DNA of 64,000 nucleotides from Sphaerolaimus hirsutus (lineage: Eukaryota; Nematoda; Chromadorea; Monhysterida; Sphaerolaimidae). A model generated the notes under the pieces. That model saw only the letters and a list, made by a program, of their open reading frames with translations. It did not search any database and was not told the DNA's origin. Positions 1 to 64,000 of the stretch are shown here, piece by piece. The DNA is taken from assembly GCA_964036195.1 (NCBI GenBank), contig OZ038454.1:1426001-1490000 (forward strand), written 5' to 3'. The translations under genes and the position numbers were made by a program. The first letter of the stretch is position 1; every line of letters starts with the position of its first letter.

Positions 1-1822
1 TCTGAAGTGGTGGCTGTTCAGGCTCCATCTCTGTTTCCATTTCTGAAGCCTCAATCACAGTTCTGGCTGTCATCAACATTGACATATTCCTGTTTACTGA
101 CAGGTTCACTGACGTATTTTGTTGCTTTGTATTTGGTTCTGTAACCACCGTGCTGGATATGGTTTCTGTCTCTACCATTTCTGGTCCAGCTTCTTCCACA
201 GTGACACAATTCACTGTGGCTTTTCTCTGTTGGCTCTGTGCTGGTCGACCGGCTGTCGGCACAGACTTTCTGCCATTGTTTGCTGCTTGCTGGCCATTCT
301 GTTGACCATTCGCTCTGAACGCTGGAATTTGCCGTCCAGCGTTTCCATTGCCATTGTCACCAAATTTCTCTGGGCACACCGCAGTGTGGTGCCTATTGGA
401 CTTGCAATAGAAGCAACTTCTCGTAAATTGACATTGATTCATGTAATGCCCTTTCTGCAGGCATCTCAGGCATCGCTCTGCCTTTGACAAAATCACTCTC
501 CTTTCTCTGGCAGTTTTGAACTTTGGACACTTATCGTTAAAGTGTAATTGCTGTGTGTCATTGCAGAACACACACGGCCTCCCAGGATTCATAAATCCAG
601 CCTGTGGTGCACTCTGACCATTCTGGATCACAGACATGCTCCCTGTGCTGGTCCTTGGGTTCTCTGGCCCTCTGAATCGATTCCCATTGCCTTGGAATCG
701 ATTATTGAATTGCTGTGCGCGTGGATTATTCCCGAATCCCTGGCGCGATTGCTGAACTGGTGCCTCAGTTTGCTGTGCGTGCTGTACAGCCTCACTGAGC
801 GCTAGCTGCTTGCCAAACAGCTCTCTGAATTTTTCCACCGTCAAGGCTTCCTCAGTTCCCTGTTCCTTCTGGATTTCTCTGAGAACCTCGGGTGGCACTT
901 TCTGTTGCAGCTGGCTCAACAGCATTGGATGTTCCACTGATTCACCCAGTGACTCCAACTGCTGGAGCAGCCTTTCTATTGCATCAAATAAAATTCTCAT
1001 ATCCTGACAGGTATTCCTGGCCTGTCGCAACTTCATGATATTACTCATCAGCGTGTTTCTGACCACAACTGGCTGGTCATATCTCTTCCTGAGCATTGCA
1101 ATTGCGGGTGCATAATTCTCTGCGGTCACACTCAATCCACTGATCATGCCAAATGCTGAGCCTTTCAGCAAGCTTCTCAAGTATGAAAACTTGGAAATGT
1201 CCTCCAAATCTGTCCGATTGTGAATGTGGGATTCGAACATTTGCCACCATGATCGAAATTTGACAATTTCCCCAGTAAACTGTTCCACTTCCAGTTTCTG
1301 TAATTTGACGCTCTTTGCTGTGGTTGCATTGGTTGAACTGGCCCCCGGAGCAGCTCCCTGAGCTGTCAGAGCCATCTGGGCAGCCATCTGCTGTATGAAT
1401 GCTGTATTGACTTCATACATGGTATTTCCGCTCTGTTGCTGGATCATGTCTTGCAACTCTTCGATGTACACATTCATGGCTACAACTTTCTGTGTCACCA
1501 AGTCTGACATATTTGCATATTCCTCATATGAGTCTTGGTATATCTTCTGTTCTTGTTCCATCTGATCGGGTTCGTCAATGTCTTTGACGATATCCCTCCA
1601 TGCGTCAAATTGAGTTTTCACTGCATTCATTGCACTTTCCAATTTTGCACCCTCCTGTTTGACAGATGCAATCACTCTTCTCATCTCTGTTCTCTTCTCT
1701 TCCTTTGTTGCTCCCGCAAATAGTTCTGGGTCATATTTGGCAAATTCTCTTGCCAATCTACTTTCTACCCTGTGCTTTGCTGGCCCCAGGGTCTTCCTGA
1801 TGTGACCCGTTGGTGAAACCAT
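1..1822 (-). CDS. gag: BEL/Pao-type retrotransposon Gag, partial (continues past window edge)
   Basis: An uninterrupted minus-strand frame of 607 codons runs from an ATG at 1822 off the left edge. An in-frame TAA lies about 40 bases upstream of that ATG. The N-terminal 170 residues are charged and helical. From about residue 174 there is a DUF1759-like core with the pattern KLEVEQFTGE..KFRSWWQMFE, typical of BEL/Pao Gag. A Gln/Asn-rich linker follows. A zinc-knuckle block then starts near residue 416: a CxxC region, CLRCLQKGHYMNQC near 448 and CFYCKSNRHHTAVC near 466. This Cys pattern is the BEL/Pao signature and implies nucleic-acid binding in a capsid-like particle. Protease and reverse transcriptase would lie outside the window. 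The open frame suggests a young copy. It points away from the integrase-envelope frame at 4422, so the two are divergent. Family assignment is firm; whether both belong to one element is not known. Confidence 0.88.
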   Translation of the reverse strand, partial: MVSPTGHIRKTLGPAKHRVESRLAREFAKYDPELFAGATKEEKRTEMRRVIASVKQEGAKLESAMNAVKTQFDAWRDIVKDIDEPDQMEQEQKIYQDSYEEYANMSDLVTQKVVAMNVYIEELQDMIQQQSGNTMYEVNTAFIQQMAAQMALTAQGAAPGASSTNATTAKSVKLQKLEVEQFTGEIVKFRSWWQMFESHIHNRTDLEDISKFSYLRSLLKGSAFGMISGLSVTAENYAPAIAMLRKRYDQPVVVRNTLMSNIMKLRQARNTCQDMRILFDAIERLLQQLESLGESVEHPMLLSQLQQKVPPEVLREIQKEQGTEEALTVEKFRELFGKQLALSEAVQHAQQTEAPVQQSRQGFGNNPRAQQFNNRFQGNGNRFRGPENPRTSTGSMSVIQNGQSAPQAGFMNPGRPCVFCNDTQQLHFNDKCPKFKTARERRVILSKAERCLRCLQKGHYMNQCQFTRSCFYCKSNRHHTAVCPEKFGDNGNGNAGRQIPAFRANGQQNGQQAANNGRKSVPTAGRPAQSQQRKATVNCVTVEEAGPEMVETETISSTVVTEPNTKQQNTSVNLSVNRNMSMLMTARTVIEASEMETEMEPEQPPLQ

Positions 1823-3050
1823 TTTTACTGATGAATTTTCCTTCACTGTTTCTCTTTATAGTGCGTCGCCTGTAACGCTTGTGACGCTTCTCTGCGTCTT
1901 TCTGTGCAGTGCTCTGTGCACTACGGATTTGTTGTGCCACGCACAATACCAATGCAGTCCTACAGGCCCCTGACGTGTTCTCACGCGTTGACCTTTACTG
2001 CACTGGCACCAGGTGTGTTCCTAAAGCCCCTGACGTGATTGTTTACACGCGTTGACTTCAACACACCGGTCAAATCCACCTGGACAATAAACAATTTATT
2101 TGCCCAGCAGTGTGCGCCCAAGGAGGGTCCGTACACACTCTTTCTGAGCGCTCTGGCGCTCTTTCTGGCACGCCTGTGTGCCTTGTGACCACGCCGGCCA
2201 CTTGCTTTCCTGAGCGGCTCCTGTACCGCTGTGCGCAGTGCTGCGCTTGCCGTGTCGCCCGTGACACGTTTCTGTGCACTCTGGTGCACTTTCTGATTCT
2301 GGGCAGTGTTTCTGTACACTGCTCTGCAATTGCGCCTGTGCAATGCAGAATTCTGGCACTTTTGTGCTGTCTAATCTGATGGTACCGAGCAGGCACAGCG
2401 TGTATATTTGATGGGAGCTCCGCAAAGCTCCTACACGCTACCAAGTATCCTAATACTTGGTTTTCAAATCCACTCTCTGTCAGCTACAGCCCTCTGTCAG
2501 CTACAGCCCTTTGTACACTGATACCCCTACTTTTGCACTTCCGAGGTATGAGTCCACTCTTACCCAGTGGAGCGAGGGACCTCCGCGAATGCCCAAAAAA
2601 CAGCCCTTTGACTAGCGTGGCTTTGTGGCGATCCTGTCTCCGTCAGGTCACCCTCCCTTGGCATAGGAAGGACGTGCGAGCGGTCACTGGCGTCCGGATG
2701 ACCAGGAGCGTCCAGCGAAAGTTTGACCACCGTCCGACAATGACTCCTTGTCAAATGCCGGTGCCGCCCAGCGTCTAGCACCTTGCCAGAACACTGGTGA
2801 AAGCTGCCTGAAATCCTGACAGGCTTGTCAGAACTCCAGTGTCCTCCGCGCGTGAGCGTAGAACCGCTCCCAGGATGTAGACAGGAGTGCCGTGACTTTG
2901 GCACAATGCTGTCTGCAAATCAACAGCCAACGCTCAGCCAAGGCCAATTGATGTTCAGCAGGACTTTTGAAGTTCTGCCAACTGCCGCACAATGTCCGTT
3001 CCGGCTTGGTGATAGCACAATGTCATGCAATCACCCTGCTCGCTGCGCCA
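1823..3050. other. Leader/spacer region upstream of gag, no gene seen
   Basis: Presumed 5' untranslated or LTR-side sequence of the minus-strand gag element. It contains a pair of imperfect direct repeats: CCCCTGACGTG followed shortly by CACGCGTTGAC, starting at 1967 and again at 2027. A short direct duplication, CTGTCAGCTACAGCCCT, lies near 2477-2510. The overlapping short open frames here are mutually exclusive and resemble no protein. I could not place an LTR boundary or primer-binding site with confidence. Confidence 0.4.
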
Positions 3051-4379
3051 TGTGATGAAGCCACCGAAGTCAGCGTCTTCTACCACCGAATCCGGCTGCT
3101 TCAAGACCGTAGTGAGGAACGGCCTTTAGAGTGGTTGATTTCCCGTTGTTGCCGAACGTCCACTTGTCGACAGCCAAGTTGAGTTTATTTCGTAGTTGTG
3201 TGTTGAAAAGGGGTTTCGAGATTGTTTCAGGTACTTTATTTTGATCAGATACAGCGTGTTACAAAAGCGCAAAACCTAGCGAGCTTCCTAGTCGAAGTTT
3301 CTATCGCTAGCTTATTTTGTTCACTTGGGGTGAGTCCGCAGACTGCAGACTTGAGTTGGGTCAGAAGACTGAAGTAAAAACTTCCAAGTAGCTAAGATAC
3401 GGAAATCACGTATAGAAAAACAGTTACAGTAATTTCCTAATATGAATGCACAAATAAACCACTAATATAACAATAAAACACAATTGACCGAAACAGTTGG
3501 CTTAATTTTCGCGTGCATACATTCAAATAATTATGGTAAAGAAATACCAGGTACAAATTGGGTTAATAGAAAACTATTAATCTTACGAGGTGCGAAGTCG
3601 GCAAACTCGGCCGATTTACTAATTTGCTTCAATTTGTCAGAAAACATTGACGCACATTGGAACTAATAAAATAGGGTTCGAAAACTGTAAATAGTAGTGT
3701 AAATGTTCCTAATGACGTAAATAGAGCTGGGTATATTCGATATAATAATAGTAATCACTTTCTGGAAACGTATATTTTATAATGGATAAATTGGGACTTA
3801 TTCGAGGTAAATGGGTATTGTAATTGAGCAGGGTTTATAATATATTCAGCTTGAGCAGGGTATTATAGATAATGTCAAAGTAAAATAATATAACTGATGA
3901 ACAGGGTTATAATAATTATGCCTACGCGAAGGGCTTTGTAAACACGCACAGTAAATGCTAGTTGCACACAGGGCACTATTTCTCCATTAGGACGCTGGCC
4001 TAGATAATTATGCAGCACGTAAATATTTACAAGATTTGACTTTTGTAAACTGCAAGTAAACTATGCAAATGTATATATAATCATGATCAGAAAATTACGG
4101 CGAGTTGAATGAGCCTAATTTTATATTAATACACCTAATAACAACTTATTTGACTTTTTAATCTAAACATTCCACATAAACCTATCAATAACTTATAGAA
4201 CACTTTCCTAATCGAATATTCTCCATGGGTAAATAATATAGTGCAGGAAATACAATTTGCGTGGTAAATAAATATAGTGCATGAAAAGTAAATAGTGCAA
4301 ATAAGTAAATGTGCGAATATGAACCTAATTATCAATTCTCTGTATTTCTTTATCCATCCATTTTGCCACGGTCAGCACA
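3051..4379 (+). repeat. Left long inverted-repeat arm (LTR-like, TG...CA) of the integrase-envelope unit
   Basis: The arm starts TGTGATGAAGCC at 3051 and ends GGTCAGCACA at 4379. The same sequence is present in reverse complement at 8566-9385. The outer 120 bases (3051-3172) match 9264-9385, and the inner part from about 3693 to 4379 matches 8566-9250. About 520 bases (about 3174-3692) exist only in this arm, as an insertion here or a deletion in the other arm. The TG...CA ends look like an LTR, but the two copies are inverted relative to each other. No short target duplication is visible at the outer ends. Confidence 0.8.
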
Positions 4380-4421
4380 AAGCGCAACACAAACGACAGT
4401 CAGAGTGTACTGTCAGAAATC

Positions 4422-7400
4422 ATGAAAAGTATCTGTGGTACAATGAAACCACAGGGAATTATCAGCATTGAAGAGAGAGAGATTGCATTGAAATATTGGA
4501 TCAAAGTGACACAACAGAATCATTACAAAGTAGTGGCAGAGATTCTGGCAACAGGCCACAGCAAGGGCAGCCAGAACGGCAAGAAAGCAACTGCGGACCA
4601 GCAATTGATCAAATGGCTCAATGTGCAAATGCATCAGGATGGAATCCTAAAGTGCCACGGCAGAATGGAGCATACAGACCCACAAGAGGTCACAGTGCCA
4701 CTCATACTGTTGCCAGCAATGGCTACAGTGACTCAGCTGATCGTCAGAGACCAGCATGAGAAGTTAATGCACGCAGGAGTGCAACACACGTTAGCAGCAA
4801 TCAGACAAAAGTACTGGATTACACAGGGCAGACGGGTAATCTATAATGTGACCAGAACCTGCCCGACCTGTCAGAAATTGGGAGCGAAGCCGTACCAGCT
4901 TCCACCAATGCCAGATTTACCAGAAACTAGAGTTCAGAGGGCCAGACCATTCCAGTACACGGGCTTGGATTATTTGGGACCAGTTTGGTACAAAGTGGAC
5001 AAAGATCACATGAAGATGTGGATCTGTTTGTTCACATGTATGGTGACACGTGCAGTTCACCTGGAAAGTGTGCTGGACATGACAGCACAGGAATTCCTGA
5101 ATGCAGTCAGGAGATTCATTGCCAGGCGTGGAAAGCCTGAAGCAGTGATTTCAGACAATGCAACGCAATTTAAGTTGACAGAGAAAGTGCTCAGCTCAAG
5201 CACTGACAAGGTCATTAATACTGGGAAAGAATGGTCAGAAATAGTTAAAAGAGAAGCAGTACAGACATACTGCTCACAGCAACAAATCCAGTGGAACATG
5301 ACGACTCCTATGGCACCATGGCAAGGAGGAGTCTATGAGAGAATGGTGGGCATCACCAAGAAGCATTTCAAGGCAGCTGTGGGGCACAGAATGTTAACCC
5401 TGCAAGAGTTGTTGACACTTCTACCAGAAGTCGAGGCAGTGATCAACAGTAGACCAATTTCTTACATCTATGGTGATGTAAAGAGTCTCAGAGTGCTGAC
5501 ACCGAAAGACTTCCTGACAGGGGAAGGTCAGATTGGAGCACCACAGTTTGATGCAGACAAAGATGGAGAATTTGTGCCCAGAATGGATAATGCAGCGAAA
5601 CTGCAGAAATATTGGGAGACAACCCAGCAAACTTTGGATAAGTTCTGGGACTTGTGGCATCAAGAGTACATCCCGAGCTTGAGAGAAAGGACTCAGGTGA
5701 CACACAAACATGGCAGATTGACAGCGACTCAAGAACCCAAAGTAAATGAAGTTGTGCTGATTTATGAAGAGAACATGCCTAGAGGTGCATGGAAAATGGG
5801 TCGCATCGAGCAGTTAGAGCCCAGCAAAGATGGACAGATACGCTTAGCAAAAGTCAGAACTGCCAACAGAAATGTGGTCAGCAGACCACTCAATCAATTG
5901 TATCTGGTGGAAATCAATTCAAAGACAATGGATATCCCAGAGACAGCAGTGACAGTTAAAGTGGATTTACTGGACCCAGCAATTGTCCAGAAACATATCA
6001 AAAATCAGAATTCAGACAGAGACCCTGTACCAGATCCTGCTCAGAAGAACTCAGCATCAGAAAGAGTCCTGAGGAGTGCGACAGGGAAAGCCACAGTAAC
6101 CACCAGCAGTCTGGTGATTGGAATGCTGTGCACGATGTTGATGCTGACAGGCGTGTCAGAGTCAGCAACACTGAGAGAAGCTAGCAAGGCTTACAGCGAA
6201 GTATTTTCCAGAACATATGTTCTAGAAACCTCGACAGTAAGGCCACCATCATTGGCAGCGCGTCATGGATTGCCACCAAAATCTGTCAGAGAAATGCAGA
6301 CTTATGAGAGATTCAAGGATGCAATCAAAGATCATCCTGTGGAACAGGTGATCAGCTCACAAAGCCAGGAGTATCAGATTTGCACCAGTGGAAGACATGG
6401 ACATGCGCTTACAGACATGGACATGCGCTTCCTTATACCAAGGAATTTTGTCAAGGCAATGAAGGTTACGCTTTATGCACAGAGACAGATTCCACAGAAA
6501 GAGAAAGCATACAGATGCTACATCAGAATCAAAGAGATCATCACACACACCAGTTTCTGGGGAGCGAAAGGCATTACAGGCAATTTTGAGAAAGACCAGC
6601 AAGTTGGCGTGGTGGCCTGTAACTATGCAAGAATTCACAAGATGTTCAGAGGAACACCTTTGGTGGAAATGGAGCCCAGAGTGTGGACAACTAATCAAAC
6701 CTTGAATGTGGAAAATTCATGGTTTTGTCATGACAAAGAAAATGTCATCAGTAACTTCTACATGGAAGAAGGAACCATGGCTTCACTTGATGGAAAGACT
6801 GTAATCAGCGACTTGCAAGATTTCAGCCAGTGTAGAGCCATGATGGGACATTGCAGAGACCACAATTATGGAATCACAGTGTGGGATACGGAGAATTTCA
6901 AGCATCAATGTGCATATGAGAGAATTGGCAGATTCAAATCAGAGATATCTGGCCAGACAATTATTGTGTCAAAGTTGCAAGCAGCATACTCTCACAGCAA
7001 CAAGACAAAAAGACCAATTGGCTCAGAATGTGTTCCGGGAGACACATATTACACCGATCAAGGAGGTGTATTCATCCAGTTTGACAGAAGAGAAGATGTG
7101 CCTGTGGAATGGGCAATGCCAGGAAAAAAAGTGGAGGCAAGAGAATCGACAATCAGTGGAACATTGTATGCCAGATTGGACGACAGAAACTCCAAGTTTC
7201 AATTCCTGCAACATGTGGTCAGAGAGATGACTCAAGCACAATTTGCGATTGTATGGCATCAGTTATGTCAACTTCGCAAGAACCAGCTGGACATGTTGAC
7301 TCAGCTTTTCCGCATCGATCCAACATTGGGAATTCGAGCCATGCTGGGAAGACAGGATGTTCATGCAGAATGGGCTGGAGAAGCAATTATGTTTTGGGAA

Positions 7401-8348
7401 TGCAAGGAAGTGCAGCCATACATAATTTATCAGACAGGAAAAGTGGGAGAGACATGTTACAAGTACACACCAATGAGATTGGACAAAGACGGGCCCTTGT
7501 GGTTCAAGAGCCCAGGCAGCAGAGACTTGGTGGAGAAATCACCAGAAGAGGACTGCAGCCACACCACACCGCACCTGTACAGAAATGAATATGGACAATG
7601 GAAGTCCGCACATGGAATGGTGCATGTCACAGAGACGCCAATTGAAATGACATGGAAAGGACAGTGGCAGGCCTTCACGTTTGACACGCCTCACCTGTTC
7701 ACCAACATTGTCAACAGAGCGACCAATTTCATGGATGTCAGAGGCCAGATTCAGAGACTACAGAATCTAGAGCATGTGCAGAACCAGTTGATTGATTACA
7801 CAGCAGACATGTCATTGGATCCCAGAGTGATCAGAAATTCAATAGAAGGCATTGGAGCTGGAATTGGACAAACAGCAGCAGGAATCGGCAAGGCATATGG
7901 TCACTACATATCTGGAGTGTCAAAAGGGTACACCAACTTTATGGGAGTAATGCTGAAAGGACCCTTTCAAGTGATCATCAACACAATCGCAATGCTGCTG
8001 GGGATCACAATCCTGATAGCTGGAATCGTAGCTGCAGGATACCTGTGGTACAATTGGAGAATTGCCACAGGAAAACCAGTGATTCCACCATGCGTATACA
8101 CATGCATATGGAAATGCATAGTGTGTCCGTTCAAGTGCATATGGCTATGCTTCAGAGCTGTCAAATATACTATCAAGAGATCAACTCAGAAAGAGACCAA
8201 TTATCCACAGAGAAAAGTGCGCAAGACAGAGTTGAGACCAGCAATCAAGAGGAGAGCCAGATCCAACTCAACACGTCAGATTTGCCAGGAGAGCAGAAAC
8301 AGAGGACAGAATGACAAAGTCACTATCGGCATACGTTCAACCAAATGA
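4422..8348 (+). CDS. BEL/Pao integrase fused to an envelope-like membrane protein
   Basis: A 1,308-residue frame fills the space between the two inverted arms. Residues 10-110 match the spacer that normally follows RNase H in BEL/Pao Pol. The integrase has an HHCC zinc finger (H117, H122, C147, C150) and a DDE core: D183 in GLDYLGP, D245 in ISDNATQF and E306 in QGGVYERM. A DUF5641-like C-terminal region follows (about 420-500). A hydrophobic segment near 562-582 looks like a signal or membrane anchor. It precedes a long Cys-rich ectodomain-like part, a transmembrane helix near 1183-1211 and a Cys-rich cytoplasmic tail (CVYTCIWKCIVC near 1223). Envelope-like partners are known in some BEL/Pao lineages. 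Protease, reverse transcriptase and RNase H are absent. The start falls inside what is usually Pol, so this is either a 5'-deleted element or a reorganised one. Confidence 0.85.
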   Translation: MKSICGTMKPQGIISIEEREIALKYWIKVTQQNHYKVVAEILATGHSKGSQNGKKATADQQLIKWLNVQMHQDGILKCHGRMEHTDPQEVTVPLILLPAMATVTQLIVRDQHEKLMHAGVQHTLAAIRQKYWITQGRRVIYNVTRTCPTCQKLGAKPYQLPPMPDLPETRVQRARPFQYTGLDYLGPVWYKVDKDHMKMWICLFTCMVTRAVHLESVLDMTAQEFLNAVRRFIARRGKPEAVISDNATQFKLTEKVLSSSTDKVINTGKEWSEIVKREAVQTYCSQQQIQWNMTTPMAPWQGGVYERMVGITKKHFKAAVGHRMLTLQELLTLLPEVEAVINSRPISYIYGDVKSLRVLTPKDFLTGEGQIGAPQFDADKDGEFVPRMDNAAKLQKYWETTQQTLDKFWDLWHQEYIPSLRERTQVTHKHGRLTATQEPKVNEVVLIYEENMPRGAWKMGRIEQLEPSKDGQIRLAKVRTANRNVVSRPLNQLYLVEINSKTMDIPETAVTVKVDLLDPAIVQKHIKNQNSDRDPVPDPAQKNSASERVLRSATGKATVTTSSLVIGMLCTMLMLTGVSESATLREASKAYSEVFSRTYVLETSTVRPPSLAARHGLPPKSVREMQTYERFKDAIKDHPVEQVISSQSQEYQICTSGRHGHALTDMDMRFLIPRNFVKAMKVTLYAQRQIPQKEKAYRCYIRIKEIITHTSFWGAKGITGNFEKDQQVGVVACNYARIHKMFRGTPLVEMEPRVWTTNQTLNVENSWFCHDKENVISNFYMEEGTMASLDGKTVISDLQDFSQCRAMMGHCRDHNYGITVWDTENFKHQCAYERIGRFKSEISGQTIIVSKLQAAYSHSNKTKRPIGSECVPGDTYYTDQGGVFIQFDRREDVPVEWAMPGKKVEARESTISGTLYARLDDRNSKFQFLQHVVREMTQAQFAIVWHQLCQLRKNQLDMLTQLFRIDPTLGIRAMLGRQDVHAEWAGEAIMFWECKEVQPYIIYQTGKVGETCYKYTPMRLDKDGPLWFKSPGSRDLVEKSPEEDCSHTTPHLYRNEYGQWKSAHGMVHVTETPIEMTWKGQWQAFTFDTPHLFTNIVNRATNFMDVRGQIQRLQNLEHVQNQLIDYTADMSLDPRVIRNSIEGIGAGIGQTAAGIGKAYGHYISGVSKGYTNFMGVMLKGPFQVIINTIAMLLGITILIAGIVAAGYLWYNWRIATGKPVIPPCVYTCIWKCIVCPFKCIWLCFRAVKYTIKRSTQKETNYPQRKVRKTELRPAIKRRARSNSTRQICQESRNRGQNDKVTIGIRSTK

Positions 8349-8565
8349 AAGCGACACGGGCAACTACCTGCTTCATCATCAGGCTAGGTCGGCGTTGGCA
8401 TCACCAATAACTGGACCTGCGACTTCACGCACGCCCACGACTTCGCGCACGACCACGTTCACCACCGAGGCAACCGTGGAAATGCCACTCATCACGTTGG
8501 TGCCCACCACCACCAGCATGTGACGTTGCTGCAACAACGGGGTGCAGCAACTCTTCCGCCCGGAG
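8349..8565. other. Spacer between the envelope stop and the right inverted arm
   Basis: A short unique segment of about 217 bases, relatively GC-rich with ACCAC/ACGAC-like runs. It has no counterpart beside the left arm. No polypurine tract is evident. Confidence 0.4.
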
Positions 8566-9385
8566 TGTGCTGACCGTGGCAAAATGGATGGATAAAGAAA
8601 TACAGAGATCTGATAATTAGGCTCATATTTATCCATTTACTTATGTGTACTATTTTACATTTTATGCACTATATTAATTTACCACGCAAATTGTATTTCC
8701 TGCACTATATTATGTATCCATGGAGAATATTCAATTAGGAAAGTGTAATGTAAGTTATTGATATGTTTATGTGGAATATTTAGGTTAAAATGTCAAATAT
8801 ATTATTATTAGGTGTATTAACATGAAATTAGGCTCATTCAACTCGCCGTAATTTTCTGATCATTATTATATATACATTTACATGGTTTACTTGTAATTTG
8901 GGAAAGTCAAATCTTGTAAATTATTTATGTGCTACGTATTTACTTTGGCCAGCGTCCTGATAGAGAAATAGTGCCCTGTGTGCAACTAGCATTTACTGTA
9001 CGTGTTTATCAAAGCCCTTTGCGTAGGTATAATTATATTAATCCTGCTCACTATTTATATTTATATTTACGTAACATTCACGGAAATACCCTACTCAAAT
9101 TATACCTAAGAATGTATTATAAACCCTGCTCAATTAACATACCCATTTACCTCAAATAAGTCCCAATTTGTCAATTATGAAATATACGTTTCCAGGAAGT
9201 GATTATTATTATTATGTTGAATATACCCTGTTCTATTTACATCTTTAGGAACATTTGCACCACTGTCGACAAGTGGACATTCGGCTACAACGGGAAATCA
9301 ACCACTCTAAAGGCCGTTTCTCACTACGGTCTTGAAGCAGCCGGATTCGGTGGTAGAAGACGCTGACTTCGGTGGCTTCATCACA
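8566..9385 (-). repeat. Right long inverted-repeat arm (LTR-like, reversed)
   Basis: Reverse complement of the left arm at 3051-4379, beginning TGTGCTGACC at 8566 and ending GGCTTCATCACA at 9385. It lacks the roughly 520-base block found in the left arm. A normal LTR retrotransposon would have a direct, not inverted, copy here. Confidence 0.8.
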
Positions 9386-9693
9386 TTTACCATACATACA
9401 TGTCATATTTCTATCTACCGTTTCAAAGACCCGATGTGCGTAATTATGTTGCAGGTGTGCCGTGCCAAAATATGCAAAAAACGACCAGAAAATCAACGTT
9501 CCATAATGTCATTTATGGAAAATTTTTGAGGTTAGCTGACATAACCTGGGGTATAACATCTTCTTTTGAATCTTTTGAATTAGGAAAAATTTCTAACTAA
9601 ATATAAAGCGTACATTTGGAAGTGTATATCGGAAAACATAGATAGATATATGCGCGCTCAATCCTGATTCAATATTAAGATGCTTCTGGCATC
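9386..9693. other. Unassigned spacer
   Basis: About 300 bases between the inverted-repeat unit and an unrecognised reading frame. I see no gene, repeat terminus or RNA gene here. Confidence 0.3.
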
Positions 9694-10518
9694 ATGCATT
9701 GTTGTGAGCTGGCAAAACTGGGCCTCTCTCCAACACAGGGCCGATGTCCGTGGACACGTGCGATGTGCGTGGCTGCGAACCAAAAATGTTTTCACTGTGT
9801 GTTAGTTGACAAATTATGGGTTGATAGTTACCGATGTGTCAAATGTCCGGGAAATTGTAAATACATAGGAGTGGCAATTGTCATAGACCCACGTAAATTA
9901 TCCGTACACATAGTAAATGAGGAGAAGCTTGCAAAAAGGGGGGAATCACCAGGCCCCGATACATATCGCTTTGAAAAAAACCCTCGCTATAAATACGAAT
10001 TGTATGTAGTATGCTGTAACTCTATCGCCATCTCACCTTTTCAGGCAAAGTGGTGTCATGTGACGGGAAGTTTATGCTGCGCATGTGATATTTTGAAAAT
10101 TTGGCCGTGCATATCACTGTGTAAACATTCTGGCTTAAACACGGGAGACAAACAGACACTTGATATAAATTTAAGAAAACCAGTTTATGATAATATTCAA
10201 GCATCCAATACCTCCCCTGTACATGCGTCAAAATGTTTGCATACTTCGCATTTAGATATTTACTCACACTTTGCTCGATATATATCTCGCTCATCTTTAT
10301 TTACTGGAAAACAATGGTGCACCTTTTGGTGGTCACATTTTTCGCTCATGAATGCTATATTGATGCTTGGCCTGAACATTTCCATATTTTTTACAAAATC
10401 ACAAAATTTTGTGACAAAATCACAAATTCCGAAAAATACCTGCAACGGTTCTAAAATTTTCTCTGATTTAACTCAACTATTTAATACGGTTATTGGGTGT
10501 TTGATAGTTTGGAAATGA
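9694..10518 (+). CDS. Unrecognised 274-aa open reading frame, Cys-rich N-terminal half
   Basis: An open frame of 274 codons. The first half has clustered cysteines (for example CVKCPGNCKY near residue 48). The second half is more hydrophobic and of lower complexity. I do not recognise a family. Its 3' end overlaps the truncated 5' edge of the retrotransposon fragment that starts near 10495, so the C-terminus may be altered by that insertion. It could be a decayed mobile-element protein or a chance frame; the length makes pure chance somewhat unlikely. Confidence 0.25.
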   Translation: MHCCELAKLGLSPTQGRCPWTRAMCVAANQKCFHCVLVDKLWVDSYRCVKCPGNCKYIGVAIVIDPRKLSVHIVNEEKLAKRGESPGPDTYRFEKNPRYKYELYVVCCNSIAISPFQAKWCHVTGSLCCACDILKIWPCISLCKHSGLNTGDKQTLDINLRKPVYDNIQASNTSPVHASKCLHTSHLDIYSHFARYISRSSLFTGKQWCTFWWSHFSLMNAILMLGLNISIFFTKSQNFVTKSQIPKNTCNGSKIFSDLTQLFNTVIGCLIVWK

Positions 10519-10900
10519 ATGAAAACATACTACAGTATTTGAGGGACAATCTCACAAGTAATGATAAATCAGATGAGGATACACTTATAGTCGGAGACTT
10601 CAATGGGCATATTGGCAATGACTCGGTAGGGCTGACTCATAATTTGCCTGAACTGAAATTAATGAAAACGGTAGACTTGTGAGAGAATTTTTACAACAAA
10701 CTAACTTATGCCTACTTAACAAATACATGTGTGGAGAGTGGACATTTCAGAGACGTAATGCACACTCAGTAATTGACTTGTCTATCAAACTCATGGGATT
10801 TGATGACAGGAGGTTTCATTGATGAAATAGGAGAATTCAGTACCATTCAGTCAGATCACAATGCTATGATACTGACCCTTGGTTATGGAAACAGAATCAA
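10498..10900 (+). pseudogene. LINE endonuclease fragment, frameshifted
   Basis: Pieces of an apurinic-like endonuclease appear in successive frames. First comes LIVGDFNGHIGND (about 10585-10623). After a frameshift near 10630-10660 there is NENGRLVREFL and WTFQRRNAHSVIDLSI (10660-10790). In another frame there is IQSDHNAMIL (about 10846-10876), which carries the usual C-terminal SDH. The N-terminal half of the domain is missing. The order and motifs match the endonuclease of LINE elements; the breaks show that this copy is not functional. Confidence 0.75.
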
Positions 10901-12765
10901 TAATGAGGGATATAAATATGAACGTCCCAAAACAGAAAAAACAAGAAATGGATTTCAGACAATGCCTGGCACATAAACCACTCACTTCATATCATGAGTT
11001 GGTTGATGAGATGAAAAAAGCTGGCAAAGTGAAAGTCACACCACATCAGAAACTACTGGTTCCCGGTTCAATTCAGAAACAAGGGAAGGTAATTGCTAAA
11101 ATCAGAAGAAAAATTAAAAGAAATAAATGGATTGAGGGTTGTGACAAATCAGGATGTTACCAAAAACATTTAACAGAGGAACTTCACAGAGAACGCCGTA
11201 AACTGTCCACGCTGAAAAGATTGCTGGACAGACAGAACAAAGAGAGAAAAATACAGAAAATTATGACTGAGGGTGGCTCATCCCACATTAATGAGGTATA
11301 TCGTAAAGTGAATCTTATCCGAGATGATGGTAAAGACATCATACATACGATACATAATGATGGCGGCAAAGCAGTTTCATCTAAAGAGGAAATGAAATCA
11401 GAGCTGGAAAAAGCGTGGGCTATTGTTATGGAAGAGAACCCTGGTGAATCCATAACAAAAATAGAAACCTGCAATATAAATATTCTGCAGACGAAATATC
11501 GTCAGGAGAAGAAACTAGTTATGCCTATAAGCATGGCAGAACTAGAAGTAGCCATACTTGGGCTTAAAAACAACAAATCGGGGGGGATTACCTCCATATA
11601 CCATGAACAGTTGAAACTGCTTGATGATAACCAGCTGAAACAACTCCTGCTGATATTCAATAATTGGCTAGATGGCGAAGGAATCCCTAAGGATGCTGCA
11701 CTATGTAAAATGATTTTGCTGCACAAAAAGGGGGATAAGGGAAACCTGAAAAATTACAGAACATTAGGTCTCTCATGTAATGTGAAAAAGGTGTATATGT
11801 CACTTCTAAATAAGAGACTTATACGATGGCTAGAAGACACAAATGCCCTCACTGAAATGCAAGGGGGTTTCAGGCCGGGAAGGCGTACACTAGACAACGT
11901 TCACATTCTGAAAACATGCTATAACTATGCAGTGGCAAATGGGAATGAATTTGTCACATGCTTTGTGGATGCCGTCAAAGCATTTGACAGGGTTGATAGA
12001 GACAAATTATGGTTAAAAATGAGGAAAATGGGCATACCAGATATTCTTGTCAATGCAATATTGGCTGTCTACTCTCAGACAAAGGCCATAATGACATATG
12101 GTGGTCATCAGAGTGACATGTTGGACTACAACCTGGGAGTTGCACAGGGGTGTGCGTTAAGCCCTACATTATATGCAATATACATGCATGATTTGGCACA
12201 TGCCCTATTAGCCACTGGATGTGGTGCAAAATGTGGCTGGGATGAACCAAAAATACCGGCTCTATTCTTTGCAGATGACATTGTTTTATTATCAGGTACG
12301 GATAGAGAGCTTGAACAGCTGATGGATGTATTCAGCAAATGGGCTTGGAATTGGAGTGTAGCTATCAACCCACTAAAAAGCGAAGTTTTACACTGGGGGA
12401 TATCCAAATGGAGGAAACGCACCTGGCCTCTAAGTATAGGTGATCCAAAAAAGCCTACACAAACTTCTCTGAAGGAAACTACTAGTATTCAATATTTAGA
12501 CATCCAAATTAACAAGAAAAGGGATCCGTTCTCTGAGCATAAATCTAACAGAATCTCTAAAATGAGGCAGCTATCTGGACTGGCGATATCTGCTGCTAGG
12601 GATACGATAAGTCCTGTATATAATGGAAAAATAACATGGAAAACGTATGTAGAACCAGCAAGCATGTTTGGAATAGAAATCACAGGGATGAGTAAACAGA
12701 CACTCTTAGAGATGGATAGAATATATCTACAAACGATGAAAAAATTAGCTAGACTTCCACATTGA
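10879..12765 (+). CDS. LINE reverse transcriptase
   Basis: A 628-codon frame with ordered reverse-transcriptase blocks. GGFRPGRRTLDNV is at about residue 330-343. The first catalytic Asp is in FVDAVKAFDRV (about 361-371). AQGCALSPTLY is near 418, and FFADDIVLLS near 463 has F in place of the usual Y before ADD. AINPLKSEVL follows as the next block. The true N-terminus lies upstream in the broken endonuclease, so the listed ATG is only the first Met in this frame. The frame ends in a stop at 12765 just before the C-terminal part. Reverse transcription primed at the target site is the known role of the family. Confidence 0.85.
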   Translation: MVMETESIMRDINMNVPKQKKQEMDFRQCLAHKPLTSYHELVDEMKKAGKVKVTPHQKLLVPGSIQKQGKVIAKIRRKIKRNKWIEGCDKSGCYQKHLTEELHRERRKLSTLKRLLDRQNKERKIQKIMTEGGSSHINEVYRKVNLIRDDGKDIIHTIHNDGGKAVSSKEEMKSELEKAWAIVMEENPGESITKIETCNINILQTKYRQEKKLVMPISMAELEVAILGLKNNKSGGITSIYHEQLKLLDDNQLKQLLLIFNNWLDGEGIPKDAALCKMILLHKKGDKGNLKNYRTLGLSCNVKKVYMSLLNKRLIRWLEDTNALTEMQGGFRPGRRTLDNVHILKTCYNYAVANGNEFVTCFVDAVKAFDRVDRDKLWLKMRKMGIPDILVNAILAVYSQTKAIMTYGGHQSDMLDYNLGVAQGCALSPTLYAIYMHDLAHALLATGCGAKCGWDEPKIPALFFADDIVLLSGTDRELEQLMDVFSKWAWNWSVAINPLKSEVLHWGISKWRKRTWPLSIGDPKKPTQTSLKETTSIQYLDIQINKKRDPFSEHKSNRISKMRQLSGLAISAARDTISPVYNGKITWKTYVEPASMFGIEITGMSKQTLLEMDRIYLQTMKKLARLPH

Positions 12766-12772
12766 CCCCCAC

Positions 12773-13204
12773 ATGTTGAACAAAAATGACCGAAAATTGC
12801 GGACATACATGTATCGGAGAAAGATAACCATTGAGACAATAAGACATCAGACAGCACTCACATATAGAAACCTGGAGGAAACTCCCCTTGAAATTAGGGG
12901 TGTACACTACAATGAGCTGAACTGGTTTGCAGCTCGTCTAAATGCACTTAGGACCCATGGCAAAGGGGGACATAAAATATGTACATATTGCTCAAACATG
13001 TATGTAAAGGTTATAGCAAATCTTCACCATATATTATATGTCTGTAGAGGCTCTAGCCATCTAAGAGAGGCGGTTATCGATACAAAATGTTTGGTGCCGT
13101 GTAACTGGGCTACAAATCCTTTGGGTAAAGATGTATGTCATAACCACAGACGGGAGCTGGATAAGATTTTGAACTTTGGCACGAGCCATTTGCATGACAG
13201 ATAA
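12773..13204 (+). CDS. C-terminal Cys/His domain of the LINE polyprotein
   Basis: A 143-codon frame directly after the reverse-transcriptase stop. It contains CTYCSNMYVKVIANLHHILYVC without the flanking residues, a CxxC...H...C arrangement like the C-terminal zinc-finger-like region of several LINE clades. It was probably continuous with the preceding frame before a stop or frameshift near 12765. The 3' UTR follows at once, with GTTGTGAATGATTACGAACA near 13279. Confidence 0.65.
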   Translation: MLNKNDRKLRTYMYRRKITIETIRHQTALTYRNLEETPLEIRGVHYNELNWFAARLNALRTHGKGGHKICTYCSNMYVKVIANLHHILYVCRGSSHLREAVIDTKCLVPCNWATNPLGKDVCHNHRRELDKILNFGTSHLHDR

Positions 13205-13344
13205 GCCAGTGAATTGATCCACTTGAGGTCGACATCGAGGTGGCTCGCAGCATGGCTGATATTGGCTCAGCAAGGTTGTGAGTTGTGAATGATTACGAAC
13301 AGGGGAGGGCATAACCCTGCAAAGGGTAGGGCCCTGAATCCCAT

Positions 13345-13392
13345 TACTAAATAATAAAATAATAATAAAAAATAATAGTAAAAATAAATACG
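13345..13392 (+). repeat. 3' tail of the LINE, AATAATAA simple repeat
   Basis: Irregular TAA/AATA repeats mark the 3' end. Such tails are typical for RTE/CR1-like and I-like LINEs rather than plain poly(A). Confidence 0.7.
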
Positions 13393-13594
13393 AAAATTGT
13401 GGTGAAGTTGGGATATTTTTTAAGTATACGTCTGCAGTCTGCATGCGTATTACATCATTCAAGCAGCGGTCCTATTTTTCTGCACACGCCATTGACACAT
13501 TGCGCCGCGAAAATCCAATATGGTGAAAGTCCCATAACTGGACTTATTCTTGATTATTGATCGCTTGGGTGAATGCATGCAACTTCAAAACTCA

Positions 13595-13805
13595 ATTTCA
13601 AAACGCGAATGCAACACAGACAAAACGTGAATGCAACACAGACAAAACCACAATGGATCACAGACAAAATGCTTTGGCATTTTGCTGTGTTGCATTGGTG
13701 TTTTGTCTGTGTTGCATTCGCGTTTTGTCTGTGTTGCATTGATGTTTTGTCTGTGATCCATTGGTGTTTTGTCTGTGTTGCATTGGCGTTTTGTCTGTAG
13801 TATAT
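13595..13805. repeat. Tandem array of about 20-bp units in both orientations
   Basis: The unit GTTTTGTCTGTGTTGCATTG and variants recur about ten times. The first units lie in the opposite orientation, so the array folds on itself around 13675. The open frames here are products of the repeat. Confidence 0.8.
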
Positions 13806-14384
13806 TGGTAATTTGTCTGTCATGATTACCATGAGTTTACCAAATTCTTAATAATCTGAAAACAAAAATGCAATCTCCATGTGATTCTGATCATTTTAAG
13901 TGTTCATTGGTGAAAATCGGCTGAGAAATGGCCAAGAAATTAAGTTTTGAAGTCGCATGCATTGTTCTTCGTTTACCCACGCAATCGATAATCGATGCCA
14001 ATAAGCCTAACAGACGCGTGCATAATTGTGGCATGCCACGCGTCAATAAACATTTTTGATCTGATGCAAGCGGGTCGCGGGCAACGGGTCAATGTAAGGT
14101 CAATGTAAAGCAAGGCCGCGTGCCGCGTGCCGCGGGTCAATGTTGAGCACAAATTTAGAGCAAAAAAGTAAGAGAAATATAAAAATGATTTAAAATTCAA
14201 CAAAATTTTAGATTTGCTCATCAGATCACGTATAGGGTATAATGGATTTCACAGCAGGTATATTTTTTTGATGGGATGTTTACAAAATAGGCAAAAAACG
14301 GTTGGGTAAATATATCGCTGATTTTTTTTTGAAATATGAATAAGCACATACTATGGACAAAATTGCACAGCACATGAAGACTTG

Positions 14385-14620
14385 TCCGGTGCCTTTTCCG
14401 GTGCCTTTTACTTTGGCCCTGGTGCTAGCACCTTTGGCACGGGCAAAAAAATGGCACCGCACCGCACCGGCACCGCACCGCACCGGCACCGGTGCTATTC
14501 TGGAAAAAATGGCACCGGCACCGGCATGGCACCTCTGAAGATTGCAATGGCACCGCACCAGCACCGGTGCTGGTGCCCTTCGGTGCCCAGCACCGGGGCA
14601 CCGGTGCCTGAGTGCCTTTA
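14385..14620. repeat. GC-rich degenerate repeat of GGCACCGGTGCC palindromes
   Basis: Runs of GGCACC and its complement with short spacers, ending in CCTTTACATCACTAG at about 14606. A second similar tip, GCGCTTTTACATCACTAG, follows at 14650-14667. These tips match the terminus of the 92-bp TAGTGATG hAT element at 17476, so this is probably a decayed member of that group. Confidence 0.55.
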
Positions 14621-14907
14621 CATCACTAGCGCCTGGCGCCAGTGCCATGGCGCTTTTACATCACTAGTCGCGTTATTCTCACACAACGTGCCCAAACCTG
14701 TCGCACTATTGGAGATGTCGTATTATTGGAAAACTGTCGCCGAATAGAAAATTTTCGGTATGTTATTTTTTCCATTTATGCAGCACTAACCTCAAAAACC
14801 TGCTGGCGCCATTTTGGCGCCCTTTAAAAGCATGGCGCCAGGCGCCAAGCCGAGGATAGCACTATTTCTGGCTTCCGGAAACACGACATTTTTATCCTCG
14901 GCGGAAC

Positions 14908-15697
14908 CAGAGTTGTTAAAATACTGGTATTTTTGGAAAGTGTAAGTGTAAGTGTAAATACACTTTCCAAATTTTAAGTATGGATACCAAAAGTGTAAGG
15001 TATTTTTAAAATACCCAGGAAAGTGTAAAAAAAAGTGTAAGAGTAAATTTTTTTTATAGAAAGATCTCTCACTGTTGAGCATTAGAAAACACCACTGTTT
15101 TCACATTTGGATCAATTTATCTATCATTTTCATTCATTATTTCACATTTTACTGCTAATTATGAAACATTTCAGACTGTAACAAATTTAGTGGTATGAAG
15201 TTGCCTAATAATGACACTTTTTTAGTGTTGATATTTTACTGATAAAACAATGTGATACACACTGTTTAAAAGCAAGAATGTACATGCAGCAAATATCAAT
15301 GCAAAAGCCAGTCGACTTTGTGTCTGGCTGGTGAATTTCAATTGATCTTGTCCTTTTTACAAAAGTATGATGAAACTGTAGAAAACCATGAGTACTGTTC
15401 AAAGGTCAGAGATAGTGCTAGTTTGCACATTTGCCATATTTTCTACATTCAATGCATAACTGCATATGTGCACTGTGCAGTTATTATTTGTACATTAACC
15501 TGTTTTATGCTTTCTCAAAAGCATAAAACAGGGCCATCTGAAAGGAAAAAAATACACTTTCTGTACCCGGGTATTTTGCCCAGGAAAGTGTAAAAAAAGT
15601 GTACGGGTATTTTATGAAAGTGTAAGTGTAAGTGTAAATATAAATACCCATTTACCCGGGTATTTTGGGTAAGTGTAAATACACTTTCGCAACTCTG
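14908..15697. mobile_element. Non-autonomous hAT-type element, family A, copy 1
   Basis: Terminal inverted repeat CAGAGTTG...CAACTCTG. It is flanked by a perfect 8-bp target duplication GGCGGAAC (14900-14907 and 15698-15705). The interior is rich in AAGTGTAAGTGTAAATAC and reverse complements. There is no transposase frame. The 8-bp duplication and the tip fit the hAT superfamily. Confidence 0.88.
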
Positions 15698-15742
15698 GGC
15701 GGAACTTATAACTGGCTAAGCGCCGAAACGTATACAATTTTG

Positions 15743-16117
15743 CCTTTAAAGCGGGAATTAGAGCTCAGCGTTGATTCGACGTGAAATGATGACGTGAAAT
15801 GACGTCGTGAAATTAATTACACGAGTGTGGATCATGCTACGGGTCTACAATTTTCTATAATAATTTATGAATCAATACCTTAATCGTGCCCAATACTGAG
15901 TGTTATCAGCCACAACTAGAGCGAATTGGAAAATTCAAGTTTTATCATTTCACGTCATCATCATTTCACGTCACAGTGTCAGGGAACAACTTGACATTTC
16001 ACGTCAGACTGCTGCTTGCAACAGCATGATCCACACTCGTGTAATTAATTTCACGACGACATTTCACGTCATCATTTCACGTCTAATCGACGCTGAGCTC
16101 TAATTCCGGCTTTATAA
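15743..16117. repeat. Fold-back element with repeated ATTTCACGTCA motifs
   Basis: Arms of about 95 bp pair almost perfectly: AAAGCGGGAATTAGAGCTCA on the left with its complement ending near 16117, and an inner pair around GTGTGGATCATGCT (15829-15842 and 16023-16036). ATTTCACGTCA and TGACGTGAAAT are repeated at least eight times, mostly within the arms. Confidence 0.75.
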
Positions 16118-16347
16118 TCAGGAACGAAAAGTAACCTTTCGCTCTGACAGTATCGAATCAATCGATCGAATATTTCAACGATTATCTTTTCTGAATTTAC
16201 ACCGGAATGAGTTATATTTACAACAAATTGATGACGTATCGCATCGCTGGAGTGTTTCCTCAGGAGAAAATGTATGGCATAAAGTCCCCCGAGTTTTTTG
16301 TCTTGTTTTTGTTGATAGACCCTGAAAAAGTGAATGAATGAGTGAAA

Positions 16348-16776
16348 CAGGGACGTATCCAGGATTTTTGAGCGGGGGGGGCTGCTTGTTTACGGGGGCC
16401 GGCGAATGGGGGGGGCTCAGCCCCCCCCCTAACATTTTTCCCTATATAGGGACGGAAAGACGTTTTGGCGCTAGCGCCATAGAAAAGCGCCACGCCATGG
16501 CGCTATTGGCGTTGGCGCCAGCGCCAGGAACCGCTTTATATGTATGTAAGTATGCATACATATAAAGCGAAATTTGCAAAAATCAGTTCATTTCCAAGGA
16601 AATTGGTTTACGGGGGCCGATCCGCTGTAAAGACAATGCATGGGAACGAAATTGCGCGCTTGCGCGCAAAATTTTTAAGAAGCATCGAAAAATATATCGG
16701 AAAAGTTGCATTTTCTGGCACTTTTTAGGTATCACCCCGGGAAGGGGGGGGGGGGCTCCCCCCGGATACGTCCTTG
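16348..16776. mobile_element. Non-autonomous hAT-type element, family C, copy 1
   Basis: Tips CAGGGACGTATCCAGG and CCGGATACGTCCTTG. Flanked by a perfect 8-bp duplication GAGTGAAA (16340-16347 and 16777-16784). The interior has G/C homopolymer runs and GCGCCATGGCGC palindromes. Confidence 0.9.
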
Positions 16777-17019
16777 GAGTGAAATGTGTGCACTGCAGTG
16801 AAAAAAGGAATGATCATGTACACACCAGAATATCCATTCTGGCGCTTTGGCGCCTGGCGCCCTGTTTCCGAACAGTAAATTGAAAAGTGAAGAGTAAAGC
16901 CAAATTTAAGAGGAAAGTTTACGAAAAAGTAAAATGATTAATGGAAAGTTAAAAGAGAATGGAAGGGTAAAAAGTAAAGTGAATAGTGAAGTTCTTTGCC
17001 ACATCCAGAACTAGCCCCG

Positions 17020-17219
17020 CGGGGCAGTCCCATACCGTGTAAAATGCCCTCTAAAATGTCAAATGTTATGTCATGCAAAGTGTCAAAAGTCATGGAAAAT
17101 GTCCTCTTGCAAAATGACAACTCGGTTGCTATTTTGCAGGGTATTTTCCATGACTTTTGACACTTTGCATGACATTTGACATTTTACAGGGTTGTTTACA
17201 CGGTCTAGGACCGGCCCCC
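17020..17219. mobile_element. Family I inverted-repeat element, copy outside stonin
   Basis: Left arm begins GGGGCAGTCCCATACCGTG. The right arm ends CGGTCTAGGACCGGCCCC. Internal arms read AAATGTCAAATGTTATGTCATG and the complement. Same architecture as the element that forms a stonin intron at 36863-37057. Confidence 0.7.
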
Positions 17220-17475
17220 GGCGGCAGTGGCGAATTACACCCCGGGGGGGTTTATTTTTTCACAGTGGAAATTTTGAGGGGGGCGGGGGTAAAACGAGGG
17301 GGGTATTTCGAGGGGGGGGGGTCATTATTTCGCTAGAAATGTTTGGAAATCCCAGTACAAAATTGTCGTTTGAAACGTTTATGACTCTTCTATAGACTTG
17401 TAGATCTATGTAGACGGTAAAAACACTGTTCTCACAGTCACGGAACACAGTCATAGTTTTTAAGTGTGTTCTGCA

Positions 17476-17567
17476 TAGTGATGCGAAAAGCGCCAGAACT
17501 TTGGCGCCAACCGCCAATGGCGCCACAGGAATATAGCGCCAAGCGCCATGGCGCTTTTACATCACTA
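17476..17567. mobile_element. Minimal 92-bp hAT-type element, family E
   Basis: Tips TAGTGATGCGAAAAGCGCCA and TGGCGCTTTTACATCACTA. Flanked by a perfect 8-bp duplication GTTCTGCA (17468-17475 and 17568-17575). The tip fits the hAT pattern. Only GCGCC palindromes lie inside. Confidence 0.88.
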
Positions 17568-17621
17568 GTTCTGCACTGCCTCGATCACAAACCGCACTTT
17601 TTGTCATGTACGTTCTGTATA

Positions 17622-18137
17622 CCGTATTTCCTCGAAACACCCCCCAGGGGTGATTGTTTCATAGCGCTCCCGAGAGGAGGGGGGGGGGGGGGTTAAACGA
17701 GGGGGGGGGGGTATTTCGAGGGGTGGGGTTATTATTTCGCAATTTTTTTTTCAAATCCTAGTACAAAATCGTTGTTTGTGATGTGCGCTGGGGTACAAAA
17801 TGCATCAATAACTAACATGGATAGACTCCTGTAGACTAATATTAGTACGTAGATGGTATAAACATTGTCCTAACGTAATTCCGACACTGTTTTAACGTGT
17901 GTTCTGCACTACGCAGAACACATACTGCAGTATTTGTCCTGTACGTTCTCTTTACACTCAATCTGGGGGGGGGGCGAGGGGGGGTGATTGTTTCATAGTG
18001 GTCTCGAGAGGGGGGAGTCAAACGAGGGGGGGGGGTATTTCGAGGGGGGTTATAAATTCATAGAGCCCATTTTGAGGGGGGTATTTCGAGGGGGGGGAAT
18101 TTCGTGCCGGGGGGGGGGTTATTTCGAGAAAATACGG
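17622..18137. mobile_element. Family H TA-flanked element with poly-C/poly-G arms
   Basis: Left tip CCGTATTTCCTCGAAACACC after TA. Right tip TATTTCGAGAAAATACGG. G-runs of 8-18 bases separate copies of GGTATTTCGAG. Confidence 0.75.
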
Positions 18138-18465
18138 AAGTGATATTAAAGTTCAATAAACTACTACATTTGGAAGCGTGATTTTCCCACACAATAGTCA
18201 TTTTCATTACTAAAACACATTTTTTTTAATGTAAATATACACATTTTACCCACATGTCGATTTCACACTATTAACTAATAAGTATAGGTAAAATAGTCTA
18301 ACTATTTCTGATAAATACAGGAACTAAACTGTATAATTTCCCGTAAGACCTTGAAATAACCTACGAAGGAATTTTGTTGTGCCGAGAGGCCGCGCAGGTC
18401 AAAACCTGTTTTTGCGTATTTTTGACAAAAACGGCCGCGCACATGCAAACATAAAAACTAATTTA

Positions 18466-18934
18466 CTGTATTTCCTCGAAATACCCTCGGGGGGTTTATT
18501 TTTTCAGAGTGAGAATTTTGAGGGGGGGTTAAACGAGGGGGGTATTTCGAGGGGGGGGGTTTATTATTTCGCCAGAAATTTTTTTAAATCCCAGTACTAA
18601 ATTGTTGTCTGAAACGTACGCAGACGTCGAAAATGTAACAAAAATCGCCATTTAGCAGCCTCTAAAGACCTGTATAAGTGTGTAGACGTACAAACACAGA
18701 GTCATCGTTTTTAATGTGTGTTCTGCATTGCCCGGATGACAAACCGCAGCCTTTGTCATTTACGTTCTCTATACACTAAATTTAGGGGGGGGGGGTATTT
18801 CGAGGGGGGGGGGGGTTATAAGTTCATAGTGTCCATTTTGAGGGGGGTATTTCGAGGGGGGTATTTCGAGGGGGGGGGGGGGTATTTCGAGGGGGGGGTA
18901 TTTCGAGTGGGGGGGGTATTTCGAGGAAATACGG
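18466..18934. mobile_element. Family H element
   Basis: CTGTATTTCCTCGAAATACC after TA at the left, GGTATTTCGAGGAAATACGG before TA at the right. The internal segment around 18600-18780 resembles the interiors of the other full-length copies (30276, 34733, 55070). Confidence 0.8.
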
Positions 18935-19255
18935 TAGATGAACCGATGCGGTTGCGAGGCGACAATGAAATTCAACATCTTACTGAACAGCGAAGTGCGA
19001 TACATCTTAAATACAGTAGAAAAACGGTGCACGGTGGGTCGTAAATATGTCAATATGTAAATATAGTCGACGGACATATCAAAACATATACAATTGTGAA
19101 AGAATTGCGTGCTAGGTATGCCTAATGTAAAAGATAGGACGCACAATCACAGGCCTCATTGTGCCCAATTCGTGTGTGTATTTGCACACAATGCAGTCAC
19201 TATTTTTAGTACAAATGCCCTTTACAAACACGATCCACAATCTTGACAAACAGGG

Positions 19256-19455
19256 NNNNNNNNNNNNNNNNNNNNNNNNNNNNNNNNNNNNNNNNNNNNN
19301 NNNNNNNNNNNNNNNNNNNNNNNNNNNNNNNNNNNNNNNNNNNNNNNNNNNNNNNNNNNNNNNNNNNNNNNNNNNNNNNNNNNNNNNNNNNNNNNNNNNN
19401 NNNNNNNNNNNNNNNNNNNNNNNNNNNNNNNNNNNNNNNNNNNNNNNNNNNNNNN
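19256..19455. other. Assembly gap, 200 N
   Basis: Exactly 200 N. This is a common placeholder length, so the true gap size is unknown. It lies just upstream of the plus-strand split gene and may hide its 5' exons. Confidence 0.98.
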
Positions 19456-19869
19456 AAAATTGAACAAACTTTGCTTATTTAGAATGTTATTTTCAAGCAA
19501 ATATGGTACATCAACTGCCTTGCATTGTATTTTGTGTCATCAACTGTTTAATTTGATTACATGCCAATGGTAACTGAGAATCTCAACATGAATATGTGTG
19601 GCAGTGTGCACAGTTTGATGTGAGAATATCTTTTACAGATCACCATGCAGAGTTTCCATCATTCTTCTTTTCTCTAACTTCACATATTTTTACAGCTAAT
19701 TTATTAGGGTAGCACCTCTTCAGATCAGTGTCATATCAATCACTGGCAAATGAAATAACTGGTGCAATTGTGGACTGTGGCAGTTATGATAATGAGTATG
19801 TTCAAATTGCAACTTCACATGTTAAAGTTTAGTTTTCCAAACACCTTTTTGGAAAAAATATGTTTTCAG

Positions 19870-22800
19870 ATCAATTACAAACATTGTCAAGACTGTGCTG
19901 AAAAGGCACAAAGATGCAGAAATCAACAAGGTAAATAAATATTGTGTAATTTAGAGATGTGACCCTTTGCCTTTACCACTGTTTTTGGAAACTACTTTCA
20001 CTTGAAATAACACATACATATTTACTTTTATGCAGCACATCCAAGAATTATTTTTAAGACAGGGTAAATATTTCAGTTTCACTTCACAGAAAAATCCCTA
20101 CACATTGTCCTGGGAAAGCAATTGAAAAAAATATTGTTATTTTTCTGGATTAATTGTATTATCATAACTTTTTTTATTGAGGTAGTACATGCACATGGGT
20201 GCATTGAGTAAATGCAGAATAAAAGTTTTCATTTTTTGACATAAACTACATATCCCTAGACCGAATTCAAGTATTCATTTTGAAGGAATGCAGTACATTT
20301 TGGAAAGTTCTGTATTTTTAACAACTCTACCCTCACCTGTATCCTACACTTTCCACTATTAAAAGCATAATGATATCCCTACAGACATTACACAGTGATC
20401 TCACAAAGCTACTGACATCTCTTGGACTGCAAGAGCATGAAACATCAAGATGTCTAGCGCACTTGTCACAGAATAGGACATCTCTATCTCGGCACTCAAC
20501 CAAAACAAGCAGTACTAAGTCTGCAAAGGAGAAAGCTTTGGACAACTTTAGTTCAGTTGAAATAATGACAAGACCTACATCTGTTGCTACGTGCAGACAG
20601 CATGCTGTTGCAAAGCAAACCAGTGGACTTTCACAGGTTTTTAGGCAGTTTTGTTGATGTCAGGTAAAATTTGTGAAATGTCATGTGAAATGAAATTTTG
20701 ACTAAACTTATAGCATTTCACAAATTTGGCATTTGATAAATTTTTCGGTCATTTTAAATGTTATTTCTTTCTGACTGACTCATGAGAGGAAACAGATAAT
20801 GATACCATCCTCGGTCCTATGATCATAATGATGAATGATTCCCTTTTTAATAATGACTGTTTTTTTATTGATTAAAATTGTTAATTTCTCATGAATTCCA
20901 GCATGGCCTTGAGTTCCATAAGACAACTGAAGTCTTCCATTACTGCATCAATGTAAATATCTACCCAACTATTGTCTCACAGACTCCATCACTTGAAAAT
21001 TCCGCTGTCGAAATTGAGGGGCAGACAAAAAATGGCAGTAATTGGAACAATATTTATCAACACATCACCTCTGAAGATATTGATGCATTGCTTAATGATA
21101 CCCTGGATGTTTCTCAGTGCAGAAAACTGATAGATAGCTTGAGTTTAACCCATGGAATGGATGAGGAAAAAGTACAAGAAAATGTGGACATATTGCAGGC
21201 ATCTTCACAGGTGGTTGAAAGTTGCATTTTCAAAATTTCAGAATCTGTTAAATCAGTTTATAACACATTTGAGTTTTAAAATTCATTCATTTTTGGATAT
21301 TTTTGTGGACTTTTTCAACACATGAGTGAATATGCAGATGCTATGTGGGGTCTAAACACCAAAAAACCTCTAAAACAGATGCTATGTGGGGTGTTCAAAA
21401 CCCATACATAAACACCTTCCCGGTCACGTCCGGCACCCATTTTTTGATTTTACGTCTTAGATCCTATCCCCAGTTTTAGGGCGCCCCAGAGGCTGAAACT
21501 TGGGGGAGATATTGGCGAACCCCCCTCTACTTCGCATGAATTGGGGGGTCGCCGCGACCCGCCAAATTCGTGCGAAGTAGAGGGGGGTTGCGCCAATATC
21601 TCCCCCAAGTTTCAGCCTCTGGGGTGCCCTAGAACTGGGGATAGGATGTGAGAAGTAAAATCAAAAAATGGGTGCCGGACGTGACCGGGAAGGTGTTTAT
21701 TTGATAAAAAAAACCACTGTTCCCACATCACAATGCTGTAAAATGCACTTTTTGTAAAAACAACACAAAAACAAAATGCACCTTTTGACAAAAACTTTGA
21801 TTTTTAACAACAAAAACACTAGTTTGAAAAAAACTTGTTTGTCCAAAAACTTGTGTTTTTATCAAAAAATTCAAGTTTTTACAAAAAAGACAGAAATAAA
21901 ACATTAAAATTTTATCATGAAACAAACTCAAAATACAGATATTCATTTTTGAAAAATTCACAATACAGAAAGTGTTTTTTGAACATCTTACCAGAGTTGT
22001 TAAAATACCGGTATTTTTGGAAAGTGTAAGTGTAAGTGTAAATACACTTTCCAAATTTTGAGTATGGATACCAAAAGTGTAAGGTATTTTAAAAATACCT
22101 AGGAAAGTGTAAAAAAAGTGTAAGTGTAAAATTTTTTTTTAGAACTAGCTCTCACTGTTGAGCATTAGAATACACCACTGTTGATATTTTACTGATTGAG
22201 CAATGAGATACACACTGTTTAAATGCAAGAATGGACATGCAGCAAATGTCAATGCAAAAGCCAGTTGACTTTGTGTCCAGCTGGTGAATTTCAATTGATC
22301 GTGTCCTTTTTACAAAAGTATGATGAACAGTTCTTTAACAGTTTAAGTGGAGTTATTTTTTGTAGATGACCCTATTTTATGCATTCTCAAAAGCATAAAA
22401 CAGGGCCATCTGAAAGAAAATAATACACTTTCTGTACCGGGGTATTTCGCTCAGGAAAGTGTAAAAAAGTGTATGGGTATTTTATGAAAGTGTAAGTGTA
22501 AGTGTAAATATAAATACCCATTTACCTGGGTATTTCGGGTAAGTGTAAATACACTTTCGCAACTCTGCATCTTACCCATTGTTGCCTTTTTATTAGTATC
22601 CTTTTCCAAAATTATTTTAGATCTCTATCGCAGACAGACAAAAGTTCAATCAAAAGTGATGGCAGTTTATCAGATAATAACTCAAGTGGTAATATGCCAG
22701 CTGGACTGCCGGTTCAAATGGGTGAAAATGGCCCCATAAATGGTCAGAATGGTCCTGAAACCAGTGACGAAATCCCTGATATCAGCAGTGCAACTGAATC

Positions 22801-25800
22801 TGGATCTGCTGGTTGATAAAATAAGAATTTTAGATTACTACACCCATAGGCCCTACACATACTAAACACCTTCCCGATCAAGTCCGGCCGCCTATTTTTT
22901 TTTCTCTTCGCAGGCCATATCTCCGGTTGTGGTAGGGGTGGAAAACTAAAACTTGGGTGGTATATAGGCGCAACCCCCCACTACCCCTCATGAATAAATG
23001 GGGCAGCAGCGATTCACTATAGTGGGGGGCGCTGTATATGTGAAAAAAATTTACGGCGTTTTCACTGTTCCATACAGGTCCGGCCCCCACTTGATATCTT
23101 ACACTTCGGGTGCCGTATCTCCAGCTGTGGGAGGGGTATAATTCTAAAATTTTTGGGGATGTGTCGCCAACACCCCTCCCCTACTATACACTGGCCAGGC
23201 GGTTTTTGGCAACTCACCACAGTGTGGGGCGCAGCGCTAAAAGTTTGTTAAAACATTACGGTCCCACACAAGTCCAGCACCTAATTGCATTTAAAAAAAT
23301 GAACACTTTTGTGTTGTTTTAACACTTAAGTGTTTGATAATGTGACATAAATATGAAATATCCTCTAAAACCATCTTATCGCACCCAAAACAGCCCACCA
23401 CATGAACCCCTCCCACCAGGTGGCGGACAAAAAATCACTTTTTACAACTTTTTTATTAGACACTTGAACGGCTGGTTTACAATAATTTATAGGGGAGGGT
23501 TAAAGGTATTAAGTTGTGTAAAAAATCTTACCTCAAAAATGCCTTCATAAGAAAATTTGCTGGGGGTGAATTCCAAATTGTAAAAATGACATCATTGCAG
23601 GAACAAAAATAGGCAAAATTTACAATTTTAAATTTACCCCCAGCAAATTTTCTTATGAAGGCATTTTTGAGGTAAGGTTTTTTACACAATTTGAAACCTT
23701 TAACCCTCCCCTATAAATTATTGTAAACCAGCATTTCAAGTGTCTAATAAAAAAAGTTGTAAAAAGTGATTTTTTGTCACCCACTTGGGGGATGGGTTCA
23801 TGTGGTGGGCAGTTTTAGGTCGGATAAGATATTTTTAGTGGATATTTCATGCTTATTTCACATTGTCAACCACATTAGTGTTAAAACAACACAAAAGTGT
23901 CCATTTTTTAAATTCAATTGGATGCTGGACTTGTGTGGGACAGTAACATTTTAATAGATTGTAAACGTTGCACCCCACACTGTGGTGAGTTGCCAAAAAC
24001 CGCCTGGCCAGTGTATAATAGAAGAGGCGTGTTGGCAACACATCCCCAAAATTTTAGATTGATAGCCCTCCCACAGCTGGAGGTACGGCACCCGCAGTGT
24101 AAGAAATCAGTTGGGGCCGGACCTGTGTGGGACACTAAAAAAGCTGCAAATTTTGATTGCACTCGGCGACCCACCCAGTAGGGGGTCGCTGCGACCCCTT
24201 CAATTCATGCGAAGTAGAGGGGGGTTGCGCCAAGTTTCAGCTTCTGGCGCATCCTAGAACTGTAGATAGGACATCAGAAGTAAAATAAAAAATTGGGGGC
24301 CGGACTTGATCGGGAAGGTGTTTACTTGACAATGACACCAAACGTCAACTGGTGCCCATCCCAATTCCCAATTCAAAGCTTGCCACAAGTAACACTTCAC
24401 ATTATTGTATGCACATATACCATGCCAACCTTGTACATTGCGCATTACCACGATATTTTCTTCAGCCCCACAGCTTCATTTGCAACATGATTCGTCACTT
24501 TTGCGTTTGAATGTCATTTGTCAGCTTGTCAGCAAGCTTCAAATTTGGATCAGAACAAGTTGACATTTGGTGCCATTTTCAATTAGTGTGTAGGGCCACA
24601 CAAATTTTTTTCACAATTTTCACATTTAATACTCAGACATTGACATCCAGTCATCTGTTCCCGAAGAAACTGATTCTTCTGCAAAAGAAATTATGTCGGA
24701 TGAAAGTGGTGAAAGTAAATCATCATTGAATAAAGTAAAACAAAATTGTCAAAATGGGATAGACGATAGAAATCCACTGCCAGAGCCAGTGCAGTTTTCT
24801 GAAGGGTCAGAAACAGAATCAGGTAAAGAGACAAGACAGGGGGAGGTTTGTTGGGTTTTTATTGACATAATTCTTGTGGTAGGTATCTTTGCTTTTCATG
24901 AGTACCTGAAAAAGGACGGTGCACTATTCCGCATTTTGGCCTATTCCGCATTTGGGCCCATCCCGCACATTTAGCTACCCATCCCGCATTTTGGCCTATC
25001 CCGCATCTTGCCGGTGTAATGTGCGAGATAGGCAGTGTGCGTGATGGGTTTGTGTGCGGGATAAGCCAAAATGCGGAATAGTGCACCGTCCTTTTGGAAA
25101 TCCCCATGTGCGCCACACGCGCAACTCACACGCAACGCAAATCACACGCGGCGCATGTCAATTGCCCCCCCCCACAGTTGCCCCCCCATACTTAATTGCG
25201 TGTTGCGCAATTAAGTGATTATTGTTTGGGCAGTTCGCGGTTGGCGCTGATCAATTTAAATATTATCAGCCGTTTACTGCCCACACAATAATCACTTAAT
25301 TGCTCAGGTATTTGCTTATTTGCTTGAAGCCGTATTTGCTTGAATAATCCCCCTGGGGGATTATTTTTTCGTCAGGCATTTTTGAGGGGGGAGCTATTCG
25401 AGGGGGGATCTATGCAAGGGGGGGGGAGATTATTATTTTGTCAAAATTTTCAAACATGTTTGAACATGTTTCAAACAGCCACGTGTGATTTGCGTTGTGT
25501 GTGATTTTGCACGTGCGGCGCACATGGGGAGTTCCATTCCAAAAGGATGGTGCACTATTCCGCATTTTGGCCTATCCCGCACACAAACCCATCACACACA
25601 CTGCCTATCTCGCACATTACACCGGCAAGATGCGGGATAGGCCAAAATGCGGGATGGGTAGCTCAATGTGCGGAATGAGCCAAAATGCGGAATAGGCCAA
25701 AATGCGGAATAGGCATGCGCCCTGAAAAAGTTCAATCTGTAAAGTGATTCATCCAAGCACTTAACTAGATATAGAGAACCAAATTTGTAAGATTTGGAAG

Positions 25801-27048
25801 GAATGTTGTGGTTTCACATGTTGTTGTGACAAGGGAACAAAGGAATGTTGTGGTCTGTGTACATTTGTTCATTTTCCAAATTGTGAAACTGAAAAGTACA
25901 CATATTTGTATGTAAATATTTATGTACATATATAAACACTCTTCCAATCATGTTCAACACCCCATTTTTTCTATTACTTCTGGTGCAATATCTTTGGTAT
26001 GTGGAGTAGAAAGCTGGTACTATTGTAAAGGGTACCTAGGGCAGAGTTGCGAAAGTGTATTTACACTTACCCGAAATACCCGGGTAAATGGGTATTTATA
26101 TTTACCCTTACACTTACACTTTCATTAAATACCCGTACACTTTTTTACACTTTCCTGGGCAAAATACCCGGATACAGAAAGTGTATTTTTTTCTTTCAGA
26201 TGGCCCTGTTTGAAGCATTTGAGGAAGCATAAAACTGGGTCATGTACAAAAATAACTGCACAGTGCACACATGCAGTTATGCATTGAATGTAGAAAATAT
26301 GGCAAATGTACAAACAAGCACCAGCTCCAACCTTTGATCAGTACTCATGGTATTCTACAGTGCCATCATACTTTGTAAAAAGGACAAGATCAATTTCACC
26401 TGCTGGACACTGGCTTTTGCACTGACATTATTGCTTTATGTCCATTCTTGTATTTGAACACTGTGTATCACATAGCTTAATCAGTAAAATATCAACACTG
26501 AAAACGTGTCATTATTACGCACCTTCATACCACTAAATTTGTTACAGTCTGAAATTTTTCATACGGCTGTTCATACAGCAGTAGTGCAGAACTAATGCAT
26601 GAAAATGATAAATAAATTGATCTAAAGGTGAAAACAGTGGTGTTTTCTGATGCTCAACAGTGAGAGCTCTTTCTAAAAAAATTTTTACACTTACACTTTT
26701 TTTTACACTTTCCTAGGTATTTTAAAAATACCTTACACTTACAGTATCCATACTCAAAATTTGGAAAGTGTATTTACACTTACACTTACACTTTCCAAAA
26801 ATACCAGTATTTTAACAACTCTGACCTAGGGTAGATTTATAGCTGGGGTAGATTTCAGAGTGCAAATTTTACAGTGCCAAACTTGAGCCTGAAGGTGTTT
26901 AAATATTTTTTGTCTAATTTCACCATAATTTCAGACAAGGCCTGAAATTCAAGTTCATACAGGGAGTGAAGTATCTGACATTGTGGGACCAGATGTCAGA
27001 CAAAAAAGGGAAGGATTTCTTTCAAAATTGCTTGCAAAGAGCAGGTGA
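19870..27048 (+). CDS. Unrecognised split gene, six exons, 3' end convergent with stonin
   Basis: Joined exons 19870-19930, 20385-20636, 20902-21210, 22634-22811, 24637-24845 and 26935-27048 stay in one frame for 373 codons to a TGA. Splice sites are GT-AG at all junctions. The first two donors and most acceptors look good; the last donor (24846, GTTTGT) is weak. A stronger donor at 24823 (GTAAAG) would give a stop a few codons into the last exon, so an exon may be missing there. The N-terminal part is helical and charged (DLTKLLTSLGLQEHE). The C-terminal part is Ser/Glu-rich (KSDGSLSDNNSSG, SDESGESKSS). A possible earlier exon at about 19724-19799 is open but does not match in phase. An AATAAATAAA near 27285 could serve polyadenylation. 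I recognise no domain. The 5' end probably lies in or before the N gap. Confidence 0.55.
21409..21699. repeat. Fold-back element, TAAACACCTTCCCGG tips, copy 1
   Basis: A near-perfect 291-bp hairpin with tip TAAACACCTTCCCGGTCACG and its complement at the right end. Inner arms carry GGCGCCCCAGAGGCTGAAAC and a G/C-rich loop around 21540. It lies in an intron of the plus-strand gene. Confidence 0.82.
21992..22567. mobile_element. Non-autonomous hAT-type element, family A, copy 2
   Basis: CAGAGTTG...CAACTCTG tips with a perfect 8-bp duplication CATCTTAC (21984-21991 and 22568-22575). The interior is closely similar to copy 1, including the GGGCCATCTGAAAG segment. It lies in an intron of the plus-strand gene. 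Confidence 0.9.
22863..24324. repeat. Large fold-back element, 1.46 kb, TAAACACCTTCCCG tips, copy 2
   Basis: The left half (22863 to about 23600) and the right half (about 23610-24324) are inverted copies. Tips are TAAACACCTTCCCGATCAAG and its complement. Inner arms around 23355-23590 and 23600-23850 pair over about 230 bases. No transposase frame. It lies in an intron of the plus-strand gene. Confidence 0.85.
24908..25720. repeat. Nested inverted repeats with GGCCTATYCCGCAT units
   Basis: 24908-25096 is a hairpin with AAAGGACGGTGCACTATTCC at one end and the complement at the other. A larger inverted repeat pairs 25085-25160 (CCCATGTGCGCCACACGCGC region) with 25482-25540. A second GGTGCACTATTCCGCATTTT block follows at 25547. 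Within it, 25190-25290 is a further small hairpin around TTAAGTGATTATTGTTTGGG. Confidence 0.7.
25933..26901. repeat. TAAACACYCTTCC-tipped element split by a hAT element, copy 3
   Basis: The left tip TAAACACTCTTCC at 25933 and the right tip GAAGGTGTTTA ending at 26901 flank short arms. The middle is occupied by the family A element at 26042-26823. Removing that insertion leaves a small element of the same group as those at 21409 and 22863. Confidence 0.7.
26042..26823. mobile_element. Non-autonomous hAT-type element, family A, copy 3
   Basis: CAGAGTTG...CAACTCTG tips with a perfect 8-bp duplication ACCTAGGG (26034-26041 and 26824-26831). Inverted in orientation relative to copies 1 and 2. Inserted into the element at 25933-26901. 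Confidence 0.9.
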
Positions 27049-27786
27049 TTTCACCTCAACATATTTGCCAGTTGTGTTCCAAATGCTACAGGTTTCACGT
27101 TCATTTCACTGTTATTATATAATTTCCAACTAAATTTAATTGTTATGTGAATTAGTGTTTGTTGTTTAGTTCATTAAATTTGCATTGGCATAAACAAATA
27201 AAATGATGTAAATATTTCAATATGCATAATGTGTGAGCACACTGTGAATATAATTATGTATCATTGTATGGTATGGATGTGCACAATAAATAAAAAACAT
27301 TCACATTTTCACAAGACAGTTTAAAACCTTATGTATAAGTAACAGTATACATTTAAACACAAACAAAATAATTTTAGTATTGCACCATAAGTGAATATAG
27401 CAAATGATGTAAAATGTACAAAAATGGGCTACTAATTGTGAAGACTGAAAAAACTTATGGAAATTTTGATTTTGATAATTTTTACATCAGGATTCAGTTT
27501 CCAGAATTTTTATATAGTCCCTAGAATTTTTATATAGTCCCTAGAATTTTTAAGTATAAAGTTCAAAACAGCATAATTTGTGGAAAATAATGGGAAATTG
27601 TGAAAAAAGCTTAATGAAATAAATAATTCACTTTTCCTGGCAATGCTGGGTCATATGACATGCACAAAATAAAATACCTATCACTGGTTGGGCTGCCTGA
27701 AGGGGGCCCAGGGGGGTTCATTTGATGATGTATGGTATGTGGTTGGAGACACAGCTCTATAGCACTAACAAAGAACTTTGCATATA

Positions 27787-27977
27787 CTGCATTTGCTTGA
27801 ATAATTCCCCCTCATGATAAATTTATTGCACAAAATTTGAATCTTTTGATTAAATTTGATGAAATAATATTTTCCCCTCAAAAAATTACTCATCTTGAAT
27901 ATCCCCCCGGAGTAAAGTCTGATGAGTCTGATCTGATTCCCCTTTTCTCCCCCAGGGGAATTATTTGAGCAAAAACA
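27787..27977. repeat. Family H variant, TTTGCTTGAATAATTCCCCC tips
   Basis: Left tip CTGCATTTGCTTGAATAATT. Right tip AATTATTTGAGCAAAAACAG. It lies between the convergent 3' ends of the two host genes. Confidence 0.6.
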
Positions 27978-28052
27978 GTGGATAAAAATGTTGTGAAAAC
28001 TATGAGACTTTGCAGTGTAACTAAATATTGACTAAATAATCATCATTTCATT

Positions 28053-28423
28053 TTATACTTGATATCCATAACCAGCTAAATCAATTTTGATTTGCAAAGG
28101 TTTCTTCTCCTTTTCATCTTCAGATTCTGATGAGGAGCTGCTTTCTTCTGATTTAACTTTCTTTGGCTTTTTGCCCATTTCAGCCTCAGAAAAGTTTATG
28201 CGATATCTGCATGGAATGTCTTAAATGCTTTACAGTATGAAAATGCAAAATGAGTTAAAATGACAGACCCTTCGGTGATATCTGCCTTGTCAACATTCAA
28301 GTCAATTACTGGTTTTACTGTTTCTTTCTGTGGTTTTGTTTGTACCTCTTCAGGATTTAACTGTTTTGTGTCACAAACTGCATCAATATCCAAATCTGAC
28401 TCATGGGTGTACTCAATTTCAAC
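28053..28423 (-). CDS. STON: Stonin exons 32-33, end of domain and charged tail
   Basis: Exon 32 28269-28423 begins VEIEYTHESD, completing the domain, and continues as an acidic linker. Exon 33 28053-28206 encodes a Lys/Ser/Glu tail (KKPKKVKSEESSSSSESED) and ends in DLAGYGYQV with TAA. The donor of exon 32 is GTCTGT, weak. Confidence 0.82.
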
Positions 28424-31400
28424 CTGGAAAAGATTGGAATTTGTGATGTAATTTGTAAAATTAGTATGCTAGCCACTGCCTAAAATTTGTATGTTTTTCA
28501 CTTTGGAAAACCAGCAAAGCAAACTAAATGCCTACCCACCTCCTGTCTATATCTAGCCACATAATGGACATATTTCTCAACCAAATCCGAATCATCGTGA
28601 TCCTCAATGCTGACCGATCTGACCACTGTGTGGCTGGCCGTTGACAGTGGCATGGTGTACTCCACTTGGGTGTGCGGCATGAATGTCTCCGGCATCAGAT
28701 CGAACGAGGATAGCTTGAAGTGACACCTGGGGGTGAAAGTTGGCTGATGTGGTGACACAGGTTTTATTTACTGATTGGTGATTAGTTGTTGATTGTTTTT
28801 TTAATGAGGATAGATATTTGTTGTTTTGTTTTTTCTTCAAAATTTTGATTTTAAACTGAATTTTCCTCAGTGGCAAGTGCAATTTAAGACTGTCACAGAC
28901 ATGTGATAGTAATCCAGGATTATGCACTACTGTCATACAGTACACATTACAATTTTGGTTACAGAGAACAAATGTCTAACATAATTAATTTTAGAAGGAT
29001 ACCATCATAGGAAGATTGAAAGAATGTGTTCTCTTTTGGCTCCTTTGTGCAATGTGCAGGTGTAACCCAAGTGTAAATACAATGCGCCATGGAATGCATT
29101 GCACTATTTTTATATTTACCATATTTACCGGTTTTGAGTACTTTAAGGCATATTCCTTACTCTGAATTTCATGAAAATTTCTAATGAAATAAAAATCCTC
29201 CTCGAAATATCCCCCAGTGCGTCATTTCAAGGAAATGCAACTCACGTTAACAAGTGTGTCTTGTAGGCACCGTGGTGTTTTTCAGGCAATTTGGCAATGC
29301 GCCAAACTAACGATCGAGTAATGTGCTCGTATTTAGCATCACCTGAAATTATTGGCAGCTCAAATTTAAATAAAAACATTTTTGTGTAAATTTTTTTTTA
29401 AACTCACCAATTGCCACTTCAATCAGTGAAGGTTCTGTGGACTGGACAGCGCCAAGTAGCTTGTCTTTCAGATTCTGAAAAATGTGATTTTGGTGGCATT
29501 ATTATACTCCGATTACTTTACACCCTGCACGCGTGGTTCCCGCTGGAAGTGTGCCAATGATGGTTAGCGCGTGCGAATTTCATAAAAAGATGACAAATTT
29601 GATTGTTGTTATAATGTTATTCATTAACATGTTCACATCGATGAATTTTTTCACCTTTTTACAGAAATCGCATGACTTAACAATCATTGGCACGCTTCCA
29701 ACACGAGACATAAATCAGTGCGACGGCAGAGTATCATGTACGCCGAGTATACCATGGGCCACACCAGCCTCTGTAAAGTGTCAACTGTCACAAAGTCAAA
29801 AGTCATATTAAATCCACTGTAAAATTTCAAATGTCATGCAGTGACAAAAGTCATGGCAAATGCTGTGTAAAATGTCAAGTGCCATGCAAAGTTATTGCCT
29901 GTTATTTTTACTGGATTCCTGACATTTTTCATGACATTTCACTAACGATGGCAAAAAAAGATTCGAAAATTCGAAAACATTTTCGAATTTTCGAATTTTT
30001 TCAGAATTTTCGAATTTTTATTTCACCCCTAGAAAAAACACTTAAAAATCGATTTATTTTTCAAAAAATTCGAAAATTTGAAAATTCGAAAATTCAAAAA
30101 TAGTTTTCGAATTTTTCAGGAAATTCAAGGCAACAAAACACACCGTTATGTTCAACGTACTAAATAAATCGACAATTGATACGCGGCGCGTATGGAAAAG
30201 CGAAACGTAACAAAAAAAAACGTTGAAATGTCATCCACGGCAGAAGAGGCAGACTTTGACATATCCGTTTTTATACTGTATTTCCTCGAAATATCCCCCC
30301 TCGAAATACCCCCTCAAAATTTACACTATTAATTTATTAACCCCCCTTGAAATACCCCCCCCCCCAATTTGGTGTATAGAGAATGTAATGCAGTTTTTGT
30401 GATCTGGGAAACACAGAACACACATTAAAAACAATGAGTGTGTTGTGTAGAACAGGGTTTGTACCATCTACGTACTTATATAAGTATATAGAGTCTTAAA
30501 AAAGACTATTTTTGTTGCATTTTTTGACATCTGTGATTCTTGACTACAAACAACAATTTATACTGAGATATCGAAAAATTTCTGGCAAAATTATACACAC
30601 CCCTCGAAATACCGACCCTCGTTTACCCCCCCCCCCCCTCTGAAAAAATAATACAGTATTTGATGCCAATTTTGTATTTTATGCTGATATTTTATTTGAC
30701 GCCAATTTTTTAATCATTGTTTTTATTGCCTTCACTCTGTTGGTGAATTAAATGTATCAATGTGTGAATTAAATGTATCAATGTGTGAATTAAATGAAGA
30801 AGCAGCACACTGGTCTGCATAACTCCTTCCACCATTTTTAATGCTAATTTATGGTAAAAATAAGGTTATAACAACTGAGCAGAACATGAAGACAGTCCAA
30901 ATTCTGTGTTTAAAGCTTCAGATTCAATATTTTTCCAAAAAGATTCAAAAATTATTTGAAAAAATTCGAAAACTAGCCAAAAAAATTCAAAAATTGCCAA
31001 AAAAGATTCGAAAATTCGAAATTCGAAAATTAAATTCGAAATTCGAAAATTATTTTGAAGAAAAATTCGAAAATTCAAAAATTCATTTCAGAAAAAACAC
31101 TTAAAAATTTAAATACTTTTTTTTCGACTGTTTGCCATCGTTACATTTCACAGGGCATTTTACATGACATAAGACAGTTTGCATGGCATTTCTCATATCA
31201 CAGGACATTTTATATGGTCTGGGAGTGGCACCTGCTGCTTTTCAGTGGTCACAAAAATTGAAAATCAACTTTAACGCAACAGAACCCACCTTAACTTTAC
31301 CCGGTCTCCTATGTGTAGCATGCACGCTGCCCACACCCCAATGTCTCTCCTCCCTGAACAAATAAATCCACGATTCCGGTACGGGTACCCGAATTTCTAT

Positions 31401-34400
31401 TTTCTCCACAGGCACTTGGTGGGCTTTGCGCGACTTGAATCCGGTAACCATGGCTGATATTCGGATGTCCACCTGAGGGGGCGGAGTTTAGGCATTGGGG
31501 GTGATTGGATGGTGATGTTTCTTTTTGCTTACATTTTGCGTTATATTGGTGCTCCATCCAATCACCACTCATCAGTAACGATGGCAAAAAAAAATTCGAA
31601 AATTCGAAAACATTTTCGAATTTTTTCGGAATTTTCGAATTTTTATTTCACCTGTGGAAAAAAACACTTAAAAATCGAATTTTTTTTTCAAAAAATTTGA
31701 AAATTCGAAAATTCAAAAATTCGAAAATTATTTTCGAATTTTTTTAAGGAATTCAAGGCCACACAAGTGTATAGAAAACGTGAACGACAAAAGCTGAGCT
31801 TTGTGATCCGGGAAATGCATAACACATTTCAAAAACAATTACTGTGTTATGTTAGAACAGGGTTTATACCATTTATGCACTTAAATAAGTCTATATAGTG
31901 GTGTGTTTTGTTGGCAACATAATAACCCCCCACGAAACCCCCCCCCCCCCTCAAAATTTCCACCCTGAGAAAATAAACCCCCTGGGGGTAATTCGCGGAA
32001 ATAAGGTAGCAGATTGACTGTATGGTAGCATTTTTTGTGGAGGGGCGGGCTGTAGCCACGGAGCACGTGGTTATAACTCGGGAACCGCTCAGCGAAAATT
32101 GCTCAAATTTGAATATGATATGGTTTGAGGTCAGGGCTAAAAGGTAAATCAGAGGTGACTCTATACGACCGCGCTGACTAGGGATAGCGTGTTTGAAAAA
32201 TGTATTTTTTCTTGATATTTTGGGTGTCACCTGATTTGACCTAAGAAATGAACTGAAAGGAACTCTCCACAGCTGTGTGATGATTTTTAAAGTTAAATGG
32301 CAAAAATCAGTTGAGAAATTAATGGCTGAGTGGTTGAGGTGCAGATTTTGCATTTTTCTGGCAATGCGCAAAAAGTTTGAAAAATTTACTTCTTTCAGAT
32401 CAATCTCAGGTCTGGGTATGGAGTATAGAGTATAGAGCATATAGTCGCTTCCAATTTACCTGTTATCCCTGACCTGAAACGATATCATATTCAAATCTGA
32501 GCAATTTTCGCCAAGCAGTCCCAAGTAATAACCACTTGCTCCATGGCTAACCGCCCCCTCCAGTGAAGTAATTGCTGCAGATTTGTGCATTTTGCATTTT
32601 TTATAGTTGTTTTCCTCTTCCCTGTGTTAAATCAAACTGGTCCACATAAGTTCCACCATTTGTGATGCTAAATTACTGTGAAAATAAGGTTAAAAACGTA
32701 AAAACTGTCTTAATTCTGTGTTAAAAGGTTTAAATTCAATGCTTTTTTCAAAAAAATTCGAAAACTAACCAAAAAAATTCGAAAACTGCCCAAAAAATTC
32801 GAAAATTGCTCAAAAAGATTCGAAAATTCGAAAATTCAACAATTAAATTCGAAATTCGAAAATTAATTTGGGGAAAAATTCGAAAATTCGAAAATTCAAT
32901 TTAGAAAAAAACACTTAAAAATTAAAATACTTTTTTCCGGCGGGTTTGCCATCGTTACTCATCAGACACACTAGTGAACGGGATGTAACGATGGCAAACC
33001 CTCCAAAAAAAAGTATTTAAATTTTTAAGTGTTTTTTCCCAAATGAATTTTCGAATTTTCGAATTTTTCCTGAAATTAATTTTCGAATTTTGAATTTAAT
33101 TTTCGAATTTTCGAATCTTTTTTGGCAATTTTCGAATTTTTTTGGCCATTTTTCAAATTTTTTCAAATAATTTTTGAATTTTTTTGGAAAAATATTGAAT
33201 CTAAAGCTTTAAACACAGAATTTTGACTGTTTTGGAAGTGGCTATACTCGGCAGACGTGCTAATCTACAAATAGATATGATTTATATCTTTGGCTGGCAG
33301 ACAGCCAACTGAAAACTTGTGAACTGATTCACAACTGCACTCCATTTCATCCTGACTCCGAACCAGTTCAGTCAGCCGTAAGTTCACTGCGGACTGCGGT
33401 TATGACGTCATGATGGAGTGTTACCACCAGAAAAATGTAGGGTGTAATTTCGCCCGAGTATAGCACACTGAGCGTACTCAGTGCATACAGTGCTAACTGC
33501 ACAAAATATGGGTACTTCTCAAACCAATACTCAAAACCACTCTTATACTCCAGCGACATTACACCTACAATGAAATCTACCATAACCCATCTGAATAAAA
33601 GAACAAACAAAAAAATTTTCATCATATTTATCAAAGCAATTTGATTAATATGATGAAAAAAATTTATGTTTGTTCTTTTATTCAGATGGGATATGGTAGG
33701 TTTCATTATAAAGTGTAATGTCGATGGAGTATATCTTTGATCACATCTCTTTTACTTATAAATATGTGCAGTCCCAGACACCTGTAAAATGCTCTGTGAA
33801 ATGTCAAATGTTATGCAAAGTGTCTAAAGTCATGGAAATGCTGTGGAAAATGGCAAATATGTTTGCTATTTTTCCAGGGCATTTTCATAACTTTTAACAC
33901 TTTGCATGACATTTCACATTTTACAGGGCAGTTTACATTTCAACGTTTTTGGGCTTTTTTCTGTTTTGTTTCGCTTTTTCATAAGCACCGCGTATCAATA
34001 TTCATTGCATTTAGTACGTTGAACTTAAGAGTGCCTTGAATTGCCTGAAAAATGCGAAAAGTATTTTCAAATTTTCGTATTTTTGAATTTTCGAATTTTT
34101 TGAAAAATAAATAGATTTTTAAGTGTTTTTTCTAGGGGTGAAATAAAAATTCGAAAATTCCGGAAAAATTCGAAAATTCGAAAATGTTTTCGAATTTTCG
34201 AATCTTTTTTTGCCATCGTTAACGGGATGGGAAAAGTGACATTTTTCTGATTCACTATATCTGTATAAATTTGAGTGTAAGCAACATTGAAGTCTCCCAG
34301 TTTTTTTTCGCATACGACGGGGTCCTTCTTCACATCTTATGGTTTGGTAAGGGTAAATATAACGTTTTCTCTTTTTAGTTATAAAAGACATCAGTTATCA

Positions 34401-37400
34401 AGGGTAAACAGTTTGAATCTGTCTCAGTTGATCGTTTTTGTCACGTAAATAGAATAAAAATTAGAAAATGTTTACCTAATTTTTGAATTATTCTTTGCTA
34501 TCGCTAAATAGATGTCATACGATATAATGTCATATAGAAGTCAAACGATGTATATGATTACTCTGCGGACTGCGTGCTATGCATTTTTCAAAATGCAACA
34601 CTCCATCATGACGTCATCATTTATAAAATCAAAAATTGTCCTAAAAAAGAAAAAATTATTTCAGGCACAAAATATGTTGAACTTGTTCAACCTTTTTATT
34701 TTAAAACACCTTTAAGTGAAAGTGTGTGAATACCGTATTTCCTCGAAATACCCCCCGGGGGGTGATTGTTTCAGAGTGAGAATTTTGAGGGGGGGGGGGG
34801 GGTTAAACGAGGGAGGGGGCATTTCGAGGGGGCGGGGGCTTATTATTTCGCCAGAACTTTTTGAAATTCCAGTACTAAATTGTCGTCTGTAACGTACGCA
34901 AACGTAGAAAAATGCAACAATAACCGCTATATATAAGAGTCTATTGACTTTTGTCTAAGTTTGTAACAATGTTCTAACGTATTTTAACAATTCATTGTTT
35001 TAACGTGTGTGTTGCATTGCCCGAATCACAAACCGCAGTTTTGTTATGTACGTTCTCTGTACACTCAATTTGGGGGGGGGGGGGGGTATTTCGAGACGGA
35101 GGGTATTTGGAGCGGGGGGGGGTGTATTTCGAGGAAATATGGTAGGTAAGTATGGCGTTGGTGCGCTGGCGTGTAAGACATAAGTATTTGCGGGTGCATA
35201 CTATGCTCTCCAAGAAGTATACACGATTCCAACCTTTGATCCAGCAATATTTATCACAGGTCTAACAATCAACGGTAGTTCCCTGGCCCTGGGCGGACGC
35301 ACTCTGAAACGCATCACTTCGAAGAAAGTTGCATCTGGCGGCATAAATCTGGAAAATATATTAAACTATTTATAGGATAAATCAAATGAAATTATTCGCA
35401 CCTGCGCGCTGTAAAAAGATATACCGTATTACCTCGAATTATCCCCCCCCTTGAATTGACCCCCCCCCCCTCGAATAAACCCCCCCTCAAAATGGGCGTG
35501 GGAAATAATAAACCCCCCCTCGAAATACCCCCCCCCCCTTCGGAATGATTTACGTCACGTACATAATAAATACGTCATGTATGCAATGTACATGATGTAT
35601 ATTACTGTTAATTTACATTGCAGCTACACATAGACCAGTTTGTGTAGCTATCTACGTTTTTATGTCCAAATATATCCTGTTTGGACACATTTTTTACCTG
35701 TTTTGGGTATGAAAATGCCTACTATTTACTACGGTCCTTACGAAAATTTCTGAGGAAATAATAAAACCCCCCCTCGAATAAACCCCCCCCCCTCGAATTA
35801 ACCCCCCCTCAAATTTTGCTGGCGAAATAATAAACCCCCATGGGGGTATTTCGAGGTAATACGGTATATTAATCCCTGAATCGAAATTTTTCAATTGAAT
35901 TTAACGCCCTTTAAACTGAATGTGTGGGACAGAGATTTTAAAAGAAAAATGGCAAACTTATGCTTAAATTGTATTTTTACTCACCCATTGAGTACAGAAA
36001 ACGTAAAGTAACATTTTTTATTTTTACTCATAAGTAAACGTGAGTAAAAAAATAAGACCAAGTAAATAAGCCACTTTCTCATTTAATGTCAAAACGTTTA
36101 CACTCAAAATCACTAATTTTCTTATTTTACTCGATTTTCGCCTCAAGTGTACGTAATGCTGTGATTACAGCTCGGGCATAAAATTGACAGGGCGTAAAAT
36201 TGAGTTTGGGCATAAAATCAATTATAGATGAATGGATAAAGATACGACATTGTTATTTCAGTCAATGAAAGCTTATATGCAGACATTTATTGTGTTCAAA
36301 GCTCATGAGTTTTTTTTAAATCGTACCGGGGGTTATGAATTTTAGCACAATTTTGTCAATTATGCGCTATAAGTTGCGTAAAATTAGGGTGTAAAATTAA
36401 CAAAATTTGCGACAAAATTCATAACTTCTGGTACAATTAAAATAAACTGATGAGCAATGGACGCAAGCAACATCTGCATGTGCGCTTTCTTTGACTGAAA
36501 TTACAACACCATATCTTAATCCATTCATCTGTAATTAATTTTACGCCTGTCAATTTTACGCCCGAGCTGTAATCGCAGCATAAAAGCGAGTACAGCCATT
36601 AATCTTTTTCGGAGGAAACGTAAATGTGTTTATCATATTTTACTGAATTACTCAAGCAAACACGGTATCCATAAATAACACTTGCAATCAAAAATCATAT
36701 GCAAATCATTTTTTACAGCATCAATCAAGAGCAAAAATAAGAATGCAAACTCTTCAATCATTCTTAAACTTCCTCAAAAAAACTATCGACCGCAATATGT
36801 ATCCAAAACTTGTTATCCAACCTTATCATCCTGTCTCTATTGAACAACTTCTTATCCACAATCTGGGGGCAGTCCCAAGCCCTGTAAAGTGTAAAGTAAA
36901 GTGTCAAATGTAAATTCAAATGCAAAGTAAAGTGTCAATTGTCATGCAAAGTTCAGTAATAAAATCGTTTCTTTTTTGTTTTGCTTGACAGTTTACTTTG
37001 CATTTGACTTTACATTTGACACTTTACTTTACACTTTACAGGGCTTGGGATTGCCACCTGGTGCAACTGGACTTCCTCGGATGTGCGTATCCACCTCTCA
37101 GTGTACATGGGCATGATGTCTTTGCGCCGGACCACTTCTGTCCCTTCGCGTCTGTGCATGTGTCGCATTTGTTTGGCATGTTTTTTTGTTTTTTTTAGAA
37201 TGCATTATTGAGTTTTTGAAAAAGTGATTAGGATTCAAACGGGATCACAGTCTAAATTCAGCTAAATTCAGATACTGGGGTTGTCCCTGAGTACAGAAAA
37301 CGTTGAGTAAATTTTTTTACTTTTACTCATGAGTAAACATGAGTAAACGTACTTTTTCCTGGAAAACGTAAAAGTGAGTATATTTTAGAATTGTCAAACC

Positions 37401-40400
37401 AATATTCACCCAGAATCTCTCATTTTCATCACTTTTTGCCTATTTTTAGAAATTTTGGTTGTTAATGTGCTTATATAAACATTGTTAGCTATCTTCCCCT
37501 ATTTTTAGCATATTTTCTCTCTTTTCCATTTGATGCCTTAAAAATCGATAAAAAAGACTATATAAAATACGTTTTCCATACTCGAGTACTTTCAAAAAGT
37601 ATATTAAACGCGAGTACCTACATTAACTTTTTTTGGAGGGAACACTAACATATTTACTCTGTACTCGAGTATACGTATTTTTCGAGTAAAAGTAGGTAAA
37701 CATGTTTGAACAACTATGGCACACTAGTGATGGAATAGCGCCATGGCACGTAAAAATCTTTTTGGCTCAGTGCCAAACATTTCATAATGTGTTTGTAGTG
37801 GAACGCATAAGGAATGATGGCACGCGTGTTCGTTGGGCTGTTTCGTTACTCATAATTGTATAGTGAAAAATCCATATTTTTATCGCCCTTCAAGCATAAA
37901 ACTACCTAAAGGCTAACAAAAACAAAAAAATAGTAAAACGCACCTCTTATCATTTATACCAATCTCCAGAATTGGCATTCCGGACAGAAAAGCCAGACAA
38001 AACAGTCGCACCCTAGCTTTTTGTCCACTCAAAGTCCCATTTGTGTCTACATGCGTCCAGTATTCATCCACTACATGCAGCTGTAAGTTGCGATTCTACA
38101 TTACTGGGTGGCTTAATTGATATGTGAATTTTTATTGATACTGGATACTGAGAAAATAATCTTAGGATTCATTTGATGTGGCTTTATGTATGATTTAGTT
38201 TGAGTGTTGTTTGATGGTACAGTTCTATACCAAAGTAAATGCTCAATTCAATATTCTACAAATGCATTATTCATGCATGCAACTATCACAAAGTAAGGAA
38301 AAGTATATTGCTGATGACAAATTTGTATGACATTTGTCATGACATTCGATACTTTATTGTACACTTTACAGGGCTTGGAAATTGCACCTAATCTCCAACC
38401 CCCAAATCACCTGCACTTCATCCTGCTTATAAACCCTGCACACTTCCCTGTGAGCTGCACATCCAAAAAGGCAGTCTTCCACACTGTGCACCAGGGACAT
38501 CATGTCTCCCAGCTGCAGTGAGCCAAACTTGAGCAGAACTGTCACTGTGGCTTGGTGCTCCAGGGGGAGGCCCACTTTTGTTAGTTCTCCTGGGGGGGGG
38601 GGTATTTGTGGGATTTGGTTTGATGCCAGAGCAAAAAAATGTCTTTGGGATGTGTGTGCTAGCGGGATGGATGGGTGTGACTGTGGAAGAGGGTTCTGTG
38701 AAGACACATGCTTCAATGCTTCATGAGATTTTATGTGCCCATATTCACATGCACAATAATGATTTGGCATGCTTTTCAAACTTTGTTTGGAATATCGGTG
38801 ATTCCAACATGCACCTGGCCCTGGATGCACATTGAAGTGTTTTCACACTGATGCCGCAAAATCAATCTTTGTCCATCAAAAAATGAAGCTTCACAGTAAG
38901 GTATCTTTGCCATGCATCACACAACACTCCCATTTTTGCAGAAAATAACATCATGATGTTTTTGTCAGGCTGAGTCAATGCATATGATACATGAACTGGT
39001 GCAGAAAAACATGATGCTCACCTTGCTTCAACTTGTGTGTTTGACCTGCCCTCACACCAAGCCTCTCCTTGTACTGTACATATTGCAGTTTTACAGTGTG
39101 TATCTTTCCAAAAACATCATACTGTTGCAATGCAACTGCTGACATGCTATAGGATGCCTGTGGAAAAGTGGTAAAACAAAAAAGGTAGACACTTATTTTC
39201 ACTTGGTAGTTTGAAATTGAAGAAAATTGATAATATGCATTTTATCACCAAATATGAGCGGTGTGTCCAATCTAAGTCAAAGTCATACCTGTGATGTTTG
39301 TAAAAATTTGTTTGATTGCACCAGAGTTGGAAAAACGTATTTACGTTTACCAGAAATACCCGGTTATTCGGGTATTTATACTTACGTTTACGTTTACGTT
39401 TTCCAAAAATACCATTACGTTTTGTTACGTTTTCCTGACCAAAATACCCGGGTACTAGCGAAAACGTAAAAAACTTATGATCGTTCACACGTGCAAATGA
39501 TCAAATGGGCCGCACCATCCGCAGCCAACAATATTCTAATGTTTTTGCATAAACTTCACATGTATACATACAAAAAAGCGATGTATGAAAAAAGTGACTG
39601 CACGCTTGCACTTACACATGGAATACTGGGTACATATTCATGAATGTGTTCAAATGCTGAACACAGAAACCTTTTTGTTTGTGGAGCCTTGTGTTTATAA
39701 ATTTTTGTGATGAATTCCAATGACGCCACTTGCAACATAACTGTGAGTAGCACACGTTTTGAAACTGGCAGGGCGAGTGCAAGCTCTGGTGCCAATCCCA
39801 GACTCTGTACGATGCCCTGAAAATGTAAAAGTTTATGCAAATGTCATAACTCATGTAAAATGCCCAGCAAAATGGCAAAGTTTTGCCACCTTCCAAGGCA
39901 TTTTGACTTAGACACTTTGCATGCCATTTGACATTTTACAAGGCATTTTACAGGGTCTGGGACTCACCCAGAATCACCAACGTAGTTGGATTTGGCGGCA
40001 CTTACAACATAAAGTGGTGCGGATGGAGCGATTGACCCATCTAAATGTGAAAATAATGATATTTTCCAAAGCACAATGGCAAATACCTACTGTGTGTAAA
40101 AATTTTATGTTTACGTTTTTTTTACGTATTCCTTGGTATTTTAAAAATACCTTACGTTTTAGTATTTATACTTTTGATTTGGAAAACGTATTTATGTTTA
40201 CATTTATGTTTTCCAAACTTACCAGTATTTGCACAACTCTGGATTGCACAGATGTAAATATAAATAAATAAAAACTTTATTTACAACAATTTTTCTCTCT
40301 CATTTTTACATCAATTGGATTGGATGCACATTTACTGTTACACATAAAAAATATACATAAAAAGTATCAAATTACCAGAATACCAAATACTCACTTGTAA

Positions 40401-43400
40401 AGGTAGCTCATAGAATGGTCTATCCTCAGATTTTGTATTGTAAAGATATAGGGTGTTATCCCTGAGTCTCACAAAACAGGGCTTCCAAAACCTTTCAGTC
40501 ATACTGATCACCTTTTTCTTAAATGGATGTCTATAAAATTATTGAATTTTGTTGTTGAAGTTTAAGAAGGATAAATGTGACTTTTTGAGTGTTTTTACCT
40601 GAGCATCAACTCCCATCCTTCAGCAGTGAACTTTTCAGGGAATGGCAAAAGAGGTTCACTTGTGTCTTGATCAAATAGTTCCTGGTCATCCTAGAAATTT
40701 TATATATACATATACAGAAACATATAATTACTCCAGTGACCTAATATTGGGGATGTGAACTGTGCATTTCAAATTGGCAGAATGCCAAACATGATTAATA
40801 CATGTTATGTGAGACTCTGAGAAAGTACAAGCAATTTTGTTGCTGTTAGAATATCAAACTATAAATGAGTCAAAAATAGACTAACTTTTATATGAAGAAA
40901 ATCATCAGCAAACTGGAACTCTGTTTGATCATCATCATCATTTTCTTCCTTGACTGATTTGTCTAAAATTTATTGAAAATTTTTAACCATAAATATACAG
41001 AATATAAAGTAGCAATGTTGAGAATGGGGAAAATAATTGTGAAGCAATGTTATTCATTGAGTGTTTTCATCTGATTCATTGTCAGAACTTATATCTTTCC
41101 ATACACTCATCTGGTTTTCAGACAATTTCCACTATTTTGGTACGAGTGTTACTATAAATTTGAAAAAAGTGCGAATGTTGGACACTTTTCGCCGCCGTTT
41201 TGGGTGAAAATTGGGTAGGTTGATCATTATAAATATTTGTTAACTTGACGGAATTTTCACTGTATAATTCTATGTAATGGACCACCCCAACGAAATGTGC
41301 ACGTCATCGTTGAGGCGCGCCGCTACAAAAACACATTACGAAATGTTGGCACCCAGCCAAATAAATATATTTGTTAAATAGATTGTTCCCTCATTAAGAT
41401 GTTTCGACTGGAAAAAAACAATCATGGACTCGAATGCAATCCGAATTCGAATTCAAATTCGAATTTTCGACAAGTAATCGTATTTACTCAAGTGCAACAA
41501 AATTGTATAGCGAAAAGTCCGTCATCTCGGACGGTAATATTTACTTCTTTTCGACAAAATTTCACCAATACTACAGGTACTACAGTTTGCTGCTTAATTC
41601 GCATTTTGGAACAGTGCCAAAACGACCGAGAAAGCTTCACAACTACAATATCATGAAGTCCACAGGTCTTCATGAGTAAACCTTTGGAAATACGCGAGTA
41701 GAAACAATATGGCAGTTGGATTGTGTGTTGGTTTTACATTTTTTATTGTTTCAATGTTTTAATTACCTAGTTTTTAGGGAGTGAGTTGTTTTTCATTATT
41801 TTTATATTCCCCTATCTATTTTCATCGTTATTATTTAGGTAGGTATACATACTATAGCTTTTATTGCTTAGAACTTTGCTAAGGAAAACTCTCGAAACGT
41901 AAAGGGGTCGCGGTCATTTATGCTAGTTTGAATTTTTTAAACTGAATTCGAATTTTCTGAACGAAATTTATCAAATCATTGAAAAACTTCTGGGCTGTGC
42001 AAAAACATATAAACTAGGCGGACATGAAGCGATACAACGTTTCTGTACTCAGTTATTCAAACTGGTGTCAGTTCCGCAAATTGAGAAATGCGCTGTAAAA
42101 TGGAAGCAAAATGTAAAACGTAAAATGCAAAAGCGACGTGAAATGCCAAGTGAATTGGCAAAATCGAAGTAAACAACAAATAAAATAGTAATTTCTCTTC
42201 ACTTTTGAAATTTTACTTCTCAAATCACTCCGTGGTTGCCATTTTATTTCTAAATTCATTTTTCTTTTGCCATTTCACTTCTCACTTCTCAATTTGCGGA
42301 ACTGGCCCCTGATTATCAACTTCAAGAAATCGTACAACACGTACAAGAAATCCTTTAGAACACTGTTTATCAAAATGTCGGCCGAGTTTATAAAAACGCC
42401 CAACCGACCATCTTTCTCTTCGCCTCTCTCTTTGTCATTTCCCGTTTCGTCACCCATCATAAAGTCCTCATTCCCATCATCAGTGTGTTCCGCTTGGGCG
42501 CGTGCTTGTTCGGCCCTGATCTCGGCGTCCCGTAGAAGTTGGTCGGCTGTTTTTACGGCGAATGGATCGTAGGCCTGTGTGAGTGGAAATTGTTGGAGTT
42601 TTTTGCTGGGTATTTTTTAGCAATCGCGGGAAAAAATGACGCGGTAAGTTTCAGTAAACTTATGCTTCCCAATCCTTCACAAAAAGTAGGGCTTGGGGTT
42701 GAGATCTCCAATCGGGGATATGGGGGATAACCCGCTCAATTTTGGCTGCATTCCCCTGAACCCACCAATCAGCTAGCTTTCTACTCATGTTGTAGAGTTT
42801 TTGTCAACTTTTACCCTTTAGGTTTGTACAAATATAGGATAATATGTACGAAAATTGCTAATTTTCATACATTTTAAGCCATAAGCCATTTTAATCCATT
42901 CATTCATTTTACATCTTCATACATTACATTTCATCCATTCGTAAACCCCCATCTTTACAAATGTAAATGGGATAGAAGCGACGCCAACTCGGGCCGGCTC
43001 GCTCAATAACTCAAATCTTGAAAAACTCAAATCTTCCAATAAATCACCGGGTCCGACCTATTACGCATGTAAACCCATCGCGCATGTAGAGCCATTATAG
43101 ACACATTTTACCCACATGGGTAGGAAAGGGTAGCGGGTAACCCCACCCCGTACTGCCTAGCTCTTTCCCAGAGGACATTTGTTTTGGCTCCTTCTCCTGA
43201 ACACCCCCCGCCCCACGCAAATTGCCTGGCTATCTGGAGCGCTTTTGAGCAAATTGTCATAACGTTCACCCAAAATCGCTAATTTTCATACTTCTTAAAA
43301 CTCGGCGGACATTATGGAAGTCAATGGTCTAAGGAATTTTTGTACGAGTGCGGTATAAACTAACGATAGGGTCATATGTGAATTTGGCCCACGTCCAAGT

Positions 43401-46400
43401 TGCTCTGCGTTTCAGACAAATGAGAGCGAAAAACGCAGGTTTGCATCACTGATTATCGCTGTAAATCGACCGGAAATGATCACAACTGGCGGCCCGTACA
43501 CTAGTTGACACATTTGCGATCATTTCCAGTCGCTTAATTGTATTCCACTTACGTAAGGAGAAACGCAAACGTAAATCCTGCGTCTTTCATCTCATTCGTA
43601 TAAAGGTAACCCGACGTGTGCCAAATTAACATACTGGATATCTATCACATTCGTCCTTTTTAGGAATTCTTTAGCACTGTTTGAGCGAGATATCTAGCTT
43701 TCCGACTGTGTATTTTTATATCCGTTATTAATCCATTTATTTTTGACATTTGAAAGTTCAATCGGTTTGAATAAACTGCGAATGGAACGAAATCCGTCCG
43801 TTCAAATTCGAATTTGAGACATATCTTACTCGTACATAAAAGAAGGAAAGCTGATTTGTTTCGTGTCTGCCGAGTTTATAGATTTTCACCTTAAAAATCA
43901 CTAGGTCGTGTGTTTTATTGTTTATTTTCGACATGTCTGACATATTTAAAAGCGTCGCATGCGCGATGGGTTTACATGCGTAATGGCACATGGCCTAAAG
44001 CACCTGTTCCAGCAGCAACGCATCTGTATTTAGCACAGCCATGGCTGCACTGTCTTTGTGACTGGGCTTGTTTCTTGTTGGTTTGAAAGCTTCATCAAAC
44101 GCTGAACTTTTCTCCCCCTGGCCACCTTTTGGGAGCTGTGAAAATCTGTTGAAAAAGTCTGAGTCACTGGTTTTGATTGAGGCACTGTCTGATTTTGGTT
44201 CTGATGCTGCCTCCTCAAAATCATCTTCATTGAACCTGTAAAAATGTCTTGTTTGTGTTCTTAATTGAATCATACTTGTTCAGGTTTGAAATATGTTTGA
44301 GACAATGTACACTGACATTTTTTTTGCTGTAAAATGTTAAACAATGCATTATGGTAATGGGGAGTATTGTATGATATATGTGATGTTTTTGGACTTAAAT
44401 TTTGTGGGTGAAAATGAAAATTTTGGCAGCACTTTTTTAGAATAATTCCTGATGCAAACAATGATGTCATTTTATGTTCGTGTCTCACATTGGTGGGCTG
44501 ATGCAATTGCAAAATGACTGTATTTTGCATCATGTTACTTTTAAGTGTTTGAAATTAAAGTGCAAAAGACATCAGTAGATCATACCCCATATTTGGGCTG
44601 TTTTGGATGGGGAAAGATGTAGGGGTTATGGTTATTTGTATGAAATACCTCATCTCCAACTTGTGGCATAGCTTCTGCACCCTTTCCAGAAAAATGATCT
44701 CATTTAACAATAGTATGCATAGTCGGCGGACCGCATGCCATGCATTTTTATGAAGGAAACACATCATCATGACGTATCATTAATAAATTTAAAATAATTC
44801 CAGCAAAAAAAGAAAAAACATTTCGGGAAAAAAACATTTCTCGTTTGTACGCGACTCTGCCTTTAAAAAAATATTTTTTTTTGTGAAAGTGCATACATAA
44901 GTGTTCAGCTCGCGCGTTATCGACCAGGACAAAAATAATTTTGGGTGCATACTTTGTAGTCCGCCAAGTATATCAGAAACCGGTTAGATTATAACTGCCT
45001 CTCAGTAGGTTAAAAGACTCCTGTAGAGCCCGTGCCATTATGCATCTAAACCGATTACCTATGCATCTAGGTCCATCATGCTCCTAATTCTACCCATTAT
45101 GCATCTACACCATTACTCACGAGTACCCACATACTCGCATACTTTTTGAAAGTACGCGAATTCAGAAAACGTATTTTAAGGGGACAGAAAATGTCATTTT
45201 GCCAGACAAAAAGTGACCAACATAGGACATTTTACTAAGAAATACTCATCAGGAGAGAAAAACACATCTTTGATGTATTTCAGGGTAAAAATTGCGAAAA
45301 TACCGATTTTTACATTATTTATGTGAGAAAAATACCTACTTTTACATTTTCTGTGAGAAAAATACCCATTTTTACATTTTCCCTGGAAAAATACTCTATT
45401 TTATGTTTTCTCAAAAAAAATGTATTTTACTCACCTTTTATGCAGTGTAAAAGTAAAAATGAAATACTTAAGGTTTTCTGTACTCAGGGGCGAGTAAAAC
45501 AAAAATACTTGATAAAACGTGCACTTAAAAAAGGTTCAGTACTTTTAACAACTCTGCTTAGATGCATAATTTGTCTAGATGCATAATGGGTAGAATTAAG
45601 TGCATGGTGGGCCTAGATGCATAATCGGTTTAGATGCATAATGAGTCCTACTCCTCCTGCATTCCTGCATTCTACTCAAGTGTCATAAATAAAAACAAAA
45701 TGTACCCCTTCCAATGACTGGTCATAACAGGTGGGTCTTCAGGTGGCAGCTTCTCATCATCCTTATTATTGTCATCATTTTGCTGCTCTTTCTCATTGTT
45801 TTCAGATTCTTTGGGTCTGAAAATTTTTTGAATTGAATATTAGATAAATACATAAATATTTGATACATACATAACTAATCCAGTACTTTGATAAAAAGGT
45901 TGCTAAATATGTCATTATGTAAAATTTTGTGCATTTGAAAAATGTTTTTTTTGTCGTATATTTCTTGTTGGTATACACCAAATGTTGGTTAGAAACTACT
46001 TGAGCATAGATACACTTTTGCAAAACACAGCTTTCCATATGTATAGGCCATTGCAAAGACAATACTGGTCGAATGGCGCCATTAACGGGCACCAAAGAGT
46101 GCCGCACCATGGCGTCATTTGCGCTTGGTGCCTCTTTCTGTGGCATTTTTCCATCAACAAAAAGCACCGTCACCCACCCTTCAGCACATTCTGCCTCATC
46201 ATTTCCATTCTGCCCTTGTTCAGTGTTAGTTTTTGTCTGCTGTTCCTCATAACTGGGCACACTGGCGTAATATTCTGCACTGGCGTCGTCCCATTTTGGA
46301 GCTTTGGTTCTGTGAATTTGAATTTGCATGTAATTTTGTGGTGGGTCAGAATTAGGTACAGATGGATTAGTGTTGGAATGTTGAAAAGTAGGTTTTGGAG

Positions 46401-49400
46401 GGTATTCAGATGTTCAAGTTCATGTGTGTGTAGACTTCAGTTGACTGAACTCCAGGGAACTTTAGACAGAAATAGTGAAGCATTCACTTCACATGTTCAG
46501 GGTTGGTTTTAGTAAAATTCTTTTTACTAAAATTGTAGTACAATTGTATATAAATTGTATTTTATATTTATATTATTCTTAAATTTTCCATTTTATTTTT
46601 ATTTTTTATGTCAGATCGTGACCAGAATTGATTTTTGTAAAATTATTTTTACTAAAATTGTAGTAAAATTGTATAAAAATTGTATTTTATTTTTATTTTA
46701 TTCTTCAATTTTCTATGTTATTTTTATTTTATTCTTCAATTTTCAATTTTATTTTTATTTTTTCTGAGATTCTGCCAACCCTGCACATGTTTAATAAGCA
46801 CTCCCAGACTCTGTAAATTGTTTAAAGTCATGCAAAGTTTGAATATCAGCAAAGTCATCCAGGTAAAATAACTGGTAAAAATACAATAAAATATGACAGG
46901 TAAACAATTTTACAGGGTCTGGTGATGGTATTTGGTTCTAGACTGTTTAAATCATGTTTAACAAGTCACTCAAGTGAAGCTATACACTTATCTTACACTC
47001 CCCCCCCCCCCAAACAAAAAAAAAAAACTTGTAAAAAGCACCACATACCCAGGTGGAGGTGGCCTTACAGGTAGTGCCTTTGGAGGTGGGGGTCTTTTTG
47101 GTTTTGATTCATTGTGCTTTTTGCGGAGTTCTTCCTGCAACACCTCTGAAATTGGCTTCCATTCCTGTGTGGGATAAATTGTTGAATTTTTGAATTTTTG
47201 AACTGTTTTTTTTCTGGTTGATTTTGGAATTTGAAGAAATATTATGAAAATGTGTAGTGTAATTATTTGAATTGGCTCTGGACACCTGCAACATGTTATT
47301 TAACAATTTGTTCAATGTCATGTAAACTGCTTGATAAAATGTTCTATTGTATTCTATGAGACATTTGACTTACATTTTACACAAGATTTGAAAAAATAGT
47401 GTGACATTTCACATTTTGCATAATATATTACAGGGTGCAGGACATGCCCCAGGCTTATTTTCTGGTTCAGACAAGTTATTGCTTAAAGTAAAATGAACCA
47501 TCAAGTGTGGACATAAGTTGAATTTCCTACTTACCTATTATGTTTTCTATACCATATAGTGCCATTGAATGATTGAGTTATTCAATTTTGCTTGGGTGGC
47601 TTATTCAAATCCATACACAATTTTGCTGTACACACCAGGTAACCAAATTACATTTTTAAAATTAAGTAAAGTCAAAAAATCAGCTTGAACACATTTGAGT
47701 TTACTCGAGCAACTTATTTTTACTTTCCATCAACCGCAGTTGATGAAAACCTAATTCCAGTTTACTCAAATGCCATTCAAAATTGATTTCTGAGTTTACA
47801 AAAAAATTAGTTAACCAGCAGTAAACTAGTGTGTGCAGCACAAATATGAACTCACCTTCCCAGGCGTAATTGGAGTGCCTTCCCCCTCTACATCTGGTGA
47901 TTTTATGTCTTCCCCTGGCACTGTGCCATGCATTTCAATTTCATATTGTTGTCTGTAACTTTTGACCTTCTCCAGGGCACTGGAATCTTTTATGTGCTCG
48001 ATGTTCTCTTTGGTTTTGGTCATTGTTGAGTCGATTTTTTCCTGTTTTGGATGTTTTTTATAGACATTTTGTTCATTTACCGTATTTCCTCGAAATACCC
48101 CCCCCCCGTTTAAATCCCCCTCAAAAATCTCACTCTGAAAAGATAAACCCCATGGGGGTATTTCGAGGAAATACGGTATTACAAGCTTTGAAGAGAACAA
48201 AGAATATTTAAGCAGTCTAGTTGTGTAGTGCCATTCAATTTGTATACTAGAATATTTATGGAAAGCATAAAGGCGAGTGAAACATTTGAAGAATCTCATT
48301 AGTGGTGTTAATTCCGCAAGTTGACATGAAAAAAAACAATAAAATTTATAGGTGATGAGTCAAGTCAACGCCATAACTGATAAGCGAACTGAAAAGTAGT
48401 TATGCCAGTTATATGGTCAGTTTGATTTACCACTTTAATGTCCGGAATGTTTGACACTAAAAATTGCAATGTAAATACCGTATTTGCTTGAATAATTCGC
48501 AGGGAAAGTACAGGGTGGCCCACGTCAGCCGCACGGTTTCAATTGGCTCCCAACACTTCAATTTTGGATAGAAATGGCTGAAATTTGGTATGAGGGTAGA
48601 TAAATGTACCCAATTTGTTATGTTAAGTGCACGGTTTCATATCACAAGATTTTGCGGTGAACGTGAAGCACAGTTTCATATTCACATGTTGAAAACAGTC
48701 CCAATTTAGGTGGTCCTGTGGAGTCACGTTTTTTGCATATGATGTGATAAATGTGACAAATCTGGTGATATGATTGTGTGCGCTTAACATACTCAATAGG
48801 GAACATTTATCTGCTGCCATGCCAAATTTAGGCTATTTTTATGAAGAATTGGTGATTTGGTAGACGATTGAAGCTCATTGGACAGTTCAAACACGTACAA
48901 AACTGTGTTTCACGTTCCGACATGAATTTTTGTTATGTGGAACCGTGGACTTAACACAACAAATGGGGTACATTTTTCTACCGACATACAAAATTTGAGC
49001 AGTTTTCATTCAAAATTGACGTGTTGGGAGCCAATTGAAACCGTGCGCCTGACGTGGGCCACCCGATATAATTGCTCCAGACTTTTTCTGGAGGAACTTT
49101 TCAAGATGGAGAATTATTCAAGCAAATTTGGTATTTATACCAAAAATTATGCAAATTGATTTACACCAACTTTATGCAGGGCCAATTTTACAATTGTTTT
49201 AATCGGATAAATTTGGCACACCTGCATTTTATCAAATTGATCTTTCCAGTCATCAGCTTTGTGGCTGCCTGGAGGAGGCGGTCTCACTGGGGGTGGCCTA
49301 AATAAAGAAAAGCACTGTGGAATTTGAATGATTGTATCCAAAAATTATCTAGCTAGTTGACATTTTATATTAATATCGTTTTTCAGTATAGTTAGTTGCA

Positions 49401-52400
49401 TGCACTGTATTGCAATCTGTATTGTTCTTACATCAACTATTTTTACAACTTTTTTTCTGTTTTGTTCATCTCCTGTGAATAGTTATTACTAAACAGCCTC
49501 CTGCTGTTCAAATATTCACTGTTACTTCTGTTTGCCAGTTTTCTTTTTTAAACATCTGGTCCTTGTGTTGCCTTCTGTCAGGGACGTAGCCAGGATTTTT
49601 GAGCGGGGGGGGGGGCGGATTGTATACGGAGCTTGGCGAACGGGGGGGGGCGGCGCCGCCCCCCCCCCCTAAAATTTTACCACTGTTGTAGGGGAATGGC
49701 GCCATGGCGCTGGCGCCATTCGTAGGCGCCACGCCATGGCGCCACTGGCGTTGGCATTGGCGTTAAAACAGCAGTATACGTCTGTATTTTACAGGCATAT
49801 ACAGCGACATGGACAGAAATTGAGTCCATTTTCACTGGCTTTTAGGCCGCGGAGACAAAAAGCCAAAAAGATATGTTGTGAAGGGAGAATGCGCGCTTGC
49901 GTGCAAAAAATTTTCAAACTGTCGACAAAATCGTCGTCTGAAAGTGCCATTTCTGGCACATTTTTTGGTCCGGCCCGGGAAGGGGGGGGCGGCCGCCCCC
50001 CCCGCCCCCCCCCCCTGGCTACGTCCTTGCCTTCTGTGTTGAGACACTTTTCATGCGGAAAGAAAATTGGAAATTGAAAAGCTTGTTAACAAAAACCCTT
50101 AATAGGAAGCACATCTGAGGAAATATCACAAATTTACCTGGTGGGTTTTGGACTGCTGCCACCATCATCTGCACTATTTTCATTTGCATCAGCATCAGGT
50201 GACTTCCTGTCTGCTTTTGGGCTCTGGGAGAATTAAATGCATGGTATTTTAGCACTTGCTTTATTTTGTATTTTTTTTGTTGTAAATAATTGACCTTCTT
50301 GCCCAACTTTGTTACGTTTTATGGATTTTGACTCACACACAATGATACTGGGATGGGCAGTACAGTGGGCCACAAATATATTGGTCAACATAAAGGATTC
50401 ACATTCAGAAATAATGTGCACTATGGTACAAAAGAGTTTCTCATTGCTGCTTTTTACCTCCTTTTTGAATACATCACAGCAAAATCCAGACTGATTTCAC
50501 TGACCTTATCAAAATATCGGGTGGCCCACGTCAGGCGCACGGTTTCAATTGGCTCCCAACACGTCAATTTTGAATGAAAACTGCTCAAATTTTGTATGTC
50601 GGTAGAAAAATGTACCCCATTTGTTGTGTTAAGTGCACGGTTCCACATAACAAAAATTCATGTCGGAACGTGAAACACAGTTTTGAACGTGTTTGAACTG
50701 TCAAACGAGCTTCAATTGTCTACCAACTCACCAATTCTTCATAAAAATAGCCCAAATTTGGCATGGCAGTAGATAAATGTTCCCTATTTAGTATGTTAAA
50801 CGCACACATTCATATCACCAGATTTGTCACATTTATCACATCATATGCAAAAAACGTGTCTCCACAGGACAACCTAAATTGTTTTCAACATGTGAATATG
50901 AAACTGTGCTTCACGTTCAACACAAAATCTTGTGATATGAAACCGTGCACTTAACGTAACAAATGGGGTAAATTTATCTACCCTCATACCAAATTTCAGC
51001 CATTTCCATCCAAAATTGACGTAGGAGCCAATTGAAACCGTGCGGCTGACGTGGGCCACCCTGTACATTCTACAACACATCTATCAAACACAAATACACA
51101 AAACATGTATCGACAAGGGCGCTGCGCACACTAGCTTGCTGTCAGCAAACTCAAATCTTGATGAACTTGTAAATACGATTTGAACACATTTGAGTTTACT
51201 GGAAATGAAGAGTTTGTCAACAAGAGTTTATGAAGATTTATAAACTCAAATATGTTCAAAACTACAAAGCTGATTTATGAGTAGCCAATTTGTGTTCACT
51301 TCTGTCAGTAAACTAGTGTGTGCCAAAGCAATTAAACATTTGCAACCCAGGGGTAGGAAAGGATACTTCCAAATCACTAGTTCGTGTGTTTTATTGCCTA
51401 TTTACAGCTTTTTCTGTAAATAGTATAGAGCAATTTACAATCGATCCAACCCCCTGAAGCCACCAAGAACCCCCTGAAAGAAATGTCAAAATGTAGAATA
51501 CCCCTGAAGCCACCTAAAACAAGCTCAAACTCAACTTGAGTCGACTTGTGAGTTGTGACTCATGCGTTAAATTGGTGCTTCAGTAAATTAAATTAGACTC
51601 GACTCAACTGGAAAAATATGGCAATCACCCAAGAGTTGAGGCTTTTGCCCTATTTGACCAGAAAAATTTGGGGGCTGTGACTTGAACTCAAGTTCAAAAA
51701 ATAGGTTTCACATGCTATACATACCCCAGGTGGTGGTGGTCTGCCGGGTTTGCCAGGTGAGGCAGCTGGCCTAGCTGGCTTCTCAGCTGGATCTGACTCG
51801 GCTGGAGTTCTCTCAGGGCTGGGTGTGTCCATTTCTGGCACATTTTCATTGGTTGCATGAACTTCTGCTGCTGAGTCAGTCTCTGAATGAGGTTCTGGTG
51901 TGCCTGGATCCTGTAACATGTTGAGACATGGCTTAGTGACAAGTTGCTGACAGTGTCAACTCGTTCACAAGTTGCTTACCAAACAGTAAAAATTAGATTT
52001 GTTTAGCCCACTGACAACTATTTTGCAACTTGCTGACATCCTAAAATCTGTCTACATTATAAACATTTCCAACAAGCTGACAGCTCTGCCGACGACAGAA
52101 GCTTCAACTACAAGCTGCCAAATTGATAGTCAGAAAAATGCTGGCAACTGACATACCAAATGAAAACAACATTTATGTTGTTTTGGCAACTCCCAGCAAG
52201 TTGTGGTTCATGTGTTGTGGTTCAGTCAGTAAGTTGTAATTCATGCGTTAATAAGTGTCAGTGGCTTTGTTTTTTCTACTTGTTCTTATCTGTTTCCAAA
52301 AAATGTTATGCCATATCAAAACCAACTATTGTCATCTGGACTATGGGGATCACATTGTCATCCTGGCCTTCGTAATCCTGTGTGTTTGTGACAAATATAT

Positions 52401-55400
52401 GTAACCTCTTGTGAAACACTGAATCAAAATGACTGCCACTGCAAAGAATTGTTGCACGATGCATTGTTATATGTAGTGAAGTGTGATCACCTTGCTTCAG
52501 ACAAACATTACAATAGTCATCAATCATCAATTCTTGCTTTGAGTGATTCAAAGTTCACAACTTCCAACCTGCTTTACTTGGTATTCAGTAGTTTCTGTAG
52601 CACTCTCAACTACATTTTGCCCAGTTTCATCATTAGAAGCATCCTGAGTCTGGTCATAGTAATAACCATTTTGATATGATTGGTCATACCCATCAGCTTG
52701 TGGGTATGAAGAGTAGTCATACCCATACCCTTCAACGCCTTCTTGCGGTTGGTATGAAGAGTAGTCATACTCATACCCGTTCTGTTGACTGTCTGGGACT
52801 TCTGCTTGGTTGGCATCTGTTTGTGGAACGGCTGCACTTGCCTCCTCTTGAGTACCATATTGTGCATAATATGCTGAATAGTCATATTCCTGTGAAGTTT
52901 GTTTATTTTGCCTGATTCTTTTGTTGCATTTTTATTTAACAATGTGAAAGACACCTGCTGTGAAGGGTCATAGTATTGTAGTTGTCCATTTTCATCATAA
53001 TATTGTCCATAATATGCATTTGGGTCATATTCCTGTGAAGGTCAAGATGCCTATCTTTGGCAAATAATCTCTAGGAATGTCTAAAAATATTTGATGACTT
53101 TACAGTTTGTATGCACAGTTCACATTGGCAGTAAGACAATTATAACTGATATTATTCTCAAATATGGAGAAAAAGGTGTTGCTGTCAAAATGTTTTACAT
53201 TTTGTTTGAACAATAACAAATTTTCTAATTACAAGATTACCACATGTGAGTTGTCATTGGCACTCTGAACAACACAAAACACAAATAACTGGGCATATAT
53301 AGCATCAAGTCACTGAAATATAGATTCTTCATTCAGGAAGATCTCACTTGTTGGGTATCATTTTGCTGTATGCCAGTTATGTTTTCATTATCACTTTGTT
53401 GGTTTGCATCATGTTGTTGTGGATCTGGGTAATACTGTTCCTGATTAGTGTCATACCCTTGCTGACTTGTATCATATTCTTCCTGATTTGTAACATATTG
53501 TTGTTGATTTGCATCATACTGTGGCTGATTTGCATCATGATTATACTGTTCTTGATTTGCATCATACTCTTGCTGATGCTGCTGACCAGACTGATACTCA
53601 TAGTGCTGTTCTTCAGATTCTCGCCCAGAACTTATGTCCTGTTTTTCATCTTTTTGGCTGATTTCCACAACATTTGCTGAACTGGTCTGTTGAATTGAAA
53701 GCACCTCATCTTGCTCGAGTTGTTCCAGTTTTTTCTTGTTTATTCTCACATCATTTTTCACTGTTTCACTTTGCTTTGGAGGTGCTGGAGGCGGCCCTCT
53801 GTCCTTGTGTGAAGCTGCAATAAATCTGTTTGACATCTAGTGTAGGTGTATATACTTTGGTGACTCCACAGTTTGCATGCACAGTTCACATTGGCAGTGT
53901 GCCAACAATGACACATGCGATAATGAAAAAATATCCAGAAAATGGTTGCGATTAATATGTTTTACATTGGTAATTTTTAAGAAATGTAAAATGTTTTCAC
54001 GTCACTTTTAAAAAGTTGCATGTGTTGGTTATCATTGGCATTCTGCCAATATCAGACCTAAATAACTCCATGTGCGTGGTTTCTATACAATGGCAGTCAC
54101 TGAAGTATACACATTCAACTGAATATGACATTAAAGATGGGTGGATAACTCACGAACAACTTGCATCTTGTCATCAAATATGACCCATTCAAGACTGGCC
54201 ATTTTATGCACCACTGGTGATGGAGGAACCTGTATTTTAGTGTTGTTCAGTTTTCTCAGCTGAATCTAGTGTTATTTTTGTTTCCCTGGCACCTTATAGT
54301 CCTTCAGTAACTAACCTTTTGTCTATAATATGGGTTCTGTTCCAAAATATCAGGCACATCTTCAGCTGGGGTAGAATGACCTGAAAAACACATCATAAAA
54401 ACATCAAATTAGGGCTAGGGTCACATGAAGTCCAGTTTATTGACAGCTTGACACATTTTACTTTGACACATGACTCAACATGTCACTGCTGAGTAGTGCT
54501 TTGTTCATCAAATTTTTTGATGCCCAATATTGAATAGGAGTATTGATTCAGATTTTTACAAAATACAATGTTTATTGCTCAAAACATTCTTAAACTAGTA
54601 ATAATGAGATTTGTCATTACTGTAACTACACAATGTAATAACTATTGCTAGCCCACCCTGTATTCATTATATGCCTCAAATGTCTCGCCTCAAATGTTAT
54701 TGTATTTAAACTTATGACTGATGTGTATATTCTATATTTTAGTCTGATGGAACTTATCATTCACTTATTTCTTATAAATACAAGAGGGACTATTCACAAA
54801 TACGCTTTAAGCAAGAACATGTCAGCTAGTTGTCTTGAGTTGTCAGCAAATTGTCAGTCAGTTGTCTCACTGTGAGAGATGACATTTCCCTTCAAACCTC
54901 ACCCGAAAGCCTGCCAGAAATGGGCATTTGATTGACCATTGCATCATAAAATTCGGACCAAGTCATTGATGATTTGCGGCGCCTGTGCCCTCGCACTGGG
55001 GTGCCCACTGCGCTGACTGTGATTAAAGTGAGATAATTTACGAGTTTTTAAAGTTTCGGTTGTAAACTACCGTATTTCTCGAAATACCCCCCTCGAAATA
55101 CCCCCCGTCTCGAAATACCCACCCCCCTCAAAATGGCTATGAAATAATTACCCACCCCCTCGAAATACCCCCCCCCAAATTGCGTGTACAGAGAATGTAC
55201 ATGCCAAAACTGCGGTTTGTGATCTGGCAATGCGGAGTATATGTTAAAAACAATGACTGTGTCACGTCAGAACAGGGTCTACACCATCTACACACTAAAA
55301 TAAGTGTATAGACCCTTATACATGGTGCTTATTGTCGCATTTTTCGACGTCTGCGTACGTTACAACCAACATTTTAGTACTGGGGGTTCAACAAATTTGT

Positions 55401-58400
55401 GGCGAAATACCCCCTCGAAATACCCCTTTCGTTTAACCCCCCCCCCTCAAAATTCTCACGCTGAAACAATCACCCCCCCCCCTTCGAGGAAATACGGTAG
55501 TTCTTTTGTAGGCAGAATAAATCAACCACTTTTTTAAAATTTTATGTTAAACCACTCCTTTTATAGTCCAATTTTACCATACCAACCAGACTCTTTCCCA
55601 GGCACTCTAACTTTCATTCCAGTACCCAAAAAGCTCTGCAGTGATTTCTGCATGTAATCCATGACGCCTCCACTTGTACCCTCTTCGTTTTTGCTTGCAG
55701 TTGCATCGTGGCTGTGATTTTGGATACTTTTTGATGGATCTTGCATCAAACTTTGAGGCACCAAGGCTTCAGCACGGTTGATGAAATCTTCCAGAACTTC
55801 TAGTTGCACTGGGGTGGTGCATCTGTGAGATTGGTGATTGGTGATCGGTTGTGGGCTGTGTAAAATGCATGTGCAAGTTGGTATGTACATGTAAAGTGTA
55901 AAATCTTAATAAATAATGTAAACTGTAAAATCATGCAAAGCGTCTGAAGCAGAGTTGGTCAAATACTGGTATTTTTGGAAAACGTGAATGTAAACGTAAA
56001 TACCTTTTCCAAAATGAAAGTATAAATACTAAAACGTAAGGTATTTTTAAAATACCTGGGAAAACGTAAAATAAAATGTAAACGTAAAAAAATTATTACT
56101 GTATTTCATCTAATGGGAGGGCGCCCTTCAATTTTTTACCAACATTCTATTATGGAGACGCCGTTTTTGGAAGCTGCCCTTCTATTTTTTCGCCAGTTTT
56201 TCAAACAATTTGTTACGTTCTGTCAACGTTTTCCCAAGTGTTATGTCACAAAAAATTATATTATGGCGATTCATAGAGTTCTTTCAACATTTGATTTTCA
56301 AAAAGCACAAAATTAATCCACAAAAGCCACTAAATAACAGCATCCGCTGACTTTTTTTAACGCATTTGGCACAATTCGAGTTTGGGAAGTAATACATAAA
56401 TACATAATACTCTGCACTGCAGGTGGGGTCGAACCATAGTATAATTTGAATATTGAATACCTATACCTTTTTTGAAAATACGGCTTCTGTGGAGGAAAAG
56501 TGTGCGCTGGCGCGCAAAATTTTTAAGGTTGTCGGAAATTTATGGCGGAAGTTGTGAGACCCAAAAAATTTCGGCAAAATGCAACGTTTTTTACGTTTTC
56601 TCTGGTACCCGGGTATTTCGGTCAGGAAAACGTAACAAAACGTAACGGTATTTTATGAAAACGTAAACGTAAACGTAAGTATAAATACCCGACTAACCGG
56701 GTATTTCGGGTAAACGTAAATACGTTTTTCCAACTCTGGTATGAAGTCATGTGAAATGTCCGATAAAATGACAATTTTTTTTTACTGGTCATTTGAAATT
56801 TTTCATGACATTTTACATGACTTTTGACACTGTCATTTTACATTTTACAGAGCATTTTGTAGGGTCTGATAGCGGATGCGGTGTATGTGATTTACATGTA
56901 CATCACTCCAATTTATGCTGATGACTTAATTTCCCATTTGCACACGCAAATTGATTTACACCGGCAGTGTTTCACTTTAAAAGTATTGAATAAAATATGA
57001 AAAATAAGTGGTGGCTGAAAAATCTTTTTGATAAATTAAGATACTTTTCTTTCTGTATTTGGGCTGAATGACCCCTTTCACAATTAGTCGAATCTGTACT
57101 CTATCAGAATAATTCCAGTAAACTCAAATGCCATTCAAAGTTGATCAATGAGTTTACAATTTTTTTAGTTTACTACCAGTCAACTAGTGTGCGCAGTGCC
57201 TTGGGTTCAAATCAAACGGGATCCCGATCACGAATCCGGCAAATTTTCGGGATTTTACTTTCCCGATCCCGAAACCCCAATCCCGGTCCCGATAGCGATC
57301 CCGAAAACTCAAACAACCAATCCCGATCCCGAAAAATCAAACCCGTTTCCCGGTCCCGATGGCGATCTCGAAATCTCAAACAACCAATCCCGATCCCGAA
57401 AAATCAAACCCGTTTCCCGGTCCCGATGGCGATTCCGAAATCTCAAACAACCAATCCCGATCCCGAAAAATCAAACCCGTTTGAACCCTAGCAGCGCCAA
57501 TATAACCTGGGTCTCTGCGTCGCCTGCACCTCGTACTGTTTCCTCAGCTGTTTCTGGTCGATGTCTGGGAACTGTTTCACCAGCGGCAAAGCCGTCAACT
57601 TTGGTTTCGCTTCCGGAATTAAAATTTCCGGGTCCGGATCTGAACCGGACGCGTTTTCCGGTGAAATCGATTGAATTTCCAGATCTAGTTCACTTTCTTC
57701 CGCTGGCGTTAATAGATGGGACTGCGGGGGGGGGGGGGGGGTAATTGCACAGGGAAAAATTGACTGGGGCAGTCCCGCACACTGTAAATAAGATTATGAA
57801 TGAATTTTCTTTAACATAGCCGAATAGATTAACTAGTTTTAATGATGGGTTTATGTCGCAGTCAATTTCTCACGCTACTCTAAATTCATAAATTTATGGT
57901 AACATAGGCACATACATCCCAGATCGTGTAAATGACAAATGTCATGCAATGTGTCCAAAGTCATGGAAAATGCGATGCCCTGTAAATTGTAGAATGTCAT
58001 GCAATGTATCAAATTCATGGAAAATGTAATGCCCTGTAAATTGTAAAATGTCATGCAAAGTGTCGAAAGTCATGTAAAATGCCCTGTAAAATGACAAATG
58101 TAATGCAAAGTGTCGAAAGTCATGTAAAATGCCCTGTAAAATGAAAAATGTCATGCAAAGTTCCAAAGTCATGCAAAGTTCCAAAGTCATGCAAAGTTCC
58201 AAAGTCATGCAAAATGCCCTGGACAATGGGAAATGTAAGTACGTTGCATGAAATGTGCCATTTTCCAGGACATTTTACATGGTCCGGGGGTGCCGCGAGG
58301 TGCCGTTAAGTGTCTCAAGAATGAATACCTGCATTGTTGAAAAATACATTGGTCGCATCAGTTAAACTAACTTGCGATTCATCTTGTTCATTCGTTTCCA

Positions 58401-58443
58401 CCGGATATTTTGGCAAAATGCCAACATCCTGCTTTGACTCCAT
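28053..58443 (-). CDS. STON: Stonin (AP-2/clathrin endocytic adaptor), 33 exons, 1,594 aa
   Basis: The coding exons, in transcript order, sum to 4,785 bases with matching phases at all 32 junctions, from an ATG in good context (58443) to TAA (28053). Stonins bind clathrin adaptors and synaptotagmin and help retrieve it during vesicle recycling at the plasma membrane. Evidence: WVxF (W252-F255), DPF (D926-F928) and FxDxF (F996-F1000) adaptor-binding motifs, a stonin homology domain (about 1028-1185) and a C-terminal mu-homology domain (about 1186-1500) with GDAKYEHITRSLVWRIAKLP and YVHYVARYRQEVEIEY. A 50-residue Ser/acidic Lys tail follows. It is far longer than vertebrate stonins (about 700-900 aa) because of a Tyr/Gln-rich tract and proline modules. 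Introns hold most transposons of this window. Uncertain points: exon 1 donor, exon 18 donor (42409 or 42454), and untranslated exons. Confidence 0.9.
28540..29474 (-). CDS. STON: Stonin exons 29-31, mu-homology domain C-terminal part
   Basis: Exon 29 29408-29474 (NLKDKLLGAVQSTEP), exon 30 29246-29342 (AKYEHITRSLVWRIAKLPEK), exon 31 28540-28726 (HTQVEYTMPLSTASHTVVRS). The VWRIxxLP and VRSVSIED blocks are diagnostic for stonins among mu-like proteins. Confidence 0.92.
29943..31143. mobile_element. Non-autonomous hAT-type element, family B, copy 1
   Basis: Tips TAACGATGGCAAAA and TTTGCCATCGTTA. Perfect 8-bp duplication CATTTCAC (29935-29942 and 31144-31151). The interior is dominated by AAAATTCGAAAATTCG repeats and carries a nested family H element. 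No transposase. Confidence 0.92.
30276..30656. mobile_element. Family H element nested in family B copy 1
   Basis: Left tip CTGTATTTCCTCGAAATATC after TA, right tip AATAATACAG before TA. Poly-C runs and the internal block with GAACACACATTAAAAACAAT as in other full copies. Confidence 0.78.
31290..35348 (-). CDS. STON: Stonin exons 27-28, mu-homology domain middle
   Basis: Exon 27 35234-35348 (FMPPDATFFEVMRFRVRPP), exon 28 31290-31472 (VDIRISAMVTGFKS, VEKIEIRVPVPESW). The ExMRFR and IRVPVPxxW blocks are conserved in mu subunits and stonins. The 3.76-kb intron holds two tandem family B hAT elements with nested insertions. Confidence 0.9.
31576..32957. mobile_element. Non-autonomous hAT-type element, family B, copy 2
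   Basis: Tips TAACGATGGCAAAA and TTTGCCATCGTTA with a perfect 8-bp duplication CTCATCAG (31568-31575 and 32958-32965). It contains a partial family H copy (about 31765-32008) and a palindromic element (32038-32575). Confidence 0.92.
32038..32575. repeat. Fold-back element nested in family B copy 2
   Basis: Left arm GGAGGGGCGGGCTGTAGCCA with ACCACGTGCTCCGTGG-type pairing. The right arm complement ends near 32575 (TGGCTAACCGCCCCCTCC). Arms share GAAAATTGCTCAAATTTGAA with the complement near 32490. Confidence 0.7.
32986..34221. mobile_element. Non-autonomous hAT-type element, family B, copy 3
   Basis: Tips TAACGATGGCAAAC and TTTTTGCCATCGTTA with a perfect 8-bp duplication ACGGGATG (32978-32985 and 34222-34229). 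Only 28 bases separate it from copy 2. It contains a family I copy at about 33769-33934 and another inverted pair around 33590-33700. Confidence 0.92.
33769..33934. mobile_element. Family I element nested in family B copy 3
   Basis: Left arm CAGTCCCAGACACCTGTAAA. The right arm ends TTACAGGGCAG. Arms AAATGTCAAATGTTATGCAA and complement. Confidence 0.7.
34733..35142. mobile_element. Family H element in stonin intron 27
   Basis: CCGTATTTCCTCGAAATACC after TA, TATTTCGAGGAAATATGG before TA. G runs up to 15 bases. Confidence 0.8.
35424..35864. mobile_element. Family H element, TTACCTCGAATTA tip variant
   Basis: CCGTATTACCTCGAATTATC after TA, TATTTCGAGGTAATACGG before TA. It lies in stonin intron 26. 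The interior differs from the other copies, so this is a separate subfamily. Confidence 0.78.
36158..36579. repeat. Fold-back element, GCTGTGATTACAGCTCGGGC tips
   Basis: The outer arms GCTGTGATTACAGCTCGGGC and the complement ending GCTGTAATCGCAGC pair across 422 bp. Inner arms have AAATTGACAGGGCGTAAAAT and complement. It interrupts a stretch of GAGTAAACGTAAA repeats (about 35990-36660) that resembles the divergent family A copies. Confidence 0.78.
36822..37151 (-). CDS. STON: Stonin exons 25-26 flanking an intron made of a transposon
   Basis: Exon 25 37058-37151 (94 nt, ending RWIRTSEEVQLHQ). Exon 26 36822-36862 (41 nt, IVDKKLFNRDRMI). They join in phase 0 with no gap relative to known stonins. 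The 195-bp intron between them is one family I inverted-repeat element from its first to its last base. Confidence 0.9.
36863..37057 (-). mobile_element. Family I element constituting an entire stonin intron (introner candidate)
   Basis: On the coding strand the intron reads CAG|GTGGCAATCCCAAGCCC at the donor and GGGCTTGGGACTGCCCCCAG| at the acceptor. The two ends are inverted copies of each other: GTGGCAATCCCAAGCCCTGT against the complement GGGGCAGTCCCAAGCCCTGT. The arms continue to pair for about 80 bases each side, leaving a short T-rich loop near 36975. Exons on both sides are secured by stonin homology. A CAG trinucleotide flanks both edges and could be a 3-bp target duplication. No base of the intron lies outside the element. 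Confidence 0.85.
37270..37718. mobile_element. Probable diverged family A-like element
   Basis: The right tip ends CAACTATG at 37718. The left end (GGGGTTGTCCCTGAG near 37275) is only loosely similar. The interior has ACGTTGAGTAAA and CGAGTAAAAGTAG repeats, like the copies at 45112 and 59163. No duplication found. Confidence 0.45.
37944..40690 (-). CDS. STON: Stonin exons 20-24, stonin homology domain
   Basis: Exon 20 40599-40690 (FTAEGWELMLR), exon 21 40395-40530 (FWKPCFVRLRDNTLYLY), exon 22 39022-39157 (VALQQYDVFGKIHTVKLQ), exon 23 38411-38589 (FGSLQLGDMMSLVHSVED), exon 24 37944-38080 (LHVVDEYWTHVDTNG). These follow the order of human stonin residues from the domain start to the beginning of the mu-homology domain. 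Junction 21/22 is phase 0 with no missing residues, although a 920-bp hAT element lies in the intron. Confidence 0.9.
38316..38385. repeat. Half of a family I element near a stonin donor
   Basis: Only the right arm is present, ending ACTTTACAGGGCTTGGAAATTGCACC. The tip lies about 23 bases downstream of the exon 23 donor on the coding strand. The other arm is not found in this intron. Confidence 0.6.
39322..40241. mobile_element. Non-autonomous hAT-type element, family A, copy 4, with internal coding-like segment
   Basis: CAGAGTTG...CAACTCTG tips with a perfect 8-bp duplication GATTGCAC (39314-39321 and 40242-40249). Unlike the other copies it has ACGTAAACG rather than GTGTAAG repeats. It carries a family I element (about 39788-39970) with an open minus-strand segment beside it (about 39613-39766). 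It lies in stonin intron 21, where a correct splice skips it. Confidence 0.88.
39788..39970. mobile_element. Family I element inside a hAT element
   Basis: Left tip GGTGCCAATCCCAGACTCTG, right tip complement GGTGAGTCCCAGACCCTGTA. Arms of AAATGTC/GCATGCC type. Read on the minus strand, its ends give a GTGAGT donor and a CACCAG acceptor. Confidence 0.72.
40886..46309 (-). CDS. STON: Stonin exons 15-19, acidic linker with DPF and FxDxF motifs
   Basis: Exon 15 46178-46309, exon 16 45706-45816, exon 17 44004-44235, exon 18 42409-42574 (or 42454-42574), exon 19 40886-40962. Exon 18 begins AYDPFAVKTADQ, and exon 19 contains FQFADDFLHIK. DPF and FxDxF are both known AP-2 alpha-appendage ligands. Exon 17 has FNEDDFEEA and SAFDEAFKP, which look like weaker relatives. 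Confidence 0.8.
41000..42068. other. Intron 18 sequence, nothing recognised
   Basis: About 1 kb of stonin intron between exons 19 and 18 with short overlapping chance frames and a GAATTCGAATTCAAATTC low-complexity run near 41440. No gene or clear element terminus. Confidence 0.3.
42069..42304. repeat. Inverted-repeat element, CAGTTCCGCAAATTGAG tips
   Basis: Tips CAGTTCCGCAAATTGAGAAA and complement TCTCAATTTGCGGAACTG, 236 bp. The interior has AAAATGTAAAACGTAAAATG and the complement. No flanking duplication is evident. Confidence 0.65.
43059..43986. repeat. Inverted-repeat element in stonin intron 17
   Basis: TATTACGCATGTAAACCCAT at 43059 pairs with ATGGGTTTACATGCGTAATG ending at 43986, about 928 bp. 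The interior has two further copies of GATCATTTCCRGTCG-type arms near 43468 and 43520. Related sequence recurs near 51350-51420. Confidence 0.65.
44712..44975. repeat. Element with TATACTYGGCGGAC-like tips
   Basis: TATGCATAGTCGGCGGACCG at the left and TAGTCCGCCAAGTATATC at the right, with ATCATGACGTATCAT near 44765. Similar pieces occur at 34545-34640 and 33235-33420, so this is a dispersed family. Boundaries are approximate. Confidence 0.5.
45035..45643. repeat. Inverted-repeat element, CATTATGCATCTAAACCGAT tips, with nested insertion
   Basis: Left arm CATTATGCATCTAAACCGAT, right arm ATCGGTTTAGATGCATAATG. The middle (about 45112-45557) is a family A-like segment ending CAACTCTG. TATGCATCTAG units occur several times in the arms. 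Confidence 0.68.
46805..46925. mobile_element. Short family I element in stonin intron 14
   Basis: Left tip CACTCCCAGACTCTGTAAAT. The right arm ends TTTTACAGGGTCTGGTGATG. About 120 bp, the shortest copy. Confidence 0.68.
47049..51910 (-). CDS. STON: Stonin exons 10-14, proline-rich RPPPPG modules
   Basis: Exon 10 51725-51910, exon 11 50138-50223, exon 12 49222-49297, exon 13 47856-48041, exon 14 47049-47164. Exons 10 and 14 both end in RPPPPG at the same type of GTATGT donor, and exon 12 has VRPPPPGSHKADDW. These are likely SH3-binding stretches. Exon 13 is charged (EKIDSTMTKTKENIEHIKDS); its acceptor has a poor pyrimidine tract and a 97-bp hairpin transposon sits 39 bases upstream. Confidence 0.8.
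47283..47455. mobile_element. Degenerate family I element in stonin intron 13
   Basis: The left side has GACACCTGCAACATG. The right side ends ATTACAGGGTGCAGGACATG. Arms are weak; assigned by overall pattern. Confidence 0.5.
48080..48176. mobile_element. Minimal family H hairpin, 97 bp, next to a stonin acceptor
   Basis: CCGTATTTCCTCGAAATACC after TA and GGTATTTCGAGGAAATACGG before TA. The arms pair perfectly for about 25 bases. It ends 39 bases upstream of the exon 13 acceptor, in the branch-point zone on the coding strand. Confidence 0.85.
48476..49134. mobile_element. Family H variant split by a mariner-like element
   Basis: TACCGTATTTGCTTGAATAA at the left and GAATTATTCAAGCAAATTTG at the right enclose the element at 48511-49066. 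Removing that insertion brings together a short H-type element of about 100 bp. Confidence 0.72.
48511..49066. mobile_element. TA-flanked mariner-like fold-back element, family G, copy 1
   Basis: CAGGGTGGCCCACGTCAGCC at the left, CTGACGTGGGCCACCCGA at the right, TA on both sides. The two halves are long inverted copies (TTTCAATTGGCTCCCAACAC and complement). No transposase. Confidence 0.82.
49579..50029. mobile_element. Non-autonomous hAT-type element, family C, copy 2
   Basis: CAGGGACGTAGCCAGG and CCTGGCTACGTCCTTG tips with a perfect 8-bp duplication CCTTCTGT (49571-49578 and 50030-50037). It lies in stonin intron 11. Confidence 0.92.
50517..51063. mobile_element. TA-flanked mariner-like fold-back element, family G, copy 2
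   Basis: TCGGGTGGCCCACGTCAGGC and GCTGACGTGGGCCACCCTG tips, TA on both sides. Inverted in orientation relative to copy 1, about 1.5 kb away in the next intron. Confidence 0.82.
51064..51720. other. Remainder of stonin intron 10, low-complexity
   Basis: Contains AACTCAAATNTTGATGA-like repeats and a segment (51350-51420) similar to 43880-43930. No gene recognised. Confidence 0.3.
52578..53814 (-). CDS. STON: Stonin exons 7-9, Tyr/Gln/Asn-rich tract
   Basis: Exon 7 53348-53814, exon 8 52955-53032, exon 9 52578-52889. Exon 7 starts PSHKDRGPPPAPPK and then carries repeated QYDANQ/QYDTNQ-like units. Exons 8 and 9 both begin EYD and continue with YY/GYDYSSY repeats. The composition is prion-like and unlike vertebrate stonins. 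Exons 8 and 9 share a start and phase, so they may be duplicates. Confidence 0.82.
54154..54229 (-). CDS. STON: Stonin exon 6, WVxF adaptor-binding motif
   Basis: Encodes MASLEWVIFDDKM. WVIF preceded by acidic/hydrophobic context is the WVxF ligand for the AP-2 alpha appendage, the hallmark of stonin N-termini and several endocytic kinases. Acceptor TACAG, donor GTGAGT. Confidence 0.88.
54316..55822 (-). CDS. STON: Stonin exons 3-5
   Basis: Exon 3 55578-55822, exon 4 54903-55016, exon 5 54316-54380. Phases 2, 1, 1 and 0 chain correctly. Exon 3 reads VQLEVLEDFINRAEALVPQS and SLQSFLGTGMKV. Exon 4 reads RRRKSSMTWSEFYDAMVNQM. Most of intron 3 is a family H transposon (55070-55497). Confidence 0.82.
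55070..55497. mobile_element. Family H element filling most of stonin intron 3
   Basis: CCGTATTTCTCGAAATACCC after TA and CTTCGAGGAAATACGG before TA. It takes 428 of the 561 bases of the intron between exons 3 and 4. Confidence 0.82.
55848..56880. mobile_element. Family I element split by a hAT insertion (second case)
   Basis: Left part 55848-55949 (GGTTGTGGGCTGTGTAAAAT onward), right part 56739-56880 (ending TTGTAGGGTCTGATAGCGG). The gap is the family A element at 55950-56738. It lies in stonin intron 2. Confidence 0.68.
55950..56738. mobile_element. Non-autonomous hAT-type element, family A, copy 5
   Basis: CAGAGTTG...CAACTCTG tips with an 8-bp duplication carrying one mismatch (GTCTGAAG at 55942, GTATGAAG at 56739). 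ACGTAAACGTAAA interior like copy 4. Confidence 0.82.
57201..57490. mobile_element. hAT-like element, family F, with internal tandem repeat
   Basis: Tips TTGGGTTCAAATCAAACGGG and CCCGTTTGAACCCTA. Flanks GCAGTGCC (57193-57200) and GCAGCGCC (57491-57498) form an 8-bp duplication with one mismatch. The interior is three copies of a roughly 60-bp unit rich in CCCGATCCCGAAAAATC. It lies 9 bases from the stonin exon 2 donor. Confidence 0.75.
57507..58443 (-). CDS. STON: Stonin exons 1-2 (N-terminus)
   Basis: Exon 1 is 58372-58443 (24 codons, starting MESKQDVGILPKYP) with donor GTTAGT. A better-looking donor downstream at 58329 breaks the frame into exon 2. Exon 2 is 57507-57721 (LLTPAEESELDLEIQ onward), acceptor CCCCGCAG beside an 18-base G run on the plus strand. 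The 610-base intron holds a family I element. These residues are acidic and have no recognised domain. Confidence 0.75.
57763..58300. mobile_element. Family I element with expanded internal tandem repeats
   Basis: Left tip GGGGCAGTCCCGCACACTGT, right tip complement GGCACCCCCGGACCATGTAA. The middle repeats CCCTGTAAAATGNCAAATGT-like units about four times and TTCCAAAGTCATGCAAAG three times (58160-58207). It lies in stonin intron 1. Confidence 0.68.
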
Positions 58444-58819
58444 TTTCCCTTCTCTGCTTTTCTAACGAAAGTACAGAATTAGTACGTCATTAAGTATAAG
58501 ATTGAAATAGCTTTTAGTAGATTAGTAATAATTGAAGTTCTTAAAAAAATTTTAAAAATTATCTGACGTCACCTGGATTCAGCATTACCTGTACAGAAAA
58601 TCTAATTTTTACAGGTTTTATATTTTTGTAAGAGTCCTCATTGTAGTGCCTATGTGGGGATATTTTCAAAAGCATAAAATGTGTCCCCGTAGTTTTTTTT
58701 TTGGAAGGTTTTAATCGGTCCCAACATAAATGGCAATGAATTTCAGAATACACTCAGAAAAATAGATAGGAATGTACATTTGAACACTATATTCAACAAG
58801 AACTACATAAATTAAACAC
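58444..58819. promoter_or_regulatory. STON: Presumed 5' flank of stonin
   Basis: The region upstream of the stonin start codon. Untranslated exons or the promoter should lie here or further right. No TATA box or CpG-rich block can be asserted. The start codon context is GAAAATGG with A at -3 and G at +4. Confidence 0.3.
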
Positions 58820-59140
58820 ATGGGAATTATTGAAAGATTGCCATCCCTTCCAGAAACCGAAAAATTGCATTTATCAACTCTCTGCGTGGGAAAACTCAAA
58901 AACATAATCAATAAAACTGGTTCCATTCTAACCCTGAAACCTAGCAAAATAGCATTCACATGCGAAAGTGGCCCCCAAGCTCTATTTCTGCACTCACATA
59001 CAATAGAGTGCATAAGTACTCGTGTATTTATGTAGAATACATCAACATGGCATACGACGGCTTCAAACTTCTCAAGCTGCCAGCCGGCTATCACATGGAA
59101 TGGGATAAATGCATGTGCACCGGTGAAAAGACACTTTAGA
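58820..59140 (+). pseudogene. Unrecognised coding-like remnant
   Basis: A 71-codon frame from 58820 (MGIIERLPSLPETEKLHLST onward) ends at 59035. A second frame continues at once with INMAYDGFKLLKLPAGYHME and ends near 59140. The amino-acid composition looks protein-like and the two pieces could be joined by one frameshift. I do not recognise the family. The antisense frame of 157 codons is less convincing. Confidence 0.3.
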
Positions 59141-59162
59141 TTGGGGATAATATGGCATGGGG

Positions 59163-59639
59163 CAGAGTTGTTGAAAGTACTCAACTTTTTTCAAAGTACC
59201 TAAACGTAAACGTAAAGTATTTCACTTTTACTCACTCCTGACAGAAAACGTTAAGTAATTTTTTTATTTTTACGCTGCGTAAAAGGTGAGTAAACGTAAA
59301 TACCAGTATTTTTACTCAGGGAAAACCTAAAAGTATTTTTTTTGGATTTTGTACCTAGGAAGATGTAAAAATGAGCAAAAGTGAAGGCGATAGTCACCGC
59401 TTTTTCTACCCATCGCAACTTCTATCATTTCCGCTGCCATTTTTGCAGCCGTTTCAATTCGTTTGAGTGGTTTTTGCGTTTTATGCACCCCTAAATTTTG
59501 TAAATTACGTTTTCTGTACTCGTACGCGAGTACCTAAGTGAGTACCGATATTGTTGTCGGGAGGAAACGTAAACGTATTTATGCAGTACTGGAGTATACG
59601 TATTTATCGAGTTAACGTAAATACGTTTTAACAACTATG
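59163..59639. mobile_element. Diverged family A-like element
   Basis: CAGAGTTGTTGAAAG at the left and CAACTATG at the right. The interior has TACGTTTTC/GAGTAC repeats like those near 37270 and 45112. The flanks do not match as a duplication, so the boundary or the relationship is less sure. Confidence 0.55.
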
Positions 59640-59996
59640 GATGGCGGTTGGGTACCAGTCCTAAATGATATCACTGGAAATGTAAGACAAATCCATCAAA
59701 TGTCATGTAAATGTGAAATTCGTTTTTGTGCACTTGTATCTCACATTTTACACGCATTTCACAAATGTGTACGACGTGTTGCATTTTAACATTCGCTGTC
59801 AAAATTTTGGAAAAAAACAAACAAAAAAGGAGAAAGGAGAAAATAAGACGTCTCAAATTATCCTACCTTAAAACCTAATCCAAAGACAGAGAACAGACTC
59901 GTTCAAATTCAGCCCATGCATTTAGGGCGGGCCACATCTATTGATTCACTGTGTGCGTCGGGTTCTCTCACTCAGATATAAATACACACATACCTA

Positions 59997-60515
59997 CCGT
60001 ATTCACCAGAATAATCCCCCCGGGGACTTATTTATTCGTCAGACTTTTTCGATGGGGGAACTATTCAAGGGGCGTTATCATTTTGTCTAAATTTTCAAGC
60101 ACCTTTATTCATCAAGCATCAACTAATTTCATGAAATATCCCTTGTTAACAAAATAACATTTTTCTTGAAATTGAACACAACAAATCTATCGTATTTATG
60201 CCTAAAGGGGGGAATTATTTTGGAGGTTGGGATAACTTGTTCCTCACCCGCCTCACCGGCGGAATTATTCAAGGGGTGCATTATTCGGGGGTGCACTGAT
60301 ACGCACATTTGCCCGTTTTTCCACTTGACATTTTTCCAAGTGATTTTCAGATATGAGTGAAGTGAAAAAAGTTCACTAATGTCATTGCGCAACTTTTTTC
60401 ACTTCACTCATATCTGAAAATCACTTGAAAAAGTGTCAAGTGAAAAAAACGGGCAAATGTGCGTATCGGGCAAATGTGCGTATCAGGCCTGCCCCCATTA
60501 TTCGAGCAAATACGG
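59997..60515. mobile_element. Family H variant with a nested hairpin
   Basis: CCGTATTCACCAGAATAATC after TA and ATTCGAGCAAATACGG before TA. At 60288-60490 it contains a hairpin with GATACGCACATTTGCCCG at its tip and a loop at about 60390. Confidence 0.72.
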
Positions 60516-60847
60516 TAGGTACACACGTACATAGTGCAGTGCAGTGCATGTGCAATTCGCTCGTGCGCGCACGCATCCACGCAGTGCTCTGCTGTGTTCT
60601 CTGATGCGAGTGCGCCCAGTGCGAGTTTATGTGCACATATGGCACGTTCAGTGTGTACATACACATTTTTAGTGCGACTGTAGTATTTTTGGGGTGTCTT
60701 GAAAGGGGACCCCCCTAGTGGGGGGTAAAGGGTTTGTTATGTGACTCCATTTCACCGCTGGCTCACCAAACTGTAAACAAGACGAGTTAAGGTTACCGGT
60801 GATTGAATCATGAATCCTTGAGCTGCGTTTACACTGTCACGTGTGCC

Positions 60848-61829
60848 CAAGGACGTAGCGAGGGGGGGCGGGCGCCCCCCCCTTCCAGGGTCGGACAAGA
60901 AAATATGCCCGAAATGGCACTTCCGTAAAGCGATTTTGTCGACAGTTCGAAAAAATTCGCGCATTTCGGCGCCGCACAGTATATTTCAGTCATACCTGTG
61001 GTTTAGGACCAAAAAGCACTCAAAATGTGCCCCCGTCGCTGTATATGTATGTAAAATACATACAAGTACAGCAGTATTTGGCACCACATGCCAACGCCAA
61101 TGGCGCCATGGCGTCTCGCCTACGAATGGCGCTGGCGCCAAGTAGGGTGTCAACTTTCCGTTTTCCGTTTTCCGTTTCCGCTTTCCGCAGGCAAATTTTT
61201 TGCCGTTTCCGTTTCCGTTTTCCGGCTGCTGAATTTTTTTTCCGTTTCCGTTTCCGTTTTTCCGGCCCATTTTCCGTTTTCCGGCTAAATTTTCAGTTTT
61301 TCCGCCTTTTTTCCGTTTTCCGGCTCAATTGTCAGTTTTGCCAACTTATTTTCACTTTCCAGCTCAATTTTCTGTTTTCTGTTTCAGCCAAACTGGTAAA
61401 CATGCATGCAAAATCTCAATTATGTGATTTTTTTCTATTTCTAGCAAGATTTCTGCAAATTTTTTTATTTCCGGATACATTTCTGCAACTTTTTTTCCGT
61501 TTCCGGCAAAATTTCAGCAAATTTTTTCCGTTTCCGGCATGATTTCAGTAAATTTTTCCGTTTCCGTTTCCGTTTTCCGGCCTTTCATTTTTCCGTTTTC
61601 CGTTTTCCGGCAAGTGCAAATTTTTTTCCGTTTCCGTTTCGGTTTTCCGGCAAGTGCAAAAATTTTTCCGTTTCCGTTTCCGTTTTCCGCCAAAAAGTTT
61701 TTGTTGACACCCTAGCGCCAAGGCACCATTCCTTTACCACAGGGGTCAAATTTGGGGGTGGGCCCGTTCGCCGAGCTCCGTATACAATCCCTTATCTCCC
61801 CCCGCTCAAAAATCCTGCCTACGTCCCTG
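60848..61829. mobile_element. Non-autonomous hAT-type element, family C, copy 3
   Basis: CAAGGACGTAGCGAGG and CCTGCCTACGTCCCTG tips with a perfect 8-bp duplication CGTGTGCC (60840-60847 and 61830-61837). A second hAT-type element is nested inside it. Confidence 0.92.
61143..61714. mobile_element. hAT-type element, family D, nested in family C copy 3
   Basis: TAGGGTGTCAACTTTCCG and TTTTTGTTGACACCCTA tips with a perfect 8-bp duplication GCGCCAAG (61135-61142 and 61715-61722). The interior is almost entirely degenerate TTCCGTTTCCGTTTTCCGG repeat. Confidence 0.9.
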
Positions 61830-61943
61830 CGTGTGCCTACAAACATTTTTTGGCTTTCGAGTCGTGAAAATCTAATATTTGTTGTATAGACTTCGACCAC
61901 CCTTTTTGCCTAGGACAAACATAAATTTTCATATATGACGTAC

Positions 61944-62056
61944 CGTATATCCTTACTCGGATAATCCCCCCGGCTCCGGGGAATTATGTTTTCCTCACTT
62001 GTCTAAGAGGGTGGGGGGGGGGGGGTATTCAAGGCAGGGGAATAATTCGAGTATAT
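61944..62056. repeat. Partial family H variant
   Basis: The left tip CCGTATATCCTTACTCGG at 61944 follows TA. The right part has GGGGAATAATTCGAGTATAT near 62036. The two tips differ, so the copy is degraded. Confidence 0.5.
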
Positions 62057-62689
62057 ACACACAATTCATACACAATAGGTTAACATTATTTATTGTCGCC
62101 ACAGGTTGTCGGTTCCATTTGTTCCATGCAGCCTCGTTAACGAAAAATTTTTATCTGATTTTGTATGATTATGTCATATATGAAAATTCATGTTTGTCCT
62201 AGGCAAAAAGGGTGATCGAGGTCTAGGTGACCGACACAACAAATATTCGACTTCATGACATGAAAGCAAAACATTTTTTGTCGGCACACGTGACAGTGTA
62301 AACGCAGCTTAAAGGTTCTGCACAATCGACATATTGCAGTTTTACCACCTACGCACCTATCTAGGTATTCAGCTTTCACGATTTTGCCATTCCATTACAA
62401 TTGGCCAAATTTAGTGATTTTGAATGCGTTTTTACAAAGACAATGTTGCTATGATATGGAAAACATTGCGATGGTTCGTTTTTCAATTTTACGAGTCACA
62501 ATTGCGAGTCGATCAAATTTGTATGGACATCGAGCATTATATGGATTCATTGCCATTTTTTGGGCACGCCTAGTAAAATCTGGTGCGGGGGCCTACACCA
62601 GTTAAGATTGCCATTGAATGTTAACTGCGCCCACTGGTTACCATACAGATTTTACTTGACCTGGCAATCAGCACCATGCCCAAATGGGC

Positions 62690-63108
62690 GGTGCACTTGT
62701 ACGCACAAATGCCCGGTTCGCACAAAATTGTGCCCGCCACGCACATCTGCCCAGTACGAAATGACATTACATTACATTTTGACCGTGTTTTTCACATCAC
62801 ACTTGTGAGTGAAGTGAAAAAAAGTTGCGCAATGACATAAGTTAACTTTTTGTCACTTTACACATATTTGAACATCACTTGAAAAAGTGTCAAGTGAAAA
62901 AACGGTGGATAATGGCTATTTTTGACCGTTTTTTTCACCTGACACTTTTTCAAGTGATTTTCAGATATCAGTGAAGTTAAAAAAGCTGTGCAATAACATT
63001 AGTGACCATCTGTCCGGTACGCAAAGATCATCAGCCATGTAAGTACCGGGCAGATGTGTGTGGCGGGCACAATTTTGTGCGTACATGGCGTTTGTGCGTA
63101 GGAGGCCT
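62690..63108. repeat. Inverted-repeat element related to the hairpin at 60288
   Basis: CACTTGTACGCACAAATGCC near 62692 pairs with GGCGTTTGTGCGTAGGAGG near 63086. The inner part shares AAAAAGTGTCAAGTGAAAAA with 60425-60450. No coding potential. Confidence 0.65.
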
Positions 63109-63515
63109 GACCCCCCGAATGCACATAAATACGTTCAGTTTCAAAATAGCTCTATGTGCTCCTGAAAAATGGCCTGCGGACCGTGATCCGTCAACTCAAA
63201 TCTGAATTTGGTGTGGAAACCAGTTGACACTTAGTGTGTGTAGCGTTAATGTTTTTGACTTGAATTTTTCTTTGGCGTTGGCTTCACGCGCCAGCGCCAT
63301 GCCATTTTCACATCAGGGATAAGCTCATTTGAAAAACGGAAGCAAAGTGGGTGAAAAAGTGAAAAATGACTAACAAATGCTCCATCATTTTTTGTCTGGG
63401 CACTTTTAGAATGCGGTTTTTCCACTGAAAATAGTGAGTTGAAGAAAAACAACTGGATTTAGTGTTTCATGGTTGTATTTGATTCAAGGAAAACCAAAAA
63501 ATGCGTATGAATATA
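63109..63515. other. No gene recognised
   Basis: About 400 bases with short chance frames and one GCGCCAGCGCCATG palindrome near 63290 of the kind seen inside hAT families C and E. Confidence 0.3.
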
Positions 63516-63616
63516 TCGTATTACCTCAAAATACCCCCAGGGGGTTTATTATTTCGCCAGCAAAATTTTAGGGGGGCATTTCGAGGGGGGGGGGGAGGTA
63601 ATTCGAGGTAATACGG
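63516..63616. mobile_element. Minimal family H hairpin, 101 bp
   Basis: TCGTATTACCTCAAAATACC after TA and GGTAATTCGAGGTAATACGG before TA. Confidence 0.78.
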
Positions 63617-63687
63617 TAAATACATTAAATCTCTAACTTCTTTGTCAACGTGAACCAAAAACTTCCTGCACAGTCACATTGTAATTA

Positions 63688-64000
63688 CCGTATTACCTCG
63701 AATAACCCCCCCTTGAATTAACCCCCCCTCGTCATACCCCCCCCCCCTAAAATTTGGCTGAGGAAATAATAAACCACCCCCTCGAAATACCCCCTAAAAT
63801 TGAGTGTAAAGAGAACGTACATGACAAATACCGTAGTTTGTGATCTGTATTTACAATGCAGAACACACGTTAAAAGTGATGGCCAAGTGACGTTAGGGAA
63901 GGGTTTATGTGTATATACAGTTATATATGCCTATAAACACATATTTATACATCTACGTAATTGTTCGATTTTTCTACGTCTGCGTATGGGGAATTTCCGA
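63688..64000. mobile_element. Family H element running off the window
   Basis: The left tip CCGTATTACCTCGAATAACC follows TA. Poly-C runs and the usual internal segment follow. The right tip is beyond the window. Confidence 0.72.

Follow-up and report, generated by a model that had tools for sequence, protein, structure and literature searches.

A palindromic transposable element exactly fills, and probably gave rise to, an intron of a nematode stonin/UNC-41 gene

We analyzed a 64-kb stretch of DNA (the whole stretch is referred to here as the window) that bears a stonin/UNC-41 (stoned-B) gene on its minus strand, apparently a nematode gene for a protein of synaptic-vesicle recycling. One intron of this gene, intron 25/26 (exon numbers 25 and 26 are those of an earlier, sequence-only reading of the same DNA), was confirmed to be a single palindromic element whose boundaries coincide with the splice sites. 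We consider it probable that a MITE (i.e., a non-autonomous inverted-repeat DNA transposon) inserted into an exon of stonin/UNC-41 and became intron 25/26, with the tip giving the GT of the donor and a far CAG giving the AG of the acceptor. The origin of new introns is an old question, and the stonin intron is a still recognizable transposon, with its source directly legible. The intron and its parts are listed below.

36863..37057, minus strand: intron 25/26, 195 bp, phase 0, GTGGCA...CCCCCAG, filled by the element together with the terminal CAG (from the sequence and the spliced frame)
36866..37057, minus strand: palindromic MITE (family I), 192 bp (from the inverted repeat, tip pattern, and fold)
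36985..37057, minus strand: inverted-repeat arm on the donor side (from the repeat alignment, where the arm is 36985-37058)
36866..36938, minus strand: inverted-repeat arm on the acceptor side (from the repeat alignment, where the arm is 36865-36938)
37058..37060, minus strand: CAG before the donor, last codon of exon 25, possible first copy of a target duplication (ambiguous with the splice consensus)
36863..36865, minus strand: CAG at the acceptor, which supplies the AG, possible second copy of a target duplication (ambiguous with the splice consensus)

The tips of the MITE are GTGGCAATCCC at the donor side and GGGGCAGTCCC (reverse complement) at the acceptor side. Complementarity of the arms (36865-36938 and 36985-37058) was 95% over 74 nt, and a second alignment (77 aligned positions, 6 gap positions) gave 94%. 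The folding energy of the intron RNA was -109 kcal/mol, compared with -35.5 ± 4.1 kcal/mol in 200 dinucleotide-preserving shuffles (z, -18), none of which folded as well (0/200). Mirror-image ends were specific to intron 25/26 among the 12 introns of the modelled region, in each of which the first 40 nt were compared with the last 40 nt. Intron 25/26 had a mirror-end score of 65, its 200 letter shuffles reaching at most 16. The other 11 introns scored 8 to 22 and none of them beat the best of its own 200 shuffles; the highest of these scores (22, intron 29/30) exceeded the 95th percentile of its shuffles (20). The best mirror matches of these 11 introns do not begin at both ends.

Regarding the exact ends, the palindrome begins with the donor GT as its first dinucleotide and ends with GCCCC, followed by the acceptor CAG, placing its end either at the acceptor G or three bases short of it. 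CAG is present on both flanks, i.e., before the donor and as the acceptor. Should CAG represent a target duplication, the element would correspond to 36866-37057 (192 bp), the last three bases of the intron would be the second CAG, and the two 11-nt tips of the 192-bp element agree at 9 of 11 places. The sequence-only reading had described the 195 bases as one complete family I element with mirror-image ends, the donor GT being its first dinucleotide and CAG lying at its far edge and before the donor. All of this agrees with our analysis, the length becoming 192 bp under a target duplication; the arms, which it had said to pair for about 80 bases each, do mirror each other (94 to 95%), over a shorter length of about 74 to 77.

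The gene itself was modelled as follows.

28254..40690, minus strand: 13 modelled exons of a stonin-like C-terminal region (a stop-free spliced frame of 544 codons)
40690-40599, 40530-40395, 39157-39022, 38589-38411, 38080-37944, 37151-37058, and 36862-36822, minus strand: exons 1 to 7 of the 13 modelled
35348-35234, 31472-31290, 29474-29408, 29342-29246, 28726-28540, and 28423-28254, minus strand: exons 8 to 13 of the 13 modelled
37058..37151, minus strand: exon 25, ending ...EVQLHQ, last bases CAG (from tblastn with nematode stonins, the spliced frame, and the AP-1 mu alignment)
36822..36862, minus strand: exon 26, 41 nt, IVDKKLFNRDRMI(R) (from the open frame and the AP-1 mu alignment)

The model spans the C-terminal part only, and the outer end of its last exon (28254) is arbitrary. 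Both marks of a stonin/UNC-41 gene, stonin homology and a mu-homology domain, were found: the Pfam mu-homology domain matched (PF00928; 1e-20), as did AP mu chains of PDB, and the best protein match had an E value of 9.6e-132, with proteins named stoned-B or UNC-41 among its nematode matches. Among the first protein relatives listed, 47 of 48 bear nematode names and the remaining one is unnamed; the first twelve, eleven of which are named nematode proteins, are 54 to 62% identical over 75 to 80% of the query region. A quick tree of 28 rows placed the window gene within Nematoda (SH-aLRT of 97 for the clade and of 90 for the fork of the window gene itself), on a long end branch (0.59). The segment 39843-39612 was discarded as an exon because the flanking exons join without it.

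An unexpressed locus, or a misassembled or decaying copy, in which the "intron" would be a gene-breaking insertion, is very hard to credit here. The window is repeat-rich and contains 200 N, as such an account would have it, but the 13 modelled exons all belong to one open frame, all 12 introns of the model are GT-AG, and the region retains the identity given above to the first twelve listed proteins, named nematode proteins in all cases except one.

Exons 37151-37058 and 36862-36822 code for neighbouring parts of the stonin/UNC-41 mu-homology domain. Searches with nematode stonins by tblastn matched exon 25 and the exon after exon 26; exon 26 itself had no match among those listed. The AP-1 mu chain (PDB 4emz) aligned ungapped over the junction HQ|IV. 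The end of exon 25 at 37058 and the start of exon 26 at 36862, as claimed by the sequence-only reading, are thus backed by tblastn (for exon 25), by the open frame, and by the ungapped 4emz alignment.

Splicing at the outer sites is predicted to restore the coding sequence, with no residue gained or lost. Over a range reaching 12 nt into exon 25 on one side and 15 nt into exon 26 on the other, 13 GT/AG pairs keep the frame without a stop, and exact excision alone (1 of 13) keeps the length of the protein. Scored with a table built from the other introns of the gene, the outer donor reached 7.0 (range of the gene's 11 other donors, 1.9 to 12.1; leave-one-out) and the outer acceptor reached 5.8 (range of 13 others, 2.4 to 9.5); i.e., the outer splice sites of the element score like the gene's own. 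We fetched 176 homologues, of which 11 do not cover the site; the 165 that do are all free of insertions and deletions within 4 residues of it. The window protein carries a one-residue insertion about 7 residues upstream of the junction, and the junction is untouched. The stable hairpin pairs donor bases 3 to 6, and a donor-like GAG|GTGGAT inside exon 25 scored 9.0, above the outer donor. Two further features within the element bear on its splicing.

36882..36891, minus strand: inner acceptor-like site CACTTTACAG, 8.75 versus 5.8 for the outer acceptor (splice-site table)
37010..37012, minus strand: first in-frame stop (TAA) upon intron retention, after 15 codons of the element (translation)

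The inner site lies 19 nt ahead of exon 26 and, given its higher score, could be used with another donor, such that the element would be spliced only in part and would add residues; alternatively, the transcript would be retained and truncated. Four frame-keeping pairs use CACTTTACAG and would add 3, 14, 18, or 21 residues. An insert might also be sterically tolerated: in an Anisakis relative, the AlphaFold model (mean pLDDT, 65.6) places the site in a turn, two residues past a strand. The donors of these four pairs, however, score at most 2.0 against 7.0 for the outer donor, none of the 165 homologues has an insertion, and retention meets the stop after 15 codons; partial splicing or retention therefore appears decidedly improbable. 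An argument that the site lies within a strand, which would have disfavoured exonization, was dropped in view of the turn in that model, and the structure does not decide on exact splicing.

The presence of introns in relatives was assessed with protein fragments from unannotated contigs, in which homology stops where an intron begins. The test took 48 of the 56 matches of one search, leaving out the 8 that were named from an annotated source and all matches of the main protein search. Of the 48 fragments, 39 run across the site of intron 25/26, none break at it, and 9 do not reach it. Two introns upstream, at C/D, the counts are 25 spanning and 5 broken. In two of these five, unrelated residues precede C/D, the homology begins there, and it continues across the 25/26 site: P0145 (closest named row, Auanema; 75%) and P0150 (98% identical to a Meloidogyne protein). 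They look like nematode sequences of genomic type that share intron C/D and lack intron 25/26. Three other nematode-like fragments (P0122, P0123, and P0138) cover the 25/26 site and C/D and break at neither.

Many of the spanning fragments are arthropod-like, and some may be transcripts. Intron 26/27 (35349-36821, minus strand; 1473 bp), which is not the element, was unbroken in all 38 fragments covering it, so that being absent elsewhere is not peculiar to introns made by the element. The absence of intron 25/26 from the fragments of relatives fits a gain and is no proof of one. On whether relatives lack this intron, the check proposed with the sequence-only reading, the 39 spanning and no broken fragments agree with absence, and the likewise unbroken intron 26/27 and the many arthropod-like fragments limit what they show. 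Intron 26/27 is in its own right a second candidate for a recent intron, next to the 41-nt exon 26 and without mirror ends.

Seven family I copies with recognizable tips (12 tips) were found in the 64-kb window. The 19-nt tip pattern (up to 3 mismatches), drawn from the first-found copies, occurred 10 times in the window and not at all in four resampled windows; two weaker partner tips were then added to give 12. The intron element is short (192 bp), is one of multiple copies, has terminal inverted repeats, and has no coding capacity, as befits a MITE. The six other copies, together with one intron that holds a copy, are as follows.

17021..17217, minus strand: E2, arms 89% alike, outside modelled exons (tip pattern and arm alignment)
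39789..39969, minus strand: E3, arms 81% alike, inside intron A/B (tip pattern and arm alignment)
38081..38410, minus strand: intron C/D, which holds the E4 tip and at which five fragments of other animals break (fragment test and tip pattern)
38331-38387, minus strand: E4, recognized by its tip only, which starts 23 nt into intron C/D from the donor end (tip pattern)
31150..31231, minus strand: E5, single tip (CAG|GTGCCACTCCC), in intron 28/29, lower end approximate (tip pattern)
46795..46931, plus strand: E6, degenerate, outside modelled exons (tip pattern)
57910..58296, minus strand: E8, internal tandem repeats, outside modelled exons (tip pattern)

Arm likeness was highest in the intron element (94%), followed by E2 (89%) and E3 (81%), the only copies in which it was measurable; the arms of E6 and E8 did not align. 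The in-window copy best matching the intron element is E4 (85% over 48 nt). E3, E4, and E5 are within modelled introns, and E2, E6, and E8 are outside modelled exons; only one of the seven copies, that of stonin intron 25/26, was seen as a whole intron. The three intronic copies look like insertions into existing introns, where other intron sequence persists (E3 is flanked by >400 nt of intron A/B on each side), whereas none is left at intron 25/26. E3 had seemed promising as a further element-made intron because it begins G|GTGAGT in gene orientation (donor score, 9.9), and it was rejected because the opposite end scores poorly as an acceptor (-2.1) and because the copy lies within an intron. 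Another candidate copy, E7 (57768), fits the first tip pattern and not the second and was discarded.

Several other repeats and open frames were noted in the window. An AT-rich recurrent repeat, with a translation like KFENSKIRKF or NFRIF, occurs at several places between about 29900 and 34336 and makes up a second abundant family of repeats, lying within the introns of the stonin gene and around them. Inverted repeats lie at 48702-49069 and 50514-50881 (368-nt arms, 96% complementary, 1444 nt apart) and at 24924-25099 and 25537-25712 (176-nt arms). By eye, an open reading frame of 618 codons that is cut by the window edge (2-1855, minus strand) is gag-like with zinc knuckles; two distant matches to it with PF03564 were among the best 8000 candidates scored, and it looks like part of an LTR retrotransposon, perhaps BEL/Pao. 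Also by eye, an open frame of 1339 codons (4329-8348, plus strand) is integrase-like in its first part and envelope-like in a later part, and one of 629 codons (10876-12765, plus strand) resembles a non-LTR reverse transcriptase.

Since family I copies lie inside other introns of this intron-rich gene (E4 in C/D, E3 in A/B, and E5 in 28/29), an older intron may have stood at the 25/26 site, into which the MITE inserted, with the remaining old sequence then lost and the element left alone. Loss of such an intron in relatives would be conceivable because the fragments show no break at intron 26/27 either. We nevertheless regard this course of events as unlikely: no remnant of an old intron is found on either side of the element, in contrast to the >400 nt around E3 and the 23 nt before the E4 tip; the deletions would have had to stop exactly at both tips; and an intron at this position is seen in none of the 39 spanning fragments. 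The sequence-only reading had called intron 25/26 an introner candidate. For the single intron this proposal is strengthened by the coincident ends, the unchanged protein, the splice scores, and the lack of breaks in the 39 fragments; as a claim about a family it would need more than one intron, and 1 of the 7 copies in the window is seen to be a whole intron.

We infer that the insertion itself made the intron, probably in the following way. The MITE would have landed at CAG within ...CAC CAG ATT GTG..., the expected pre-insertion site being an uninterrupted ...CACCAGATTGTG... with a single CAG, and would have turned into an intron at once or nearly so. Its donor-side tip, which starts with GT, would form a CAG|GT donor with the exonic CAG ahead of it, and the far-side CAG, most simply a 3-bp target duplication, would become the acceptor. 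Once the element was spliced out, the old reading frame would be back, with no amino acid added or lost.

Evidence for the target duplication cannot come from the flanks. CAG ends 11 of the 12 introns and 3 of the 12 upstream exons, with intron C/D having both, and the CAG/CAG flanks are thus close to what splicing alone gives here; we rejected a proof of this kind as circular with the splice consensus. A survey of introners likewise warns that an AG before the donor is indistinguishable from a duplication if it matches the splice consensus (PMC9860276). Among PHIS transposons (PIF/Harbinger, ISL2EU, Spy), the NuwaI group is described as having 5'-CWG-3' target duplications and tips that are usually GGG (PMC4482050). 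For comparison, the intron element has CAG at both flanks, identical to the splice consensus, an acceptor-side tip of GGGG, and a donor-side tip of GTGG. As counted by eye, CWG stands at the expected place by 4 of the 12 family I tips (background, 3.2%), but by only 2 of 10 once the intron element is omitted. The tips start with GG in 4 of 12 cases, with GT in 4, and with neither in 4. A further difference concerns the hosts given there for NuwaI, which comprise bony fish, a beetle, a crustacean, a mollusc, and an anthozoan and include no nematode (PMC4482050). No transposase was seen with the family I elements of the window. The link to NuwaI is a lead, given that CWG falls from 4 of 12 to 2 of 10 tips without the intron element and that the tip starts are mixed.

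If that lead is followed, a MITE that targets CWG and has a GT tip would, when inserted in the proper orientation at a CAG of the sense strand, bring about a ready-made CAG|GT...CAG| intron, the target preference supplying both AGs. The existence of a nematode introner family of such CWG-targeting (NuwaI/Harbinger-like) MITEs, one tip of which starts with GT, is a tentative proposal that we rate as rather doubtful. If true, it would be the first recognized transposon source of new nematode introns, and a simple rule, testable in one genome, would tie the target preference of the element to the creation of splice sites.

Formation of an intron by insertion is a known kind of event, and the present case is possibly a first for nematodes. 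Among the literature matches listed, which were mostly titles and abstract openings and lay outside preprints and most subscription journals, there was no report of an introner or a transposon-made intron in nematodes. The tunicate Fritillaria reportedly has MITE-derived introns with largely non-canonical splice sites. Those introns and the stonin intron are alike in being animal introns from inverted-repeat elements, and they differ in that the stonin intron is GT-AG.

For Caenorhabditis, a study reports 168 gained introns for which no source sequence was found, with flanking exons unchanged in 166 of the 168 and 3- to 5-bp direct repeats enriched at the ends (PMC9169325). It also recounts an older claim that 28 of 122 gained introns resemble other introns, most of the 122 being later disputed as losses (PMC9169325). 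The stonin intron shares with the Caenorhabditis gains that it is a GT-AG nematode intron with the flanking exons kept; in contrast to them, its source element is recognizable (PMC9169325).

The introner survey describes families of 5 to over 2,000 copies per genome; among animals and land plants it reports introners from just two groups, and the stem "nematod" appears nowhere in its main text (PMC9860276). If more introns of the genome analyzed here prove to be copies of family I, nematodes would join the two animal groups with introners given there (PMC9860276). Family I departs from the surveyed families in that one intron is known for it, as opposed to 5 to over 2,000 copies per genome (PMC9860276). 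It is like introners in that a small non-autonomous element fills an intron exactly and that the length of the mRNA is predicted to be unchanged, as in most families of the survey (PMC9860276). A Chrysochromulina type reported there brings its own 5' splice site and relies on the duplicated target for the 3' one, which is the same origin of splice sites as that proposed here for the stonin intron (PMC9860276).
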